Source: Formosa sp. Hel1_31_208 (GTDB lineage Bacteria; Bacteroidota; Bacteroidia; Flavobacteriales; Flavobacteriaceae). Taken from it: a stretch of 64,000 nucleotides of DNA. Positions 1-64,000 of the stretch are shown here, in pieces. Each line of letters opens with the position of its first letter. Position 1 is the first letter of the stretch. The position numbers and the translations under genes are program-made. The stretch spans positions 1,582,501 through 1,646,500 of the forward strand of contig NZ_LT629733.1 in assembly GCF_900104785.1 (NCBI RefSeq), in the 5' to 3' direction. The notes below the pieces were generated by a model that searched no databases, had not been told where the DNA came from, and saw only the letters and a list, made by a program, of their open reading frames with translations.

Positions 1-101
1 AAAAGAAAGATGATATACTTAATAGCTTTCATAGAGATGGATGTCGTAATAATATTTAGGTAATCAAAGATAATCAATTTTAGGAGATGTTATTAAATGT
101 T

Positions 102-109
102 TACATTTG
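102..109 (+). promoter_or_regulatory. Candidate -7 box of the M49 peptidase gene
   Basis: TACATTTG matches the Bacteroidota -7 consensus TAnnTTTG and lies 26 bases before the start codon at 135. No clear TTG -33 element is seen 19-21 bases upstream, so the assignment is moderate. Confidence 0.45.
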
Positions 110-134
110 TGAGACAACTTTTAAATAATTAACA

Positions 135-2174
135 ATGAAATTAAAATTTATTCTAGTTCTGTCAATTTTAGCTGGTTTTATGTTCTCATGTGTAGGAGAT
201 AAAAAAAGTGATTTGCCAGAAACTGCTATTGTAGAAAAAACTGAAGAATTTAACTACAACGTCGAGCAATTTGCCGATATTAAAATTTTACGCTATCAAA
301 TTCCAGGATGGGAAAACCTGACACTTAAAGAACAAAAATTAGTGTATTACCTAACGCAAGCTGGATTAGCTGGTCGTGACATCATCTGGGATCAAAATTA
401 CAGACATAACCTTAAAATCAGAAAAGCTTTAGAAAATGTTTATGCGACTTATTCTGGAGATAAAACAACTCCCGAATGGCAAGCTTTTGAAACTTATATG
501 AAACGTGTATGGTTTTCTAATGGTATTCATCATCACTATTCAAATGATAAACTAAAACCTGGGTTTACGGATGATTACCTAAAAGGGGTATTGACTGAAA
601 CCAATACCACTTTAGAAGAAGATGCATTTAATGTCATTTTTAATGATAAAGACGCTAAGAAAGTGAATCTCACTAAAGACGTTGATAACGTTTTATTATC
701 TGCAGTAAATTTTTACGGACCAGATGTGACGACAGCTGATGTAGAGAATTTTTACAAAGCTAAGGTGTCTCCAGATCCAAAAAAGCCTTTGTCTTATGGT
801 TTAAACTCGCAATTGGTTAAAGAAAATGGAGTCCTAACAGAACGCATGTATAAATCAGGAGGTTTATATGGTGAAGCAATAGATGAAATTATCAAATGGT
901 TAGAACGAGCCCAAGGTGTAGCCGAAAATGAGGCGCAAGGTGAAGCACTAGGTTTGTTAATTGAATATTATAAAACTGGAGACCTTCAAACATGGGACGA
1001 TTATAATGTGGCTTGGACAGCTGCAACAGATGGAAATATTGATTACATCAACAGTTTTATTGAAGTGTATAATGATCCAGCGGGTTACAGAGGGTCTTAT
1101 GAAACAATCGTGCAGATTAAAGATTTTGATATGTCAGAGAAAATGGCTGTACTATCAGAAAACGCACAATGGTTTGAGGACAATTCACCTTTAATGGATG
1201 AACACAAAAAAGATACTGTTGTAGGTGTTACCTATAAAGTTGTAAATGTTGCTGGAGAAGCGGGTGATGCATCTCCTAGCACACCAATTGGAGTTAACTT
1301 GCCAAATGCAAACTGGATTCGTGCTGCAGTAGGAAGTAAGTCGGTGTCTTTAGGAAACATAATTCACTCGTACAATAATGCAGGAAGCTCAGGGCGTTTA
1401 AAAGAGTTTGTGCACGATGATGAAGAGTATGAACTTGAAAAAAAATATGGTCAGATAGGTGATAAGTTGCATACAGCACTTCATGAAGTTATTGGTCATG
1501 CTTCGGGACAATTAAATCCAGGTGTTGGAGAAACTAAAGAAACGCTTAAAAAATACGCATCTACTTTAGAAGAAGGTCGTGCAGATTTAGTTGGTCTGTA
1601 CTATTTATATAACCCGAAATTACAAGAGTTAGGATTAGTTGATGATTGGAAAGCTGTTGGAAAAGCAGCTTATGACGGTTACATTAGAAATGGGTTGATG
1701 ACACAATTAATTAGATTGAATTTAGGAGATGATGTAGAAGAAGCACACATGGTTAACAGACAATGGGTTTCTGCCTGGGCGTTCGAGCAAGGCAAAGCCG
1801 AAAATGTTATTGAGAAAGTCACTAGAGATGGTAAAACCTATTTTAATATTAACGATTATGATAAGCTTCATGAGCTTTTCGGACAATTATTACGCGAAAC
1901 ACAACGTATTAAGTCTGAAGGCGATTATGCAGCAGTGGAAGCTTTGGTTGAAGGTTATGGTGTAAAAGTAGATCAAGCAATACATGCTGAGGTATTAGAA
2001 CGTAACAAACAATTTACGTCTGCACCTTATAGCGGATTCGTAAATGCGGTCTTAGTTGCTGAAACAGACGATAATGGTGAAATAACGGCTATTAAAGTTA
2101 CCCAACCGGAATCATTTGATGGACAAATGTTGTCCTATAGTAAGACGTATAGTTTCTTACCTGAAGAAAACTAA
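135..2174 (+). CDS. M49-family dipeptidyl-peptidase III-like lipoprotein
   Basis: This is a 679-residue zinc metallopeptidase of family M49, which removes dipeptides from the N-terminus of short peptides. The family signature HExxGH is present as HEVIGH (H450, E451, H455). The second motif is E479-E480-G-R-A-D, where E480 is the expected third zinc ligand; the classical form is EECRAE. The N-terminus is a lipoprotein signal with a Cys near residue 19 (GFMFSC), so the enzyme is probably tethered in the periplasm or outer membrane, as in other secreted Bacteroidota DPP III-like proteins. The length fits that group. The gene is monocistronic, with its own candidate promoter and a strong terminator. 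Exact substrate preference cannot be read from sequence. Confidence 0.93.
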   Translation: MKLKFILVLSILAGFMFSCVGDKKSDLPETAIVEKTEEFNYNVEQFADIKILRYQIPGWENLTLKEQKLVYYLTQAGLAGRDIIWDQNYRHNLKIRKALENVYATYSGDKTTPEWQAFETYMKRVWFSNGIHHHYSNDKLKPGFTDDYLKGVLTETNTTLEEDAFNVIFNDKDAKKVNLTKDVDNVLLSAVNFYGPDVTTADVENFYKAKVSPDPKKPLSYGLNSQLVKENGVLTERMYKSGGLYGEAIDEIIKWLERAQGVAENEAQGEALGLLIEYYKTGDLQTWDDYNVAWTAATDGNIDYINSFIEVYNDPAGYRGSYETIVQIKDFDMSEKMAVLSENAQWFEDNSPLMDEHKKDTVVGVTYKVVNVAGEAGDASPSTPIGVNLPNANWIRAAVGSKSVSLGNIIHSYNNAGSSGRLKEFVHDDEEYELEKKYGQIGDKLHTALHEVIGHASGQLNPGVGETKETLKKYASTLEEGRADLVGLYYLYNPKLQELGLVDDWKAVGKAAYDGYIRNGLMTQLIRLNLGDDVEEAHMVNRQWVSAWAFEQGKAENVIEKVTRDGKTYFNINDYDKLHELFGQLLRETQRIKSEGDYAAVEALVEGYGVKVDQAIHAEVLERNKQFTSAPYSGFVNAVLVAETDDNGEITAIKVTQPESFDGQMLSYSKTYSFLPEEN

Positions 2175-2197
2175 TTCCCAGAGATTATAATGTAAAG

Positions 2198-2230
2198 AAC
2201 AGGATGTAAATACGTTTACATCCTGTTTTT
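2198..2230 (+). terminator. Rho-independent terminator of the M49 peptidase gene
   Basis: A perfect 13-bp stem (2198-2210 with 2215-2227) closes a TACG tetraloop and is followed by a T run. It starts 23 bases after the stop codon. Confidence 0.9.
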
Positions 2231-2361
2231 GTATGTGCTTGTTACTAATACTCGTTTTGAATACTTCTTTTAAAGAATGAATAAAATGATGTTATTGTAA
2301 TTTGATATTGTACAGTTTCCACAATTCTGTTATAATTTGAATTGCAGTCTTATGAAAATAA

Positions 2362-2385
2362 AAAATCCCCAATTAAGGGGATTTT
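2362..2385 (-). terminator. Terminator of the LRR/Ig T9SS gene
   Basis: A 9-bp stem, AAAATCCCC against GGGGATTTT with loop AATTAA, lies just past the stop of the minus-strand gene. On the minus strand the stem is followed by a T-rich tract. The A/T ends of the stem may let it act in both directions. Confidence 0.82.
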
Positions 2386-2393
2386 ATAATTTT

Positions 2394-5237
2394 TTACTGT
2401 TTTACAAATCGTTTAGTTGTTTTCATATTATCAGTAGTTACAGAAATTAAATACATACCAGCAGCTAATTGGTCTATGGCAATTGCCGTGATTTCAGCTG
2501 ATAGTTGTCTTTCAAATAGTAATTTTCCATTGACGTCAAATACTTGTGCAAAGGCATCAGTTCCTGATTGTGTTTGTATCGAAATCCAATCAGTTGCAGG
2601 ATTTGGGAATATTTTGTATTCTCCATTTTTGAAGTCCTCTGTGCTCAAATTATCTTCAACTGTAACTGTAATATTAGCTCTTACAATGGTCAAGTCAGGC
2701 AGCAAAGGATTTGTGATTTCACAATAATAAACACCACTATCGGTTGGTTGGGCATTGACAATGGTATACGTACTTGCATCTGCACCACTTATTGCGGTAC
2801 CATCTTTAAACCACTGATATTCATTATTCATAGCAGTGTCTTCTCCGTTTCTGTTAATATTTGTATCATCGACATCTAAAACGATATCTACTCCTGGAGG
2901 CGACATAATTTCTTCTTCTTGATCTGAAGTACGTTGAGGTGAATAAGTTAATTGACCATAAGAGATACCGTTATTTATTAATGGTTCTAGATCTCCAAAA
3001 TCAAAAAAGTTATTATCAAGAAAAATAAAAGCTAGTTCAGGATTTGTAAGACCCGTTAAGTCTGGTAACGGACCAGAGAAATCACATTCGAATAAGTTGA
3101 TTGAACGCAATTCTGTTAAGTTAGAAAAACTTGAAGGTATTTGCCCATCAAAACTACTACGAGCTAACGATAAAATCTTAAGATTTGTTAAGTCCCCAAA
3201 TGCAGTTGGCATTTGACCTGTAAAGATATTACTAAACCCACTATAATCACCTCCATCAATAGTCAAATCCTCTAGATTTGTTAAAGTTACTAAACTTGAA
3301 AGTAGCTCACCTGATAAATTTGTACCAAAAATTCTTATTTCACGCAAATTTATAAGGTTACCAATACTAGTTGGCACTGACCCAGAAATTCCTGTTAATT
3401 GAAATCGAAATCTTCTTAATTCACTAAGGTTACCTATACTTGTAGGTATTGGACCGGTTAAATCTGTCTCAATTGCTATATTTAATGTTTCTAAATAAAT
3501 TAAATCACCAATCTCTGTTGGTAACACACCATTCAAACCGGCATTACCAAAAATATCTATTTGAATTACTTTATTTCCTCTTGTTGTAATAAAATCCCAA
3601 TTACCAACGGGTTCAGTACTTAACCAATTGGTGCTACTCAACCAGTTAGGTCCATCTGTTGCATTATAAAATGCTATTAAAGCATCTCTCTCTTGCTGGC
3701 TTACAGGACCTGTTAAATTTATTAACTTTCGTTCAATAATTAAATCGGGTATTGTACTGCTTGTTATTTCACAGATATATGAATCTAAATCATCCGATTG
3801 AATATTAGTTAAATCATATGTTGCACTAGTAGCCCCTGCAATCAATATATCATCTTCAACTCCACGGTCTTTAGACCATTGATAGTTTACATTAGTGCCT
3901 GTATCTGGTGTAACAGATAACGTATAATTAGACCCTATTGTTGGTTCAAATTGTATTTCATCATCAACCGTAGTCTGCGAGGTATACCTAAAGTCTGGTA
4001 TAGTAGAATTATTCGTAAAATGCGTTTCTAAATCACCAAAAGAAAATCTATTACTAGAAATATCGAACTTTTCTAGAGTACTTATTGAACCTAAATCAGG
4101 AACTTCTCCAGATAAATTGCAGCTTCTAAAGTCTGCAATTTCTAAAAAAGTAAGGTCTGCAAGTGATGCTGGTAACGTGCCTGTGATACCAAAAGTACCA
4201 AGAACTACGGACACAACATGACCATTATCTACTCTAACATTTGTCCAAGTGGACAATGGTGCTGGGGTATTCCAACTAAAACCAAAACCGAAAGGCCAAT
4301 TAGGACCGTCAGTTGCATTATAGAGATCTATTAGGGCTTGGCGTTCCTCTGGGGTTCCATCTTGATCAATACGTGCATCAATAAGAGATGGTGCTCCAGG
4401 CTCATCTCTATTAATAAGCACGTAGTATACTTGGCCTTCAACGATGTTAAATGTAGTTTGTGTGCCAATACTGCATGAGGATGCTAAACTTAATTCAGTA
4501 TTTAGTGCATTGAGGCTTGGAGCTGTATAGGCGACAAGATAAGCTGTATCTGTAACCGGTGGGGCATTAAAACCTGAATTGCTTAAACGGAAGAACGCGG
4601 AACCATTAGTGTTTGCTGTAAATTTATAAAACACAGTTTTAAGACCTGCAAGGTTACAACCACCAGTTTGCCCTCCAGGGTTTACTGCTGCTAAATCAAG
4701 ACGTAAAGGGTCTTCAATAAAATATTCTGAACCGGTTATTTCAATAGCATTTTCTATTGTATCGTTAGTAGGAGGAGTACCGATAGAAAAAGTAATATTA
4801 GACAAAGCATCTGCGTCAGATCGATGCACTTCTATATAATAAGCCTGACCAGAACTCACAGAAACCGATGCGGATTCTGCAATAGCACAATCAGAAGCTA
4901 AAACAAGTTGTGATACATCTGTTTGATTTAAATCTGGTGCCGTATAAACAATAATAAAGCTTTGAGTTATTGGTGTACTAATCACATCTGAGATTACACC
5001 TGTTAAATTGCCGTCTGCAGTTGCTGTATATTTATAATATACTTTGTTAAAGACCCCTGTCGGACAAGTAGGCGGTTCTTCGTTTGTTGTAGTGGCCAAA
5101 TCCAAACGTACGTTTGCATCGGTAAAGTTAGGTCCAGTAATTTCAATGGCATTTTCAATCAAATCATTTGCAGGAACTTGTGAAAAAGCAAAAAAGGTTA
5201 CTAATAGGGCAGTCATACAGAGTAATAATCTCTTCAT
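2394..5237 (-). CDS. LRR and Ig-like domain surface protein with T9SS type A sorting domain
   Basis: This 947-residue secreted protein has a signal peptide (1-20, ending AFSQ). Two related beta-rich modules follow, each beginning with an NAIEITG-type segment (about 24-150 and 157-290). Then come a leucine-rich region opened by an LxNxTDGPNW-type motif (about 295-420), an Ig-like domain with the YQWSKD and YICEI signatures (about 425-510), a second LRR block (about 515-760) and a second Ig-like domain (about 775-860). The C-terminal 80 residues, with FPNPATDW and a terminal KRFVKQ, are a T9SS type A sorting domain, so the protein is exported by T9SS and anchored or released at the cell surface. 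LRR and Ig modules suggest binding or adhesion; the ligand is unknown. Confidence 0.9.
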   Translation of the reverse strand: MKRLLLCMTALLVTFFAFSQVPANDLIENAIEITGPNFTDANVRLDLATTTNEEPPTCPTGVFNKVYYKYTATADGNLTGVISDVISTPITQSFIIVYTAPDLNQTDVSQLVLASDCAIAESASVSVSSGQAYYIEVHRSDADALSNITFSIGTPPTNDTIENAIEITGSEYFIEDPLRLDLAAVNPGGQTGGCNLAGLKTVFYKFTANTNGSAFFRLSNSGFNAPPVTDTAYLVAYTAPSLNALNTELSLASSCSIGTQTTFNIVEGQVYYVLINRDEPGAPSLIDARIDQDGTPEERQALIDLYNATDGPNWPFGFGFSWNTPAPLSTWTNVRVDNGHVVSVVLGTFGITGTLPASLADLTFLEIADFRSCNLSGEVPDLGSISTLEKFDISSNRFSFGDLETHFTNNSTIPDFRYTSQTTVDDEIQFEPTIGSNYTLSVTPDTGTNVNYQWSKDRGVEDDILIAGATSATYDLTNIQSDDLDSYICEITSSTIPDLIIERKLINLTGPVSQQERDALIAFYNATDGPNWLSSTNWLSTEPVGNWDFITTRGNKVIQIDIFGNAGLNGVLPTEIGDLIYLETLNIAIETDLTGPIPTSIGNLSELRRFRFQLTGISGSVPTSIGNLINLREIRIFGTNLSGELLSSLVTLTNLEDLTIDGGDYSGFSNIFTGQMPTAFGDLTNLKILSLARSSFDGQIPSSFSNLTELRSINLFECDFSGPLPDLTGLTNPELAFIFLDNNFFDFGDLEPLINNGISYGQLTYSPQRTSDQEEEIMSPPGVDIVLDVDDTNINRNGEDTAMNNEYQWFKDGTAISGADASTYTIVNAQPTDSGVYYCEITNPLLPDLTIVRANITVTVEDNLSTEDFKNGEYKIFPNPATDWISIQTQSGTDAFAQVFDVNGKLLFERQLSAEITAIAIDQLAAGMYLISVTTDNMKTTKRFVKQ

Positions 5238-5394
5238 AATGGGTTGGTTTTAAAGTGTTGAATAATAGCAATTTCCAAAATAGGAAAGTTGGTAATGATA
5301 AACAATACTCAAATTGAGTATTTAAATAGGCTGGTTTTTACTGACTTTGCCGATGATTAAAAATATGGTAAACTACAGAATAGATTAAAACGAA

Positions 5395-5420
5395 AAAATA
5401 CCCAATACAGGGGATATTTA
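5395..5420 (-). terminator. Weak terminator of the DUF5723 gene
   Basis: An imperfect hairpin (AAATACCC against GGGATATTT with one bulge) lies just downstream of the minus-strand stop codon. On the minus strand it is followed by a T-rich run. Confidence 0.55.
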
Positions 5421-5438
5421 ATATTATGTTTTATTGTG

Positions 5439-6761
5439 CTATTTCCTGTAAATAGGGATGTTTAATCCAACAAAAATATCAGTAGTTTTTGAACTGTCTG
5501 ATAATAAATTACTAAAAACAGAGCCAGAACCAACAGTTAGAGGACCGAGTCTCAAGCCCCCTCCAAAAGCAAAATCCCCATATTGTCGTAGACTTAATGG
5601 CGCATAAAAACTAAACCATTTAGTCTCAAGTCTTGGTGCTATAGTAAATGAATTAATAATTGAATTATTTAGCTCGTTACCTTTTTTTACCATAGAGAGA
5701 TTTGCTTGTGCACTAACTAACCATTTTTTTGATAGTCTGTAATCCACTAAAAGGCGTAAGGCCGTTGGTAGTTGTAATTTTGTCTCCTGAGTCACAGTGG
5801 TGTTATTATAGTTGTTATCTAAGAACTCCTCGACGTCATCTTCATAGGTGGATGTATCTACCGTATTGTTTAAATCATAACTTTTTATTTCAGTATCCTG
5901 ATAATTTATGGATCCAATATCGGTTATTGCAAGACCAATTTTTAATTTATACGGGTCACGATATGATGGAATTGAGTCATTTTCTCTGTTGGGATGCCAT
6001 TGATAGGTAACACCAATGTCTAAACCAATACCACTAGTAAGATTACCAAAATCAAGATCGTCTTCATCAAAATCATTTGTGCTACCATAATTTAGTGTGC
6101 CTTTAGTAGTTAAGGATTCAGAAACCGCAGTGTATTGCCCTTCTAATCCAGGACTGTTTATAAATATACCTCCTGCTCCTTGAAGGTATTTTAAGGTTAC
6201 ACCTGCATTTAGAATGTGTTTGGGTTTATTCATTACTTGTCGTCCATAAGCTAACCCTATCTCTGACCAGACATGAATTGTACCACTCAGGTTTGTGGAA
6301 TTAAAATCAAAATCATCTTCAGATTCGAATTCGTCTTCAATCGTTTCAAATAATTCTCCATTAATATCATTGATATTTACAAAAGCACGACCTCTGGTGA
6401 TTATTCCTATACTACTTTTTTTATTGATATTAAACATAAATGATGGACCAACAACATCGGCATTCAAGAAAAAGTTATTTGTGTTACTTGGAAATCGTTC
6501 TGAATCATTTTCTATATCAAAACCATCGCCACCCAGTATGTCACTAACATTAATTCCGAAGTAGTCACTTCCACCAAAAGTACTCACTGAGAAGAGATTG
6601 ATATCGGCTCTAAAATTTGAACCTACAACGTTAGCTGGATTACTAGTTACGCCTAGAATGCCCGAATAGTTGTCAACTGTATGACCTATATAGCTTTGAC
6701 CATTTGAGGTGTTGATAAAGCATAATAAAAGTAACAAAACTAAGAATTGAAAAGATTTCAT
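5439..6761 (-). CDS. DUF5723 family outer-membrane beta-barrel protein
   Basis: This 440-residue exported protein has a signal peptide (1-21, ending SNGQ). The segment LGVTSNPANVVGS after it is characteristic of DUF5723, a Bacteroidota family of predicted outer-membrane barrels. The body alternates aromatic and hydrophobic residues in short strands, and it ends in strand-like segments (VGLNIPIYRK). Its function is unknown; similar proteins are treated as porin-like or as PorV/PorP-like T9SS accessory barrels, but no such role can be assigned here. It lies between a two-component system and a T9SS cargo gene on the same strand, each separated by a terminator, so an operon is unlikely. Confidence 0.82.
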   Translation of the reverse strand: MKSFQFLVLLLLLCFINTSNGQSYIGHTVDNYSGILGVTSNPANVVGSNFRADINLFSVSTFGGSDYFGINVSDILGGDGFDIENDSERFPSNTNNFFLNADVVGPSFMFNINKKSSIGIITRGRAFVNINDINGELFETIEDEFESEDDFDFNSTNLSGTIHVWSEIGLAYGRQVMNKPKHILNAGVTLKYLQGAGGIFINSPGLEGQYTAVSESLTTKGTLNYGSTNDFDEDDLDFGNLTSGIGLDIGVTYQWHPNRENDSIPSYRDPYKLKIGLAITDIGSINYQDTEIKSYDLNNTVDTSTYEDDVEEFLDNNYNNTTVTQETKLQLPTALRLLVDYRLSKKWLVSAQANLSMVKKGNELNNSIINSFTIAPRLETKWFSFYAPLSLRQYGDFAFGGGLRLGPLTVGSGSVFSNLLSDSSKTTDIFVGLNIPIYRK

Positions 6762-6806
6762 AGAAATTTTGTAGTTGGTTAATAGCGGGAGAAATTTAAA
6801 AAAAAT

Positions 6807-6852
6807 GGATACATGATAAAATACCCATTAAAGGGTATTTTATCATGTATCC
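6807..6852 (-). terminator. Long perfect hairpin, terminator of the HK-RR operon
   Basis: A perfect 20-bp stem (6807-6826 with 6833-6852) has a 6-base loop. On the minus strand it is followed by a run of T residues. It starts a few bases after the stop of the response-regulator gene and separates it from the DUF5723 gene. Confidence 0.92.
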
Positions 6853-6860
6853 TTCTTTAT

Positions 6861-7484
6861 TTAGAATCTGTATTTTTTCTCTAGAGCATAGCGCATCAAT
6901 TCACCTTTACCTTGAAGCCCTAAGATACGAGCCATGTTTTTTCTATGTGTATCAACGGTATGTATACCAATGAAAAGCTCGTCGGCGATTTCTCTAGACG
7001 TTTTACCTAAAGCGATAAGCTCCAAAATTTCAATTTGACGTTTGGTTAAGAGCCCTTTCTTTTTCGAATTGCTCTCTGAATCTAAAACATTGGTGTTAAT
7101 ATTGATGTCAAAATAGGTCTCGCCCGCAGCAACCGTATGAATGGCAATTAAAACTTCTGAAAGTGCAGAATTCTTCAAAATATAACCTGTTGCTCCAGCA
7201 TCAAACATTTGTTGTATCGCATCGGTTTGATCGAACATGGAGAAGGCCAACACTTTAATATGCGGATTTGATTTTTTAATGTGTTTGGTGGCTTCAATGC
7301 CATCCATTTTTGGCATTCTAATATCCGTTAGAACAACCGTTGGCTGTTTTAATTCAACAATTTTTAATAATTCTTCACCATCATTAGCAGTGCCAACAAT
7401 AGAGATGTTTTCTTCATGTTCTAAGAGTAATTTTATACCATCAATAAGTGATTGATGATCTTCTGCTATGGCCAATCGGATCAT
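6861..7484 (-). CDS. NarL/FixJ-type response regulator (REC plus LuxR HTH)
   Basis: This 207-residue two-component regulator has an N-terminal receiver domain with acidic residues E8 and D9, phospho-acceptor D54 (in LTDIRMPKMDG) and conserved K104. The C-terminal LuxR-type helix-turn-helix (about 145-205) contains the segment GKTSREIADELFIGIHTVDTH. Its ATG overlaps the stop of the upstream sensor kinase gene by four bases (ATGA), so the two are translationally coupled and very likely form one phosphorelay. Its targets are unknown; the neighbouring outer-membrane and LRR genes are possible ones. Confidence 0.95.
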   Translation of the reverse strand: MIRLAIAEDHQSLIDGIKLLLEHEENISIVGTANDGEELLKIVELKQPTVVLTDIRMPKMDGIEATKHIKKSNPHIKVLAFSMFDQTDAIQQMFDAGATGYILKNSALSEVLIAIHTVAAGETYFDININTNVLDSESNSKKKGLLTKRQIEILELIALGKTSREIADELFIGIHTVDTHRKNMARILGLQGKGELMRYALEKKYRF

Positions 7485-9373
7485 AATGGTATATCAATTA
7501 TTATAGTAGTTCCTTTACTTTTTTCGGATTCTATAGTGAATTTCCCATCCAAATGCGCTATCCGTTTATCAATGCTGCTAATGCCCATGCCAGAGTTTAG
7601 TTTTCTAACTCTTTTTGAATCAAAACCTTTGCCGTTATCTTCTACCATAATATTAAAAGTATCATCATGATTTGTTAGATAAATTAAGCCTTTTGTCGCA
7701 TTGGCATGTTTTATTATATTGGTGATTAACTCTTGTATAATTCTAAAAATTATTATTTCAAGAGGATTGTTTAATCGTTGCTCTAAACCATAATTTTGCA
7801 CTTCTATTGTTAACCCGTTAATTCCAGATGCGTTATTAGAAAGTTTTTGTACAGCTGGCAATAGACCGTTTTTGGCCATTACACCAGAATTTTTTAAATG
7901 TGCCATGGAGCGCACTTCAACATAAGCATCTTCTAATAATGTACTGGTTTTTTTTATAAGATCTTCAGAAGTTTTTAGCTCATTTTGATGCTTAATGAGA
8001 TATTCAAACTGTAATTTTGCGGCAGAAAGTGTTGCCCCGACACTATCATGTAAATCTGCTGCTAAACGTTCACGTTCTTTTTCTTGTCCAGTGAGCATCG
8101 CATCAATTGTTGTAAGCTCCAAATCTTTAAGAATTTTTTCTTTCTCTTCAATTTGTTCTTGACGTTCCTTTTCAGCTTTAAGTTGTTTACGTTTTGTGTT
8201 TTTGAAAATTAAAAACGCAAAAAGCGACGTAGCAGCAATACTTCCGGCCCAACCAATAGCAAGATTCACTTTCTCACTGTTCTTCTGTTGAATTTCTTTT
8301 TCATGTGCTAACGACAATTTTAGATTTTTTTCTAAATTTAATAAACTGTCTTTAACTCTGTAATTTTCAATTTCCAGTTTCTGGAGCTCTTTTACGGTTC
8401 TTACTTCCTGATTGGAATCCCCATATTCTTTAGTTTTTTGATAATGGAATAAACCGCGCTCATAGTCTTTTTTTCCTGTGTACCCCTCAAATAAAAAATA
8501 ATGACCGGTCATCAGTTCAGATCTGCTAGAAATATTTTCGGCATGAATAAGCGCGTTATGAGCATTTTCTATGAGCTCATCATACTTTTTTCGTTTAAAA
8601 TAATTAGCTGCTAAGACATTATAACCATTGGCTTGTATATTGTCATTATTAATTGATTTCCCTATCCTTATACCTTCCTTTATGGATTGCATTGCTAAAT
8701 CATTTTCTTTTTTGATCGTATAACTATGGCCAATATTTAATAGTATTATAGCTTTGGTCTTTTTATTTTTTACCGCTTCTAATAAATTCAAACTTTCATT
8801 ATAATAGTCAAGAGCGATATCAGCTTTGTACCTGACATTATAGATATTACCTATATTCATTAAACTCGTGGCAATAGCAAGAGTGTCATTAATAGTTGTA
8901 CTTATTTCTTTGCTTTCTTGATAAAATTTTAGTGCTTCATCTAAATCCCAACTCAATTTGTACATACTGCCAATATTATTTAAAGCAGTGGCTTCCCCTT
9001 TTTTGTTTTTAGTTTTTTTGTATATTTTTAAACCTTCTTTATAGTATTCTGCAGCCTTTGGATAGTCTCCTAAGGTTTTTAGAATATTACCTAAAGTTGT
9101 TAATGCATCAGCGTGTTGGTGCGGTATGTTTTTATCTTTGGTGAAACGAATTAAGGTATTTACAAGGATATAAGCACTGTCTGTTTTGCTGTCAACATAG
9201 TTGTTGGAAATGAATTTATTAAATGCAATTGCTCTGCTCGAATCTTGTGCCTCTGAATTGCGCCATAATTTCAATAAATCGTCATCTTTTGTTTGGCACA
9301 TTACAGAAGTTGAGATTAGTAGTATAAAAAAGGCTAATAATTTAGAAGTCACATGAGCTGTTTTAAAAACCAT
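7481..9373 (-). CDS. TPR-containing sensor histidine kinase (HisKA_3 type)
   Basis: This 630-residue kinase has a signal peptide, a periplasmic array of tetratricopeptide repeats (about 40-330, with repeated GNIxxxxGDYxKAxxYY-like units), a short coiled segment and one membrane helix near residues 369-390. A cytoplasmic coiled coil leads to a HisKA_3 dimerisation domain with phospho-acceptor H442 in the motif LAADLHDSVG. The C-terminal HATPase_c domain shows the N box (ELITNIIKHANA), DNGKGFD and GMGI. The order fits the NarL-partner kinase class. It is the first gene of the operon with the LuxR regulator. The TPR sensor suggests detection of a protein or peptide in the periplasm, but the signal is unknown. 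Confidence 0.94.
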   Translation of the reverse strand: MVFKTAHVTSKLLAFFILLISTSVMCQTKDDDLLKLWRNSEAQDSSRAIAFNKFISNNYVDSKTDSAYILVNTLIRFTKDKNIPHQHADALTTLGNILKTLGDYPKAAEYYKEGLKIYKKTKNKKGEATALNNIGSMYKLSWDLDEALKFYQESKEISTTINDTLAIATSLMNIGNIYNVRYKADIALDYYNESLNLLEAVKNKKTKAIILLNIGHSYTIKKENDLAMQSIKEGIRIGKSINNDNIQANGYNVLAANYFKRKKYDELIENAHNALIHAENISSRSELMTGHYFLFEGYTGKKDYERGLFHYQKTKEYGDSNQEVRTVKELQKLEIENYRVKDSLLNLEKNLKLSLAHEKEIQQKNSEKVNLAIGWAGSIAATSLFAFLIFKNTKRKQLKAEKERQEQIEEKEKILKDLELTTIDAMLTGQEKERERLAADLHDSVGATLSAAKLQFEYLIKHQNELKTSEDLIKKTSTLLEDAYVEVRSMAHLKNSGVMAKNGLLPAVQKLSNNASGINGLTIEVQNYGLEQRLNNPLEIIIFRIIQELITNIIKHANATKGLIYLTNHDDTFNIMVEDNGKGFDSKRVRKLNSGMGISSIDKRIAHLDGKFTIESEKSKGTTIIIDIPL

Positions 9374-9504
9374 CTTTCTTGATTTATGTTATTTATTTAG
9401 AAACATCCATAATCATGGTGAGTCCTATGTTTATTTCAAATTCTATAGTTAGTGTACAATTTAAACTAAAAAGCCCAAAAAATACTATGACGTCATTACT
9501 GGTT

Positions 9505-9690
9505 TTATGTGAAAATAGTCTTAATAGCCCCAATAAAAACTATAAAAGCAATAAAAGCAATCAAGACCCAAATACTACCTTTGTAGTATTTCCTGTGCAG
9601 TTTAAGATCTCTTTTGTATGCAAAAAAAATAACGATAGCGAAGGCTATAGCGAATAAAATTCCAAAAATCAATTGACCGTTAGTAAACAT
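9505..9690 (-). CDS. Small two-helix membrane protein, unknown function
   Basis: This predicted 61-residue protein consists almost entirely of two hydrophobic helices (about 7-25 and 42-60) joined by a basic segment, YKRDLKLHRKYYKG. The ATG at 9690 is preferred over a TTG six codons upstream. The helix-basic loop-helix layout suggests an inner-membrane hairpin with the loop on the cytoplasmic side. No named family is recognised. The opposite strand also has an open frame, but its composition is not protein-like. It is probably monocistronic. Confidence 0.65.
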   Translation of the reverse strand: MFTNGQLIFGILFAIAFAIVIFFAYKRDLKLHRKYYKGSIWVLIAFIAFIVFIGAIKTIFT

Positions 9691-9838
9691 ATCTTTATTT
9701 TTAAACAAAATTAATGAAACCTATCATATTTTCTTATAAATAAAAGGTGAATATTAAATTTATAAACTGCACCATTTAAAGGTGCTGTTTTAGTTGAATG
9801 TTCTATTTACTTCGAATTTAAGATTTAAAACCAATATT

Positions 9839-10225
9839 ATGAAAGACAAAATTGAAGCTGTAAAAGCATTTCACACTGCATTTAAAATCGGACATAGAGA
9901 AACACCAAAAGCCCATTTAGGATTGGAAAAAAATATGCTGCGTTATAAACTCATGAGAGAAGAAAACGAAGAATATCTCGAGGCTGCAAATGATAACGAT
10001 CTTGTTGAAGTTGCTGATGCTTTAGGTGATATGCTTTATATTCTCTGCGGAACCATTATTGAACATGGTTTACAACACAAAATTGAAGAAGTATTTGATG
10101 AGATACAGCGCAGTAATATGAGTAAATTAGGAGAAGACGGTGAGCCAATTTACAGAGAGGACGGTAAAGTTCTTAAGGGACCTAATTACTTTAAACCCCA
10201 TATCAAAACGATTTTAGATTCATAA
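9839..10225 (+). CDS. MazG-like nucleoside triphosphate pyrophosphohydrolase
   Basis: This predicted 128-residue all-alpha NTP pyrophosphatase has the metal-binding pattern of the MazG/PRA-PH superfamily: an EENEE motif (LMREENEEYLEA) followed about 15 residues later by EVADALGDMLY, which supplies the ExxD ligands. Enzymes of this group hydrolyse (d)NTPs or related nucleotides to NMP and PPi. The ATG at 9839 is chosen because the upstream frame extension is not conserved-looking and the motif spacing is complete from here. The gene is single and ends in a bidirectional terminator. The substrate cannot be decided. Confidence 0.8.
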   Translation: MKDKIEAVKAFHTAFKIGHRETPKAHLGLEKNMLRYKLMREENEEYLEAANDNDLVEVADALGDMLYILCGTIIEHGLQHKIEEVFDEIQRSNMSKLGEDGEPIYREDGKVLKGPNYFKPHIKTILDS

Positions 10226-10254
10226 AAAAAAAGAGCCATTTGGCTCTTTTTTTT
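10225..10254. terminator. Bidirectional terminator between the MazG-like gene and ilvE
   Basis: A 14-bp stem, A8GAGCCA against TGGCTCT8 with a 2-base loop, has A and T tracts on both sides. It serves the convergent genes on either strand. Confidence 0.9.
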
Positions 10255-10274
10255 CTATTAGTTTACTGGAAAAC

Positions 10275-11348
10275 TTATTTCACTGGATATCTCCAATTGT
10301 GTTTATCTTCACCTAAATTATGCTGAATGTTTAACATATGTTGTTTTAATTTGGCAGCATAAGAGTCTAAACCTAAATCTTCAAGTTCATAAACTTTATC
10401 TCTGTATTCAAAGGCAGAAATTTCACTAATTACTGCTGCAGTACCAGTTCCAAATATTTCTCGTAAAGTGCCATTGTTAGAGGCATCCACAATTTCTTGA
10501 ACTTTAATAGGGCGAACCTCAATTGCAACTCCATTGTCTTTTGCTATTTGAATCACACTCTTCCTTGTGACACCATCTAGAATTCTATCACTAGTAGGAG
10601 CGGTAATAAGTGTGTCGTTAATTCTGAAGAAAACATTCATGGTTCCAGCTTCCTCTAAATAGGTGTGTGTGCTTGAGTCTGTCCAAATAATTTGTTGGAA
10701 GCCTTTTTCTTGAGCGAGCTTTGTTGGGTAGAATTGTGCAGCATAATTACCAGCAGCTTTTGCATATCCAACACCACCATCAGCTGATCTACTGAAATGC
10801 TCTGCAATCACGACTTTTACTTTTCCTTTATAATAAGGCGATACAGGTGAGCAAATAATCATAAAACGATAGTTCTCAGAAGGTGCTGCCGAAATGATAG
10901 GTTCTGTAGCTATAGCGAAAGGTCTTACATACAATGAATTTCCAACACCAGGTTGAATCCAATCTTTATCTAAATTGATCAATGCTTTAAGACCTTCAAA
11001 GAAATATTCCTTTGGGAATTCAGGCATTGCTAATCGAGCACATGACTTATTGATTCTATTGAAATTCTCTTCTGGTCTAAATAAAAACACATCTCCGTTA
11101 TCATCTTTATAGGCTTTCATACCTTCAAAAACAGCTTGTCCATAATGAAAAACACGTGCTGAGGGCTCCATAGACATTGGGCCATAAGGCATGATTTTTG
11201 GCTGCTGCCACTCGCCGTCTATATAATCACAAACAAACATGTGATCAGTAAAGGTTGCCCCAAATGCTAGGTCGGAAAAGTTGACATCTTTTAGTTTAGA
11301 TGATTCTGCTTTTTCGACGTGTAAATTACTCGTGTATATATCTGACAT
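10275..11348 (-). CDS. ilvE: Branched-chain amino acid aminotransferase
   Basis: This 357-residue PLP enzyme of fold type IV transfers the amino group between glutamate and the branched-chain 2-oxo acids, the last step of Ile, Leu and Val synthesis and the first of their breakdown. The PLP lysine is K197 in GYAKAAGNY. The length and the motifs ARVFHYGQAVFEGMKAY and YVRPFA identify the longer (class II, BCAT-like) form. The ATG at 11348 (MSDIYTS) is preferred over an in-frame codon eight residues upstream, because a -7 box lies just 5' of it. It is monocistronic and shares a terminator with the convergent neighbour. Confidence 0.95.
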   Translation of the reverse strand: MSDIYTSNLHVEKAESSKLKDVNFSDLAFGATFTDHMFVCDYIDGEWQQPKIMPYGPMSMEPSARVFHYGQAVFEGMKAYKDDNGDVFLFRPEENFNRINKSCARLAMPEFPKEYFFEGLKALINLDKDWIQPGVGNSLYVRPFAIATEPIISAAPSENYRFMIICSPVSPYYKGKVKVVIAEHFSRSADGGVGYAKAAGNYAAQFYPTKLAQEKGFQQIIWTDSSTHTYLEEAGTMNVFFRINDTLITAPTSDRILDGVTRKSVIQIAKDNGVAIEVRPIKVQEIVDASNNGTLREIFGTGTAAVISEISAFEYRDKVYELEDLGLDSYAAKLKQHMLNIQHNLGEDKHNWRYPVK

Positions 11349-11369
11349 TATTGATAGTTTTTGATATTG

Positions 11370-11377
11370 CAAAATTA
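11370..11377 (-). promoter_or_regulatory. Candidate -7 box of ilvE
   Basis: On the minus strand this reads TAATTTTG, matching TAnnTTTG, 21 bases before the proposed ATG. No good TTG is seen at the -33 distance. Confidence 0.45.
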
Positions 11378-11464
11378 GTCATTTATGATGGGTTAAAAAA
11401 CATAATATTTTCTAAAAAATTCCGTAACTTTATAGCTTAATTTGTTAACATAAATCAAATCAAA

Positions 11465-11974
11465 ATGAAACACATTTTTTCAATTCTATTAGTGACTTTA
11501 GTGCTAGTATCTTGCAAAGATACAACCAAACAAAACGAGGAGGTCGCAGAAGAACTGTCACAAGAAATCGCTTATGCATCCTTTGGAGAAGAAATTTCAG
11601 ATGCCGATGCATTAACTTCAAAAGTTATGGCAGTTCAATATGCAAATATGGCGGTTGGTGATTCTATTGATGCAAAAATGGTGGCTAAAGTAGACGAGGT
11701 TTGTCAAGCAAAAGGCTGCTGGATGAAATTAGATCTTCCTGACGGTGAACAAGTCATGGTCAAATTTAAAGATTACGGGTTCTTTATGCCTAAAGATATC
11801 GCTGGAAAAGAAGTCATCATTAACGGTAAAGCTTTTGTTAATGAAGTACCAGTTGATGAGCAACGTCACTATGCTGAGGATGGTGGAGCAACACCTGAGG
11901 AAATCGCAAAAATAACAGAGCCAAAAAGAACGTATTCGTTCATGGCTGATGGTGTACTTTTAAAAACTGAATAA
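11465..11974 (+). CDS. DUF4920 domain lipoprotein
   Basis: This 169-residue exported lipoprotein has a signal ending in LVLVSC (Cys 17), followed by an acidic linker and a compact beta-rich DUF4920 domain. The hallmark C80-QAKG-C85-W is present, followed by MVKFKDYGFFMPKDI. The cysteine pair could be a disulfide or a metal site; no function is established that I can name. It overlaps the next gene by one base (TAATG), so it is cotranscribed and translationally coupled with a haem-c-like lipoprotein, and mnmD follows five bases after that. Confidence 0.85.
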   Translation: MKHIFSILLVTLVLVSCKDTTKQNEEVAEELSQEIAYASFGEEISDADALTSKVMAVQYANMAVGDSIDAKMVAKVDEVCQAKGCWMKLDLPDGEQVMVKFKDYGFFMPKDIAGKEVIINGKAFVNEVPVDEQRHYAEDGGATPEEIAKITEPKRTYSFMADGVLLKTE

Positions 11975-12420
11975 TGAAGCTTTATTTTGGGTATCTTTTG
12001 ATGCTAGTATTCTTTTGTAATTGTAATTCTTCTGAGAAAGCAGAAAAGAAAGTGACTATAACCGATGGTAAATCGCTATATAAGGTGTATCAACCTTCGG
12101 AAATGTCGTCGCTCATGAAAGGTATGTATGCATATAATGAGCAGATTAAAAACGATATTGAAGCAGGTAAGGCGCCCTCTGAATTTCCAAAAGAATTCTT
12201 AAACATACATTCTGCGCAATTATCAGAGACAAAATCTAGAACCGATAATTTTAATTTGTATTCTAATCGCTTTATTGAGGCCCAACAATTAGTTTTTATT
12301 GAAGACACGACGACGCCAGTGTCGCAACGCTATAATAATGCTATAGGCATGTGTATTTCTTGTCATAAAACAGAATGTACAGGTCCAATACCAAAGATTA
12401 AAAAGTTACTTATTAAATAA
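11974..12420 (+). CDS. Small lipoprotein with a c-type haem motif
   Basis: This 148-residue protein has an N-terminal export signal with cysteines at 15 and 17, probably a lipoprotein signal. The mature part is mostly helical and contains one CxxCH haem-attachment motif (C127-I-S-C130-H131) close to the C-terminus, followed by another Cys and the segment TGPIPKI. This resembles monohaem c-type cytochromes or DUF3365-like haem sensor domains. A Met or His sixth ligand cannot be fixed. It starts on the last base of the DUF4920 stop codon. An electron-transfer or redox-sensing role at the envelope is inferred, not shown. Confidence 0.75.
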   Translation: MKLYFGYLLMLVFFCNCNSSEKAEKKVTITDGKSLYKVYQPSEMSSLMKGMYAYNEQIKNDIEAGKAPSEFPKEFLNIHSAQLSETKSRTDNFNLYSNRFIEAQQLVFIEDTTTPVSQRYNNAIGMCISCHKTECTGPIPKIKKLLIK

Positions 12421-12425
12421 TTACG

Positions 12426-13103
12426 GTGCGCAGAAAAATTATTACCACTGCCGATGGTTCAAAAACCATTCAGATAGAAGATTGGAATGAGCAATATCAT
12501 TCTGTTCACGGTGCCATACAAGAAGCAAACCATGTGTATATTAAGCATGGTTTGCTTTTTTATTATTCTGAGAATAAGCGCCTTCCAAACCAACCGATAT
12601 CTGTTTTAGAAATTGGTTTTGGTACAGGGCTTAATGCTTTACTCACCTTATTAACTGCCCAGAACTTTGGTCATCCGGTTCATTACGTTGGTGTTGAGGC
12701 TTTTCCGGTAACGTCTGAAGAACTGCAAGAGCTTAATTATCCGTCAGAATTACATATAGGATCATCGCTATTTGAGGCATTGCATGAAACACCTTGGGAA
12801 ACAGTTAATCATATTTCCGAAGATTTTCAGCTTATAAAGCAAAAAAAATATTTCAAAGAAATTTCCGAAGTGAATACCTATGATGTGATCTACTTTGATG
12901 CATTTGGCGCTCGTGTCCAACCTGAATTATGGACAAAAGAATTATTTCAGATTATGTATAAGGCTTTGCGACAAAATGGTGTTTTAACAACTTATGCCGC
13001 TATCGGAAGGGTGCGTCGTAATTTAGAATCTATAGGTTTCCATGTTGAACGTTTACAAGGTCCGCCTGGAAAGCGTCATATGCTAAGGGCTGTGAAACGT
13101 TAA
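12426..13103 (+). CDS. mnmD: tRNA 5-methylaminomethyl-2-thiouridine methyltransferase MnmD
   Basis: This 225-residue SAM-dependent methyltransferase of the DUF752 family completes 5-methylaminomethyl(-2-thio)uridine at the wobble position of certain tRNAs. The SAM-binding loop is LEIGFGTGLNALLTLL, and DVIYFDAFGARVQPELWT is the family signature. The C-terminus, RLQGPPGKRHMLRA, also fits. The FAD oxidase domain (MnmC part) found in Escherichia coli is absent, giving the stand-alone form. The start is a GTG at 12426, five bases after the preceding stop, so it is probably cotranscribed with the two lipoprotein genes. Confidence 0.9.
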   Translation: MRRKIITTADGSKTIQIEDWNEQYHSVHGAIQEANHVYIKHGLLFYYSENKRLPNQPISVLEIGFGTGLNALLTLLTAQNFGHPVHYVGVEAFPVTSEELQELNYPSELHIGSSLFEALHETPWETVNHISEDFQLIKQKKYFKEISEVNTYDVIYFDAFGARVQPELWTKELFQIMYKALRQNGVLTTYAAIGRVRRNLESIGFHVERLQGPPGKRHMLRAVKR

Positions 13104-13142
13104 ACCCTTATTAAAATCTATTTTCTAGGTTTGCTATTTAAG

Positions 13143-13150
13143 TAAATTTG
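13143..13150 (+). promoter_or_regulatory. Candidate -7 box of the TIGR01777 gene
   Basis: TAAATTTG matches TAnnTTTG and lies 8 bases before the ATG, which implies a nearly leaderless transcript. No TTG is found at the expected -33 spacing, so it is tentative. Confidence 0.35.
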
Positions 13151-13157
13151 CACTGTT

Positions 13158-14066
13158 ATGAGAAAGATACTTATTACCGGAGCTACAGGATTAATCGGAC
13201 GAGAAATTGTTAAGGTTTGTCACGCACATAATCATGTCGTGCATTATCTTACAACATCCAAAAATAAGCTCAGTACTCATGAGAATTATAAAGGATTCTA
13301 CTGGAATCCAGACAGCAATGATATTGATGAACAGTGCTTTGCAGGTGTCGATACCATCATAAATCTAGTTGGCGCTTCCATTTCTAAACGATGGACAAAT
13401 AGCTATAAAAACGAAATACTTACTAGTAGAACTAAAACGGCTAAGCTTTTGAAAGACACTATTGCTAAGTACAATTTCCCTGTAAAGCACATGGTTTCTG
13501 CAAGTGCTATTGGTGTTTATCCGAGTTCAATGACAAATTATTATGAAGAAGATACGGAAGAAGTTTCCACATCCTTTTTAGGTGAAGTGGTTGAACAATG
13601 GGAAGCTGCGGTTGATACATTTTCTAGTTTAAATATTAAAGTTGCTAAAATCAGAATTGGCTTGGTTCTTTCAGAAAAGGGCGGTGCTTTACCAGAAATT
13701 GCTAAACCTGTTCGTTTTGGCGCTGGTGCCGCTTTTGGTGACGGTAACCAATGGCAGTCCTGGATTCATATTAGTGATTTAGCGCGTCTTTTTGTTTTTG
13801 CGGTTGACAATGAGTTAGAAGGTATATATAACGGTGTAGCACCAAATCCTGTCACCAATAACGAACTCACAAAAGCGGTGGCTAAAGTATTACATAAACC
13901 ACTCATACTTCCCAATATTCCTAAACTAGCGATGAAGTTAGTGTTGGGAGAAATGCATATGCTTCTATTTGAAAGTCAACGCGTGAGCGCTACTAAAATT
14001 GAAGAAACAGGTTTTGATTTTGAATTTCATCATTTGGAAGTCGCTCTTTTAGACATTTTTAGCTAA
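13158..14066 (+). CDS. TIGR01777 family NAD(P)-dependent epimerase/oxidoreductase
   Basis: This 302-residue Rossmann-fold protein of the extended SDR superfamily begins with the nucleotide-binding motif ITGATGLIGREIV. The central part contains the TIGR01777 signatures NLVGASISKRWT, SASAIGVYPS and SWIHISDLARLF. The C-terminal DUF1731 segment follows (APNPVTNNELTKA and the LGEMHMLLFESQRV region). These proteins are annotated as sugar-nucleotide epimerases or SulA-like proteins, but their substrate is unknown. It appears to be transcribed on its own. Confidence 0.88.
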   Translation: MRKILITGATGLIGREIVKVCHAHNHVVHYLTTSKNKLSTHENYKGFYWNPDSNDIDEQCFAGVDTIINLVGASISKRWTNSYKNEILTSRTKTAKLLKDTIAKYNFPVKHMVSASAIGVYPSSMTNYYEEDTEEVSTSFLGEVVEQWEAAVDTFSSLNIKVAKIRIGLVLSEKGGALPEIAKPVRFGAGAAFGDGNQWQSWIHISDLARLFVFAVDNELEGIYNGVAPNPVTNNELTKAVAKVLHKPLILPNIPKLAMKLVLGEMHMLLFESQRVSATKIEETGFDFEFHHLEVALLDIFS

Positions 14067-14145
14067 TACTCCTTGGTGAAACAATAGGTATCAATGCGGC
14101 TAAGATAGTCTCAGGGTTATTATTATTTGTATAATTCAAAAATGT

Positions 14146-14202
14146 AAAGTATATTTGTCATATAGTAAAAATAGTTTTACTTAATATAAAATATATTTGT
14201 CA
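14146..14202 (+). promoter_or_regulatory. Two direct repeats upstream of the membrane protein/XRE pair
   Basis: AAAGTATATTTGTCA (14146-14160) and AAAATATATTTGTCA (14188-14202) differ at one position. They are spaced 42 bases apart, about four helical turns, and the second ends just before the ATG at 14206. Both contain a TATATTTG or TATTTG core, so they could be tandem promoters or an autoregulatory operator for the XRE protein. Confidence 0.5.
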
Positions 14203-14205
14203 ATT

Positions 14206-14655
14206 ATGGAACGAAATAGTTTTGCGGAATGTGAGAGAAGAGGTTTAAATAAATTTATCAACTTTAGATTACCACACTCTTTTTATAAATTAGGAATGAT
14301 TATCGTGGGCGCTTCAATCGTCATGATGTTTGTAAGAGCTTTTGCGTTAGAAGGAGATTACGATATACTTAAAGAGGTTTTAAAAAAAGTGTTGCTAATA
14401 GGAATGTTGTTGATGTCTATAGCAAAGGATAAAGTTGAAGACGAACTCATTGTAAAACTGCGTTTGCAATCATATACATATGCGTTTGTTACTGGTGTTA
14501 TTTATGCTTTAGTCATGCCTTATGTGGATTTTGGAGTATCTAATATTGTGCATGGAGGAGGAGAAGTCTATAAGGATTTAGGTGATTTTCAAGTGTTAAT
14601 TTTCATGTTGTTAGTGCAATTACTTTGTTTTACCGCCTTAAAAAGAAGCAGATAA
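14206..14655 (+). CDS. Uncharacterised four-helix membrane protein paired with an XRE regulator
   Basis: This 149-residue protein has about four hydrophobic segments (around 27-45, 60-75, 90-110 and 128-146) and a short hydrophilic N-terminus. No catalytic motif is seen. The ATG at 14206 is preferred over a TTG three codons upstream. Its stop codon overlaps the ATG of the next gene, which encodes a short helix-turn-helix protein. This arrangement resembles the widespread DUF2178-like membrane protein/YozG-type regulator pairs. Regulation or sensing at the membrane is possible, but function is unknown. Confidence 0.75.
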   Translation: MERNSFAECERRGLNKFINFRLPHSFYKLGMIIVGASIVMMFVRAFALEGDYDILKEVLKKVLLIGMLLMSIAKDKVEDELIVKLRLQSYTYAFVTGVIYALVMPYVDFGVSNIVHGGGEVYKDLGDFQVLIFMLLVQLLCFTALKRSR

Positions 14656-14855
14656 TGGAAAACACAATAAAAGTAGAGCGTGCTATTTTGAGTTTAACAC
14701 AGGATGATCTCGCTAAAAAAATTGGAGTTTCCAGACAGACTATAAACTCTATTGAAGCTAATAGATATGTGCCGTCAACGGTTTTAGCACTTAAGCTTTC
14801 TGAAGTATTCAATAAACCTGTAAATCACTTTTTTAAGCTTTCAACGGATGATTAA
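14655..14855 (+). CDS. Short XRE/Cro-type HTH transcriptional regulator
   Basis: This 66-residue protein is a single helix-turn-helix of the Cro/C1 type. The sequence LTQDDLAKKIGVSRQTINSI covers helices 2 and 3, followed by EANRYVPSTVLALKLSEVF. It is of the compact YozG kind without a ligand domain. Its ATG shares one base with the preceding stop codon (TAATG), so it is translationally coupled to the membrane protein. The repeat pair upstream of the operon is a plausible autoregulatory site. Confidence 0.9.
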   Translation: MENTIKVERAILSLTQDDLAKKIGVSRQTINSIEANRYVPSTVLALKLSEVFNKPVNHFFKLSTDD

Positions 14856-14887
14856 ATTGCCATTATTCATTGTGTCTCTTGTGGTAT

Positions 14888-15565
14888 TTATAGTCCTATT
14901 AGTTGTTTAAATATGGGTAAACCTTGTGTTGCGCTTTCAGAAATTACAGTGATACGATGGGAGCTGGCAATAGCTGGATTTGGGTCAATAAAGTAAATTG
15001 GTGTATCATGAGGGGCGTAATTTAGTAGTCCTGCGGCAGGATAGACCTGCATTGAGGTTCCAATAATAAGTAAAATATCAGCAGTTTGACAAATATCAAT
15101 AGCGGTTTCAATCATTGGTACTTCTTCACCAAACCACACAATATGTGGTCGTAATTGATGTCCTTGATCACAGGTGTCTCCTTTATTCAAATCAGCTGTC
15201 CATGTTTTAACATCCGATTCATTTTTTGTACTACGTACTTTAAACAGTTCACCATGTAAGTGAATAACTTCGCTACTGCCAGCTCGTTCATGTAAGTTGT
15301 CAATATTTTGAGTTACAATAGTAACTTTAAAATTGTGTTCAAGTTCGGCTAAGTGGATATGCCCACTATTTGGTTTTACCTCATGCAGTTGTTTTCGTCT
15401 CTCATTATAAAACTCTAAGACCAATTCCGGATTTCTAGCAAATCCTTGAGGAGAAGCGACAGCCATCACATCATGCCCTTCCCAAAGTCCGCCAGCATCT
15501 CGAAATGTTTTTACGCCACTTTCGGCACTCATCCCAGCGCCTGTCAATACGACGAGGTGTTTCAT
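14888..15565 (-). CDS. Sir2-family NAD-dependent protein deacylase
   Basis: This 225-residue class III sirtuin removes acyl groups from lysine using NAD+. It shows GAGMSAESG (9-17), FRD (21-23), TQNIDNLHERAG (85-96), catalytic H104 in HLHGE, and IGTSMQVYPAAGL. The YxxR pair Y53/R56 in FYNERRKQL marks SIRT5/CobB-type desuccinylases and demalonylases. The four zinc cysteines are not preserved: the stretch after HGELFKVR has no CxxC, and only one Cys remains before GHQLRPHIVWFGE. The ATG at 15565 gives the standard N-terminus. It follows the TPR gene by ten bases and is probably cotranscribed with it. Confidence 0.9.
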   Translation of the reverse strand: MKHLVVLTGAGMSAESGVKTFRDAGGLWEGHDVMAVASPQGFARNPELVLEFYNERRKQLHEVKPNSGHIHLAELEHNFKVTIVTQNIDNLHERAGSSEVIHLHGELFKVRSTKNESDVKTWTADLNKGDTCDQGHQLRPHIVWFGEEVPMIETAIDICQTADILLIIGTSMQVYPAAGLLNYAPHDTPIYFIDPNPAIASSHRITVISESATQGLPIFKQLIGL

Positions 15566-15575
15566 AATTGGTATT

Positions 15576-16781
15576 TTATTTGTTTTTCCAGGCTTTAAAA
15601 TCTTCAGACTTTGCAAATTTATCTAAGATGTTTTCACCGTTTTCATCTTCCTCCTCAACATAATCTATAATTAATGGTTTGTCATAACCATCAGTTATTA
15701 ATGCGTCTAAATATATTACAGCATCAGTAAAGTTATTCAACATGACTAGGGTATTGAGGTAACCCGCTTGCCCATCAAAGAAGTCTGGATAGTTATCTAT
15801 GGTATATTTAAATAAATTAAGGGCTAGGTCATAATTTTCATCTTCAAAAGCAACACTCGCTTTCATGTAGTTTAAAAAGTCGTCTTCGGTTTCATTTTGA
15901 AGCTGATTAATAACTTGAATGGCTTCATAATATTCGCCTTTATAATAGTGATAGTCAATTTTATTCAGAGCAATGGTTGGATCATCGGGATGGGTTTCTA
16001 TTAATTCCTCTAAAGCCTTTAAATATTTACTTTCATCAATATTACTTGCGACCAAAACTTTAAAAATCTGTAAGAACTTTTCCTTTGAAAGTTCAGTTTT
16101 TAAACCATCTATAGTGTTGTATGCTTGATTATATTTTTCATTATTATTATACATTAAAGCTTTAAAGACTTCCTTAAAGTCTTTGTTTAAATCGGATGTC
16201 CGTTTTTTCTTAGACTTTTTTTCAGGTAAAGTATAGGTGATCATTCGACCTAAAGTTTGCGTAAAATGTTCACCCGTTAAATATGTGTACATATCGGTGA
16301 ACTGAATGTCATCATTTGTTTTGTGCAGTCTAAAATCGTGATAATTCATGCCACTATCAACAGAATACATTCTAAAAAGTGCATAATAGGTTTGCGATGG
16401 AACATCATAACGATAACTAATAAAATCATAGTAGGAGCCATTTTCAACTTGTGACATGATTTCCTGAGGGAAGGAGTTTAAGGATTGTTTCATCCCCACT
16501 AAGAAGCCTTTGATATAGCTGTCACTTGCATCGATATCAGGATGATGGCTCAAAACTCGTTCGAAAAATAGATCTTCATTCAATTTTAATAAAAAGGAAT
16601 CTACATCGCTGCTATGAATTGTATTTTCAATAAAGCTTCCAAATTCAATTACTTTTTGAGTGTTTTTATCGCTATAAGCTATGGTGTCTTTTAATATTTT
16701 ATCTGCGTTTTCTTGCGCATTTGCATTGAAGGAAATAAATAGCAAAGCCAAAATTAAAAAGTAGAGTTGTTTTAATGTCAT
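15576..16781 (-). CDS. Exported tetratricopeptide-repeat protein, unknown function
   Basis: This 401-residue protein has a signal peptide (1-22, ending NANAQ). A globular N-terminal half (about 25-185) matches no family I recognise. A basic linker (KKSKKKRTS, about 193-201) leads to a helical C-terminal half with TPR-like units, for example HPDDPTIALNKIDYHYYKGE and EDENYDLALNLFKYTIDNYP. It probably acts in the periplasm as a protein-binding scaffold. It lies just upstream of the sirtuin gene on the same strand. Confidence 0.75.
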   Translation of the reverse strand: MTLKQLYFLILALLFISFNANAQENADKILKDTIAYSDKNTQKVIEFGSFIENTIHSSDVDSFLLKLNEDLFFERVLSHHPDIDASDSYIKGFLVGMKQSLNSFPQEIMSQVENGSYYDFISYRYDVPSQTYYALFRMYSVDSGMNYHDFRLHKTNDDIQFTDMYTYLTGEHFTQTLGRMITYTLPEKKSKKKRTSDLNKDFKEVFKALMYNNNEKYNQAYNTIDGLKTELSKEKFLQIFKVLVASNIDESKYLKALEELIETHPDDPTIALNKIDYHYYKGEYYEAIQVINQLQNETEDDFLNYMKASVAFEDENYDLALNLFKYTIDNYPDFFDGQAGYLNTLVMLNNFTDAVIYLDALITDGYDKPLIIDYVEEEDENGENILDKFAKSEDFKAWKNK

Positions 16782-16817
16782 AGAGTTATTATCTTTTGAC
16801 TAATATAAACTTTTTTA

Positions 16818-17474
16818 ATGATTGATAATAAGCTACTAGAACATCTTGAAAGCTACCTCACCGAACAACGGAAAAATAGATTTGCTAAAATCTTATCACA
16901 ACGCACAAAGCATTTTACTGTGGCTACAGAAGATGTATACCAATTGCATAATACAAGTGCTGTGATTCGTAGTTGTGATGTCTTTGGGATTCAGGAAGTC
17001 CATATTATTGAAGAGCAAAATACGAAACAAATTGATAGAGAAATCGCCATGGGAGCTCAAAAATGGGTAGATTTAAATCGCTATCACTCTGTTAAAGAAG
17101 CTATTAAGGAATTAAAATATAAAGGCTATCAAATTGTTGCAACGACACCACATAAGGATGATAGTGTATTGGACAATTTTGATGTCACAAAAAAATCATG
17201 TTTTTTCTTTGGAAGAGAAACTGAAGGCTTGTCGCAAGAGGTTATAGATGCAGCCGATTGTTTCTTGAAAATACCAATGGTTGGTTTTACTGAAAGTTTA
17301 AACATTTCAGTCTCAGCCGCAATAATTTTACAAGAGGTAACCACAAAACTAAAACAAACCGACATTAATTGGCATTTGACCGAGAATGAACAGATGGAAA
17401 AACGTTTAGATTGGTGTAAGAAAACGATAAAGAGTTATGATGAGATTGTTGAACGCTTTTATCAAAGCCAATAA
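16818..17474 (+). CDS. trmH: tRNA (guanosine-2'-O)-methyltransferase TrmH
   Basis: This 218-residue SPOUT (SpoU) methyltransferase transfers a methyl group from SAM to the ribose of G18 in tRNA. The N-terminal part includes FTVATEDVYQLHNTSAVIRSCD, with the catalytic Arg of motif 1. Motifs 2 and 3 are FFFGRETEGLS and IPMVGFTESLNISVSAAIIL, forming the trefoil knot. The C-terminal WHLTENEQMEKRLDWCKK extension is typical of TrmH rather than TrmL or RlmB. It is divergent from the TPR gene across a 36-base gap. Confidence 0.93.
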   Translation: MIDNKLLEHLESYLTEQRKNRFAKILSQRTKHFTVATEDVYQLHNTSAVIRSCDVFGIQEVHIIEEQNTKQIDREIAMGAQKWVDLNRYHSVKEAIKELKYKGYQIVATTPHKDDSVLDNFDVTKKSCFFFGRETEGLSQEVIDAADCFLKIPMVGFTESLNISVSAAIILQEVTTKLKQTDINWHLTENEQMEKRLDWCKKTIKSYDEIVERFYQSQ

Positions 17475-17558
17475 TACATTGCTATTAGAAGCTTTTTGGA
17501 GACTATTAAAATATCAGTTTGACGGTTAGATTTTTAAATAAATACTTTATATAGGTAA

Positions 17559-17619
17559 TTGAATTCTAATATATGCGGCGTCTAAATTTGCAAAACCGGT
17601 TGATTAGCTATTATTTTTG
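17559..17619 (+). promoter_or_regulatory. Two tandem candidate promoters of the 207-residue membrane protein gene
   Basis: The first is TTG (17559-17561), a 21-base spacer and TAAATTTG (17583-17590). The second is TTG (17588-17590), a 21-base spacer and TATTTTTG (17612-17619). Both fit the Bacteroidota layout, and the first -7 box overlaps the second -33 box. Confidence 0.5.
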
Positions 17620-17689
17620 TCGTTCATGTTAATTCATTTGTGAACTCAATTCGAAATGCTAGATTCGCCTTACAATAATTAGCTTATAA

Positions 17690-18313
17690 ATGATCTCTAT
17701 TATTATCCATCAGTTGAAATCGTTACGACTGACATTTTTAGTTATTTTTTTTACATCTTTCACGGTGATAGGTGGCGTATTCCTTATCCATGTTTTAGAA
17801 GATGTACCACTGGAATTTTTAACAAATGATCTAGCAGTCATTGGAAAGGTGCCGCCTTATACTGGGATACAATCTCAATTAGGAATATTTTTATGGGCCG
17901 CTACCGCTGCTATATGTTTTTTTGGAAGTGCTCTAAGCAAGAATGCTCAAAATGGGTCTTTTTTAAAGGTATCGGCTGGGATTTCTCTTTTTTTAGGTTT
18001 AGATGACGTATTTATGTTTCACGAAATAGTGTTTCCTGTATTAGGTGTTCATCAAAAGATTGTGTTTTTAGGATATGGTCTACTTATTAGCGTCTATCTT
18101 TTAAAATTTTATAAGGTCATCTTAACAACAGATTTTCTGCTATTAGGTTGTGCTTTAGCTTGTTTTGCTATATCCCTTTTGGTAGATAACTTCTTCTATG
18201 AAGCATCTTACTATGTTACCAAACTTCTTGAAGATGGCGCTAAATTTGTTGGAATTTTAATTTGGTTGATTTACTTTGTAAGAACCAATAAACAGATGGT
18301 TGAAAGAGCGTAA
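17690..18313 (+). CDS. Uncharacterised polytopic membrane protein
   Basis: This 207-residue protein has about six predicted membrane helices. Conserved-looking polar residues lie beside the helices: LGLDDVFMFHE (about 103-113) and, near the C-terminus, LLEDGAKFVGI. Such DD/HE/ED clusters in a small membrane protein recall metal-dependent membrane hydrolases, but no named family is recognised and the idea is only suggestive. The stop codon is directly followed by the stop of the convergent gene, with no base between. Confidence 0.72.
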   Translation: MISIIIHQLKSLRLTFLVIFFTSFTVIGGVFLIHVLEDVPLEFLTNDLAVIGKVPPYTGIQSQLGIFLWAATAAICFFGSALSKNAQNGSFLKVSAGISLFLGLDDVFMFHEIVFPVLGVHQKIVFLGYGLLISVYLLKFYKVILTTDFLLLGCALACFAISLLVDNFFYEASYYVTKLLEDGAKFVGILIWLIYFVRTNKQMVERA

Positions 18314-19093
18314 TTAAAAGCGACCTGCCTTATCACGATTTAAAACTTTGTATTCTTCGTAGCACTCACTAATGGCATCTAAAATTTGGAGGTCATTAGC
18401 GGCTTGTATAAAGTCTTTAGAATAGTTGCATTGATTGACTATTTCATCGAGATCAAATCGGTCTACCTGAAGTAAAACCATTAGCATTTCTCTATCAAAA
18501 CGAGAAGCCAATTCATTTCTGATGACGTCATCCTCCTTCATTTTTTTTAGCTTACGAAGTTCACGTGGTTTTTTGCCAAAGACATTGTGTAAGAAATCGG
18601 CAGGGTTAAAAATAGCACCTAATACCTTGCTGACTGCATTTGGACGTCGGTTTCCAGCTTCATAACCTCGATTTGATAATCCCGAAATACTGTAACGATA
18701 ATTAGATTTTATGGGAACTTGTTTAACATCAATTTCTAAATAACCAGTGAGTTTTAGTTGTTTTACGACTACCTCTTCAAGGGCTAAGGCTAATTCAGTC
18801 ATCCCAATTTTAGTCTCTCCAAATTTTAACCAGTCATTGGTCACTCTTACTTTTATGGATTTATAACCCAAATACGATAAATGAAGTGTGTCGTTAAGCT
18901 GTGCTTTGATTTCAAAATTACCTTCTTCATCTGTAGAGGTGCCTATCACTTGATTTAGATTGACAATATTTACACGATCGATAGGTTGATCTGTACTAAG
19001 ATCAATAACGGTTCCTTTGACATAAGTATCCTCCTGAGTATAGCTCGATGTAGAGCATATCACGACTAATAAAAATGTAAATAAGAATTTCAT
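18314..19093 (-). CDS. Exported CarboxypepD_reg-like domain protein
   Basis: This predicted 259-residue protein has a signal peptide. A CarboxypepD_reg-like beta-sandwich follows (about 22-110: KGTVIDLSTDQPIDRVNIV, GTSTDEEGNFEIK, LHLSYLGYKSIKV), a module frequent at the N-terminus of TonB-dependent receptors but here without a barrel. The C-terminal half is helical and charged, with no recognised family. The ATG at 19093 is chosen; an ATG three codons upstream is equally possible. It is probably periplasmic or outer-membrane associated. Confidence 0.8.
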   Translation of the reverse strand: MKFLFTFLLVVICSTSSYTQEDTYVKGTVIDLSTDQPIDRVNIVNLNQVIGTSTDEEGNFEIKAQLNDTLHLSYLGYKSIKVRVTNDWLKFGETKIGMTELALALEEVVVKQLKLTGYLEIDVKQVPIKSNYRYSISGLSNRGYEAGNRRPNAVSKVLGAIFNPADFLHNVFGKKPRELRKLKKMKEDDVIRNELASRFDREMLMVLLQVDRFDLDEIVNQCNYSKDFIQAANDLQILDAISECYEEYKVLNRDKAGRF

Positions 19094-19186
19094 TTGGTGC
19101 ATATTGGACTTAAAAATAGTAAACAATTGGCATACCATTATAAAGTAGGACGTAAATTTGACTTAATATTAACAAGATGGCTAAAA

Positions 19187-19217
19187 AAAAGCCTCAAAAT
19201 GAAATTTTGAGGCTTTT
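19187..19217 (-). terminator. Terminator of the DEAD-box helicase gene
   Basis: A 14-bp stem, AAAAGCCTCAAAAT against ATTTTGAGGCTTTT, has a 3-base loop and a run of T on the minus strand. It starts 14 bases after the helicase stop codon. Confidence 0.92.
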
Positions 19218-19230
19218 GGTCTTTTTTGTT

Positions 19231-21150
19231 TTATCGTCTAGAGCGTCTTGGTCTATCAGATGTTGATGTGCTTTCCGAACGTCTTGGTGGTCTTGAATCT
19301 CCGCCAGAACTTCTTCTATCACTTCTGTTATTAGAACTTTCACTAGATCTTCTATCGCTTCGTCTTGAAGACCCTCCTTCAGAAGAACGCCTATCACTTC
19401 TATTGCCCGAGCCAGAATCACTGTGTCTACCGCTGGAACGTCTTTCGCCTCTTGGGCTATCCTCACGTCTGCGTTTTCCACCTCCGCCATCTCTTCGCCC
19501 GCCACGATTTCGTCCACCACGATTTCGTCCACCACCTTTGTCTTCACTAACTTCTACATTAACAAATCGGCCATCGTGTTTAAAATCAGTAAAGAATGCT
19601 AAAACCTTCTCTTGGTTCTCTTTTTCCGTATTAAAGAAAGAGAAACTGTCTTTGACGTCTACTTTAAATACATCGTCGCGACCTAAGTCTAACACTTCTT
19701 TTAAGAAATCTTTCAACTTCATCCAATCGTAACCATCTTTACGTCCCACATTAATAAAGTAACGTGACTCGTTTCCACTACCACCATAACTGCGACCACT
19801 TTCTCCTTCAGAATCTCTTGACGAGCTTGCGACATTGAGATCTTTAGTTTTTTGGTAGTAATTAAAGAAGCGTGTGAATTCTACTGAGAAGAATTTTTTA
19901 ATTAATTCGTCTTTGTCTGTATCTTCAAATAATTCGTTAATACTTTTGAGGTACTTGTCAATTTCATGGTTGATTTCAGTATTATGAATTTTATTTGCAA
20001 GTGACATCAATTGTACTTCACAAATTTCCATACCATCAGGAATTTCTTTTTTTACAAATTCTTTCTTAATGATACGTTCAATGCTTTTAATCTTACGAAC
20101 TTCACTTTTAGAAACAATTACCATAGAAATACCTGTTTTGCCTGCGCGTCCGGTACGTCCAGAACGGTGGGTATATATTTCAGGTTCGTCAGGTAATTGA
20201 TAGTTAATCACATGTGTAATATCGTCAACATCAATACCACGAGCAGCAACATCTGTTGCGACTAGCATTTGTATTTGTTTGTTTCTGAAAGACTTCATTA
20301 CTAAATCACGTTGATTTTGACTCAAATCACCATGTAATGCACCCGCACTGTAACCATCTTCAATTAAGTTTTCGGCTACTTTTTGAGTATCTCGTTTGGT
20401 ACGACAGAAAATCACAGAGAAAATATCTGGATTAGCATCAGATAAACGTTTTAAAGCTTGGTAGCGATCTCTTGCGTTTACTAAATAGTATTCGTGAGAC
20501 ACTTGACTTGTGCTTTCGTTTTTATTTCCAACTGTAATTTCAATTGGGTTATCCATGAATTTTCTAGCAATGTTTGACACCTCTTTTGGCATGGTTGCAG
20601 AAAATAACCAAGTGCTTTTATCATTTGGAGTATGTGATAAAATATCAGTGATATCCTCATAAAACCCCATGTTTAGCATTTCATCAGCTTCATCTAAAAC
20701 CGCATATTCAATTTTAGAAATATCAACCATGTTTCGGCTAATCATATCTTTCATACGACCTGGAGTTGCAACAATAATTTGTGAGCCGCGCTTTACAGAT
20801 CTTGCTTGATCCGTAATACTCGCACCGCCGTAAATAGCTGTTACATTTAAACCTTTACAATACTTTCCGTAGAGTTTAAGTTCATTTGTAATTTGTAAAC
20901 AAAGTTCACGTGTTGGAGATAAAATCAAGCCTTGAGTTGTACGACTATCAATATTAATTTTTTGTAACATTGGAAAACCAAATGCTGCAGTTTTACCTGT
21001 TCCTGTTTGCGCTAAGGCAACAAGATCAGCTTCTTTTTCTAATAAAATTGGAATTGCTTTTTGCTGAACATCACTAGGTGTTTCAAATCCTAAATCAGTA
21101 ATAGCATGCAGTAGGTCTTCATTGAGACCGAGTTCTTGGAATGTGCTCAT
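19231..21150 (-). CDS. DEAD-box ATP-dependent RNA helicase with DbpA-like RNA-binding domain
   Basis: This 639-residue RNA helicase has the Q motif (FQELGL), Walker A (AQTGTGKT), VLDEADEML, SAT, and the helicase C motifs VATDVAARGIDVD and HRSGRTGRAG in residues 1-370. A helical linker is followed by a DbpA-type RNA-binding domain (about 475-550: RYFINVGRKDGYDWMKLKDF). The last 90 residues are a disordered Arg/Gly/Ser tail with GGRNRGG and DRRSSE repeats, which adds non-specific RNA affinity. The architecture is close to DeaD/CsdA, which acts in ribosome assembly and mRNA decay in the cold. The ATG at 21150 gives the canonical MSTFQELGL start. A promoter about 165 bases upstream implies a long leader, as in cold-shock helicase mRNAs. 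Confidence 0.92.
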   Translation of the reverse strand: MSTFQELGLNEDLLHAITDLGFETPSDVQQKAIPILLEKEADLVALAQTGTGKTAAFGFPMLQKINIDSRTTQGLILSPTRELCLQITNELKLYGKYCKGLNVTAIYGGASITDQARSVKRGSQIIVATPGRMKDMISRNMVDISKIEYAVLDEADEMLNMGFYEDITDILSHTPNDKSTWLFSATMPKEVSNIARKFMDNPIEITVGNKNESTSQVSHEYYLVNARDRYQALKRLSDANPDIFSVIFCRTKRDTQKVAENLIEDGYSAGALHGDLSQNQRDLVMKSFRNKQIQMLVATDVAARGIDVDDITHVINYQLPDEPEIYTHRSGRTGRAGKTGISMVIVSKSEVRKIKSIERIIKKEFVKKEIPDGMEICEVQLMSLANKIHNTEINHEIDKYLKSINELFEDTDKDELIKKFFSVEFTRFFNYYQKTKDLNVASSSRDSEGESGRSYGGSGNESRYFINVGRKDGYDWMKLKDFLKEVLDLGRDDVFKVDVKDSFSFFNTEKENQEKVLAFFTDFKHDGRFVNVEVSEDKGGGRNRGGRNRGGRRDGGGGKRRREDSPRGERRSSGRHSDSGSGNRSDRRSSEGGSSRRSDRRSSESSNNRSDRRSSGGDSRPPRRSESTSTSDRPRRSRR

Positions 21151-21520
21151 TCTTTTGTTTTGTATTCGATTATGTCTTTTGGTGTTACAAAAGAAGCGAA
21201 TCGACATACTAAACACTTAAACTTCTAGGTAACACATCCTCACTCTGAGGAATCTTTAGTTCCGTTTTATCGGAATTCGCTTCACCGTTATGTGATTTTG
21301 GTAAACGAAGATGCAAAGATAGTCTTTTATTTGGATATTCAATATAATGGCGTTTTAACACGCTCTCGCACGTCGCTTCCCAACAAAAGGGAGAGCTCCA
21401 ACAAGTGCTCCATCGTTAACGCATATTTGCTAATCATTGGCAGATGAATAGATAAATATTTATAATCACTCAACTTTATTAATAGTATTTATTACATTAG
21501 GCCTTTAAAATTTATGAATT
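21151..21520. other. 370-base intergenic region with the helicase leader
   Basis: No convincing coding sequence is seen. The left half, read on the minus strand, is the probable 5' leader of the helicase mRNA. It contains two small hairpins: TTCCG/CGGAA around 21264-21279 and TCCTCA/TGAGGA around 21237-21253. The helicase promoter is at 21314-21342. The right half (21361-21520) is AT-rich towards the plus-strand gene at 21521; no clear -7/-33 pair was identified there. Confidence 0.6.
21314..21342 (-). promoter_or_regulatory. Promoter of the DEAD-box helicase gene
   Basis: On the minus strand TTG (21340-21342), an 18-base spacer and TATCTTTG (21314-21321) form a good Bacteroidota promoter. 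It implies a leader of about 155 nucleotides before the ATG at 21150. Confidence 0.65.
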
Positions 21521-22021
21521 ATGAAAAAACTACTATGTGTCTTTGTGTTATTTGCAATGACATTCAATCTGCAAGCTCAAGAACCAAAAACTTCTGAAGC
21601 AGATCAAGAGAGAAAGGCTCGTACATTAGAGCTGATGGGACAAAAAATTGAAATAGATATAGATACATCACTCTTTATGGAAGTAACTGTGAATACGTAT
21701 ATTTCTGAAAGCCCTAGAGCTGTAGTTATGGCTATGATGGTACCAGATTCTTACGCGGTTACAAAGCAAAGAATGAATGAAAATACTGACCCACAATTTA
21801 AAATTTCAGAAAAGGGAGAAACTGAAATGAATGGTGTTAACGTGCTCTATATGAAAGGTACAAGTATGGCAGAAGGATCAACATTAGACAGTGAAATGTA
21901 TTGCATGGCTATTGATGACGAGACTTGTTTGATGGTTATTGGCATGGTTGAACAAAATGCAGATGCAAAGTATTCAGAAGCAATTAAAAAGGCAATTAAT
22001 TCTGTGATTAAAAAGAAATAA
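21521..22021 (+). CDS. Small exported protein, unknown function
   Basis: This 166-residue protein has a signal peptide (1-19, ending LQAQ) and a mature domain rich in short beta segments. There is no lipobox and no recognisable catalytic motif. The mature part contains many Met residues (for example VVMAMMVPDSY and YMKGTSMAEG) and two Cys in YCMAIDDETC that could form a disulfide. No family is recognised. It lies alone and ends in a terminator shared with rdgB. Confidence 0.72.
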   Translation: MKKLLCVFVLFAMTFNLQAQEPKTSEADQERKARTLELMGQKIEIDIDTSLFMEVTVNTYISESPRAVVMAMMVPDSYAVTKQRMNENTDPQFKISEKGETEMNGVNVLYMKGTSMAEGSTLDSEMYCMAIDDETCLMVIGMVEQNADAKYSEAIKKAINSVIKKK

Positions 22022-22039
22022 TTAGAATTAAATTTGATT

Positions 22040-22067
22040 AATAATCCAGCACAATTGCTGGATTATT
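22040..22067. terminator. Bidirectional terminator between the exported protein gene and rdgB
   Basis: A perfect 12-bp stem, AATAATCCAGCA against TGCTGGATTATT, has a CAAT loop and AT-rich flanks. It lies between two convergent genes, three bases from the rdgB stop codon. Confidence 0.85.
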
Positions 22068-22070
22068 TAT

Positions 22071-22646
22071 TTATAAATGGTTTAGAAATGTGACCAACTG
22101 AGCCACTGCTTTCCCACGATGGCCAATTCGATTTTTTTCTTCTAGTGCTATTTCTGCAAAGGTTTGATCATAACCTTCTGCTTTAAAAATGGGATCGTAA
22201 CCAAAACCACCACGTCCATGCTTGGTTTTAGTGATTTCACCTTTACAAATTCCCGTGAAGGTTTCTAAGCTACCATTTAAATGGAGCGCTATTACGGTTT
22301 TAAATTGCGCGTTTCTATTGGATTTGTCTGAAAGGTTCTCTAGCAATTTATCCATATTGTTGTGAGCATCGCGTTGCTCCCCAGCATAACGAGCGCTATA
22401 CACACCAGGTTCACCATTCAGGGTTTCAACTTCTAAGCCAGTGTCATCAGCAAAGCAATCATACCCGTAATGCGTTTTGATATAGTCGGCTTTTTGAATG
22501 GCATTACCTTCAATAGTAAGCCGTGTTTCAGGAACGTCTTCAAAACAGCCAATGTCCTTTAAACTTAATAATTGTATGTGCTGTGGTAACATAGACTGTA
22601 CCTCTTTGAGTTTATGTAAATTATTCGTAGCGAAGACAAGTTGCAT
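22071..22646 (-). CDS. rdgB: RdgB/HAM1 non-canonical purine NTP pyrophosphatase
   Basis: This 191-residue house-cleaning enzyme hydrolyses ITP, dITP and XTP to the monophosphate and PPi, keeping deaminated purines out of nucleic acids. Diagnostic segments are [12 protein letters not shown] at the N-terminus, [20 protein letters not shown] with the catalytic Asp pair, and [11 protein letters not shown] and SHRG-like IGHRGKA near the C-terminus. Length is standard for the family. It is convergent with the upstream neighbour and divergent from the AtoE-type gene. Confidence 0.95.
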
Positions 22647-22718
22647 GTGTTAATAATTAAAGGTCAAAAGTATATAATTTTACCTAAATTGAGGTTTCAA
22701 ATTTTTAATGAATCAATC

Positions 22719-24119
22719 ATGCTCACTAAACTTGGCAAAAAATTTACAGATATATTTCGAAAGTATATGCCTAGCGCCTTTGTGTTTGCTTTAGGATTAA
22801 CATTGCTAACAGGTATATTAGCTTTATTGTGGTTGAATGCAAAACCTATGACTATTATTTCTGGCTGGTATGATGGTTTTTTTAGTTTATTAGAATTTGG
22901 GATGCAAATAACACTGTTCATCATTACGGGATATAGTATAGCGTTATCTCCAATTATTGGTAAATGGATGCACAAATTAGCGGCTAAACTAAACAGTCCT
23001 AAGCAAGTCTATTTTTTTGTGGTAATTGTTGGCGCCTTATTGAGTTTAGTTAGTTTTGGTTGGATAGTAATCACGTGTGTTTTAGCTAGGGAATTAGCAC
23101 TAAGAGTAAAAGGAGTGAACTATCCGTTTCTAATAGCTTGCGTTTATTTTTCAGGAGCAAGTTGGGTTTCTGGCTTATCGAGTTCGATACCATTATTATT
23201 AAATACACCTGATAATTTCCTTATTAAGACTGGTGTTCTCAATGAAACAATACCAATGAGTTATACCTTAGGCTCAACTCTAAATTTAGTTGTTGTAGGA
23301 CTTTTTGTAATCATAATGCCGCTTTTAGTCTTGGCTATTATTCCTAAAGCTAAAGGTATAAAAGAACTAAAAGAGCTATTAAAAGAAGGAGGTGAAATTC
23401 AACAAAATATCTCAATTAAAGACGAAGCTGAGAGTTATAAACTGCCAATAAAAGCGGTTTCAGATACGCTTAATAATAGTACTGTATTACAATGGAGTGT
23501 TGCTGTAATGGGGTTTTGTTATATAGTTTATCATTTTGTGAATAATGGATTTGACTTGAATTTCAATATCATGATCTTTACTTTTATTATTTTAGGTTTG
23601 TTTCTTCATAAAACCCCATTACGTTTTAGCATTGCAATGAAACGGTCAAGTAGCAATATTTCTGGGATTTTATTTCAATATCCATTTTACGCAGGAATAA
23701 TGGGGATCATGTTAGCAACAGGGTTGGGCTCTAAATTAGCTGATGTATTGGCTTCGGTAGCGACCATAGATACGTATCCATTCTATGCATATGTTACCGG
23801 TGGATTGGTGAATTTTGCCATTCCCTCAGCAGGAGGAGAGTTTGCGGTTGTTGGGCCGAGTATTATTGAAGCTGTTAAAGATATTGGTACTGGATTACCT
23901 CAAGAGCAAGTTACTGCGATGGTATCTAGAGCCTCCTTATCGGTTGCTTATGGTGAAAGTTTAAGTAATTTGATTCAACCCTTCTTTCTGCTATTGGTAT
24001 TGCCTGTCATGACTGCAGGTGTGAAATTACAAGCCAGAGATATAATGGGTTATTTGGTATTGCCATTTATTGTCTTTTTTATATTTCAGTCGTTAACGGT
24101 GCTTTATATCCCATTGTAA
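22719..24119 (+). CDS. AtoE-type short-chain fatty acid transporter
   Basis: This 466-residue membrane protein has about 12 predicted helices. The architecture and motifs fit TIGR00366/AtoE: FITGYSIALSP, the long first half, and the C-terminal GESLSNLIQPFF and LQARDIMGYLVLPF. AtoE-like permeases are thought to import short-chain fatty acids such as butyrate or acetoacetate. The start at 22719 places the amphipathic TKLGKKFTDIFRKYMPSAF segment at the N-terminus, as in homologues. There is no beta-oxidation gene beside it, so the substrate is not supported by context. Confidence 0.85.
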   Translation: MLTKLGKKFTDIFRKYMPSAFVFALGLTLLTGILALLWLNAKPMTIISGWYDGFFSLLEFGMQITLFIITGYSIALSPIIGKWMHKLAAKLNSPKQVYFFVVIVGALLSLVSFGWIVITCVLARELALRVKGVNYPFLIACVYFSGASWVSGLSSSIPLLLNTPDNFLIKTGVLNETIPMSYTLGSTLNLVVVGLFVIIMPLLVLAIIPKAKGIKELKELLKEGGEIQQNISIKDEAESYKLPIKAVSDTLNNSTVLQWSVAVMGFCYIVYHFVNNGFDLNFNIMIFTFIILGLFLHKTPLRFSIAMKRSSSNISGILFQYPFYAGIMGIMLATGLGSKLADVLASVATIDTYPFYAYVTGGLVNFAIPSAGGEFAVVGPSIIEAVKDIGTGLPQEQVTAMVSRASLSVAYGESLSNLIQPFFLLLVLPVMTAGVKLQARDIMGYLVLPFIVFFIFQSLTVLYIPL

Positions 24120-24162
24120 TTGTCGATATTTAGGCAATTGTAAACCAATTAAATCCAATACC

Positions 24163-24522
24163 ATGAAAAAATTATTGCTATTATTAACGATTTCACTAAC
24201 GATGTCTTGTAATGATTCTAAATATGCAGAAGCTATTGTTGGAGAATGGGAGTGTGTGAGTTGGATTGACACAGCAAGCTCCAAAGAAAAGTGCAATAAT
24301 AATGCGTATTTCAGTTTTAAAAAGGATATGACGTATACATCAAAAGTAGGTGCTCAAGAAACCAATGGGATTTATAAAATTGTAGATGGGGTGTTATATT
24401 CTACTCCTAAAGATAAACTAGAAATTGCGGTAGAAATTAATACACTTAATGCCGATACATTATCATTCACAATGAGTCGCTCTGGTAATGAAGAGATTTT
24501 AACCCTGATCAAAAAGAAGTAA
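24163..24522 (+). CDS. Lipocalin-like lipoprotein
   Basis: This 119-residue protein has a lipoprotein signal ending at Cys 16 (SLTMSC). The mature part begins with IVGEWECVSW and continues in short strands, ending in ILTLIKKK. This pattern fits the small lipocalin-like domain family common in Bacteroidota. It starts 44 bases after the transporter gene and could be cotranscribed. A 6-bp hairpin with an AT-rich tail shortly after the stop might be a weak terminator. The ligand is unknown. Confidence 0.75.
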   Translation: MKKLLLLLTISLTMSCNDSKYAEAIVGEWECVSWIDTASSKEKCNNNAYFSFKKDMTYTSKVGAQETNGIYKIVDGVLYSTPKDKLEIAVEINTLNADTLSFTMSRSGNEEILTLIKKK

Positions 24523-24644
24523 TCTCATACCTGTAATCCAAAGTTTAGGATTAAATTTTTATCTGGCTTCATTAAAAAGGATTGGCATTAAGTGCTATAG
24601 TAATTGATTTTTCCATAGGCATATTTCTGAAGGAAAAACACAAT

Positions 24645-24668
24645 ATTTTATGAGTTTTATCATAAAAA
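24645..24668. repeat. Inverted repeat upstream of raiA
   Basis: TTTTATGA and TCATAAAA form an 8-bp inverted repeat with a 6-base loop about 60 bases before raiA. It could be an operator or a leader hairpin; nothing else in the 24523-24726 gap is recognised. Confidence 0.35.
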
Positions 24669-24726
24669 TATCTATTAAATTTTTGTAAATTAGAGTAAAG
24701 AAATTAATTATAAAACAAGAACGATT

Positions 24727-25026
24727 ATGAATGTGAATTTTCAATATGTAAATGTCGATGTCAGTGAAACTTTAAATAGTTTCACAGAAGAGAAATTAAA
24801 AAAACTTTTCGACAGGTATGATTTTTTAATTGGAGCAACAGTCCGATTTAAACAAGACGACAAGAATCATACGAAAGGTAAAATATGTGATATAGAACTC
24901 AGTTTACCTGGACCACGAATTTTTGCAGCGTCTGACGAGAAAAATTATGAAGTCGCAGTTAAAGAGACAATTAGTGACTTGGTACGCCAATTAAAGAAAC
25001 GTAAAGAAGTATTTAAACCATACTAA
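24727..25026 (+). CDS. raiA: Ribosome hibernation-promoting factor, short HPF/YfiA type
   Basis: This 99-residue protein belongs to the S30AE/HPF family. These proteins bind the decoding region of the 30S subunit and inactivate or store ribosomes in stationary phase. The beta-alpha-beta-beta-beta-alpha fold is visible, with VSETLNSFTEEKLKKLF for helix 1, ICDIELSLPGPRIFAASDEKNYEVAVKETI and a basic C-terminus, RQLKKRKEVFKPY. The short length shows it lacks the dimerisation domain of long HPF. Its stop codon interlocks with that of the convergent rlmH (4-base overlap). Confidence 0.93.
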   Translation: MNVNFQYVNVDVSETLNSFTEEKLKKLFDRYDFLIGATVRFKQDDKNHTKGKICDIELSLPGPRIFAASDEKNYEVAVKETISDLVRQLKKRKEVFKPY

Positions 25027-25496
25027 CGATGATGATAAGGCTCATTTTTTAAAATAGTGAAGCCACGATATAATTGCTCTATAACAAACAAGCGAATCAT
25101 TTGATGGGAAAAAGTCATTTTAGATAATGATAGTTTCCCATTCGCTTTTTGATATACTTCAGGTGAAAAACCATAAGGCCCTCCTATAACGAAAACCAAT
25201 TGTTTGATACCTGAATTCATGTGTTTTTGTAAATATGTAGAAAAACTTACAGAATCTAATTGTTTACCATTTTCATCTAGTAAAATTAGAACATCTGTAG
25301 TATTGAGTTTATTGAGAATAAGCTCACCTTCTTTTTGCTTTTGTTGGTCTTCACTTAAGTTTTTAGTCTTTTTGAGATCTGGAATGATTTCAAATTCAAA
25401 TTTGATATAATACCCAAGACGCTTTTGATAGTCGTCAATAAGGGCTTGTAAATCTTTGTTATCGGTTTTGCCAATGGCAAGTAGTTTTATGGTCAT
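25023..25496 (-). CDS. rlmH: 23S rRNA pseudouridine(1915)-N3-methyltransferase RlmH
   Basis: This 157-residue SPOUT methyltransferase modifies pseudouridine 1915 in helix 69 of 23S rRNA on assembled 70S ribosomes. The knot motifs are FVIGGPYGFSPEVY and LSLSKMTFSHQMIRLFVIEQLYRGFTIL, and the C-terminus YHHR is typical. Length is standard. The promoter TAACTTTG lies directly upstream. The gene converges on raiA, and both products act at the subunit interface of the ribosome. Confidence 0.96.
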   Translation of the reverse strand: MTIKLLAIGKTDNKDLQALIDDYQKRLGYYIKFEFEIIPDLKKTKNLSEDQQKQKEGELILNKLNTTDVLILLDENGKQLDSVSFSTYLQKHMNSGIKQLVFVIGGPYGFSPEVYQKANGKLSLSKMTFSHQMIRLFVIEQLYRGFTILKNEPYHHR

Positions 25497-25500
25497 GTTT

Positions 25501-25508
25501 CAAAGTTA
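25501..25508 (-). promoter_or_regulatory. Candidate -7 box of rlmH
   Basis: On the minus strand this reads TAACTTTG, matching TAnnTTTG, only four bases before the ATG. The transcript would be nearly leaderless. A -33 TTG is not at the ideal distance. Confidence 0.4.
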
Positions 25509-25585
25509 TACTTTTTTAGAATTTGAGATTTACAATTTGTATTTTTTTGATATGCAATCCCTATTTTTACACTAAATATCTAAAT

Positions 25586-26443
25586 ATGATTTCACAAGAA
25601 CAATTTAATCGGGAAATAGAACTCATAATATCTAATGCAATCAGAGAAGATGTTGGTGATGGTGATCACAGCTCACTGGCATGTATTCCAGCTTCTGCGC
25701 AAGGAAAAGCAAAACTGTTAGTTAAGGATGACGGAATTATTGCTGGCGTCGAATTCGCAAAACTTGTCTTTAACTACTTAGATAAAGATATGACAGTGGA
25801 AACGCTTATAAAAGATGGTAGTCCTGTTAAGTATGGTGATATCGTATTTTATGTGGAAGGTGCGTCTCAGTCTATTTTAAAAGCTGAACGCCTCGTTCTT
25901 AACGCCATGCAACGTATGAGTGCCATCGCAACTAAAACAAAGAAATTTGTAGATTTATTAGAGGGTACAGGTACTAAAATATTAGACACTAGAAAAACCA
26001 CCCCAGGCATTCGTGCACTCGAAAAGTGGGCAGTAAAAATAGGTGGAGGAGAAAACCACAGATTTGCACTTTACGATATGATTATGCTTAAGGATAATCA
26101 TATTGATTTTGCTGGAGGGATAACCAAGGCTATTCAAAAAACAAAGCACTATTTAAAAGAAACAAATAGAGATTTAAAGATTATTGTGGAGGCTAGAAAC
26201 CTAGATGAGATAAAAGAGATTTTGCATACCGAAGGTGTATATCGCATTCTAATTGATAATTTTAATTATGAGGACACCCGAACCGCTGTTAAACTTATAG
26301 GCAATCAATGTATGTCAGAGTCCTCAGGAGGAATTAACGAATCTACAGTTAGAAACTATGCCGAATGCGGCGTAGATTATATTTCATCTGGCGCATTGAC
26401 TCACTCAGTTTATAATATGGATTTGAGCTTAAAAGCTGTATAG
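25586..26443 (+). CDS. nadC: Nicotinate-nucleotide diphosphorylase (carboxylating)
   Basis: This 285-residue enzyme is quinolinate phosphoribosyltransferase, which converts quinolinate and PRPP to nicotinate mononucleotide in de novo NAD synthesis. It shows ERLVLNAMQRMSAIAT, the signature TRKTTPGIRALEKWAV, GGGENHRFALYDMIMLKDNHI and a C-terminal SSGALTHS phosphate loop. The ATG at 25586 is preferred, since the upstream frame extension is hydrophobic and unlike the family. No nadA or nadB lies nearby. Confidence 0.95.
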   Translation: MISQEQFNREIELIISNAIREDVGDGDHSSLACIPASAQGKAKLLVKDDGIIAGVEFAKLVFNYLDKDMTVETLIKDGSPVKYGDIVFYVEGASQSILKAERLVLNAMQRMSAIATKTKKFVDLLEGTGTKILDTRKTTPGIRALEKWAVKIGGGENHRFALYDMIMLKDNHIDFAGGITKAIQKTKHYLKETNRDLKIIVEARNLDEIKEILHTEGVYRILIDNFNYEDTRTAVKLIGNQCMSESSGGINESTVRNYAECGVDYISSGALTHSVYNMDLSLKAV

Positions 26444-26470
26444 TGTCATGAACGTTAACCATATCAATAC

Positions 26471-27424
26471 ATGTCTAAACTAAAAGATAAACTTTCTAAG
26501 ATTCCAGTGATAAATATCTTTGTAAGGGTTTTAAAGGGAATTAAACTGCCGATACTCGAAGGTTTATCATTATTTGATTTACTTGAGTTATATGCGATTG
26601 GAATATTTAAAGGGGCCTTAACTACCAGAGCAAGTGCTATTGCGTTTAGTTTTTTTACAGCTATTTTCCCATTTTTGTTATTTGTGCTCATATTGATCCC
26701 TTATATTCCTATAGCTGATTTTCAGGAAGACTTTTTAATGTTTTTAGAATCGTTTCTACCACCTCAAACGTCAGACTTTTTCTTTGATAGTATCTTTGAA
26801 AATTTAGAAAATACCGAACGTGGGGGATTGATATCATCTGTGTTTCTAATTTCGATATTTTTAATGGCTAATGGTGTGAATGCTGTGTTTTCAGGATTTG
26901 AAAATTCATACCATCAAGAATTGACACGCAACATTTTTAAACAATTTTTATACGCACTGAGCGTGGCTTTAATTCTAGCATTCTTAGTCATACTTACCGT
27001 AGCTGTATTTGGATATTTCCAGATTTATATTATCCAGCCACTATATGAACAGTTTGATAGTGTCGAAATGGCCACAAAAGATTCCAATCTCTTTTGGGTG
27101 GTATTCTTTAAATATGTATTTTTTGTAGTGATGCTTTATATTGCTACTGCAACCTTATATTATTATGGTACAAAACAAGGTCGTCACTCCAAGTTTTTTT
27201 CAATTGGAGCACTCTTTACAACCTTATTAATCATCTTGACGTCCTATCTCTTCGGAATATACATTGAGAACTTTTCCCAATATAATAAACTGTATGGTTC
27301 TATTGGAGCGCTGTTAATTTTATTGTTTTATTTATGGTTAAATGCCAATATCTTGTTGTTAGGTTATGAACTAAATGCAACGATTAGACGTTTAAAAAGT
27401 AATAATAATGAAGAAGATGAATAA
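26471..27424 (+). CDS. YihY/BrkB family inner-membrane protein
   Basis: This 317-residue protein has about six membrane helices and the family pattern: TTRASAIAFSFFTAIFPFLLF in helix 1, SSVFLISIFLMANGVNAVFSGF, and a C-terminal LILLFYLWLNANILLLGYELNA. YihY/BrkB proteins were once called ribonuclease BN; that assignment was abandoned and the function is unknown. It starts 28 bases after nadC and overlaps the next gene, so it is part of a nadC-yihY-DUF2147-priA transcription unit. Confidence 0.9.
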   Translation: MSKLKDKLSKIPVINIFVRVLKGIKLPILEGLSLFDLLELYAIGIFKGALTTRASAIAFSFFTAIFPFLLFVLILIPYIPIADFQEDFLMFLESFLPPQTSDFFFDSIFENLENTERGGLISSVFLISIFLMANGVNAVFSGFENSYHQELTRNIFKQFLYALSVALILAFLVILTVAVFGYFQIYIIQPLYEQFDSVEMATKDSNLFWVVFFKYVFFVVMLYIATATLYYYGTKQGRHSKFFSIGALFTTLLIILTSYLFGIYIENFSQYNKLYGSIGALLILLFYLWLNANILLLGYELNATIRRLKSNNNEEDE

Positions 27425-27842
27425 ATCAATAATTGTAATACTGATGTTATTGATGACCGTCTCTGCGTCTGCTCAAAGCATTTTTGGTAAATGGAAAACC
27501 ATTGATGATGAAACAGGTGAAGAGAAGTCCGTTGTAGAAATCTATGAAGATAACGGAAAAGTCTACGGAAAGATTATTGATATTTTTGATCCTGAAAAAC
27601 GGGATTTACCTTGTAAGCCGTGTAATGGTGAGGATTATAATAAACCTGTACTAGGTTTAAAGATTATAAAAGATATGGAGCCTTTTGGAGAAACTTATAA
27701 AAAAGGCACGATTATGAATCCCGAAGATGGTAAGGTGTATGATTGCCGACTTAAACTTGACGATGATCCAAACAGATTACAAGTACGAGGGTATATTGCC
27801 TTTTTTTATCGCACACAGTATTGGGTGAGAATAGATAGTTGA
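27408..27842 (+). CDS. DUF2147 domain secreted protein
   Basis: This 144-residue exported protein has a signal peptide (1-23, ending SASAQ). The DUF2147 beta-barrel-like domain begins IFGKWKTIDDETGEEKSVVEI, contains CKPCNGEDYNKPVLGLKIIK and ends in the strand-rich GYIAFFYRTQYWVR. Start at 27408 gives a 17-base overlap with the previous gene; a second ATG at 27417 is also possible. Its stop overlaps the priA start (TGATG). The function of the family is not established. Confidence 0.86.
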   Translation: MKKMNKSIIVILMLLMTVSASAQSIFGKWKTIDDETGEEKSVVEIYEDNGKVYGKIIDIFDPEKRDLPCKPCNGEDYNKPVLGLKIIKDMEPFGETYKKGTIMNPEDGKVYDCRLKLDDDPNRLQVRGYIAFFYRTQYWVRIDS

Positions 27843-30295
27843 TGCAATATTTTATCAATGTCATATTGCCCATTCCTTTAGAAAAAAGTTTCACTTATGC
27901 GATAACTAAGGCAGAGGCCGATTTTCTAAAACCTGGAATTCGCGTCTCAGTACCTTTTGGGAAATCTAAGATTTATACTGCCTTAGTTGTTGAAATTCAC
28001 AATACAGCACCTCAAATTTATGAAGCTAAGGAAATACATCAAATTCTAGATGAAGATCCAATTGTGACTGAGATTCAACTTAAGCATTGGCAATGGATAG
28101 CTAACTATTATATGTGCACACTAGGGGAAGTGATGAGAGCAGCATTGCCTAGCGCGTTTATTCTAGAGAGCGAGACCGTGATTAGTAAAAATGATGAGGT
28201 CACTATAGATGATGAAGATTTTAGAGATGACGAGTTTATTGTTTATGAAGCATTACATCATCAGTCTTCTTTAAAAATTCAGGACTTGATGTCCATTCTG
28301 GATAAAAAAAATGTGCTACCTGTAATTAAGCGATTACTTGAAAAAAATGCCATTTCCGTACAAGAAGAAATCTACGAAAAGTATAAACCAAAGTTAGTTC
28401 GTTATGTGAAATTAAGAGCTTTGTTTTCTTCGGAGAACGAACTTCAAAAGTTAATGGAAGGCTTAAGCAGAGCTCCTAAGCAAAGGGATGTGGTGATGGC
28501 TTTATTTTCCATTTCGGCTCAAACTAAAAAACCAGTTAAAGTTTCAGAGTTAACAAATGAAAGCGGAGCATCTGCAGCTATTATTAAGACACTAATTGAT
28601 AAAGGTATACTTGAAGAATACCATATTCAAATGGATCGTGTTCAGTACTTAGGAGATGATAATGAGGATTCAAAACTATTGAATACATATCAAGACAAAG
28701 CTTTAAACGAAGTAATTCAATCGTTTAAAAATCATAATATTACGCTATTACATGGTGTAACCTCTTCTGGTAAAACCGAAATTTATGTCAAACTTATTGA
28801 AGATCAGCTAAAAGTAAAAAAGCAGGTATTATATTTACTGCCTGAAATTGCTTTAACTACCCAATTGGTTGAACGTCTTCAGAATTATTTTGGAGAGCAA
28901 GTTGCTGTTTTTCATAGCAAATATTCATCTCATGAACGTGTTGAAGTATGGAATAATGTTTTAAACAATGCAGCAACAGCTCAAGTCATTTTAGGAGCCC
29001 GTTCTTCAGTATTATTACCTTTTCAAAATTTAGGATTAATCATTGTGGATGAGGAGCACGAATCTTCATACAAGCAATTTGATCCAGCACCGAGATACCA
29101 TGCGCGTGACACAGCGATAGTATTAGCTAATATCTTTAAGTGTAAAACACTATTAGGTTCGGCGACGCCCAGTTTAGAGAGTTATTACAATACGAAGCAA
29201 GGAAAGTATGGTTTAGTGGAATTGAATCAGCGGTATAATGATGTCATGATGCCAGATATTGAATTGGTAGATATCAAGGATAAACAAAAGCGAAAACGGA
29301 TGCAAGGTCATTTTAGTGATCGTTTGATAGAGGAAATGACTGAAACCTTAAAGAATAGTCATCAAATTATCCTATTTCAAAATCGACGAGGTTTTTCGCC
29401 AATTGTAGAATGCAATACATGTGGTCATTCACCGCAATGCCCTAACTGTGATGTGAGCTTAACGTTTCATCAATATAAAAACCAGTTGCGTTGTCATTAT
29501 TGTGGTTACAACACTGTAATGCCTAAAACTTGCGATGCTTGTGGGAGTGTAGAGCTCGATAATAAAGGTTTTGGAACAGAACAAGTAGAGCAGGAGGCCA
29601 AGTTGTTGTTTCCAGAGCACAATGTAGCACGGATGGATTTGGATACAACCAGAGGGAAATATGGTTATGAAAAGATTATAACAGCATTAGAACAAGGCGA
29701 AATTGATATTTTAGTTGGAACACAAATGTTAACTAAAGGACTTGATTTTAGAAATGTGAAACTTGTTGGTATTATGAATGCAGACAATATGCTCAACTTT
29801 CCTGATTTTAGAGCTCACGAACGTAGTTATCAGCTTATGGCTCAAGTGTCTGGTAGAGCAGGTCGAACGGATGAGCGCGGAAAAGTCTTGATCCAAACCT
29901 ATAACCCATATCACAAAATATTACAGCAAGTTTCAACAAATAATTATCTACAGATGTTCGAGGAACAATTAGACGAGCGTCACATTTATAAGTATCCGCC
30001 TGTGTACCGCATGATAAAGATTACGTTGAAGCATAAGGAATATAATCGTGTAAATGTTGGCGCAGATTGGTATGCTAAATCCTTAAGAACCGTTTTTGAT
30101 AAACATGTTTTAGGTCCAGAGTTTCCGCCAGTAGCTCGAATTAGAAATCAATATCTAAAACATATATTGGTTAAAATCCCACAGAAACAATCGTTGGTAA
30201 AAACAAAAGAAGCTATTATTAAAATTAATAACAGCTTCTTGAGTGTGAAAGATTTTAGGGCAATAAGAGTAATTTTAAATGTCGATAATTATTAA
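27842..30295 (+). CDS. priA: Primosomal protein N' (replication restart helicase PriA)
   Basis: This 817-residue helicase recognises stalled forks and reloads the replicative helicase. The N-terminal DNA-binding domain begins FINVILPIPLEKSFTYAI. Walker A is HGVTSSGKTEIY, Walker B is VDEEHESSYKQ, and eight Cys (CNTCGH, CPNC, CHYCG, CDAC) bind two zinc ions between the helicase lobes. The motif GTQMLTKGLDF also fits. The ATG at 27842 overlaps the DUF2147 stop; a TTG one codon earlier is not needed. The extra length over the E. coli protein is typical of Bacteroidota. Confidence 0.96.
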   Translation: MQYFINVILPIPLEKSFTYAITKAEADFLKPGIRVSVPFGKSKIYTALVVEIHNTAPQIYEAKEIHQILDEDPIVTEIQLKHWQWIANYYMCTLGEVMRAALPSAFILESETVISKNDEVTIDDEDFRDDEFIVYEALHHQSSLKIQDLMSILDKKNVLPVIKRLLEKNAISVQEEIYEKYKPKLVRYVKLRALFSSENELQKLMEGLSRAPKQRDVVMALFSISAQTKKPVKVSELTNESGASAAIIKTLIDKGILEEYHIQMDRVQYLGDDNEDSKLLNTYQDKALNEVIQSFKNHNITLLHGVTSSGKTEIYVKLIEDQLKVKKQVLYLLPEIALTTQLVERLQNYFGEQVAVFHSKYSSHERVEVWNNVLNNAATAQVILGARSSVLLPFQNLGLIIVDEEHESSYKQFDPAPRYHARDTAIVLANIFKCKTLLGSATPSLESYYNTKQGKYGLVELNQRYNDVMMPDIELVDIKDKQKRKRMQGHFSDRLIEEMTETLKNSHQIILFQNRRGFSPIVECNTCGHSPQCPNCDVSLTFHQYKNQLRCHYCGYNTVMPKTCDACGSVELDNKGFGTEQVEQEAKLLFPEHNVARMDLDTTRGKYGYEKIITALEQGEIDILVGTQMLTKGLDFRNVKLVGIMNADNMLNFPDFRAHERSYQLMAQVSGRAGRTDERGKVLIQTYNPYHKILQQVSTNNYLQMFEEQLDERHIYKYPPVYRMIKITLKHKEYNRVNVGADWYAKSLRTVFDKHVLGPEFPPVARIRNQYLKHILVKIPQKQSLVKTKEAIIKINNSFLSVKDFRAIRVILNVDNY

Positions 30296-30351
30296 GTTAA
30301 TTAGTTAGTAGTTTTAAGTTATATCTTCAAACTAAATCGTCTTAAAGCTTT

Positions 30352-31047
30352 TTAAATATTATTTAAAGCATCAACAAGTTGGGTTTTCTTATTTCTACTT
30401 AGTGGAATCTCATAAGCACCAACTTCAACGTTTTTACTATTAAATCGGTCTACCTTATCTAGGTTGACAATATATGATTTGTGGATTCTCAAGAATTTAC
30501 CTTCCGGTAATTCCTGCTCAAAGGCTTTCATTGTAGATAAAACGACTAAGCTGTTTTCTTCGGTTACCAGTTTTACGTAGTCACCAAGTGCTTCAATCCA
30601 TTTAATATCCTTAATGTAAACTTTTCGTTTCTTTAGATTACTTTTAACGAAAATGTGTTCACCATCAGTTTCATTAAAATCGAGCTTTAATTTATGTTGT
30701 TCTAACGCCTTTTCAACAGATTGATTAAATCTTTCCCTAGTGATAGGTTTTTGAAGGTAGTCGGTTGCATCATAATTAAAAGCTTTAAATGCGTATTCAG
30801 TTTTACCTGTAACGAAAATAATTTGGGGTTTGTTGTTGAGTACATCAAGCAATTCGAAACCGTTAAGAACGGGCATCTCAATATCTAAGAAGATAAGATC
30901 TACTTTATGAGTGTTAAGTCCATTTTTGGTTTCTAATGCGCTGCTGTATTCTGCAATAAGGTTAAGTGAGGAATGATTCTCAATTAACTTTACAATTGAT
31001 AATCGTTGAATCGCAGAATCATCAACTACTACACAGTTTAAAGTCAT
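30352..31047 (-). CDS. LytTR-family response regulator (REC plus LytTR)
   Basis: This 231-residue regulator has an N-terminal receiver domain with D9/D10, phospho-acceptor D55 (FLDIEMPVLNG) and K100. The C-terminal LytTR DNA-binding domain (about 130-231) shows IFVKSNLKKRKVYIKDIKWIEALGDYVKL and FLRIHKSYIVNLDKVDRF. LytTR proteins bind pairs of direct repeats spaced by about two helical turns. No LytS-type histidine kinase gene is adjacent, so it is an orphan here. The start at 31047 is chosen because the upstream extension is hydrophobic and not part of the receiver fold. Confidence 0.95.
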   Translation of the reverse strand: MTLNCVVVDDSAIQRLSIVKLIENHSSLNLIAEYSSALETKNGLNTHKVDLIFLDIEMPVLNGFELLDVLNNKPQIIFVTGKTEYAFKAFNYDATDYLQKPITRERFNQSVEKALEQHKLKLDFNETDGEHIFVKSNLKKRKVYIKDIKWIEALGDYVKLVTEENSLVVLSTMKAFEQELPEGKFLRIHKSYIVNLDKVDRFNSKNVEVGAYEIPLSRNKKTQLVDALNNI

Positions 31048-31183
31048 AACATTATTATATTTTAGGTTAAGATATCGACAATAGTACAAAAAATTCGGAT
31101 AAAAACCAAAAAACATCGGTAAAGTGTTTTATTTAACAATATTTTAAGAAAAAATTAACAGATTAATTTTAATCAACAAATAT

Positions 31184-31215
31184 GTTGTTAGAATTAGAAA
31201 TAATGGTTATTTTTG
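31184..31215 (+). promoter_or_regulatory. Promoter of the rpsF-rpsR-rplI operon
   Basis: TTG (31184-31186), a 21-base spacer and TATTTTTG (31208-31215) match the Bacteroidota consensus, 33 bases before the rpsF start codon. Confidence 0.65.
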
Positions 31216-31248
31216 CACTCATTTTTAACACAAATAAAATAGATTTTT

Positions 31249-31587
31249 ATGAATCATTATGAAACTGTTTTCATCTTAAATCCCGTTTTGTCTGAAGATC
31301 AGATAAAGGAAACAGTACAGAAATATGAAGATTTTCTAGTTTCTCGAGGAGCAAAGATGGTATCCAAAGAAGATTGGGGCTTAAAAAAATTAGCGTATCC
31401 AATTCAAAACAAAAAAAGTGGTTTTTATCACTTATTCGAGTACACTGTTGACGGAGAGGTCATCAATCCATTAGAAGTAGAGTTTAGACGTGATGAGCGA
31501 TTTATGCGTTACTTAACTGTGGCATTAGACAAGCATGCAATTGCTTGGGCAGAAAAGAGAAGAAACAGAGATAAACAAAAAGCGTAA
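31249..31587 (+). CDS. rpsF: 30S ribosomal protein S6
   Basis: This 112-residue S6 binds the central domain of 16S rRNA together with S18. It begins [19 protein letters not shown] and contains [23 protein letters not shown] and [12 protein letters not shown], all standard. It is the first gene of the S6-S18-L9 operon. Confidence 0.98.
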
Positions 31588-31589
31588 TT

Positions 31590-31886
31590 ATGTCTTCAAT
31601 TGAACAACAAGCAAAAGGAAAAAAAGACGGAGAAATTAGATATTTAACTCCCTTAAACATCGATACAAGTAAAACGAAGAAATATTGTCGTTTTAAGAAA
31701 TCTGGTATTAAGTATGTAGATTACAAAGATGCAGATTGGTTATTAGGTTTCGTAAATGAGCAAGGTAAAATTTTACCAAGACGTTTAACAGGAACATCAT
31801 TAAAATACCAAAGAAAAGTTTCTGTTGCTGTAAAGAGAGCACGTCACTTAGCGTTAATGCCATACGTAGCAGATTTATTAAAATAA
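31590..31886 (+). CDS. rpsR: 30S ribosomal protein S18
   Basis: This 98-residue S18 has the conserved core [28 protein letters not shown] and a basic C-terminus, [13 protein letters not shown]. The lysine-rich N-terminal extension of about 20 residues is usual in Bacteroidota. It starts two bases after rpsF. Confidence 0.98.
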
Positions 31887-31899
31887 AATACCAATAACT

Positions 31900-32349
31900 A
31901 TGGAACTTATATTAAAACAAGACGTTGAAAATTTAGGATTTAAAGACGATATTGTAACAGTAAAGAACGGTTATGGTAGAAATTTTTTAATTCCTCAAGG
32001 ACAAGCCGTTATGGCAACGTCGTCTGCTAAGAAAGTATTAGCAGAAACAGTAAAGCAAAGAGCTTTTAAGGAAAAATCAATTATTGAGTCTGCACAAAAA
32101 ATGGCAGATGCACTGAAAGAATTAGAAATTAAAATTTCTTCTAAAGTGGGAACTGGAGACAAATTATTTGGATCTATTAACAATATTGATTTAGCAAACC
32201 ATTTACAAAAAGCAGGACACGAGATTGATAAAAAATTCATCTCTGTGGCTGGTGGTAGTGTAAAGCGTTTAGGAAAATACGATGCTGTTGTAAGATTACA
32301 CAGAGAAGTATCGGTAGATTTACCATTTGAAGTTATAGCAGAAGCCTAA
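31900..32349 (+). CDS. rplI: 50S ribosomal protein L9
   Basis: This 149-residue L9 bridges the L1 stalk base region. It has the N-terminal domain MELILKQDVENLGFKDDIV with the conserved GYGRNFLIPQGQA, a connecting helix, and a C-terminal domain with KLFGSINNIDLANHL. It is the last gene of the operon, 13 bases after rpsR, and is followed by a strong terminator. Confidence 0.98.
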   Translation: MELILKQDVENLGFKDDIVTVKNGYGRNFLIPQGQAVMATSSAKKVLAETVKQRAFKEKSIIESAQKMADALKELEIKISSKVGTGDKLFGSINNIDLANHLQKAGHEIDKKFISVAGGSVKRLGKYDAVVRLHREVSVDLPFEVIAEA

Positions 32350-32371
32350 CATTCAATTAAATCATATAAAT

Positions 32372-32400
32372 AAAGCCTCAACGCATCGTTGAGGCTTTTT
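32372..32400 (+). terminator. Terminator of the S6-S18-L9 operon
   Basis: A perfect 12-bp stem, AAAGCCTCAACG against CGTTGAGGCTTT, closes a CAT loop and runs into T residues. It begins 22 bases after the rplI stop. Confidence 0.94.
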
Positions 32401-32427
32401 CAATAATATTATTTAAAGGATTATAGC

Positions 32428-32898
32428 ATGAAATATTCAAGATTGACAAAAGAACAGTTTGAAGAGTTACATCAGGAATTTATCAATTTTTTAGCAACAC
32501 AGTCTATCACAGCTGACGAATGGTCAAACATCAAGACTAATAAGCCTGAAGTTGCAGAGCAAGAATTGGATGTGTTTAGTGATTTAATCTGGGAAGGTGT
32601 GCTGTCTAACGTAGAATATTTAGAACATCTTTCACCGCAACAAATGCATTTATTTCAGTGTACTGATAAGCATATGAGATTGATAGCTCTTAAAATCAAG
32701 AATAGCGATATCGATATCACAACTAAAGAAGGCTTTGAGTGGTTTAGAAAAAATTTGATGTCTGATGATGTAGAATTCTTTACAGCAATAAAAGACTATA
32801 CTGAAGATAAAGGTCAGGATAAATTCAAACTCATTTTAGAAGGTGCAAACATTACGAAAGGCAAGCTCTATCAGTACTTTGAGAGTCTTGTGAGTTAA
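32428..32898 (+). CDS. DUF6495-like conserved flavobacterial protein
   Basis: This 156-residue cytoplasmic, acidic and mostly helical protein begins KYSRLTKEQFEELHQEFINF and contains SDLIWEGVLSNVEYLEHLSP. No signal peptide, membrane helix or catalytic motif is seen. Its sequence and its place after the S6-S18-L9 operon match a protein family common in Flavobacteriia, which I believe is DUF6495; the family name is from memory. Function unknown. Confidence 0.75.
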   Translation: MKYSRLTKEQFEELHQEFINFLATQSITADEWSNIKTNKPEVAEQELDVFSDLIWEGVLSNVEYLEHLSPQQMHLFQCTDKHMRLIALKIKNSDIDITTKEGFEWFRKNLMSDDVEFFTAIKDYTEDKGQDKFKLILEGANITKGKLYQYFESLVS

Positions 32899-32904
32899 TC
32901 TATT

Positions 32905-33813
32905 CTATATTACAGGGATGTATAAATCAACAATACATTTCTTCTCCGAATGTTGGTTAAAGTCATTGTGGTATATTTCAAAAGGAGGCTGATTCTTCTT
33001 TTTATACCCATTATCATTCATCCATTTAAATAAATTCGTCCAAACAATTGGGAATTCCTCTATCCCAATTTCGTAATGTCCGATTATATAGGAACCACCA
33101 TTTAGTTTGGTAGCGTTAATTTCACCATTGGATTTTAGTGCTTGTTCAAGTACGATACTCGCAGTCATCCTCACCTTATCAGCAGCAGTGATTTTAAAGC
33201 TATCGTAAAAGATGGTAGCCATTTTAAAATCAGGTTGACGCAATAAGCCCTTTTGCCCAGCCCATTCTAAAACGCGATTAAAAGCATGGGGTAGTTGCTG
33301 TTTTCCAATGCAGGTGATACCTGCTGTGTGTATACTATTTATAGTTTTTACTTCTATATTTGCTTTCATACCTATGTCATTTTTTTTTGTGGTTTGACAA
33401 ACATAATCTTCAAATACAGTAATTGGTTGACCATTCTTGCTTTTTACTTGACGTATCTTGCTATATTTTCCTTTAGTATGACTTCTGAAATGAGACGGAC
33501 TCATACCATAGAATTTCTTAAAAGCTCTTGTAAACGATGAGTTGCTTGTAAATCCATACCGAGTTGATAATTCAGAAATACTCATATCATCGCGATGTAA
33601 GAGGTCTGCAGAAGCTTTTTCAACTCGTTTTCTGGCGATATAGTGATTGAGCGTTTCTTTTGTAAACGCTTTAAATATGCGATGAAAATGGTAAGGAGAA
33701 TAGTGAGCTATATTAGAAATTTCTGTTAAAGACAGCTCGTGTTCAAGATGTTCCTCAATGTAGAGAAGCGCCTTGTTGATACTTTTTATATGATTTTTTT
33801 CTGAAAGAGTCAT
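32905..33813 (-). CDS. AraC-family regulator with GyrI-like effector domain
   Basis: This 302-residue regulator has an N-terminal AraC/XylS double helix-turn-helix (about 8-107), with LTEISNIAHYSPYHFHRIFKAF and the second HTH ISELSTRYGFTSNSSFTRAFKK. The C-terminal GyrI/SbmC-like domain (about 145-302) may bind small hydrophobic or drug-like ligands. This N-terminal HTH plus GyrI layout is that of Rob-type regulators. It starts eight bases after the ABC permease gene on the same strand and is probably cotranscribed with it. Confidence 0.92.
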   Translation of the reverse strand: MTLSEKNHIKSINKALLYIEEHLEHELSLTEISNIAHYSPYHFHRIFKAFTKETLNHYIARKRVEKASADLLHRDDMSISELSTRYGFTSNSSFTRAFKKFYGMSPSHFRSHTKGKYSKIRQVKSKNGQPITVFEDYVCQTTKKNDIGMKANIEVKTINSIHTAGITCIGKQQLPHAFNRVLEWAGQKGLLRQPDFKMATIFYDSFKITAADKVRMTASIVLEQALKSNGEINATKLNGGSYIIGHYEIGIEEFPIVWTNLFKWMNDNGYKKKNQPPFEIYHNDFNQHSEKKCIVDLYIPVI

Positions 33814-33821
33814 TTAACAGT

Positions 33822-35060
33822 CTACTCATAACGCAAGGACTCAACAGGATCTAGTCTTGCAGCTTTGTTAGCCGGATAGGACCCAGAAATAACAGCCACA
33901 ATAAAAGTAATTATACTGGCTGCAATCATTGCTCCCCAAGGTATGACGAATTTAAAATCTACAATGGCAGCAAAGGCATAACCAATAAGAATTCCAAAGA
34001 TAATACCTAGTAATCCACCTAATTGTCCTATGATAATAGTTTCAATAAAGAATTGAAAAGCAATTGTGCCACGCTTTGCACCTAATGCTTTACGTACACC
34101 AATTTCTCTTGTTCGTTCTGTAACAGATACTAACATCATATTTAATAATGCAATCGTAGAACCAAAAATGGTAATAATACTTATGATCCATGCTGCTGTT
34201 GATAACACACCAGTTATAGATCCAATTCGGTTAATAAGGTCATCGCTGCGCTCTAAACCAAAGTTGTTCTCTTCAACAGGGTTCAAACCTCTAATATTTC
34301 GGAATAATAAAATCGCCTCATCTTGAGCACCTTCTAACATATCCTTTTTATCTGTTTTAACACTGAGATTGTAGTTGATATTTGCATTGGTAAAGATGGT
34401 TCTTGCCTTTTGAAGTGGCATGAGAACACGTAAATCTTGGTTATTTCCAAATGTGGAACCTTTTTCTTTTAAAACACCAATGACTTTAAATTTTGAGCCT
34501 CTAATACTAATTGTTTTATTTAGGGGATTCACATCATTGAGTAATGCTTTCTTTAAATCACTTCCAATTACACAAACACTATTGCTGTTTTCAACATCAA
34601 AATAATTTAATCCGCGACCAACTTCGAGTTCTAAGCCGGAATTAGTAAGAAAATTTTCATTCACACCATAAACTTGAACCTCAGGGTCAGTTTTTTCATT
34701 TTCATATTTCACTTCAGCAGTTCGTGTTCCTAAGAAAGAAATTGAAGTTTTGGTAAAAGGAAAGTTATAATCTTCCTCAAAGGCTTTTACTTGTCGGTAA
34801 TTAATAACTGGATTGATTTTTTTTGCTTCATCACCACGTCGTTGCGTATTAAACTCATAACGTTGAATATTAAAGGTGTTTGCTCCCATAGAGGAGAAGT
34901 CACTAGAAATGGTGTTTTCTAAAGCTGAAACAGCACTTAGTATCCCTACTAATGCAGTAATACCAATGGCGATGATTAAAACCGTAAGGATAGTACGCAG
35001 TAATTGACTTTTAATAGAGTCAAATGCAATACGGATATTTTCTCTAACTAATGAAAACAT
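33822..35060 (-). CDS. MacB-like ABC transporter permease
   Basis: This 412-residue permease has the MacB/FtsX layout: one N-terminal membrane helix (about 20-42, RTILTVLIIAIGITALVGIL), a large periplasmic MacB_PCD domain (about 45-270) and three C-terminal helices forming the FtsX domain (about 285-405), with SVTERTREIGVRKALGAKRG, the usual coupling segment. It probably works with an ATPase in mechanotransmission or export. No ATP-binding subunit gene is adjacent, so the partner must be elsewhere. An AraC-type gene follows in the same transcription unit. Confidence 0.92.
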   Translation of the reverse strand: MFSLVRENIRIAFDSIKSQLLRTILTVLIIAIGITALVGILSAVSALENTISSDFSSMGANTFNIQRYEFNTQRRGDEAKKINPVINYRQVKAFEEDYNFPFTKTSISFLGTRTAEVKYENEKTDPEVQVYGVNENFLTNSGLELEVGRGLNYFDVENSNSVCVIGSDLKKALLNDVNPLNKTISIRGSKFKVIGVLKEKGSTFGNNQDLRVLMPLQKARTIFTNANINYNLSVKTDKKDMLEGAQDEAILLFRNIRGLNPVEENNFGLERSDDLINRIGSITGVLSTAAWIISIITIFGSTIALLNMMLVSVTERTREIGVRKALGAKRGTIAFQFFIETIIIGQLGGLLGIIFGILIGYAFAAIVDFKFVIPWGAMIAASIITFIVAVISGSYPANKAARLDPVESLRYE

Positions 35061-35224
35061 AGTGAACTTTAAATGTTGATTGTGTTATATTGTAAGACTA
35101 CAAAACAACTATAAAGTTACTATAAAATTGAAATAACTTTCGAATGCCTCTAAAAATTATAATATTTTTGTGATTCATAAGATTGTAACACTTAAATGAA
35201 TTCCCATTATCTTGGGAAAGAAAT

Positions 35225-36595
35225 ATGGCACAAAAACCAAGTATACCGAAAGGAACGAGAGATTTTAATCCACAAGAGGTTGCGAAACGCAATTATATTT
35301 TTAATACGATTAAACGTGAGTTTGAAATCTTCGGATTTCAACCTATTGAAACTCCTAGTTTTGAAAACTCAAGTACCTTAATGGGTAAATACGGTGAGGA
35401 GGGAGATCGATTGATCTTTAAGATTTTAAATTCTGGTGATTATTTGAATAAAGTTAATGATGCCTTATATCAAACCAAAGATTCAAACAAGATAACCACT
35501 AGTATTTCAGAAAAAGCCCTTCGCTATGATTTAACCGTTCCATTTGCAAGGTATGTGGTACAACACCAAAATGAGATTGACTTCCCCTTTAAACGCTATC
35601 AAATTCAACCAGTTTGGCGTGCAGATCGACCGCAAAAGGGGCGATTTAGAGAATTCTATCAGTGCGATGCAGATGTAGTTGGTAGCAACTCTTTATGGCA
35701 AGAAGTAGAGTTTATACAATTATATGATGCGGTATTCACAGCCTTAAAACTTGAGGGTGTTACAATTAAAATTAATAATCGTAAAATTTTATCTGGGATT
35801 GCAGAGGTGATTGGTGCTCAAGATAAACTCATCGATTTTACTGTAGCTTTAGATAAATTAGATAAAATAGGAGAGGAAAAGGTTAAAGAAGAAATGCTCT
35901 ACAAAGGAATTTTACAATCTGGGATTGAGAAGCTACAACCCTTATTTAGTATGAAAGGTGACTTTGGTCATCAGATTTCAGAATTGAAATCTATTTTAAG
36001 TGCTTCAGAAGAAGGATTGAAAGGCATAGAAGAGCTCGAGTTTATTAGTAATGGAATTAGTGCTCTAGGATTAAAAACAGCAACACTTAAATTAGATGTG
36101 ACACTTGCTCGTGGATTAAATTACTATACAGGAGCGATTTTTGAGGTGTCTGCACCTGACGGTGTTCATATAGGTTCCATAGGCGGAGGAGGCCGTTATG
36201 ATGACCTTACAGGGATTTTCGGACTTAAAGACATGAGTGGTGTAGGGATTAGTTTTGGTTTAGATCGAATTGCTATGGTACTGGAAGAGCTTGATTTATT
36301 TCCTGAAACTATTACCAATACCGTAAAAGTGTTATTCGTTAACTTTGGTGAAGCAGAAGCTATGGAAAGCATGAAAGTGATTAAAGCCTTGCGTGATAGC
36401 GGTGTTAGTGCCGAATTATTTCCAGATAAAAAGAAAACCATTAAGCAATTTAACTATGCGAATAAAAGAAATATTCCATATGTTGTATTGTTAGGTGAGT
36501 CTGAAATGGCTTCAAGCACTTATACCTTAAAAAACATGGTTACTGGTACCCAAGACCGGGTGTCTTTAGAACAACTCATTTCTAAATTACAATAA
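35225..36595 (+). CDS. hisS: Histidine-tRNA ligase
   Basis: This 456-residue class II aminoacyl-tRNA synthetase attaches histidine to tRNA-His. It shows motif 1 ([12 protein letters not shown]), motif 2 ([27 protein letters not shown]), the histidine-binding loops [15 protein letters not shown] and GGGGRYDDL, motif 3 ([11 protein letters not shown]) and the C-terminal anticodon-binding domain. The ATG at 35225 gives the typical [14 protein letters not shown] start. It is monocistronic with its own terminator. Confidence 0.97.
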
Positions 36596-36612
36596 ATTTT
36601 TAGTATAAAAAA

Positions 36613-36643
36613 AGCCTCAATCCGAAAGGAAAGAGGCTATTTT
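36613..36643. terminator. Bidirectional terminator between hisS and the 2097-residue T9SS gene
   Basis: AGCCTC pairs with GAGGCT and an inner TCC/GGA pair closes a GAAA tetraloop, with a symmetric AA/AA internal loop. T runs follow on the plus strand and, in the other direction, on the minus strand. Confidence 0.85.
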
Positions 36644-36675
36644 TAAGTTAAGATCACGGTAGATTTGGGTCTATG

Positions 36676-39600
36676 TTACTTCACTAAAACTTTTTTAGAT
36701 AACAAACCGCTTAAAGTATCTATCTTAATAATATAAGTTCCAGTGCTAAGGTTCTTAACTTCATATTCAGAATAGTCCAGTTCTGAAATATCTTCAATTG
36801 TTGTAATTTTTTGTCCAATGATGTTATAGAGTTCAATAGATTTTACATCTACGAAATTCGGGTTGAATAATACAATACCTTGTACTTCGTTGTCATAATA
36901 TACATCCACTGATTTTAGAATACTCTCTTCAACATTCAACGCAGCTTCACTACTAAATGTCAATTCAAATCGATCTAAGTATTCACCAGCCGAAAGGTAG
37001 AATTGGAAATCACCTTCTCTTAGGTTATGATAGGTATCCTCTAACAAATCGTGAATATAGATCTCAATATCGTTAGGCACATTTTCTAAACTATCAATAG
37101 TAATAGTATTTAATCCATCATCACTTGTTTTAATACCAAGAGGATACACACTATCTGATTCAGCTTCGTTACTACCTTGAATCGTATATTTTTCACTATC
37201 TATCATCCAGAATAAATCATCCATCTGATCATCATAGGTCTTAGCGTCAAACGCCCAGTCATATCCAGTTGTTGTTGCGTCATCAATCGTTAATAATAGC
37301 TGTCTATGAATTGTATTTATAGAATTAAATCCAATTCTAAATTTCATACGATCATCGATGTCATCTTGAGGGTCAGCGCTTGCCGTCGATCCGTCAGATC
37401 TCACAAATACAGATGTTCCAGTGGATTCTTTTCTGTAGATACGTTGGCCGTTATTAAAGTTGATATTTCCTGTGCTTTCTCCTACAACGAAGAAACCTTG
37501 ACTTACAGGAATATATCTTGCTGGCAGCTTAGTAGGTGTTCCACCGGTTCCTACATCAGGATCATTTGTTCCTAATGATGGTGCAGCAACTCCTCCTGAG
37601 AAGTTATATGTTGCATAGCCACCTTGGTAGTCTAGTAAAACATGAGATCCTCCGCCCCAGTGTTCCCAGAAATAAAGCGTTCCACTAATTAATGGATCAG
37701 CACCTGCACCAGTAATGTTTGGTCCGTTATCTGTAATAAAGGTATTTGCATCTATCGCAGAAGGATAAGGGTTACCAACTAAATAGTCGTTCCCTGCATT
37801 AAGGGTTAGGTTAATGTCGCCATTATTTGGTTTTCCTAAGAAAACATAGTTTTGTTGATCAACGATGGTTCCAGAACCAGGCCCCTTCATGGTGAAACCT
37901 TCACCAGCTAAAAGTGTTCCGTTCTGTCTAACATGTTGCCATGCAGAATAATCATCATCGGGTTGATTTGCAAATTTCCATATCCAGTAATCAGCTATAG
38001 TAATTGGCGAACTTGCCGAACCATCATAATCATTATTAATAAAGTTGATTGGTAAAGCATCATCCAACATGACATCTACAACTGTATATGAATTATTATT
38101 TGTTGTGTTGTTAATAACACCCACTGGTGAAGACCAGTAGTTATAAGTGTGAACATCAGCTGTTCCTTGTTGATCTTTTTCTAGAGATCCAGATGAAGTA
38201 GGATCTAAGTCACTTCCAACTTCTTGTATCAATTGCGACTGACCCTCTAAATCTATTTTTCCGTCAAGTTTTAGATAGTGAGAAATGGTTAAACCGTTTC
38301 CAGCAGTGGCATCAAAATTATTACCATCAACTGTTAATTCACCAGCATCTACATATAAACCTAATACTTGTCTGTCTCTTCCTAATACGATTTCAGTATC
38401 GACTCTTACATCATGACCAATCCTAACAATGTTCCAGTCGATAGGAGTTGTTCCGTCTACTATGGATAGTTCATTTGGAATAGATTGCACGGTGTTATTT
38501 AACCAAGTAGCATCTGTTGTCCAATCGCCATTTGCTTGAGATTCATATGGTAATGGAGCTGTTTGTCTGTCTACTGTATCTAAATTTCTTAACGCACCTT
38601 GATTTGAGTTTCCAGAGGCGTCATCTGTATTGGTATAAGTATAAATTGACATTGGATAATAGCCAGCCAAATCAGACCATGGGATAGTTCCTATATCATT
38701 TTTAGTGATAGTAGAAGGTAAAACTCTACCTGCCACAAATGATGTATTATCTTCTATTTCTTGATTCATAATGAATCTTAACTGAGCTATACTAAGTTCT
38801 GTATCCCATACTCGTACTTCATCAATATTTCCTCTAAAGTGCTGTGTTGGTGTGTTTTTACCAGCCGCCGCAATGTAGAAGGATTCATTTGTGTCTGAAG
38901 GTGCTGAGCGATTGGCTTGATTGTCTACGACTCCATCAATGTATAAAAACAGTCTTGTGCCATTATAAATGGCAGCCACATGATGCCATTCGTCATCTGG
39001 AATAGCTGCAGTACTCGTTAATATTTGATCTGAACCGTTTTTCCAGAACATTTGTATTCTATTATCATTTAGTATTCTTAGATCATATCCAATTGTAAAC
39101 GGATTATCTCTTTTTGAGATAATGGATTTCGTTCCACTATCGGCAGCATCTCTTTTTACCCAAGCAGATACAGTAAATTCTGTTGGGTTAAGATCTAATG
39201 CATCTTCCATGTCAACATAGTCGACAGCTCCGTCAAAGTATACTGAACGTTCTACAATGACTTGAGGAGCATATCCAAAAGTTATGAATTTAGTTCCATC
39301 AAAATCATAATTCGTTTCAAGGTTACCACTTCCATCTGGTGTCATTATTCTATAGTCTGCTGTAGGATCAAAAACACCAGTATTAGAAATAAACATTAAA
39401 TAGCTTCCAGGAGGCGTAATATTTCTAATAGCATCTTGTGGAATTCTAACTTTTACAGAAGGTATATCGCCACCTGTTTCAACAACTTTCCAAACGCGTT
39501 GCATTCCTGTGAATGTAACGTCAGTGTTAAGGGCAGGAGTAATACCTGCACTCATATTCACAGAGATAGTAGTTGCTGCTAGATTTAGGTCTACACCATT

Positions 39601-42600
39601 GTTTCCCCAAACCAGATACTCTTTGTCATCAAAAGTTGTAGGGTCAGTAGAAATATGATCTCTATTGGTGTTATAGATGTCGTTTAATCCCATGGTTAGG
39701 ATACCTTCAATTCTTCCGGTTCCATCGGTTGCATCGTTCACACTTCGAGATTGTTTTTGATTTAATTCTGAAACATCATCTCTTCCAATACCAGCAATAT
39801 CATAGTTAAATCCAGCATTTGCAGATTGATCCCAAATGACATTTCCATCACTATTTACATAGTCTTGTGAAGTGCCATTGACACCAAGCGTAATACCATA
39901 TTTTATTCCTAAATAAGATTGAATTCTGTTATGTTCTTGGGTTAAGTTTATATCAGATTTTCTTGAGCTGTAAGTAATCACTTCGGCTATACGACCATCA
40001 AAACTACCATTCCAATATTGGCTACGTCCTAACCAATATTTTCCATTATTAATCATTTTATATAAAGGAAGGTCATTAGTTTCTGTTCCAACTTGATTGG
40101 CGTTGAAGTATAACTCCATATCAGTGTCAGTAGCGTTTTGTCTAATATTGACAATATGGATTTGGTTATAATCTGTTCCTGTACTTGTGTCTGCTCTACC
40201 ATAACCGTTTTCAGGAGAAGTAGGTGTTGTTTCGTTTGTAGTTGCTATGCAATACGCAAGTCTTTCATTATTAAATCTTGCGGTGTAAGCACCATATCCA
40301 AATCCAGTAACATCTTCAGTATAGGTTTCACCCGCTGGATCCCTGCTTGTAAATGTATCTAAAGGAATCATGGATGTATTAATTGTAGGGTCTGGCATTA
40401 GCACAACAAACATGTCATTGGTATTAAAACCACCTGTTCCTTTGAGTGTTTTTCTGCTACCGTCGTTTATGACATAGGTCATGTCACGATTGGCAGTTGT
40501 ATTATCATTTTCAAATTCTATAACGGGATTGAAGTTAAAGTTTCTTGTCGAGTTGTTTTGATATACTGGCTCTTGTCCAGTCACAACAACTTCTGCATTA
40601 TTACCTTTACCATTGTCGGCCCATTGACTTACTAATCCACCGTCAGCACCATATGAAATACCATCCAACTGATCAGCTTTTAACCAAAGGTCAAGGTCTG
40701 TTGTAATACCTCCAGGTGCTACAGTTGGTGTACAAAATGAGGTTCCTGTTATTCTTATATCATCAATATATACTCTATCATCATCTGCACTGGCATCGCA
40801 ACGCACTCTAAATCGTCCGTTAAGACCAGCAGGGAAGGTGTAGTCTGTACTAAATATTGTAACGGTTTTACTGTAACCAATTGCAGTTCCTGTCGCTTCG
40901 AAATCAGCCGTTTTGTTAGCGACAACGCCACTTAAAAAAGTACCAACAACGGTCCAATTTGTTCCTCCATCACTACTATATTCAATAAAAAAGTCTTCAC
41001 CTGTCTCCATACTTTGTGGCTTAAAGAAGAATTTAAAATCTACTTTATCATAGCTCGAAATGTCGAACAAAGGAGAAAGAAAAGAAGACGCATTACCAGT
41101 AGCGTCATCATCTCTAATTCGCAAACTAAAATTACCGTTATATGCCCATGTTCCATCGTTAAATCTTTCGGCATCCACACCACCTGATGTCCAGCCATCT
41201 AGTCCACTTTCAAAAGTAGCACTATGTAAAATATTAGTACCACAAGGGGGTGGTACAAATCCTGTTCCTTGTATATTAAAGTTATAAGGGTTTTCGTCGA
41301 CATCGCTATTTGCTATTGTCACTGTTGCTGAACGTATACCTAAAGCACTTGGGTCAAAAGTAATACTGAAAGTTGTACTTCCACTAGCAACAATAGGAGA
41401 GGTAGGAATGGCTGTTAATGAGAAATCAGCTGCATGGGCACCACCTATGGTTACGTAAGGTGAACCTCCAGTTAATAATAAATCTAAAGAACCATCATTA
41501 AATATGGTAAATACATTAACATTAGTTCCACCAGCAATATCTACGTTACCAAAATCAGTATCATCTGAAAAATCAGGAGTAACATCGCCATCTACAATAG
41601 TATTGGAATTTCCTTGTACGTTGATTTCAGGGGCAGGAATAAATCCGTTACCTTGAATATCAAAAGTATATGGATTTTCATTACTGTCATTATTTGCAAT
41701 GGTTACTGAAGCCGAACGCAAACCAGTAGCACTTGGATCAAATGTAATATCAAACGTAGTCGTAGTTCCCGCACCTATAGAATTAGATGGAATAGCCGTG
41801 ACTGTAAAGTCTGCGGCATGTAATCCCGATATATTAACATAAGGGGACGCACCTCCAAGAGTTAGTGGTGAGGTACCTGTATTTTGAATTGTAAATGTAT
41901 TCGTTTGTGTTGCAGCGATAAGATTGACATTTCCAAAATCTGTATCATCTGAAATATCAGGTGTAGTATCTCCGTCAACTATATTTACTCCGTTTCCTTG
42001 AATATTTATTTCAGGTCCAGAAGCTAAGGTCGCTGTCATTGATACATTGTCAATTGCCATATCACTTCTGTAGTTAGAAGAAGTTTGACCTCTGAATCTC
42101 AATTTAACCGTTAGTCCTAAATAGGCACTAAGATTAAGATTTACTTGATTCCATGCTTGTCCGGAACTTGTTTGAACTCGACCTAATTGAGACCAAAGTA
42201 CTGTTGGCCAAGTGGCTCCGCCATCTGTACTTATATCAACGTATAAATCACCCATTCCGGTGGTAGTACTACTATACATATGATAATAGAAGGTGAATTG
42301 AGCAGCGGTCGCTGAAGTTAAATCAAAGCAAGGGCTGTTTAAATTATGAGTTTGGTTGTAATTTGGGTTACTTCCTTCAGTATACATATATCTGGTGCCT
42401 TCAAATGGACCAGAAGGTCCTGTGTTTCCAGATGGTGTACCTCCTGCTTGTCTTCTCCAATCATTTTGATCACCAGAATCTTGAGTCCAAAGCCCAAGAT
42501 CTGTATTGAATCCTTCTGAGTATGGAAATGTTGATACTGTTGCACCACAAGAAGCCGCACAACCTCCTGACACGTTAAAAAATATTGGTCCTGTTCCTAC

Positions 42601-42969
42601 AGCCGTAGCTGCATTACCATTTTGATTTAACACAATTGAACTACCAGAGGTAATAGTAATATTATCTGCGCCATCCCATCCATCATTGCCTATATCATAT
42701 ATAATGATATAGTAATTGCTTCCATCTGGAAGACAACCTAAAGCGACTGTATTATAATAGAAATTGTTAGTACCACCTGTATATCCATTATCTATAGTTG
42801 CAATTAGGGTGCCACCTGGATTATAAACCTCAACTCTGTTCTCTGAAGAGAAAGTAGGCCATACAAGTGAGACATCAACGCTAGACGTTTGGGCAAACAA
42901 AAAATTAGTGGTAAAAAGTATACAAAAAATTAATGCATACTTTCTAAGTGAAAGTGTAGAAGTTTTCAT
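36676..42969 (-). CDS. Giant multidomain surface protein with LamG and T9SS type A sorting domain
   Basis: This 2097-residue exported protein begins with a signal peptide (1-27). Next come a beta-rich module (about 28-140) and a MAM-like jelly roll opened by STFPYSEGFN (about 145-315). Two choice-of-anchor D domains follow (about 320-445 and 450-570, with TFDITFDPSATGLRSASVTI), then a second jelly roll (about 575-725), a region opened by LWLKADQLDG (about 735-1100), and a LamG/concanavalin-like domain (about 1240-1400, FTVSAWVKR and EWHHVAAIYNG). A long C-terminal part ends in a T9SS sorting domain (about 2015-2097, ending KKVLVK). The modules bind carbohydrate or protein ligands, so an adhesin role is likely. 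It has its own strong promoter. Confidence 0.92.
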   Translation of the reverse strand: MKTSTLSLRKYALIFCILFTTNFLFAQTSSVDVSLVWPTFSSENRVEVYNPGGTLIATIDNGYTGGTNNFYYNTVALGCLPDGSNYYIIIYDIGNDGWDGADNITITSGSSIVLNQNGNAATAVGTGPIFFNVSGGCAASCGATVSTFPYSEGFNTDLGLWTQDSGDQNDWRRQAGGTPSGNTGPSGPFEGTRYMYTEGSNPNYNQTHNLNSPCFDLTSATAAQFTFYYHMYSSTTTGMGDLYVDISTDGGATWPTVLWSQLGRVQTSSGQAWNQVNLNLSAYLGLTVKLRFRGQTSSNYRSDMAIDNVSMTATLASGPEINIQGNGVNIVDGDTTPDISDDTDFGNVNLIAATQTNTFTIQNTGTSPLTLGGASPYVNISGLHAADFTVTAIPSNSIGAGTTTTFDITFDPSATGLRSASVTIANNDSNENPYTFDIQGNGFIPAPEINVQGNSNTIVDGDVTPDFSDDTDFGNVDIAGGTNVNVFTIFNDGSLDLLLTGGSPYVTIGGAHAADFSLTAIPTSPIVASGSTTFSITFDPSALGIRSATVTIANSDVDENPYNFNIQGTGFVPPPCGTNILHSATFESGLDGWTSGGVDAERFNDGTWAYNGNFSLRIRDDDATGNASSFLSPLFDISSYDKVDFKFFFKPQSMETGEDFFIEYSSDGGTNWTVVGTFLSGVVANKTADFEATGTAIGYSKTVTIFSTDYTFPAGLNGRFRVRCDASADDDRVYIDDIRITGTSFCTPTVAPGGITTDLDLWLKADQLDGISYGADGGLVSQWADNGKGNNAEVVVTGQEPVYQNNSTRNFNFNPVIEFENDNTTANRDMTYVINDGSRKTLKGTGGFNTNDMFVVLMPDPTINTSMIPLDTFTSRDPAGETYTEDVTGFGYGAYTARFNNERLAYCIATTNETTPTSPENGYGRADTSTGTDYNQIHIVNIRQNATDTDMELYFNANQVGTETNDLPLYKMINNGKYWLGRSQYWNGSFDGRIAEVITYSSRKSDINLTQEHNRIQSYLGIKYGITLGVNGTSQDYVNSDGNVIWDQSANAGFNYDIAGIGRDDVSELNQKQSRSVNDATDGTGRIEGILTMGLNDIYNTNRDHISTDPTTFDDKEYLVWGNNGVDLNLAATTISVNMSAGITPALNTDVTFTGMQRVWKVVETGGDIPSVKVRIPQDAIRNITPPGSYLMFISNTGVFDPTADYRIMTPDGSGNLETNYDFDGTKFITFGYAPQVIVERSVYFDGAVDYVDMEDALDLNPTEFTVSAWVKRDAADSGTKSIISKRDNPFTIGYDLRILNDNRIQMFWKNGSDQILTSTAAIPDDEWHHVAAIYNGTRLFLYIDGVVDNQANRSAPSDTNESFYIAAAGKNTPTQHFRGNIDEVRVWDTELSIAQLRFIMNQEIEDNTSFVAGRVLPSTITKNDIGTIPWSDLAGYYPMSIYTYTNTDDASGNSNQGALRNLDTVDRQTAPLPYESQANGDWTTDATWLNNTVQSIPNELSIVDGTTPIDWNIVRIGHDVRVDTEIVLGRDRQVLGLYVDAGELTVDGNNFDATAGNGLTISHYLKLDGKIDLEGQSQLIQEVGSDLDPTSSGSLEKDQQGTADVHTYNYWSSPVGVINNTTNNNSYTVVDVMLDDALPINFINNDYDGSASSPITIADYWIWKFANQPDDDYSAWQHVRQNGTLLAGEGFTMKGPGSGTIVDQQNYVFLGKPNNGDINLTLNAGNDYLVGNPYPSAIDANTFITDNGPNITGAGADPLISGTLYFWEHWGGGSHVLLDYQGGYATYNFSGGVAAPSLGTNDPDVGTGGTPTKLPARYIPVSQGFFVVGESTGNINFNNGQRIYRKESTGTSVFVRSDGSTASADPQDDIDDRMKFRIGFNSINTIHRQLLLTIDDATTTGYDWAFDAKTYDDQMDDLFWMIDSEKYTIQGSNEAESDSVYPLGIKTSDDGLNTITIDSLENVPNDIEIYIHDLLEDTYHNLREGDFQFYLSAGEYLDRFELTFSSEAALNVEESILKSVDVYYDNEVQGIVLFNPNFVDVKSIELYNIIGQKITTIEDISELDYSEYEVKNLSTGTYIIKIDTLSGLLSKKVLVK

Positions 42970-43010
42970 AAGCGGTTAAATTTTAGTTTGGGACTAATAA
43001 ATTTATGATA

Positions 43011-43042
43011 CAAATCTACATTTATACTCTATGAAATGCAAA
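43011..43042 (-). promoter_or_regulatory. Promoter of the 2097-residue T9SS gene
   Basis: On the minus strand TTTG (43039-43042), a 20-base spacer and TAGATTTG (43011-43018) match the Bacteroidota promoter consensus. The predicted leader is roughly 35-40 nucleotides. Confidence 0.75.
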
Positions 43043-43060
43043 TAAAATCGATGAAATGCA
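43031..43060 (-). promoter_or_regulatory. Paired 10-mer operator-like repeats upstream of the 2097-residue gene
   Basis: ATGAAATGCA occurs at 43031-43040 and again, identically, at 43051-43060, giving a 20-base period. The proximal copy overlaps the -33 element. A similar pair with the same period stands before the 4178-residue gene. The layout resembles LytTR-type binding sites; the binder is inferred. Confidence 0.55.
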
Positions 43061-43171
43061 TTTATAATTTTTAAATTATTGATAATCAATGCTATAAAAA
43101 AAGCAAAAAACCGTAAAATTACGAGTTATAAGCTTTAATCATATCCTTAATTTAAGTAAGCTGTAAAAACA

Positions 43172-43201
43172 GAAAAGCTGAATCGTTAGATTCAGCTTTT
43201 C
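43172..43201 (-). terminator. Terminator of the 4178-residue T9SS gene
   Basis: A perfect 13-bp stem, GAAAAGCTGAATC against GATTCAGCTTTTC with a GTTA loop, lies 18 bases after the stop. A T-rich tract follows on the minus strand. Confidence 0.85.
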
Positions 43202-43219
43202 ATATAGTTACAATTAGTT

Positions 43220-46200
43220 CTAGAATTTAATCAACTTTTTGATGACTTCAATTCCGCTTGTTGTATTTGATATTTTAATAAAATACGGAGCTTCTTCTAG
43301 TCTGTCAAGATCATTAATGATTATTGAACCTTCAATACTTGATTTTGTCTTTTTATAAACAACACGTCCATTTAAGTCATAGATGTTTATATTAAAAGCA
43401 CTACCATTCAAGCTTAAGGGCAAGGTGATCTTTATAGACGTATTAAATGGATTAGGTTGAATAGTTATGTCCCTATTAGTTACTTCTCCTATACTTAGTG
43501 TTTCTTCTGTCACTGTTACTATAGCTGTGCAATCAGAACTATTTCCATTTGAATCTGTAACCGTTAATGTTACACTGTTAGTCCCTAAATTACTTGTTGT
43601 GAAACTTGAAGGAGAAACACTAATACTAGCGATTGAACAATTATCTGAAGATCCATTGTCTATTTGGTCTGGAGTAATAGTAGCGTTTCCAGTGCCATCT
43701 AGTTCAATTGAGATATCTTGAGTTGCGCAAATCGGTGCAATCACATCATTAATAATTACATTCTGATTTTGTGTAACTGTATTACCATTTCCATCATCAT
43801 AGGTCCATATTACTACAGTAGTACTAGTTATAGGTAGTGTAGCATTATTAGTTACAATAACAGTACCACTGCAGTTATCTATAGCTGTTGGAGACGTTAA
43901 ACTGGTTACTTCACATTCTGCTGAGATATCAGTTAGGTTAATTACATTAGGAGTAGGCGCAGTGGTATCTTCTAAGGTAATGATTTGCACAGAAGAAGCT
44001 GTGTTAGTTGCATTATCAGTAGCTGTCCAAGTACGTGTTATTGTGTTACCAGCAGTGACATCAGAGAATGTTACAGCAGGTGCAGCATCACAGTTATCAG
44101 TTGCCGTAGCCGCTCCAGTATTTGTAGGATCAGTAGAGGCATCACATTCAATAGTGATATCCGCTACATCTGTAATACTAGGCGCAGTGGTATCTTCTAA
44201 GGTAATGATTTGCACAGAAGAAGCTGTGTTAGTTGCATTATCAGTAGCTGTCCAAGTACGTGTTATTGTGTTACCAGCAGTGACATCAGAGAATGTTACA
44301 GCAGGTGCAGCATCACAGTTATCAGTTGCCGTAGCCGCTCCAGTATTTGTAGGATCGGTAGAGGCATCACATTCAATAGTGATATCCGCTACATCTGTAA
44401 TACTAGGCGCAGTGGTATCTTCTAAGGTAATGATTTGCACAGAAGAAGCTGTGTTAGTTGCATTATCAGTAGCTGTCCAAGTACGTGTTATTGTGTTACC
44501 AGCAGTGACATCAGAGAATGTTACAGCAGGTGCAGCATCACAGTTATCAGTTGCCGTAGCCGCTCCAGTATTTGTAGGATCAGTAGAGGCATCACATTCA
44601 ATAGTGATATCCGCTACATCTGTAATACTAGGCGCAGTGGTATCTTCTAAGGTAATGATTTGCACAGAAGAAGCTGTGTTAGTTGCATTATCAGTAGCTG
44701 TCCAAGTACGTGTTATTGTGTTACCAGCAGTGACATCAGAGAATGTTACAGCAGGTGCAGCATCACAGTTATCAGTTGCCGTAGCCGCTCCAGTATTTGT
44801 AGGATCGGTAGAGGCATCACATTCAATAGTGATATCCGCTACATCTGTAATACTAGGCGCAGTGGTATCTTCTAAGGTAATGATTTGCACAGAAGAAGCT
44901 GTGTTAGTTGCATTATCAGTAGCTGTCCAAGTACGTGTTATTGTGTTACCAGCAGTGACATCTGAGAATGTTACAGCAGGTGCAGCATCACAGTTATCAG
45001 TTGCCGTAGCCGCTCCAGTATTTGTAGGATCAGTAGAGGCATCACATTCAATAGTGATATCTGCTACATCTGTAATACTAGGCGCAGTGGTATCTTCTAA
45101 GGTAATGATTTGCACAGAAGAAGCTGTGTTAGTTGCATTATCAGTAGCTGTCCAAGTACGTGTTATTGTGTTACCAGCAGTGACATCAGAGAATGTTACA
45201 GCAGGTGCAGCATCACAGTTATCAGTTGCCGTAGCCGCTCCAGTATTTGTAGGATCAGTAGAGGCATCACATTCAATAGTGATATCTGCTACATCTGTAA
45301 TACTAGGCGCAGTGGTATCTTCTAAGGTAATGATTTGCACAGAAGAAGCTGTGTTAGTTGCATTATCAGTAGCTGTCCAAGTACGTGTTATTGTGTTACC
45401 AGCGGTGACATCAGAGAATGTTACAGCAGGTGCAGCATCACAGTTATCAGTTGCCGTAGCCGCTCCAGTATTTGTAGGATCAGTAGAGGCATCACATTCA
45501 ATAGTGATATCTGCTACATCTGTAATACTAGGTGCAGTGGTATCTTCTAAGGTAATGATTTGCACAGAAGAAGCTGTGTTAGTTGCATTATCAGTAGCTG
45601 TCCAAGTACGTGTTATTGTGTTACCAGCAGTGACATCAGAGAATGTTACAGCAGGTGCAGCATCACAGTTATCAGTTGCCGTAGCCGCTCCAGTATTTGT
45701 AGGATCAGTAGAGGCATCACATTCAATAGTGATATCCGCTACATCTGTAATACTAGGCGCAGTGGTATCTTCTAAGGTAATGATTTGCACAGAAGAAGCT
45801 GTGTTAGTTGCATTATCAGTAGCTGTCCAAGTACGTGTTATTGTGTTACCAGCGGTGACATCAGAGAATGTTACAGCAGGTGCAGCATCACAGTTATCAG
45901 TTGCCGTAGCCGCTCCAGTATTTGTAGGATCAGTAGAGGCATCACATTCAATAGTGATATCTGCTACATCTGTAATACTAGGCGCAGTGGTATCTTCTAA
46001 GGTAATGATTTGCACAGAAGAAGCTGTGTTAGTTGCATTATCAGTAGCTGTCCAAGTACGTGTTATTGTGTTACCAGCGGTGACATCAGAGAATGTTACA
46101 GCAGGTGCAGCATCACAGTTATCAGTTGCCGTAGCCGCTCCAGTATTTGTAGGATCAGTAGAGGCATCACATTCAATAGTGATATCTGCTACATCTGCAA

Positions 46201-49200
46201 TACTAGGCGCAGTGGTATCTTCTAAGGTAATGATTTGCACAGAAGAAGCTGTGTTAGTTGCATTATCAGTAGCTGTCCAAGTACGTGTTATTGTGTTACC
46301 AGCAGTGACATCTGAGAATGTTACAGCAGGTGCAGCATCACAGTTATCAGTTGCCGTAGCCGCTCCAGTATTTGTAGGATCAGTAGAGGCATCACATTCA
46401 ATAGTGATATCCGCTACATCTGTAATACTAGGCGCAGTGGTATCTTCTAAGGTAATGATTTGCACAGAAGAAGCTGTGTTAGTTGCATTATCAGTAGCTG
46501 TCCAAGTACGTGTTATTGTGTTACCAGCGGTGACATCTGAGAATGTTACAGCAGGTGCAGCATCACAGTTATCAGTTGCCGTAGCCGCTCCAGTATTTGT
46601 AGGATCAGTAGAGGCATCACATTCAATAGTGATATCTGCTACATCTGTAATACTAGGCGCAGTGGTATCTTCTAAGGTAATGATTTGCACAGAAGAAGCT
46701 GTGTTAGTTGCATTATCAGTAGCTGTCCAAGTACGTGTTATTGTGTTACCAGCAGTGACATCTGAGAATGTTACAGCAGGTGCAGCATCACAGTTATCAG
46801 TTGCCGTAGCCGCTCCAGTATTTGTAGGATCAGTAGAGGCATCACATTCAATAGTGATATCTGCTACATCTGTAATACTAGGCGCAGTGGTATCTTCTAA
46901 GGTAATGATTTGCACAGAAGAAGCTGTGTTAGTTGCATTATCAGTAGCTGTCCAAGTACGTGTTATTGTGTTACCAGCGGTGACATCAGAGAATGTTACA
47001 GCAGGTGCAGCATCACAGTTATCAGTTGCCGTAGCCGCTCCAGTATTTGTAGGATCAGTAGAGGCATCACATTCAATAGTGATATCTGCTACATCTGTAA
47101 TACTAGGCGCAGTGGTATCTTCTAAGGTAATGATTTGCACAGAAGAAGCTGTGTTAGTTGCATTATCAGTAGCTGTCCAAGTACGTGTTATTGTGTTACC
47201 AGCGGTGACATCAGAGAATGTTACAGCAGGTGCAGCATCACAGTTATCAGTTGCCGTAGCCGCTCCAGTATTTGTAGGATCAGTAGAGGCATCACATTCA
47301 ATAGTGATATCTGCTACATCTGTAATACTAGGCGCAGTGGTATCTTCTAAGGTAATGATTTGCACAGAAGAAGCTGTGTTAGTTGCATTATCAGTAGCTG
47401 TCCAAGTACGTGTTATTGTGTTACCAGCAGTGACATCAGAGAATGTTACAGCAGGTGCAGCATCACAGTTATCAGTTGCCGTAGCCGCTCCAGTATTTGT
47501 AGGATCAGTAGAGGCATCACATTCAATAGTGATATCTGCTACATCTGTAATACTAGGCGCAGTGGTATCTTCTAAGGTAATGATTTGCACAGAAGAAGCT
47601 GTGTTAGTTGCATTATCAGTAGCTGTCCAAGTACGTGTTATTGTGTTACCAGCAGTGACATCTGAGAATGTTACAGCAGGTGCAGCATCACAGTTATCAG
47701 TTGCCGTAGCCGCTCCAGTATTTGTAGGATCAGTAGAGGCATCACATTCAATAGTGATATCTGCTACATCTGTAATACTAGGCGCAGTGGTATCTTCTAA
47801 GGTAATGATTTGCACAGAAGAAGCTGTGTTAGTTGCATTATCAGTAGCTGTCCAAGTACGTGTTATTGTGTTACCAGCAGTGACATCAGAGAATGTTACA
47901 GCAGGTGCAGCATCACAGTTATCAGTTGCCGTAGCCGCTCCAGTATTTGTAGGATCAGTAGAGGCATCACATTCAATAGTGATATCTGCTACATCTGTAA
48001 TACTAGGCGCAGTGGTATCTTCTAAGGTAATGATTTGCACAGAAGAAGCTGTGTTAGTTGCATTATCAGTAGCTGTCCAAGTACGTGTTATTGTGTTACC
48101 AGCGGTGACATCAGAGAATGTTACAGCAGGTGCAGCATCACAGTTATCAGTTGCCGTAGCCGCTCCAGTATTTGTAGGATCAGTAGAGGCATCACATTCA
48201 ATAGTGATATCTGCTACATCTGTAATACTAGGTGCAGTGGTATCTTCTAAGGTAATGATTTGCACAGAAGAAGCTGTGTTAGTTGCATTATCAGTAGCTG
48301 TCCAAGTACGTGTTATTGTGTTACCAGCAGTGACATCAGAGAATGTTACAGCAGGTGCAGCATCACAGTTATCAGTTGCCGTAGCCGCTCCAGTATTTGT
48401 AGGATCAGTAGAGGCATCACATTCAATAGTGATATCCGCTACATCTGTAATACTAGGCGCAGTGGTATCTTCTAAGGTAATGATTTGCACAGAAGAAGCT
48501 GTGTTAGTTGCATTATCAGTAGCTGTCCAAGTACGTGTTATTGTGTTACCAGCGGTGACATCAGAGAATGTTACAGCAGGTGCAGCATCACAGTTATCAG
48601 TTGCCGTAGCCGCTCCAGTATTTGTAGGATCAGTAGAGGCATCACATTCAATAGTGATATCTGCTACATCTGTAATACTAGGCGCAGTGGTATCTTCTAA
48701 GGTAATGATTTGCACAGAAGAAGCTGTGTTAGTTGCATTATCAGTAGCTGTCCAAGTACGTGTTATTGTGTTACCAGCGGTGACATCAGAGAATGTTACA
48801 GCAGGTGCAGCATCACAGTTATCAGTTGCCGTAGCCGCTCCAGTATTTGTAGGATCAGTAGAGGCATCACATTCAATAGTGATATCTGCTACATCTGCAA
48901 TACTAGGCGCTTGATTATCTAAAACAGTTATAACTATTGGGCAAGGAGTTGCAGGGTTAAAGCCATCATCTGTAGTCCATACAACAGTGGTTTCACCAAT
49001 CGGAAATGGATCATTTATCCCAAGGCCTATTTCTTCATCGCCATTACTATCAAATCGTGTAGCAGTGAATGTAAAACTTGTTGCGCAATTATCTGTAGCA
49101 CTAGGCTGAGGAACAGTTACTGTGGCAGAACATAGTCCAGAATCAATATTTACTGTTATGTTATTTCCGCAATTTATAACTGGCGCAGTGGTATCTTCTA

Positions 49201-52200
49201 AGGTAATGATTTGCACAGAAGAAGCTGTGTTAGTTGCATTATCAGTAGCTGTCCAAGTACGTGTTATTGTGTTACCAGCGGTGACATCTGAGAATGTTAC
49301 AGCAGGTGCAGCATCACAGTTATCAGTTGCCGTAGCCGCTCCAGTATTTGTAGGATCAGTAGAGGCATCACATTCAATAGTGATATCTGCTACATCTGTA
49401 ATACTAGGCGCAGTGGTATCTTCTAAGGTAATGATTTGCACAGAAGAAGCTGTGTTAGTTGCATTATCAGTAGCTGTCCAAGTACGTGTTATTGTGTTAC
49501 CAGCAGTGACATCAGAGAATGTTACAGCAGGTGCAGCATCACAGTTATCAGTTGCCGTAGCCGCTCCAGTATTTGTAGGATCAGTAGAGGCATCACATTC
49601 AATAGTGATATCCGCTACATCTGTAATACTAGGCGCAGTGGTATCTTCTAAGGTAATGATTTGCACAGAAGAAGCTGTGTTAGTTGCATTATCAGTAGCT
49701 GTCCAAGTACGTGTTATTGTGTTACCAGCAGTGACATCAGAGAATGTTACAGCAGGTGCAGCATCACAGTTATCAGTTGCCGTAGCCGCTCCAGTATTTG
49801 TAGGATCAGTAGAGGCATCACATTCAATAGTGATATCTGCTACATCTGTAATACTAGGCGCAGTGGTATCTTCTAAGGTAATGATTTGCACAGAAGAAGC
49901 TGTGTTAGTTGCATTATCAGTAGCTGTCCAAGTACGTGTTATTGTGTTACCAGCGGTGACATCAGAGAATGTTACAGCAGGTGCAGCATCACAGTTATCA
50001 GTTGCCGTAGCCGCTCCAGTATTTGTAGGATCAGTAGAGGCATCACATTCAATAGTGATATCTGCTACATCTGTAATACTAGGTGCAGTGGTATCTTCTA
50101 AGGTAATGATTTGCACAGAAGAAGCTGTGTTAGTTGCATTATCAGTAGCTGTCCAAGTACGTGTTATTGTGTTACCAGCAGTGACATCAGAGAATGTTAC
50201 AGCAGGTGCAGCATCACAGTTATCAGTTGCCGTAGCCGCTCCAGTATTTGTAGGATCAGTAGAGGCATCACATTCAATAGTGATATCCGCTACATCTGTA
50301 ATACTAGGCGCAGTGGTATCTTCTAAGGTAATGATTTGCACAGAAGAAGCTGTGTTAGTTGCATTATCAGTAGCTGTCCAAGTACGTGTTATTGTGTTAC
50401 CAGCGGTGACATCAGAGAATGTTACAGCAGGTGCAGCATCACAGTTATCAGTTGCCGTAGCCGCTCCAGTATTTGTAGGATCAGTAGAGGCATCACATTC
50501 AATAGTGATATCTGCTACATCTGTAATACTAGGCGCAGTGGTATCTTCTAAGGTAATGATTTGCACAGAAGAAGCTGTGTTAGTTGCATTATCAGTAGCT
50601 GTCCAAGTACGTGTTATTGTGTTACCAGCGGTGACATCAGAGAATGTTACAGCAGGTGCAGCATCACAGTTATCAGTTGCCGTAGCCGCTCCAGTATTTG
50701 TAGGATCAGTAGAGGCATCACATTCAATAGTGATATCTGCTACATCTGCAATACTAGGCGCTTGATTATCTAAAACAGTTATAACTATTGGGCAAGGAGT
50801 TGCAGGGTTAAAGCCATCATCTGTAGTCCATACAACAGTGGTTTCACCAATCGGAAATGGATCATTTATCCCAAGGCCTATTTCTTCATCGCCATTACTA
50901 TCAAATCGTGTAGCAGTGAATGTAAAACTTGTTGCGCAATTATCTGTAGCACTAGGCTGAGGAACAGTTACTGTGGCAGAACATAGTCCAGAATCAATAT
51001 TTACTGTTATGTTATTTCCACAATTTATAACTGGTGCAGTGGTATCTTCTAAGGTAATGATTTGCACAGAAGAAGCCGTGTTAGTTGCATTATCAGTAGC
51101 TGTCCAAGTACGTGTTATTGTGTTACCAGCAGTGACATCAGAGAATGTTACAGCAGGTGCAGCATCACAGTTATCAGTTGCCGTAGCCGCTCCAGTATTT
51201 GTAGGATCAGTAGAGGCATCACATTCAATAGTGATATCCGCTACATCTGTAATACTAGGTGCTTGATTATCTAAAACAGTTATAACTATTGGGCAAGGAG
51301 TTGCAGGGTTAAAGCCATCATCTGTAGTCCATACAACAGTGGTTTCACCAATCGGAAATGGATCATTTATCCCAAGGCCTATTTCTTCATCGCCATTACT
51401 ATCAAATCGTGTAGCAGTGAATGTAAAACTTGTTGCGCAATTATCTGTAGCACTAGGCTGAGGAACAGTTACTGTGGCAGAACATAGTCCAGAATCAATA
51501 TTTACTGTTATGTTATTTCCACAATTTATAACTGGTGCAGTGGTATCTTCTAAGGTAATGATTTGCACAGAAGAAGCCGTGTTAGTTGCATTATCAGTAG
51601 CTGTCCAAGTACGTGTTATTGTGTTACCAGCAGTGACATCTGAGAATGTAACAGCAGGTGCAGCATCACAGTTATCAGTTGCCGTAGCCGCTCCAGTATT
51701 TGTAGGATCAGTAGAGGCATCACATTCAATAGTGATATCCGCTACATCTGTAATACTAGGCGCAGTGGTATCTTCTATAGTGACAACAGCAACACATGTA
51801 TCAGTGTTTCCACTGGTGTCCGTTACTGTTAAAGTCACGTTGTTTGTTCCAATGTTTAAACATGTAAAACTAGTTTGCGATGCTGATATTGAAGCTACAC
51901 CACAATTATCGGAGGAGCCATTATTAATTTGCGACGCTGTAATTGAAATATTACCACCATTATCTAATTGTACCGTTATATTTTGGCATACAGCTATAGG
52001 ATCTTGATTATCAACAACAACATTTACATTAAATGAAGCCGTATTAATATTACCTGAGTCATCGGTTACTGAGTAGCTAATTATGGTCGTTCCATTAGGA
52101 AAAATATCGCCACTATTAAGTCCAGTACCATCTGTTCTGGTTACTGTTAGTGTTGTATCACAATTGTCGGTGGCTGTAGGATCTGTCCATGTAGGTTGAT

Positions 52201-55200
52201 TATTTCCACAGGTTAATGAAATGTTACCAGGTACATTTACGAATTCTGGATCGACCTGATCTTGAACTGTAACTGTAGCGATACATATATCTGTTTGATT
52301 GTCTATGTCGGTTACTGTTAAAGTCACATCTACTGGTGTGCCGATGTTAGTACAATCAAATGTATTGATATCAATACTGAAATTAGTAATGGCAACATCA
52401 TCTGTTGATCCACCGTCTACATCAGTTGCAACAATTGTTGCATTTCCAGTATTATCAAGTTGAACAGTAATATTTTGACATACCGCAGTTGGTGGCGCTG
52501 AGCCTGTTATTTCATCTGAGGTGATGCTAAAATTGTCAATTGATATATCTCCTTGCCAACCAGTGCCAGCATCTGAGCTAGTAACAGCAGTAAATCTAAG
52601 TTTAATGATTGAATTGTCATAAGCGCTTAAATCAACATTTTGTGTTTTCCATGGATCTGTATGACCCGTATTTTGTTGACCAGATAGGGTGTAAGCATTT
52701 AATGGACTATAATTTGCGCCATTGTCTAAACTTACCTCGACGAACAAATCACCTGTAAATCCGCCAAACATATGATAGTCAAATGCAAGCGCAGCATTTT
52801 CTCTACCGCTAAAATCAAGACACGGACTTAAAAGTCGGGCAGTTTTAGTTGGGAAATTTGGATTTGAGGCTTCAATGAATAGAAAGTAGCTTCCGTCAGC
52901 GGCGAGAGAAGGACCTGTGTTAGCTGAAGGTGTTGAGTTTCCGTCACCTTCTTCTATTTTATTGGTCCAATTAAAATCATCACCAGTATCGTTTGTCCAT
53001 AGACCGAAAGTGTTTTCAAAGCTTTCAGAATAAGGGAATGTACTTATGGCAGTTCCTGTACAAGGAACCGTCGCTAATGTTGTGAAATTTTCAATAGTTG
53101 AATAAGATGAAGTTGATGTTGCACATCGTGTTCTTACCTGAACATCGTAATCGGTTAATGGGCTTAATCCTGATATTTGATATGAATTTGTAGGAATATC
53201 GGTAATTGTAGTCCATGCTCCAGCACCAGAACCAGTTACTCTATATCTGATATCATAGGTAGCAGAGGGAACTTCATCCCAATCTACTTGTGCTGTGATT
53301 GATGTAATATTGGTGATGCCAATATTAGTTGGTGTAGTGGTTAGACATGGGATTTGCACACTAATAATTTTAAAATCATCAATAAAAAATCCATCATTTG
53401 TTGTGGTATAATTTTCATTAACATTGAGTGCATCTGTTCTAAATCTGAATCGGATTCTAACATCATTTGAGCTAAGTAAGGATGCGTAGGTATTGTCAAT
53501 AACAATTTCTTCCATTACCCAATTATCCATGCGGTCTCCATCGTAAATTTGTCCGGAACTATTCGCTTGGAAGTTTGCATAGGTTCCACTTTTGTTATCA
53601 TGACCTGTTGTAGAACTTGTTGCATTAGGCTTGGTGTAATTACCACATAGTGATATCCAGCTAGAACCTCCGTCTGGAGACCCTAAGATTTCTACAAAGT
53701 CATAATTTCTTTCAATATCCCATTTCGAATAAAATTGAATAAGCACTTCATTAGAATTTGAGAAATCATAAGAATTTGTTGTTGTTAATGTTTTTGTTGC
53801 ATTAGTAGAATAGGTCCCTGTACTCAAGGCATCGGTTCCTGAATAGGCATCAGATGACGTATTGTTCCATCCACCAACTTGCGTCCAACCAGTTAATCCA
53901 GTGGCATCAGGATCATGATCAAATAAAAGGGTTGGTTGGTAGTACTTCTCATAATTTGCTTCATAAATGACACCATCATCATTTGATAAGGTCACATTGT
54001 ATTCTATCTTTTCATTAGCAGTTATTGCCGGATTTAACTGCATTGTAGCTGTTACGGTACGTTGGTTTTGATTTGAAGGAATCGTTGTTGTTTGAATTGG
54101 AATTCCTGATTCAGTAGGCGGTGAACTAATACTTACAATATTTGAAGATATTGGTGTTACCGTTACAGTAAAGTCACTAGGAGTTTGTCCGATACGTTCT
54201 ATACCGAAATCTAAATCCACATTGGATGTTGTTGAGATATTACTTTGTGTCAAGTCGTGCAGTTTCGCATATTTCCCTCCGTAATATGCGGTTCCTAAGG
54301 AAATACGCATGGATTGCTTGGCGATAGGAACAATCGTAGAAGGGGTAGGCCAGAATCCTTGTCCGCCATGTTCTGGAGTTGTAGCAATAATACCTTGACC
54401 AGAACCTGTGGAACCATTATTGTCTGGGGCACCACCCATCATCCAATCATCAGGCAAACCATTAGATTCATAAAAAATTGTGGCTCCATATAGATAACGA
54501 TTATATCTTGTCATTTCTTCATGCCATCTGTAGTATTCATCCTCACGATCTGTGGCTTGAGTAGGTATACCTCCATATGGGTGGGGAACGGAGTTGGCAT
54601 AAGAGTGGTTCCAAACACCTGATTTAATAGACCTGCTTGTAATGAAATCAACCATAATTTGTGTCTCCGGTTCAGACTCAGGAGCTGGTCCTCTATAATT
54701 AGATGCAGTTTGGGTTCCTGAAGAACCTATATTATTGAATCCCCAGAAATAATCAAAATTCCTATTTAAATCTACTCCTCTATTTGTTCCTGTTCCTCCT
54801 GTATTTGGTCTTAGATTTTTACGTTGTAAACCACCACCACTAGGAGCAATAGTTTCATTCCAACGTAATCCATCAGGATTGACAACAGGAACGAAATACA
54901 ATTCATTATTATCTACTAATTCTTGAATTGCAGGATCTGTATCATAGTTTTCTATGATGTACCACATGAAGTAGATGTTGTTCATTAATGCACTAACTTC
55001 TCTAGAGTGAATCATAGAAGTAAATAGCATTTGTGGTTTTGAACCTTCAGGTGCCGTACTTTGATTACCTGTAATTCTAACATACCAAATAGTCTCAGGA
55101 TCCCATCGTGTAGAACCTACACCTGAATAGGTAGCAGGACCATTATTTTGTTGGTTTACAAAATTGTTTGTAGGATTACCCCAAGTTTTTTGACCTGTAG

Positions 55201-55756
55201 ACGAAGCATTTGCTTTTTGTGAAACAATATCCAAACCATTGGTTTGAGAATAGGTATACATGTCATCTAACTCCGATTTCATTTCACTGTATCGTAAACA
55301 GCCAGCCATGGTACCTAAATTGAAATTTTGTGGCTCCACAAAATCTATTTCGTCGCATCCAGTATATTGTATGATGTTATCCATAAGAACGCTTGAAATA
55401 GAAGATCTTTGAGCAGCATTTGCTCGTGCACTTGCTTTAGCAGCTTCAAGTTGTGCATTAGCTATAGGCAGATTTCTTTCGGCCCTTTTAGAATAAAACT
55501 GTTGTAAGTCATCAATTTCAATCGTAAAGTTGATGTTGTTTTGTCTTAAACTATTAATTTCGGTTTCAGACAATTCTATGATAAGATCTTCACCTTCATG
55601 CTTTGCTCCACATGATAAGTCTATACCTTGTAATGCAATATTTTGAATAGTACGCTCACTAGGATTAGTAATTTTAACTCTAGAGTTTTTGTCTTGGGCA
55701 AAGGAAGATTGTACTATTAATAATAATAGCACAATTAAGCAGGTAATTTTTCTCAT
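43220..55756 (-). CDS. Giant T9SS surface protein: M14 zinc carboxypeptidase on a 31-repeat stalk
   Basis: This 4178-residue exported protein has a signal peptide (1-20). An M14 carboxypeptidase domain (about 120-480) carries zinc ligands H250, E253 (HSRE) and H384 (NHSY), the substrate motif DLNRNF with R332, and the likely catalytic E462 in TPEHGG. Then follow a beta-sandwich, an FnIII domain (about 805-890), a MAM-like jelly roll (about 899-1084) and HYR/Ig-like domains (about 1089-1331). Residues 1332-3932 are 31 copies of a 75-residue HYR-like unit with three 92-residue spacers. The end holds more HYR-like domains and a T9SS sorting domain (about 4099-4178). Each 75-residue unit has two Cys, probably one disulfide. 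The likely picture is a peptidase held away from the cell on a long stalk. Confidence 0.93.
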   Translation of the reverse strand: MRKITCLIVLLLLIVQSSFAQDKNSRVKITNPSERTIQNIALQGIDLSCGAKHEGEDLIIELSETEINSLRQNNINFTIEIDDLQQFYSKRAERNLPIANAQLEAAKASARANAAQRSSISSVLMDNIIQYTGCDEIDFVEPQNFNLGTMAGCLRYSEMKSELDDMYTYSQTNGLDIVSQKANASSTGQKTWGNPTNNFVNQQNNGPATYSGVGSTRWDPETIWYVRITGNQSTAPEGSKPQMLFTSMIHSREVSALMNNIYFMWYIIENYDTDPAIQELVDNNELYFVPVVNPDGLRWNETIAPSGGGLQRKNLRPNTGGTGTNRGVDLNRNFDYFWGFNNIGSSGTQTASNYRGPAPESEPETQIMVDFITSRSIKSGVWNHSYANSVPHPYGGIPTQATDREDEYYRWHEEMTRYNRYLYGATIFYESNGLPDDWMMGGAPDNNGSTGSGQGIIATTPEHGGQGFWPTPSTIVPIAKQSMRISLGTAYYGGKYAKLHDLTQSNISTTSNVDLDFGIERIGQTPSDFTVTVTPISSNIVSISSPPTESGIPIQTTTIPSNQNQRTVTATMQLNPAITANEKIEYNVTLSNDDGVIYEANYEKYYQPTLLFDHDPDATGLTGWTQVGGWNNTSSDAYSGTDALSTGTYSTNATKTLTTTNSYDFSNSNEVLIQFYSKWDIERNYDFVEILGSPDGGSSWISLCGNYTKPNATSSTTGHDNKSGTYANFQANSSGQIYDGDRMDNWVMEEIVIDNTYASLLSSNDVRIRFRFRTDALNVNENYTTTNDGFFIDDFKIISVQIPCLTTTPTNIGITNITSITAQVDWDEVPSATYDIRYRVTGSGAGAWTTITDIPTNSYQISGLSPLTDYDVQVRTRCATSTSSYSTIENFTTLATVPCTGTAISTFPYSESFENTFGLWTNDTGDDFNWTNKIEEGDGNSTPSANTGPSLAADGSYFLFIEASNPNFPTKTARLLSPCLDFSGRENAALAFDYHMFGGFTGDLFVEVSLDNGANYSPLNAYTLSGQQNTGHTDPWKTQNVDLSAYDNSIIKLRFTAVTSSDAGTGWQGDISIDNFSITSDEITGSAPPTAVCQNITVQLDNTGNATIVATDVDGGSTDDVAITNFSIDINTFDCTNIGTPVDVTLTVTDIDNQTDICIATVTVQDQVDPEFVNVPGNISLTCGNNQPTWTDPTATDNCDTTLTVTRTDGTGLNSGDIFPNGTTIISYSVTDDSGNINTASFNVNVVVDNQDPIAVCQNITVQLDNGGNISITASQINNGSSDNCGVASISASQTSFTCLNIGTNNVTLTVTDTSGNTDTCVAVVTIEDTTAPSITDVADITIECDASTDPTNTGAATATDNCDAAPAVTFSDVTAGNTITRTWTATDNATNTASSVQIITLEDTTAPVINCGNNITVNIDSGLCSATVTVPQPSATDNCATSFTFTATRFDSNGDEEIGLGINDPFPIGETTVVWTTDDGFNPATPCPIVITVLDNQAPSITDVADITIECDASTDPTNTGAATATDNCDAAPAVTFSDVTAGNTITRTWTATDNATNTASSVQIITLEDTTAPVINCGNNITVNIDSGLCSATVTVPQPSATDNCATSFTFTATRFDSNGDEEIGLGINDPFPIGETTVVWTTDDGFNPATPCPIVITVLDNQAPSIADVADITIECDASTDPTNTGAATATDNCDAAPAVTFSDVTAGNTITRTWTATDNATNTASSVQIITLEDTTAPSITDVADITIECDASTDPTNTGAATATDNCDAAPAVTFSDVTAGNTITRTWTATDNATNTASSVQIITLEDTTAPSITDVADITIECDASTDPTNTGAATATDNCDAAPAVTFSDVTAGNTITRTWTATDNATNTASSVQIITLEDTTAPSITDVADITIECDASTDPTNTGAATATDNCDAAPAVTFSDVTAGNTITRTWTATDNATNTASSVQIITLEDTTAPSITDVADITIECDASTDPTNTGAATATDNCDAAPAVTFSDVTAGNTITRTWTATDNATNTASSVQIITLEDTTAPSITDVADITIECDASTDPTNTGAATATDNCDAAPAVTFSDVTAGNTITRTWTATDNATNTASSVQIITLEDTTAPSITDVADITIECDASTDPTNTGAATATDNCDAAPAVTFSDVTAGNTITRTWTATDNATNTASSVQIITLEDTTAPVINCGNNITVNIDSGLCSATVTVPQPSATDNCATSFTFTATRFDSNGDEEIGLGINDPFPIGETTVVWTTDDGFNPATPCPIVITVLDNQAPSIADVADITIECDASTDPTNTGAATATDNCDAAPAVTFSDVTAGNTITRTWTATDNATNTASSVQIITLEDTTAPSITDVADITIECDASTDPTNTGAATATDNCDAAPAVTFSDVTAGNTITRTWTATDNATNTASSVQIITLEDTTAPSITDVADITIECDASTDPTNTGAATATDNCDAAPAVTFSDVTAGNTITRTWTATDNATNTASSVQIITLEDTTAPSITDVADITIECDASTDPTNTGAATATDNCDAAPAVTFSDVTAGNTITRTWTATDNATNTASSVQIITLEDTTAPSITDVADITIECDASTDPTNTGAATATDNCDAAPAVTFSDVTAGNTITRTWTATDNATNTASSVQIITLEDTTAPSITDVADITIECDASTDPTNTGAATATDNCDAAPAVTFSDVTAGNTITRTWTATDNATNTASSVQIITLEDTTAPSITDVADITIECDASTDPTNTGAATATDNCDAAPAVTFSDVTAGNTITRTWTATDNATNTASSVQIITLEDTTAPSITDVADITIECDASTDPTNTGAATATDNCDAAPAVTFSDVTAGNTITRTWTATDNATNTASSVQIITLEDTTAPSITDVADITIECDASTDPTNTGAATATDNCDAAPAVTFSDVTAGNTITRTWTATDNATNTASSVQIITLEDTTAPSITDVADITIECDASTDPTNTGAATATDNCDAAPAVTFSDVTAGNTITRTWTATDNATNTASSVQIITLEDTTAPSITDVADITIECDASTDPTNTGAATATDNCDAAPAVTFSDVTAGNTITRTWTATDNATNTASSVQIITLEDTTAPSITDVADITIECDASTDPTNTGAATATDNCDAAPAVTFSDVTAGNTITRTWTATDNATNTASSVQIITLEDTTAPSIADVADITIECDASTDPTNTGAATATDNCDAAPAVTFSDVTAGNTITRTWTATDNATNTASSVQIITLEDTTAPSITDVADITIECDASTDPTNTGAATATDNCDAAPAVTFSDVTAGNTITRTWTATDNATNTASSVQIITLEDTTAPSITDVADITIECDASTDPTNTGAATATDNCDAAPAVTFSDVTAGNTITRTWTATDNATNTASSVQIITLEDTTAPSITDVADITIECDASTDPTNTGAATATDNCDAAPAVTFSDVTAGNTITRTWTATDNATNTASSVQIITLEDTTAPSITDVADITIECDASTDPTNTGAATATDNCDAAPAVTFSDVTAGNTITRTWTATDNATNTASSVQIITLEDTTAPSITDVADITIECDASTDPTNTGAATATDNCDAAPAVTFSDVTAGNTITRTWTATDNATNTASSVQIITLEDTTAPSITDVADITIECDASTDPTNTGAATATDNCDAAPAVTFSDVTAGNTITRTWTATDNATNTASSVQIITLEDTTAPSITDVADITIECDASTDPTNTGAATATDNCDAAPAVTFSDVTAGNTITRTWTATDNATNTASSVQIITLEDTTAPSITDVADITIECDASTDPTNTGAATATDNCDAAPAVTFSDVTAGNTITRTWTATDNATNTASSVQIITLEDTTAPSITDVADITIECDASTDPTNTGAATATDNCDAAPAVTFSDVTAGNTITRTWTATDNATNTASSVQIITLEDTTAPTPNVINLTDISAECEVTSLTSPTAIDNCSGTVIVTNNATLPITSTTVVIWTYDDGNGNTVTQNQNVIINDVIAPICATQDISIELDGTGNATITPDQIDNGSSDNCSIASISVSPSSFTTSNLGTNSVTLTVTDSNGNSSDCTAIVTVTEETLSIGEVTNRDITIQPNPFNTSIKITLPLSLNGSAFNINIYDLNGRVVYKKTKSSIEGSIIINDLDRLEEAPYFIKISNTTSGIEVIKKLIKF
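43961..48910 (-). repeat. Tandem array 1: 22 copies of a 225-bp coding repeat
   Basis: Twenty-two head-to-tail 225-bp units encode the 75-residue HYR-like domain. Units differ at only a few positions. Units 5-10 (44861-46210) and units 17-22 (47561-48910) carry the same series of variants, so a 1350-bp block occurs twice, 2700 bp apart. The first four units alternate two forms in a two-unit period. The array is inside one open reading frame and is not CRISPR-like. Confidence 0.97.
48911..49186 (-). repeat. 276-bp spacer module, copy 1
   Basis: This in-frame 92-residue HYR-type module contains INCGNNITVNIDSGLCSAT and NGDEEIGLGINDPFPIGETT. Two further near-identical copies occur at 50762 and 51263. 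It separates array 1 from array 2. Confidence 0.95.
49187..50761 (-). repeat. Tandem array 2: 7 copies of the 225-bp repeat
   Basis: Seven 225-bp units are present. The last five (49637-50761) carry the same variant series as units 6-10 and 18-22 of array 1, so this 1125-bp block occurs three times in the gene. Confidence 0.97.
50762..51037 (-). repeat. 276-bp spacer module, copy 2
   Basis: This is almost identical to copy 1 (CCACAATTTATAACTGGTGC in place of CCGCAATTTATAACTGGCGC at one end) and matches copy 3 in that segment. Confidence 0.95.
51038..51262 (-). repeat. Single 225-bp repeat between two spacer modules
   Basis: This one unit has the variant GAAGCCGTG found otherwise only in the unit at 51539. 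With the adjacent spacer it makes a composite 501-bp period (51038 to 51539). Confidence 0.95.
51263..51538 (-). repeat. 276-bp spacer module, copy 3
   Basis: This is the third near-identical 92-residue HYR module and the most N-terminal copy in the protein. Confidence 0.95.
51539..51763 (-). repeat. Most N-terminal 225-bp repeat unit
   Basis: This unit carries a private synonymous change (AATGTAACA in place of AATGTTACA on the plus strand) and the GAAGCCGTG variant. It directly follows unrelated HYR domains in the protein and may be closest to the ancestral unit. Confidence 0.93.
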
Positions 55757-55828
55757 TAGTTTGGGGTTTAATGATTTTTTATCGATTAATTAGGGTGCTA
55801 AGATATTACTTTATTTCAATTTCACTCC

Positions 55829-55858
55829 ATAAAACGCAAAAAAAACCGATGAAATGCA
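55829..55858 (-). promoter_or_regulatory. Paired 10-mer operator-like repeats upstream of the 4178-residue gene
   Basis: ATAAAACGCA (55829-55838) and ATGAAATGCA (55849-55858) have a 20-base period, exactly as upstream of the 2097-residue gene. The flanking sequence is also alike, so a block of about 35 bases resembles the one at 43026-43060. The proximal copy lies 73 bases from the start codon. No perfect -7 box is seen. Confidence 0.5.
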
Positions 55859-56011
55859 CTTTTTTAACATTTGTTAGTCACGAACTATTTGTTAAAGTCT
55901 TGTAAATCATATCGCTAATTAAATTTTGAAATTGTCACTTTTAAAAATAAATAATGACTTAGTTATGTCGTTTTTTAATGGCAAGATTTTGAAGTAGTTA
56001 AAATTGATCAC

Positions 56012-56047
56012 AAAAAAAAGCCTTATACTTACGTACAAGACTTTTTT
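56012..56047. terminator. Terminator downstream of the tRNA-Met gene
   Basis: An 11-bp stem (56018-56028 with 56033-56043, two G-U pairs in one orientation) has a TTAC loop and A/T tracts on both sides. It lies nine bases beyond the tRNA 3' end. The rest of the 55757-56011 gap holds only the operator-like repeats. Confidence 0.82.
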
Positions 56048-56051
56048 GTTG

Positions 56052-56125
56052 TAGCGAGAACGAGATTTGAACTCGTGACCTCTGGGTTATGAATCCAACG
56101 CTCTAACCAACTGAGCTACCTCGCC
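56052..56125 (-). tRNA. tRNA-Met (CAU), elongator type
   Basis: On the minus strand a complete cloverleaf can be folded: acceptor GGCGAGG/UCUCGCU with G-U pairs at both ends, D arm GCUC/GAGC, anticodon loop UUCAUAA with anticodon CAU, and T arm ACGAG-UUCAAAU-CUCGU. A73 is present and the CCA end is not encoded. The D-arm sequence resembles elongator tRNA-Met and not initiator tRNA. The anticodon stem has an A31-C39 mismatch. A tRNA-Ile2 with lysidine-modified CAU cannot be fully excluded. Confidence 0.93.
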
Positions 56126-56138
56126 ATTTACAAGGGTG

Positions 56139-56169
56139 CAAATATAAAAACAAAATCTATCTGAACAAA
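56139..56169 (-). promoter_or_regulatory. Promoter of the tRNA-Met gene
   Basis: On the minus strand TTTG (56166-56169), a 19-base spacer and TATATTTG (56139-56146) match the Bacteroidota consensus perfectly, 13 bases before the tRNA 5' end. Confidence 0.85.
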
Positions 56170-56254
56170 CATAAAATGCGCAAATTATTTTTTTTCATAA
56201 TTAGTTTTAAACTCAACAATTAATGTATATATTGAGCATCATAATAACAAGACT

Positions 56255-56647
56255 ATGGAAGACAGAGTTAAAATTGAGATGGAGTTCGTTATTCATGCTT
56301 CACCACAACTTTTATATCAATATATATCAACACCTTCTGGGTTATCAGAGTGGTTTGCAGATAATGTAAATTCACGAGGAGAGCTATTTACGTTTATATG
56401 GGATGGCAGTGAAGAGAAAGCCAAATTATTAAGCAAGAAAAGTGGAGAACGTGTTAAGTTTAGATGGATGACTGATGATGAAGATGGGGCCTCTTATTAT
56501 TTTGAAATTCGTATTCAAGTAGATGAAATCACCAAAGATGTGTCTATTATTGTAACAGATTATGCAGAGGATGATGAAGTAGATGAATCAAAGATGCTTT
56601 GGGATAATCAAATATCATCTTTGAAACAAGTTTTAGGATCGGCTTAA
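56255..56647 (+). CDS. START-like domain protein (SRPBCC superfamily)
   Basis: This 130-residue cytoplasmic protein has the helix-grip fold pattern of SRPBCC/AHSA1-like domains. A first strand (RVKIEMEFVIHASPQLLYQYI) is followed by the helix and PSGLSEWFADNV. A series of strands follows, then a C-terminal helix, MLWDNQISSLKQVLGS. An acidic patch (DYAEDDEVDES) precedes the last helix. Such proteins bind hydrophobic ligands or chaperone partners; the ligand is unknown. A terminator follows the gene. Confidence 0.85.
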   Translation: MEDRVKIEMEFVIHASPQLLYQYISTPSGLSEWFADNVNSRGELFTFIWDGSEEKAKLLSKKSGERVKFRWMTDDEDGASYYFEIRIQVDEITKDVSIIVTDYAEDDEVDESKMLWDNQISSLKQVLGSA

Positions 56648-56669
56648 GATTTCTCAATCATATAAGTTT

Positions 56670-56704
56670 TATATTTGTCTCGATTTTTAATTGAGACTTT
56701 TTTT
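56670..56704 (+). promoter_or_regulatory. Terminator with a -7 box at its foot, before the class IV aminotransferase gene
   Basis: GTCTCGATT pairs with AATTGAGAC (56677-56697, one G-U pair, TTT loop), followed by seven T residues that run directly into the ATG at 56705. TATATTTG (56670-56677), a Bacteroidota -7 box, overlaps the foot of the stem. Read-through RNA from the START-like gene would form the terminator, while RNA started here would begin inside the hairpin and not form it. Confidence 0.55.
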
Positions 56705-57550
56705 ATGATAAATTTTAACGGAGACTTAATCCAAGACTCAAGTTTTATTAGCAGCGAAAACAGAGGTTATAAGTATGGTGATGCCGTGTTTGAAACGATA
56801 AAAGTAGTTCATGGCAAATTACTGTTTTGGGAAGACCATTATTTTCGGCTTATGGCCTCTATGCGCATCATGCGGATGGACATCCCAATGAGCTTTACAA
56901 TGGAATTTCTAGAAGAAGAAATTTTAAAAACGCTCGAAGCAAACTCGCTCTTAAAATCTACAGCTAGAGTGCGTTTTAATATTGATAGAGGTGACGGTGG
57001 AAAGTATCTTCCAGTAGGTGAAACGGTAAACTATAATGTTAGGGTAGAGACGTTTAATGAAGATTTTTATTCAATATCTAAAGATAAATCATATGCTGTT
57101 GATCTCTATAAAGACTTTTTTGTTTCTCCCGGATTATTATCTACGCTAAAGACTAATAACAAAGCTATTAATGTTCTTGGGAGTATTTATGCCAATGAGA
57201 ACGGCTGGGAGAACTGTTTGCTTTTAAATACGAATAAAAATGTAGTAGAAGCACTTAATGGCAATTTGTTTCTGGTCAAGGGAGAAATGGTTAAAACCCC
57301 ACCATTAGAAGACGGCTGTTTAAAAGGTGTCATGAGAAAGCAGATTATGGATGTTATTTTAAATTCTGGGGATTATATTTTGGAAGAAGCGTCTATTTCA
57401 CCATTTGAATTGCAAAAAGCTGACGAGCTATTTATTACAAACGTGATGGTGGGCATTCAACCTGTATTAAAATATCGTAAAAAGGAATTTTCAACTAAAA
57501 TTTCGGAAGATCTATTAAAGCGATTAAATACGAAGTTAAGACTGTCTTAA
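56705..57550 (+). CDS. Class IV aminotransferase (PabC or BCAT-like)
   Basis: This 281-residue PLP enzyme of fold type IV shows SSENRGYKYGDAVFETIKVVHG at the N-terminus, the PLP lysine in LLSTLKTNNKAINVLGS, and the phosphate-binding segment NVVEALNGNLFLVKG followed by TPPLEDGCLKGVMRKQIMD. This fits aminodeoxychorismate lyase (4-aminobenzoate synthesis for folate) better than ilvE, which is encoded separately at 10275. D-amino acid transaminase activity is a remaining alternative. It starts at the ATG next to the terminator. Its stop interlocks with that of yqgE. Confidence 0.83.
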   Translation: MINFNGDLIQDSSFISSENRGYKYGDAVFETIKVVHGKLLFWEDHYFRLMASMRIMRMDIPMSFTMEFLEEEILKTLEANSLLKSTARVRFNIDRGDGGKYLPVGETVNYNVRVETFNEDFYSISKDKSYAVDLYKDFFVSPGLLSTLKTNNKAINVLGSIYANENGWENCLLLNTNKNVVEALNGNLFLVKGEMVKTPPLEDGCLKGVMRKQIMDVILNSGDYILEEASISPFELQKADELFITNVMVGIQPVLKYRKKEFSTKISEDLLKRLNTKLRLS

Positions 57551-58107
57551 TTATAACTTGGGTTTTCTGGTGCATTAGACCAAAGAGAATAGTCACCACC
57601 AAGCTCCAGCATTTTTTCTTTCCAGAAGGAATCACAAGATTTGTTGATGAGGTCATTTTTATAGACATTTTCAGAAATGATCCAGGCATTCGATTGCAGT
57701 TCACTATCTAATTGTCTTGCATCCCATCCAGAATATCCTAGGAAAAATCGAATATCAGAAGTGGTTAGTTTTTTTTCTTCCAAGAGTTCTAAGACTACTT
57801 CAAAATTACCTCCCCAGAATACGCCATTAGAAATTTCAATACTGTCAGGGATTAATTCTGGTACTTGATGAATGAAGTACAAGTTGTCTTGTTCTACTGG
57901 TCCTCCATTATGCACCTTAAAAGATGCATCAGTTTCAGGAATTAAATCATTTAAAGTATATTCTAGAGGTTTGTTAAGAATAAAACCTATAGATCCTGTT
58001 TCGTTGTAATCTGCCAATAGAATAACAGACCTATTAAAAGATAAGTCGCCGATAATTGATGGTTCAGCAATTAAGAGATGTCCTTTTTTGGGCTTTGAGA
58101 TAATCAT
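57547..58107 (-). CDS. YqgE/AlgH family protein
   Basis: This 186-residue protein of the UPF0301 family begins KPKKGHLLIAEPSIIGDLSFNRSVILL and contains SIGFILNKPLEYTLNDLIPE, GGPVEQDNLYFIHQ, NGVFWGGNFE and FFLGYSGWDARQL, all signatures of the family. It is cytoplasmic and its biochemical role is unknown. It converges on the class IV aminotransferase gene with a 4-base overlap of stops. Confidence 0.93.
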   Translation of the reverse strand: MIISKPKKGHLLIAEPSIIGDLSFNRSVILLADYNETGSIGFILNKPLEYTLNDLIPETDASFKVHNGGPVEQDNLYFIHQVPELIPDSIEISNGVFWGGNFEVVLELLEEKKLTTSDIRFFLGYSGWDARQLDSELQSNAWIISENVYKNDLINKSCDSFWKEKMLELGGDYSLWSNAPENPSYN

Positions 58108-58191
58108 ATACTTATGATTTACGATTAAATCTAAAACATATTTTATTAATAACCAACAAATTCATGGATTTCCTTCGGTGTAAAAAAACAA

Positions 58192-58217
58192 AAAAGCCCA
58201 CTAATAAGTGAGCTTTT
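58192..58217 (-). terminator. Terminator of the HU gene
   Basis: On the minus strand AAAAGCTCACT pairs with AGTGGGCTTTT (one U-G pair) around a TATT loop and is followed by a run of T. It lies 22 bases after the HU stop codon. Confidence 0.85.
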
Positions 58218-58238
58218 CGTATTGTTTTTAAAGAAATA

Positions 58239-58511
58239 CTAGTTTACAGCATTACTTAAATCAGATCCAGCTTTAAACTTTACTACGTTTTTAGCTTTGA
58301 TTTGTATTGTTTTACCAGTTTGAGGGTTTCTTCCTTCTCTTGCAGATCTTCTTGAAACTGACCAAGAACCAAATCCTACTAAAGAAACTCTGTTTCCTTT
58401 TTGTAAAGATCCTTCGATGTCAATTAATAATGAATCTAATGCTTTCTTAGCAGCTGCTTTTGTAATTCCAGCGTTCTCTGCCATTCCATTGATTAAATCT
58501 GTTTTGTTCAT
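58239..58511 (-). CDS. HU-family nucleoid DNA-binding protein
   Basis: This 90-residue histone-like protein bends and compacts DNA as a dimer. It begins MNKTDLINGMAENAGITKAAAKKALDSLL. It has the HU core VSLVGFGSWSVSRRSAREGRNPQTGK and the KAKNVVKFKAGSDL C-terminal strand, including the beta-ribbon arm that inserts into the minor groove. Length is standard. It is transcribed alone from a consensus promoter and ended by a strong terminator. Confidence 0.97.
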   Translation of the reverse strand: MNKTDLINGMAENAGITKAAAKKALDSLLIDIEGSLQKGNRVSLVGFGSWSVSRRSAREGRNPQTGKTIQIKAKNVVKFKAGSDLSNAVN

Positions 58512-58573
58512 AAAATTATATTTTAAATTGTTAAAAAAATAGTTGGGTTAAACGTTATCGTTAAATCCGTCTA

Positions 58574-58603
58574 CAAAATTATACGTAAAATCCAGCTACG
58601 CAA
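58574..58603 (-). promoter_or_regulatory. Promoter of the HU gene
   Basis: On the minus strand TTG (58601-58603), a 19-base spacer and TAATTTTG (58574-58581) form a canonical Bacteroidota promoter, with a leader of about 55 nucleotides. Confidence 0.75.
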
Positions 58604-58708
58604 GTAATAGCAAGGGAAATACAAATATTTGTTGATAACTTTGAGCATTTGTTAATAAAGGCTTGCATTTCGTCGGATTTTTTTTAAATATCAATGTACA
58701 TAAGGGTT

Positions 58709-59671
58709 CTAGAGCATTTTTGCATTTACACTAAAATCATAACCATTTAGTAATGATTTGACATCCATTTTTCGCTTTCCTGGAAGTTGTATTTCTTTGA
58801 TTTGTATATAACCTCCTGTTACTGCAACTTTTAGTTCGTTTTTTGAAATTATTAATAGACCTTGCTCCAATGTATGAGAATCATATTCTTTGACTACATC
58901 AAAGAGTTTAACGCTTAATTTGTCTTCTCCATTTAAAAGATAACACCAAGCTGAAGGAAAAGGATTTAGTCCTCTAATCTTATTATAGATATCCTCTAAC
59001 TCTAGATGCCAATCGATTTTGCAATTTTCTTTATTGAGCTTATGTGCTGTTTTTAAATCTGACGTATTTTTTGGTTGAAGAGTCGTATTAATAATTCCAC
59101 TTTGTATTTGTTCTACAGTTTTTAACACTAGGTCACTTCCAACCGTCATCAGTTTGTCATGTAATTTGCCAACTGTATCATTACCTTCAATAGAGACTTC
59201 TTCTTGCAAGATCATAGCGCCCGTATCAATTTTTTCGTCAATAAAGAATGTTGTAACACCAGTTTTTGTTTCACCATTTATTATGGCCCAATGTATTGGA
59301 GCTGCACCTCTATAATTAGGGAGTAAGGAGGCATGTAAGTTAAAAGTGCCGTATTTTGGCATTTTCCAAACAATTTCTGGAAGCATTCTAAAAGCAACTA
59401 CAACCTGTAAGTTCGCCTTAAGCGCCTTTAATTCCTGAATAAATTCTTCATTCTTTAAATTTGTGGGCTGTAACACATTTAGACCTTCAGCAATCGCATA
59501 TTTTTTAACGGCAGATTCATTAAGTTTTCTGCCGCGACCGGCAGGCTTATCGGGAGCGGTTATAACACCAACGATATTGTATTGGTGTTCTACCAATATT
59601 TTTAAAGTGGCAACCGCAAAATCTGGAGTTCCCATGAATACTATTCTTAAAGTATCTCTTTTCATGTTCAT
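58709..59671 (-). CDS. fmt: Methionyl-tRNA formyltransferase
   Basis: This 320-residue enzyme formylates the initiator Met-tRNA using 10-formyl-tetrahydrofolate. It shows IVFMGTPDFAVATLKIL, the loop SLLPNYRGAAPIHWAIINGE with the catalytic Asn/His pair before it (NLHAS), and FFIDEKIDTGAMI with the catalytic Asp. The C-terminal OB-like tRNA-binding domain follows. The ATG at 59671 overlaps the recQ stop codon (ATGA); a second ATG two codons later is possible. It is the last gene of the ATPase-recQ-fmt operon. Confidence 0.96.
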   Translation of the reverse strand: MNMKRDTLRIVFMGTPDFAVATLKILVEHQYNIVGVITAPDKPAGRGRKLNESAVKKYAIAEGLNVLQPTNLKNEEFIQELKALKANLQVVVAFRMLPEIVWKMPKYGTFNLHASLLPNYRGAAPIHWAIINGETKTGVTTFFIDEKIDTGAMILQEEVSIEGNDTVGKLHDKLMTVGSDLVLKTVEQIQSGIINTTLQPKNTSDLKTAHKLNKENCKIDWHLELEDIYNKIRGLNPFPSAWCYLLNGEDKLSVKLFDVVKEYDSHTLEQGLLIISKNELKVAVTGGYIQIKEIQLPGKRKMDVKSLLNGYDFSVNAKML

Positions 59672-61566
59672 TTTCTTTTATAGGTATTGGCAGTTGTTGT
59701 AGTAATCGCTTCTTGCTCTAGTAGTACTTTAATGGCTTTTAAAATAGCATCTTTATCATGTTTTAAAATTTCCGTTAAGTGCCTAGAACTCATGGCTTCT
59801 TTGTTTAATGCATTAAGAATTTGTTGTTGAATAATTTGAGTTGCTTTGTGATCTTCGGAAATTTGAACATTAAGACATACAGAGCACTTACCACATTTTA
59901 TTGTAGAGGATTCTCCAAAATAATCAAGTAACTGTTGATGTCTGCATATACTATCGTTTTGTATGTAATCTAAAACGGCATTAACTTGTGAACGTTTTAG
60001 TTCTTGTTGTTGCTCAACGACATTTGCAATTCTGTTAATAGTTTTATCGTCTTCTCGTGGTTGTAGAAATATGACTTCCGAATCTGTATTAGAAAATAAG
60101 AAATCTACAATACCGTCTTTATGTAATTCTTGTAAAATGGCAATAATTTGTTTTTCGTTACTTTCAGACTTGTTAGCTATCAACGTTAGGTTAATCGCTA
60201 ATTGATGTTCAAAAATCCCGCCATAAGTTCTTAAAATGGTTTTTACTACTATATTGCAGTGTTGATGCGTGTCGAGATATGAAAACATAGCATGATTACT
60301 CACCATAAACTGTAGCTTTGTTTTATAATTAAATTCTTGAGACAGTTTAATAATACTATTCCTATCTAAGAGCTGTAATATATTATAGGTTTTCGATCCT
60401 TTAAAATCATAAACCTTACAAAAGTCAGAAAAATTAAAGCGATGTGTTGTTAATTCGCCTTCACCGTATGATATTTGAAAGTAGTTGCATAGTTTTCTAT
60501 ATACCAGTTTGATCTCATCTAAACTGGGAAGACTATTAATGAATTGATTTTTTAATACTTGTTCGTCAGATGTGTTTGTTAATACTATTGCAAAAGCATT
60601 CGTATCATTTCGACCAACACGTCCAGCTTCCTGATAATAGCTTTCTAGACTCTCGGGTAAATTAATATGAAAAACTGTTTTCACATCTGGTTTATCAATT
60701 CCCATACCAAAGGCAGTAGTAGCTACCATAATTCGCTTTTGATTATGCATCCATTGGTCTAATCGTTCTTGTTTGTCTTTTGTAGGGATTCCTCCATGGA
60801 AAAATGTGGTGCTAAATCCTTTTTTTTCTAATACCCGATGAATCTCAACGGTCATTTTTCGACTTCTTACATAAATAATTGACGGACCTTCATATTGTTT
60901 TAGGAGCTGTTCCAGATCGTAAATTTTATCTTCGCTTTGAATGACCTGATATGATAAATTGGGTCTGTAGAAAGAGGCTTTAAACACTTTAGGAGTTATG
61001 AAATCTAATTCTTTCATCGTCTCCAAGATAACTTGAGGTTTTGCGGTAGCTGTTAATGCGATTACATTAACGCTAGGCTGTAATTGCCTTAATATAGTAA
61101 TATTTTTATAAGCAGGTCTAAAGTCATTTCCCCATTGACTAATGCAATGAGCTTCATCAACGGCTATCAAGTTTACATTCATTTGTTCAATGCGTTGTTT
61201 GACAATATCCTGTTGTAACCGTTCTGGGGATAAATATAGAAATTTATAGTTGCCGTAAATACAATTATCTAGCATGGTGTCAAGCTCAGCATATTTAATA
61301 CCACTCGTGATTGCCATTGCTTTAATACCTTTGTTGTTTAGGCTATTCACCTGATCTTTCATTAAGGCCACTAATGGAGAAACAACAATACAAATTCCTT
61401 CTTTGATGAGCGCTGGAATTTGAAAGCATATAGATTTTCCACCACCTGTAGGCAATAAAACAAACGTATCATTTTTTTCTAATACTGAATTTATAATATC
61501 TTCCTGTAATGGTCTAAATGAGGTATGGTTCCAATACTGTTCTAATATGTTGATAGGATGGGCCAT
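59668..61566 (-). CDS. RecQ-family ATP-dependent DNA helicase
   Basis: This 632-residue 3'-5' DNA helicase has motif 0 (FRPLQEDIINSVL), Walker A (LPTGGGKSICFQIPA), DEAH with the aromatic-rich loop (DEAHCISQWGNDFRPAY) and motif VI (QEAGRVGRNDTNA). A Cys cluster with zinc-binding spacing (CRHQQLLDYFGE, CGKCSVC) and a winged helix follow. No HRDC domain is visible at the C-terminus, so this is a short paralogue type and not the full RecQ of E. coli. The ATG abuts the stop of the preceding ATPase gene and the stop overlaps fmt. Confidence 0.93.
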   Translation of the reverse strand: MAHPINILEQYWNHTSFRPLQEDIINSVLEKNDTFVLLPTGGGKSICFQIPALIKEGICIVVSPLVALMKDQVNSLNNKGIKAMAITSGIKYAELDTMLDNCIYGNYKFLYLSPERLQQDIVKQRIEQMNVNLIAVDEAHCISQWGNDFRPAYKNITILRQLQPSVNVIALTATAKPQVILETMKELDFITPKVFKASFYRPNLSYQVIQSEDKIYDLEQLLKQYEGPSIIYVRSRKMTVEIHRVLEKKGFSTTFFHGGIPTKDKQERLDQWMHNQKRIMVATTAFGMGIDKPDVKTVFHINLPESLESYYQEAGRVGRNDTNAFAIVLTNTSDEQVLKNQFINSLPSLDEIKLVYRKLCNYFQISYGEGELTTHRFNFSDFCKVYDFKGSKTYNILQLLDRNSIIKLSQEFNYKTKLQFMVSNHAMFSYLDTHQHCNIVVKTILRTYGGIFEHQLAINLTLIANKSESNEKQIIAILQELHKDGIVDFLFSNTDSEVIFLQPREDDKTINRIANVVEQQQELKRSQVNAVLDYIQNDSICRHQQLLDYFGESSTIKCGKCSVCLNVQISEDHKATQIIQQQILNALNKEAMSSRHLTEILKHDKDAILKAIKVLLEQEAITTTTANTYKRK

Positions 61567-62106
61567 CTATTCGTTTAATACTTCTAAGATGAAATCTGCT
61601 CTACTGTTAATATTTCCGAAGGGAACATCAACCAACTGATAATTAAAACGGTGGTAAGTATCTAACAAGGCATGATGAATTTCTACAGCTTGTCCGAAAT
61701 TTTCATAGCGCTCACTGTCACTAACAAAGATTTCTTGCCAAGGTGATAAGACAAATACCTTATCGTAAACATGCTGCTTGCAGGCCTCCGTAAAATCGTT
61801 TGGATAATCACTTTTAACATAATCCATGTAGGCTAAAACATCAGGTAATCCTCGGTCTAAAAACACAAGATTAGCATCAACAGATGTGGCATCAATAAAC
61901 TGTTGTGTTCGGGCTTTTAAAAGTAATTTACTAAAAAGCAATGGTTGGGTTAGAAACAGTTGATCGATACCGTCTTTTCTAGCTTCTAAAGTAACCTGTC
62001 TTGATACTTCTTCAAAGCATGTGAAATCCCGTTTAGTGAGTTCATTAATTATCGACGATTTTCCAGTTCCTGGTCCGCCAGTGATGACAATTCGCTTGGT
62101 ATTCAA
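61567..62106 (-). CDS. AAA_28/NadR-like P-loop ATPase or kinase
   Basis: This 179-residue P-loop protein has Walker A GGPGTGKSSI (about 10-19) and a Walker B-like segment, LVFLDRGLPDVLAYMDY. The overall sequence fits the AAA_28 family, related to NadR kinase domains and nucleoside kinases. No NMN-adenylyltransferase domain is present, so a full NadR function is not supported. It is the first gene of the operon with recQ and fmt. Its substrate is unknown. Confidence 0.85.
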   Translation of the reverse strand: MNTKRIVITGGPGTGKSSIINELTKRDFTCFEEVSRQVTLEARKDGIDQLFLTQPLLFSKLLLKARTQQFIDATSVDANLVFLDRGLPDVLAYMDYVKSDYPNDFTEACKQHVYDKVFVLSPWQEIFVSDSERYENFGQAVEIHHALLDTYHRFNYQLVDVPFGNINSRADFILEVLNE

Positions 62107-62170
62107 TTTGGCAAGGTTTTGGTTGTAAAATTACTAATAAATAATGCAAAGTAAAATTCAAAGTAAAATG

Positions 62171-62178
62171 TATCTTTG
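62171..62178 (+). promoter_or_regulatory. Candidate -7 box of the DUF493 gene
   Basis: TATCTTTG matches TAnnTTTG, 19 bases before the ATG at 62197. No good TTG lies at the -33 position in this AT-rich divergent region. Confidence 0.5.
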
Positions 62179-62196
62179 CATCCGAATAAAAACGTT

Positions 62197-62490
62197 ATGA
62201 GTACAGAGAAAAAATCAGAAGAATTCTATAATAAACTTAGAATACAACTATATGAGACGGCTAGTTGGCCATCAGAATATTTATATAAGTTTATCATCCC
62301 AACAGATCCTGTAAAAATACATCAGATAGAAGACTTATTTAATAATTTAGGAGCTGTAATAACAACAAAAGAATCTGGTAAAGGTACCTATACAAGTATT
62401 TCTGTAAATTTACAGATGAAAGATCCAGATGCTGTGATTACAAAATATAAAGAAGTAGCCATCAAAGTGGAAGGTGTAATTTCTTTATAA
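62197..62490 (+). CDS. DUF493 family (YbeD-like) protein
   Basis: This 97-residue protein has the small alpha/beta ACT-like fold of DUF493/YbeD: SWPSEYLYKFIIPTDPVKIHQ, the KGTYTSISVNLQMKDPDAVI strands and a final helix-strand, EVAIKVEGVISL. YbeD-like proteins are proposed to be regulatory, but no function is fixed. The ATG at 62197 is preferred over an in-frame codon seven residues upstream that lies between the -7 box and the start. Confidence 0.88.
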   Translation: MSTEKKSEEFYNKLRIQLYETASWPSEYLYKFIIPTDPVKIHQIEDLFNNLGAVITTKESGKGTYTSISVNLQMKDPDAVITKYKEVAIKVEGVISL

Positions 62491-62531
62491 AAAGCACTTT
62501 CAATAACTATTTTTTTGTATTTTGCAAGCAT

Positions 62532-62585
62532 ATGCAGAGGTACTTCATGCATCATTTACAAATACTACACAAATATAAATTTTGA
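62532..62585 (+). CDS. Possible 17-codon leader ORF overlapping the DUF4290 start
   Basis: An ATG-started frame of 17 codons (MQRYFMHHLQILHKYKF) ends in TGA, which overlaps the TTG start of the DUF4290 gene in the arrangement TTGA. It could couple translation of the downstream gene or could be chance. No conservation can be judged here. Confidence 0.25.
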   Translation: MQRYFMHHLQILHKYKF

Positions 62586-63229
62586 TAGACGATATAGAAT
62601 ACAACACAGAGCGTGAACATTTGATTATTCCTGAGTATGGAAGACATCTTCAAAAAATGGTGAATTACGCTAAAAAATTACCAACAAAGGAAGAACGCAA
62701 TAAAGTGGTTAAATCCATCATTAATGTGATGGGAAATATGCAACCTCATTTACGTGATGTGCCAGATTTTCAGCATAAACTATGGGATCAGCTTTTTATA
62801 ATCGCTGATTTTGAATTAGATGTAGACTCTCCATATCCAACACCTTCAAGAGAGGAGTTATACGCCCGTCCTGAACCTTTAAAATATCCTCAAAATTTCC
62901 CAAAATATCGTTTTTATGGAAACAATATTAAAACGATGATTGATGTAGCTAATACTTGGGAAGAAGGTGAGCTAAAAGAAGCCTTGGTTTATACTATTGC
63001 AAATCACATGAAAAAATGTTTTCTTAATTGGAACAAGGATACTGTTGAAGATGAAGTGATTTATAATCATTTATACGAATTATCTGAGGGTAAAATTAAT
63101 TTAAAAGGAAGTGAAGAGGATCTTTCAGATGCTACGAGCTTGATGCGAAACAAAAAGAAATACACGACCAGCAATACTAAGAAAACGCATCACAAAAAAG
63201 GATCTAACCGAAATAGAAAACGCTACTAA
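62582..63229 (+). CDS. DUF4290 domain protein
   Basis: This 215-residue helical cytoplasmic protein has the DUF4290 pattern: IEYNTEREHLIIPEYGRHLQ, INVMGNMQPHLRDVPDFQHKLWDQLFI, PTPSREELYARPEPLKYP and IANHMKKCFLNWNKD. A basic low-complexity tail (KKTHHKKGSNRNRKRY) ends the protein. The start is a TTG at 62582, since the conserved part begins immediately after it. The family is widespread in Bacteroidota beside murA, and its function is not known to me. murA follows after nine bases, so the two are cotranscribed. Confidence 0.88.
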   Translation: MIDDIEYNTEREHLIIPEYGRHLQKMVNYAKKLPTKEERNKVVKSIINVMGNMQPHLRDVPDFQHKLWDQLFIIADFELDVDSPYPTPSREELYARPEPLKYPQNFPKYRFYGNNIKTMIDVANTWEEGELKEALVYTIANHMKKCFLNWNKDTVEDEVIYNHLYELSEGKINLKGSEEDLSDATSLMRNKKKYTTSNTKKTHHKKGSNRNRKRY

Positions 63230-63238
63230 CAACAGTTC

Positions 63239-64000
63239 ATGTCAACATTTATTATTGAAGGAGGTCACCAATTAAAAGGAAAAATTCAACCTCAAGGTGC
63301 AAAAAACGAAGCATTACAAATCTTATGTGCAGTTCTTTTAACTGCCGAAGAAATTAGAATAGATAATATTCCAGATATTATTGATGTCAATAAACTCATT
63401 GCTTTACTCAAAAAGCTTGGTGTTAAAGTGAATCATGTTGGTAAGGGCTCATATACCTTTAAAGCTGATGAGGTAAACTTAGAATATCTAGAGTCTGCAG
63501 AGTTTAAAGAAGACGGGAAAGGATTAAGAGGATCTATAATGATTGTTGGTCCATTATTGGGTCGCTTTGGAAAGGGTTATATTCCTAAACCAGGGGGAGA
63601 CAAAATTGGTAGACGTCGACTAGACACCCATTTCGAAGGGTTTATTAACCTTGGAGCTAAATTTAGATACAATAAGGAAGACCATTTTTATGGTGTTGAA
63701 GCAGATGAATTGAAAGGTGCTTTCATGCTGCTTGATGAAGCCTCAGTAACAGGAACAGCCAATATTGTAATGGCGGCTGTACTGGCCAAAGGAAAGACTA
63801 CAATTTACAATGCAGCTTGTGAACCTTATTTACAACAGCTTTGTAGAATGCTCAATAGAATGGGTGCCAAGATAAGGGGTATTGGTTCTAATATGTTGAT
63901 TATTGAAGGTGTCGCCAAACTTGATGGCACAACCCATAAGATGCTTCCTGATATGATTGAAATTGGAAGTTGGATTGGACTCGCGGCAATGACTAAAAGC
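63239..64000 (+). CDS. murA: UDP-N-acetylglucosamine 1-carboxyvinyltransferase MurA, 3' end beyond the window
   Basis: The first 254 codons of MurA are present, starting at the ATG at 63239 and running open to the end of the window. The enzyme transfers enolpyruvate from PEP to UDP-GlcNAc, the first committed step of peptidoglycan synthesis. Diagnostic segments are KIQPQGAKNEALQILCAVLL (UDP-GlcNAc binding), GGDKIGRRRLDTH and the later EASVTGTANIVMAA. The active-site loop reads PGGDKIG, so the usual catalytic Cys (C115 in E. coli) is replaced by Asp (D121 here). It is cotranscribed with the DUF4290 gene. About 180 residues are missing because of the window edge, not because of truncation. Confidence 0.95.
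   Translation, partial: MSTFIIEGGHQLKGKIQPQGAKNEALQILCAVLLTAEEIRIDNIPDIIDVNKLIALLKKLGVKVNHVGKGSYTFKADEVNLEYLESAEFKEDGKGLRGSIMIVGPLLGRFGKGYIPKPGGDKIGRRRLDTHFEGFINLGAKFRYNKEDHFYGVEADELKGAFMLLDEASVTGTANIVMAAVLAKGKTTIYNAACEPYLQQLCRMLNRMGAKIRGIGSNMLIIEGVAKLDGTTHKMLPDMIEIGSWIGLAAMTKS

Follow-up and report, generated by a model that had tools for sequence, protein, structure and literature searches.

A LytTR-type direct repeat at the promoters of giant T9SS genes in Formosa sp. Hel1_31_208, and its association with a candidate LytTR regulator and a putative sRNA family in Flavobacteriaceae

Flavobacteriaceae are major degraders in marine and soil environments, and to our knowledge little is known about how the surface proteins exported by their T9SS are controlled. 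The stretch of DNA analysed here (64,000 nucleotides, hereafter "the window") encodes two giant proteins of this kind, and at the promoter of one of them a 10-mer occurs twice. Is this repeat a regulatory site, which protein could bind it, and what else, in this genome and in its relatives, lies behind it? The features on which the answer rests are the following:

30352..31047, minus strand: orphan LytTR response regulator, proposed activator (from Pfam domains, co-occurrence and a conserved start)
31096..31128, minus strand: degenerate pair of boxes preceding the LytTR gene, matched by 6 of 1000 shuffles
36676..42969, minus strand: 2097-aa secreted protein with MAM, LamG and Ig-like domains and a T9SS C-terminal domain (first giant)
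42967..42995, minus strand: 5' leader element AGTCCCAAACTAAAATTTAACCGCTTATG of the first giant, two blocks complementary to the 5' half of the sRNA, start codon included
43011..43018, minus strand: -7 promoter box TAGATTTG, beginning 12 nt past the 30-nt site; 20 nt separate it from the upstream TTTG, which is part of the proximal box
43028..43060, minus strand: direct-repeat site of LytTR type before the gene of the 2097-aa T9SS protein; its boxes, with period 20, are TGCATTTCATCGA (43060-43048) and TGCATTTCATAGA (43040-43028)
43220..55756, minus strand: 4178-aa T9SS cargo with M14 peptidase, fn3 and HYR-type repeats and a sorting domain above the Pfam cut-off (second giant)
55757..55766, minus strand: leader element CCCCAAACTA, abutting the start codon, with a 7-nt complement to a G-rich segment of the sRNA
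55798..55805, minus strand: -7 box-like TATCTTAG, beginning 23 nt past the site
55826..55858, minus strand: second LytTR-type site TGCATTTCATCGGTTTTTTTTGCGTTTTATGGA, period 20

The spaced repeat and what lies behind it

A sequence-only reading of the window had reported that the 10-mer occurs twice with a gap of 10 bases, and that the proximal copy covers the -33 box. Both statements are correct: ATGAAATGCA is found exactly at 43031-43040 and 43051-43060 of the plus strand (gap 10 nt, start-to-start distance 20), and the promoter on the minus strand, which is the strand of the downstream 2097-aa gene, has the form TTTG-N20-TAGATTTG, with the -33 TTTG contributed by the proximal box. Read on that strand the repeat is TGCATTTCATCGATTTTATTTGCATTTCAT, i.e. 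two LytTR-type boxes 20 bp apart, and the end of this site lies 61 nt upstream of the start codon. The T9SS domain of the encoded protein scores slightly below the Pfam cut-off (24.6 bits vs 27).

The related pair that had been noticed before the other giant gene is also present, at 55829-55858 and with the same period of 20; in its paired form the site of the 4178-aa gene is TGCATTTCATCGGTTTTTTTTGCGTTTTAT. The distance from the site to the -7 box is one helical turn longer than in the first giant, and the proximal box does not lie on -33, because the -7 box starts 23 nt after the site. The 4178-aa protein itself (43220-55756) contains dozens of near-identical HYR-type repeats, a sign of recent amplification. 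A further claim, that within the window such a pair is unique to the promoters of the giants, holds in part: strong pairs are found only there, and a degenerate one is present at 31096-31128, before the LytTR gene.

Single near-copies of the 10-mer are at the level expected by chance (10 with at most 1 mismatch vs 11.1 expected), and the distinctive thing is the spaced pair, not the lone 10-mer. The pair pattern searched in the whole genome with up to 3 mismatches gave 3 forward matches; taken alone this looser pattern is not clean, because the reversed control also gives 1. A tighter pattern derived from both sites yielded, again with up to 3 mismatches, exactly 2 matches in the 3.1-Mb genome; both lie in the window, and the reversed control has none. 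No strict site was found elsewhere in the genome beyond the two giants. With at most 1 mismatch the site was detected in 102 of 299 Flavobacteriaceae genomes (reversed control 0), and an exact scan of one genome per species (84,980 species) returned at least 119 stretches. Among the 80 loci listed from this last scan, 77 are titled Bacteroidota, and the rest are Cytobacillus, Massilia and a MAG labelled Algicola. The scans of the genome, of the 299 family genomes and of the 84,980 genomes rule out a chance origin of the repeat, which appears, as judged from its distribution, to be part of a regulatory signal common to the family Flavobacteriaceae.

The logo of 113 sites reads TGCATTTCATCGA, seven A/T-rich bases and TGCATTTCATSGA, and its conservation reflects in part the way the sites were selected, because the search pattern fixed the first 12 bases and the spacing. 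The 113 retain two loci from outside the phylum (L043 from Cytobacillus and L089 from Massilia) and include L069, whose apparent ORF is the sRNA described below; L069 is counted among the 113 logo sites and 113 leaders, and was left out of the later analyses of energies, phasing and boxes. In L021 and L077, inspection by eye showed three or four box-like repeats in a row, with a period of about 20-21 bp, in place of two.

To characterize the genes behind the site, regions were fetched around the first listed site in each of 80 of the 102 genomes. An ATG ORF of at least 20 codons starts at the right distance in 61 of the 80; 48 of these ORFs have at least 60 codons and 42 are complete, and leaving out two complete ORFs opposite a long gene gave 40 genes for analysis. 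The 19 fetched sites without an ORF of this length at the right distance include sRNAs and ambiguous cases. A T9SS sorting domain (E <=0.001) was identified in 21 of the 40 complete downstream genes (type A in 18, type B in 3 others); in a random sample of 120 of the 452 neighbouring genes the figure is at most 7 (4 and 3 for the two types). The remaining 19 downstream genes have no T9SS domain; leucine-rich-repeat proteins account for 5 of the 40. The expectation that the motif is commoner upstream of T9SS genes than elsewhere is borne out, and the idea of a shared regulon of surface proteins, already put forward from the letters of the window, gains support from this enrichment in relatives, on which it mainly depends because the present genome has only two strict sites.

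Several other arrangements were observed behind the site. In Allomuricauda-type loci (L057, L062, L075, L091, L104, L116 and others) a conserved small protein, membrane-like and about 29 aa long (MENYIIVLGMYLILMLFFKIFFSVATKGE), starts some 51 nt past the site, upstream of a gene for 5-formyltetrahydrofolate cyclo-ligase (Pfam). L171 and L172 have another small protein, MEKVIRSFKGTKELVQNVLFIFKKVFLLV, at this place, and the leader of L171 is nearly wholly complementary to the sRNA (-35.6 kcal/mol). In L070 (and, by eye, in L012 and L145) the site lies upstream of an ECF-like protein with sigma-70 region 4, a hint of a regulatory cascade.

In Flavobacterium, the site that lies 3' of a purF-like gene has no gene behind it; what follows is a 73-nt element composed of a stem, an open loop AAGTAGGTTAAGTT, a tail GATTTGGGG and a terminator, with the 5' half CCATAACATAAGTAGGTTAAGTTCATGGTAGATTTGGGGC. 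A covariance model built from 15 copies detected this element (E <=0.001) in 248 of the 299 family genomes, in 11 of the 248 weakly, with one to seven, often tandem, matches per genome. In a 148-genome sample of the order, whose membership in other families is only partly listed, all 17 genomes matching at E 1e-8 belong to Flavobacteriaceae. The present genome has a two-copy array between a purF-like gene (named by eye; Pfam shows a glutamine amidotransferase domain only) and the gene for an iron/manganese superoxide dismutase.

Of 81 typical copies of the element, 60 are preceded by a box pair that outscores 95 of 100 shuffles, as opposed to 14 of 149 control genes (from the first 150 of 446), and 57 of the 60 pairs are found at one position, starting 85-87 nt before the core; in a subclass with another type of promoter boxes were found in 4 of 15 copies only. 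The first copy in the present genome has a clear box pair; at the second no pair exceeds chance, since 45 of 100 shuffles do equally well. A short intergenic element with a promoter, a terminator and an unpaired seed complementary to the leaders of target genes suggests a base-pairing, trans-acting sRNA, which we regard as putative with respect to both its transcription and its control of targets.

We found no match to Rfam 15 at the gathering score for this sRNA in five Flavobacterium loci. Three other identities were considered and rejected: matches to Flavo-1 (RF01705) in L041, L048 and L113 sit elsewhere in those loci, FopS (RF04319) reaches 22.6 bits in the present genome against a cut-off of 56, and what looks like the ORF of a short coding gene in L041, L048, L069 and other loci is in fact the sRNA. 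Flavo-1 occurs in eight copies above the cut-off in the genome G000. A literature search, judged from titles and the openings of abstracts and with most subscription papers outside its coverage, returned no description of either the site or the sRNA.

A candidate LytTR regulator

LytTR sites have been described as two direct repeats of 9-11 nt with 11-13 nt between them (PMC4847170, accessible text); the repeats here are 10 nt long and their gap of 10 nt is one below that range. The 9-nt core GCATTTCAT is identical to the site published for the E. coli LytTR regulator YpdB (PMC4847170, accessible text). Six LytTR proteins are encoded in the present genome, one of them in the window. This protein (30352-31047) comprises a receiver domain (PF00072) and a C-terminal LytTR domain (PF04397), both above the cut-off. 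Its ORF as listed runs to 31116, and the true start is likely 31047, where relatives have a conserved start. Our PDB search with this protein returned mainly receiver domains.

The phylogenetic distribution of the regulator follows that of the site and the sRNA. In 33 genomes picked by hand, all 22 that carry both site and sRNA also have an ortholog, at 91-99% identity in 18 of them and 60-67% in the other 4; none of the 11 genomes that lack the sRNA has one, and there the better-scoring of the best matches reach at most 37%. Across the 299 genomes, with an ortholog threshold of E 1e-58, regulator and sRNA occur together in 224, the regulator alone in 2 (both incomplete), the sRNA alone in 24 and neither in 49; 17 of the 24 sRNA-only genomes are at most 2.2 Mb in size and one is a near-complete genome of 4.4 Mb. 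The ortholog was found in 100 of the 102 site-bearing genomes and the sRNA in all 102, in one weakly. Physical linkage was assessed for 127 sites from 65 genomes with both places listed: 35 sites, from 28 genomes, are no more than 25 kb away from the LytTR gene, where 1.8 would be expected at 3.5 Mb per genome, although these cases are not independent because they mostly represent one conserved neighbourhood, and the counts of co-occurrence and linkage alike are confounded by shared ancestry. The identity of the core with that of the YpdB site, together with co-occurrence and linkage to the gene at 30352, argues for the LytTR recognition that had been suggested for the repeat.

It is rather unlikely, in our opinion, that another regulator, be it a different LytTR protein or one of another fold, binds the site while the LytTR protein of the window merely travels along. 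The co-occurrence comparison covered three of the six LytTR proteins (that of the window, L036 and L037), and in three Flavobacterium loci the site precedes the gene of a different LytTR protein. A protein of the L036 type is, like the window regulator, absent from all 11 sRNA-less genomes examined, yet among the 22 site-bearing genomes examined, 6 also lack a close L036 ortholog and one has a doubtful one (46% identity), while L037-type proteins (50-58% identity) do occur in two sRNA-less genomes. Among the three compared, only the LytTR protein of the window fits both the 22 of 22 and the 0 of 11, and its gene is near many sites. In the three Flavobacterium loci (L084, L107 and L149; LytTR domain shown for L084) the regulator behind the site has a Glu aligned with the usual phospho-acceptor Asp (L149 by eye).

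The preferred regulator, encoded at 30352-31047, may also be subject to its own control. Degenerate boxes precede its gene at one place in six relatives (0 to 11 of 300 shuffles as good), and no such boxes were seen by eye before the gene in 13 relatives of another clade; autoregulation of the LytTR gene through the pair at 31096-31128 is possible. Its leader contains two blocks complementary to the sRNA, CTTAACC and ATGTTATG, in nine fetched relatives and two more. Energies were calculated for 3 leaders of its own type and for 4 of 13 other loci, and pairing with the LytTR mRNA is kept only as a lead, because the energies of single leaders are not exceptional (23 of 446 controls are as good for the gene of the window).

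Other LytTR genes were encountered next to the site. In L050, L060, L092, L096 and L106, inspection by eye revealed a further direct repeat of 21-bp period, GTTGTGAAA or GTTGTGTAA, beside the gene of another LytTR response regulator; this repeat is possibly the site of that adjoining regulator. Autoregulation of the neighbouring LytTR gene through the site studied here was set aside for L050, L060, L092, L096, L097 and L106, in which the site is 3' of that gene.

Promoter phasing and pairing with cargo leaders

In relatives the start codons gather about 60 nt past the site, and the start of a -7 box TAnnTTNG is usually 12-13 or 22-23 nt, and rarely 34-35 nt, past it; no TAnnTTNG box was found 5-45 nt past the site in 38 of 114 promoters. 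The -7 consensus TAnnTTTG and its position are given in the accessible text of PMC9723704. When promoters that were 60% or more alike had been thinned out, 73 remained, and 37 of their 45 box matches are in phase, against a mean of 1.0 and a maximum of 4 in 500 shuffles. The site is a promoter element, and its phasing by whole turns (+12, +23, +34) favours an activator. In the +12/13 class the proximal repeat supplies a TTG at -33 for 39 of 40 promoters, as would suit a repressor that blocks the -33 region; however, the phasing and the lack of this TTG in the +22/23 class (0 of 25 promoters) match the needs of an activator, and a repressor would require no helical phasing at all, so that a repressor site seems improbable.

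The leaders of the genes behind the site share short motifs complementary to the sRNA. CCCAA occurs in 68 of 113 leaders vs 26 of 446 neighbour controls, and in 40 of the 73 thinned promoters; CTTATG at the start codon, which pairs with CATAAG of the sRNA, occurs in 32 of 112 vs 5 of 446. The mean duplex energy is -20.5 kcal/mol for cargo leaders vs -14.5 kcal/mol for controls, and with 20 shuffled sRNAs the gap in the same direction never exceeded 1.24. In an earlier run five shuffled seeds and one reversed seed gave gaps of 1.0-1.7 with low p-values, and the real seed 5.3; composition accounts for part of the energy gap, because the shuffled and reversed seeds also show small differences. 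The leaders are not independent, because 78 of the 113 cargo genes form one single-linkage homology cluster (57 of them with CCCAA); outside it CCCAA is patchy in other clusters and in singletons. Among the 39 genes of the window, CCCAA leaders belong to the two giants only. The first has the lowest sRNA duplex energy of the 39, and the leader of the second pairs weakly overall (-17.3, rank 9). The site would drive, in addition to cargo genes, a family of sRNAs that look able to pair with the mRNAs of surface proteins.

Alternatively, the leader element CCCAAA...TTAACC...CTTATG could be a signal for a protein or for the ribosome, to which the complementarity with the sRNA is secondary; the shortness of these leaders and their conservation between homologs would be in keeping with this. 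We doubt this explanation and give it a low probability: long pairing is also found in dissimilar leaders (L213, L235), the effect is mostly lost with shuffled or reversed sRNAs, and in L180 the complement sits 3' of the stop codon instead. This C-rich complement (L180, 3604-3633, plus strand) lies 30 nt 3' of the stop codon of the cargo gene, before the terminator. Shorter complements to the sRNA, CCTAAATCTAC in L173 and CCAAATCTAC in L200, are found ahead of terminators behind the site. The C-rich complements of these three loci may be further targets or sponges of the sRNA.

A proposed circuit and its closest relatives

We consider it probable that an orphan LytTR regulator co-controls surface cargo and the sRNAs that pair with the start codons of that cargo. 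The site and its phasing, the enrichment of cargo, the sRNA family, the complementarity of the leaders and the co-occurrence come directly from computation, and to these the proposed circuit would add binding by the LytTR protein of the window, activation, transcription of the sRNA and repression by it. The repeat would serve a response regulator of LytTR type as its operator. This regulator, in all likelihood the orphan encoded at 30352-31047, could bind as a dimer to the two TGCATTTCATCGA boxes 20 bp apart and activate the promoter from one face of the helix, with distances to the -7 box that differ by whole turns. Its strict targets in the present genome would be the two giant T9SS surface proteins, with related boxes at the first copy of the two-copy sRNA array and degenerate ones at the regulator itself. 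The sRNAs are predicted to pair with the short cargo leaders from about -30 to the start codon and would most likely block translation of the cargo, resulting in a feed-forward loop of transcription plus sRNA that may limit or delay the output of surface proteins.

A bolder version, which we hold to be nearly as likely as not, makes the LytTR protein of the window a family-wide master switch of the Flavobacteriaceae surface: it would activate T9SS cargo and the sRNA array via the same boxes, and the sRNAs would pair at the start codons of both the cargo messages and the message of their own regulator, so that most genomes of the family would contain an incoherent feed-forward loop with added feedback.

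The layer of sRNA and leaders is new with respect to the sequence-only reading, and is the larger finding. The analysis puts forward a defined site, a nearby gene for its candidate regulator and a widespread family of sRNAs with no match in Rfam, and the proposed circuit would join transcriptional and sRNA control of giant surface proteins.

Several known systems resemble parts of this circuit. FopS of Bacteroides (RF04319) is likewise a family of short sRNAs, present in multiple copies, whose pairing sites are close to the start codons of mRNAs for outer-membrane proteins, whereas its promoters are of the canonical sigma type and its targets are SusC-type mRNAs (PMC11697453, accessible text); as its score given above indicates, it has no sequence match here. 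Rfp18 of Flavobacterium psychrophilum, compared with the present family by description only, is an sRNA conserved in its genus, with predicted targets that include secreted metalloproteases and an adhesin; in a deletion mutant the mRNA of two targets fell, the opposite of simple repression (PMC9723704, accessible text). With respect to the site, the closest system is YpdB/PyrR at the E. coli yhjX promoter, where YpdB binds the direct repeat GGCATTTCAT, which has 9 of 10 bases in common with the box described here; its spacer, however, is 11 nt (period 21) rather than 10 nt (period 20), and its target is of transporter type, unlike the surface cargo and sRNAs found here (PMC4847170, accessible text). 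YpdB and the LytTR protein of the window share 27% identity.

With respect to the architecture, the closest systems are AgrA-RNAIII and VirR-VR-RNA, in which a LytTR regulator drives an sRNA that targets the leaders of surface or secreted proteins. The same order of LytTR regulator, sRNA and surface-protein leaders is inferred for the present case, which differs in that it belongs to another phylum, involves several short paralogous sRNAs, and has a regulator that appears to control the promoters of the cargo directly as well. The comparison suggests that architectures leading from a LytTR regulator via an sRNA to surface-protein mRNAs arose in distant phyla.
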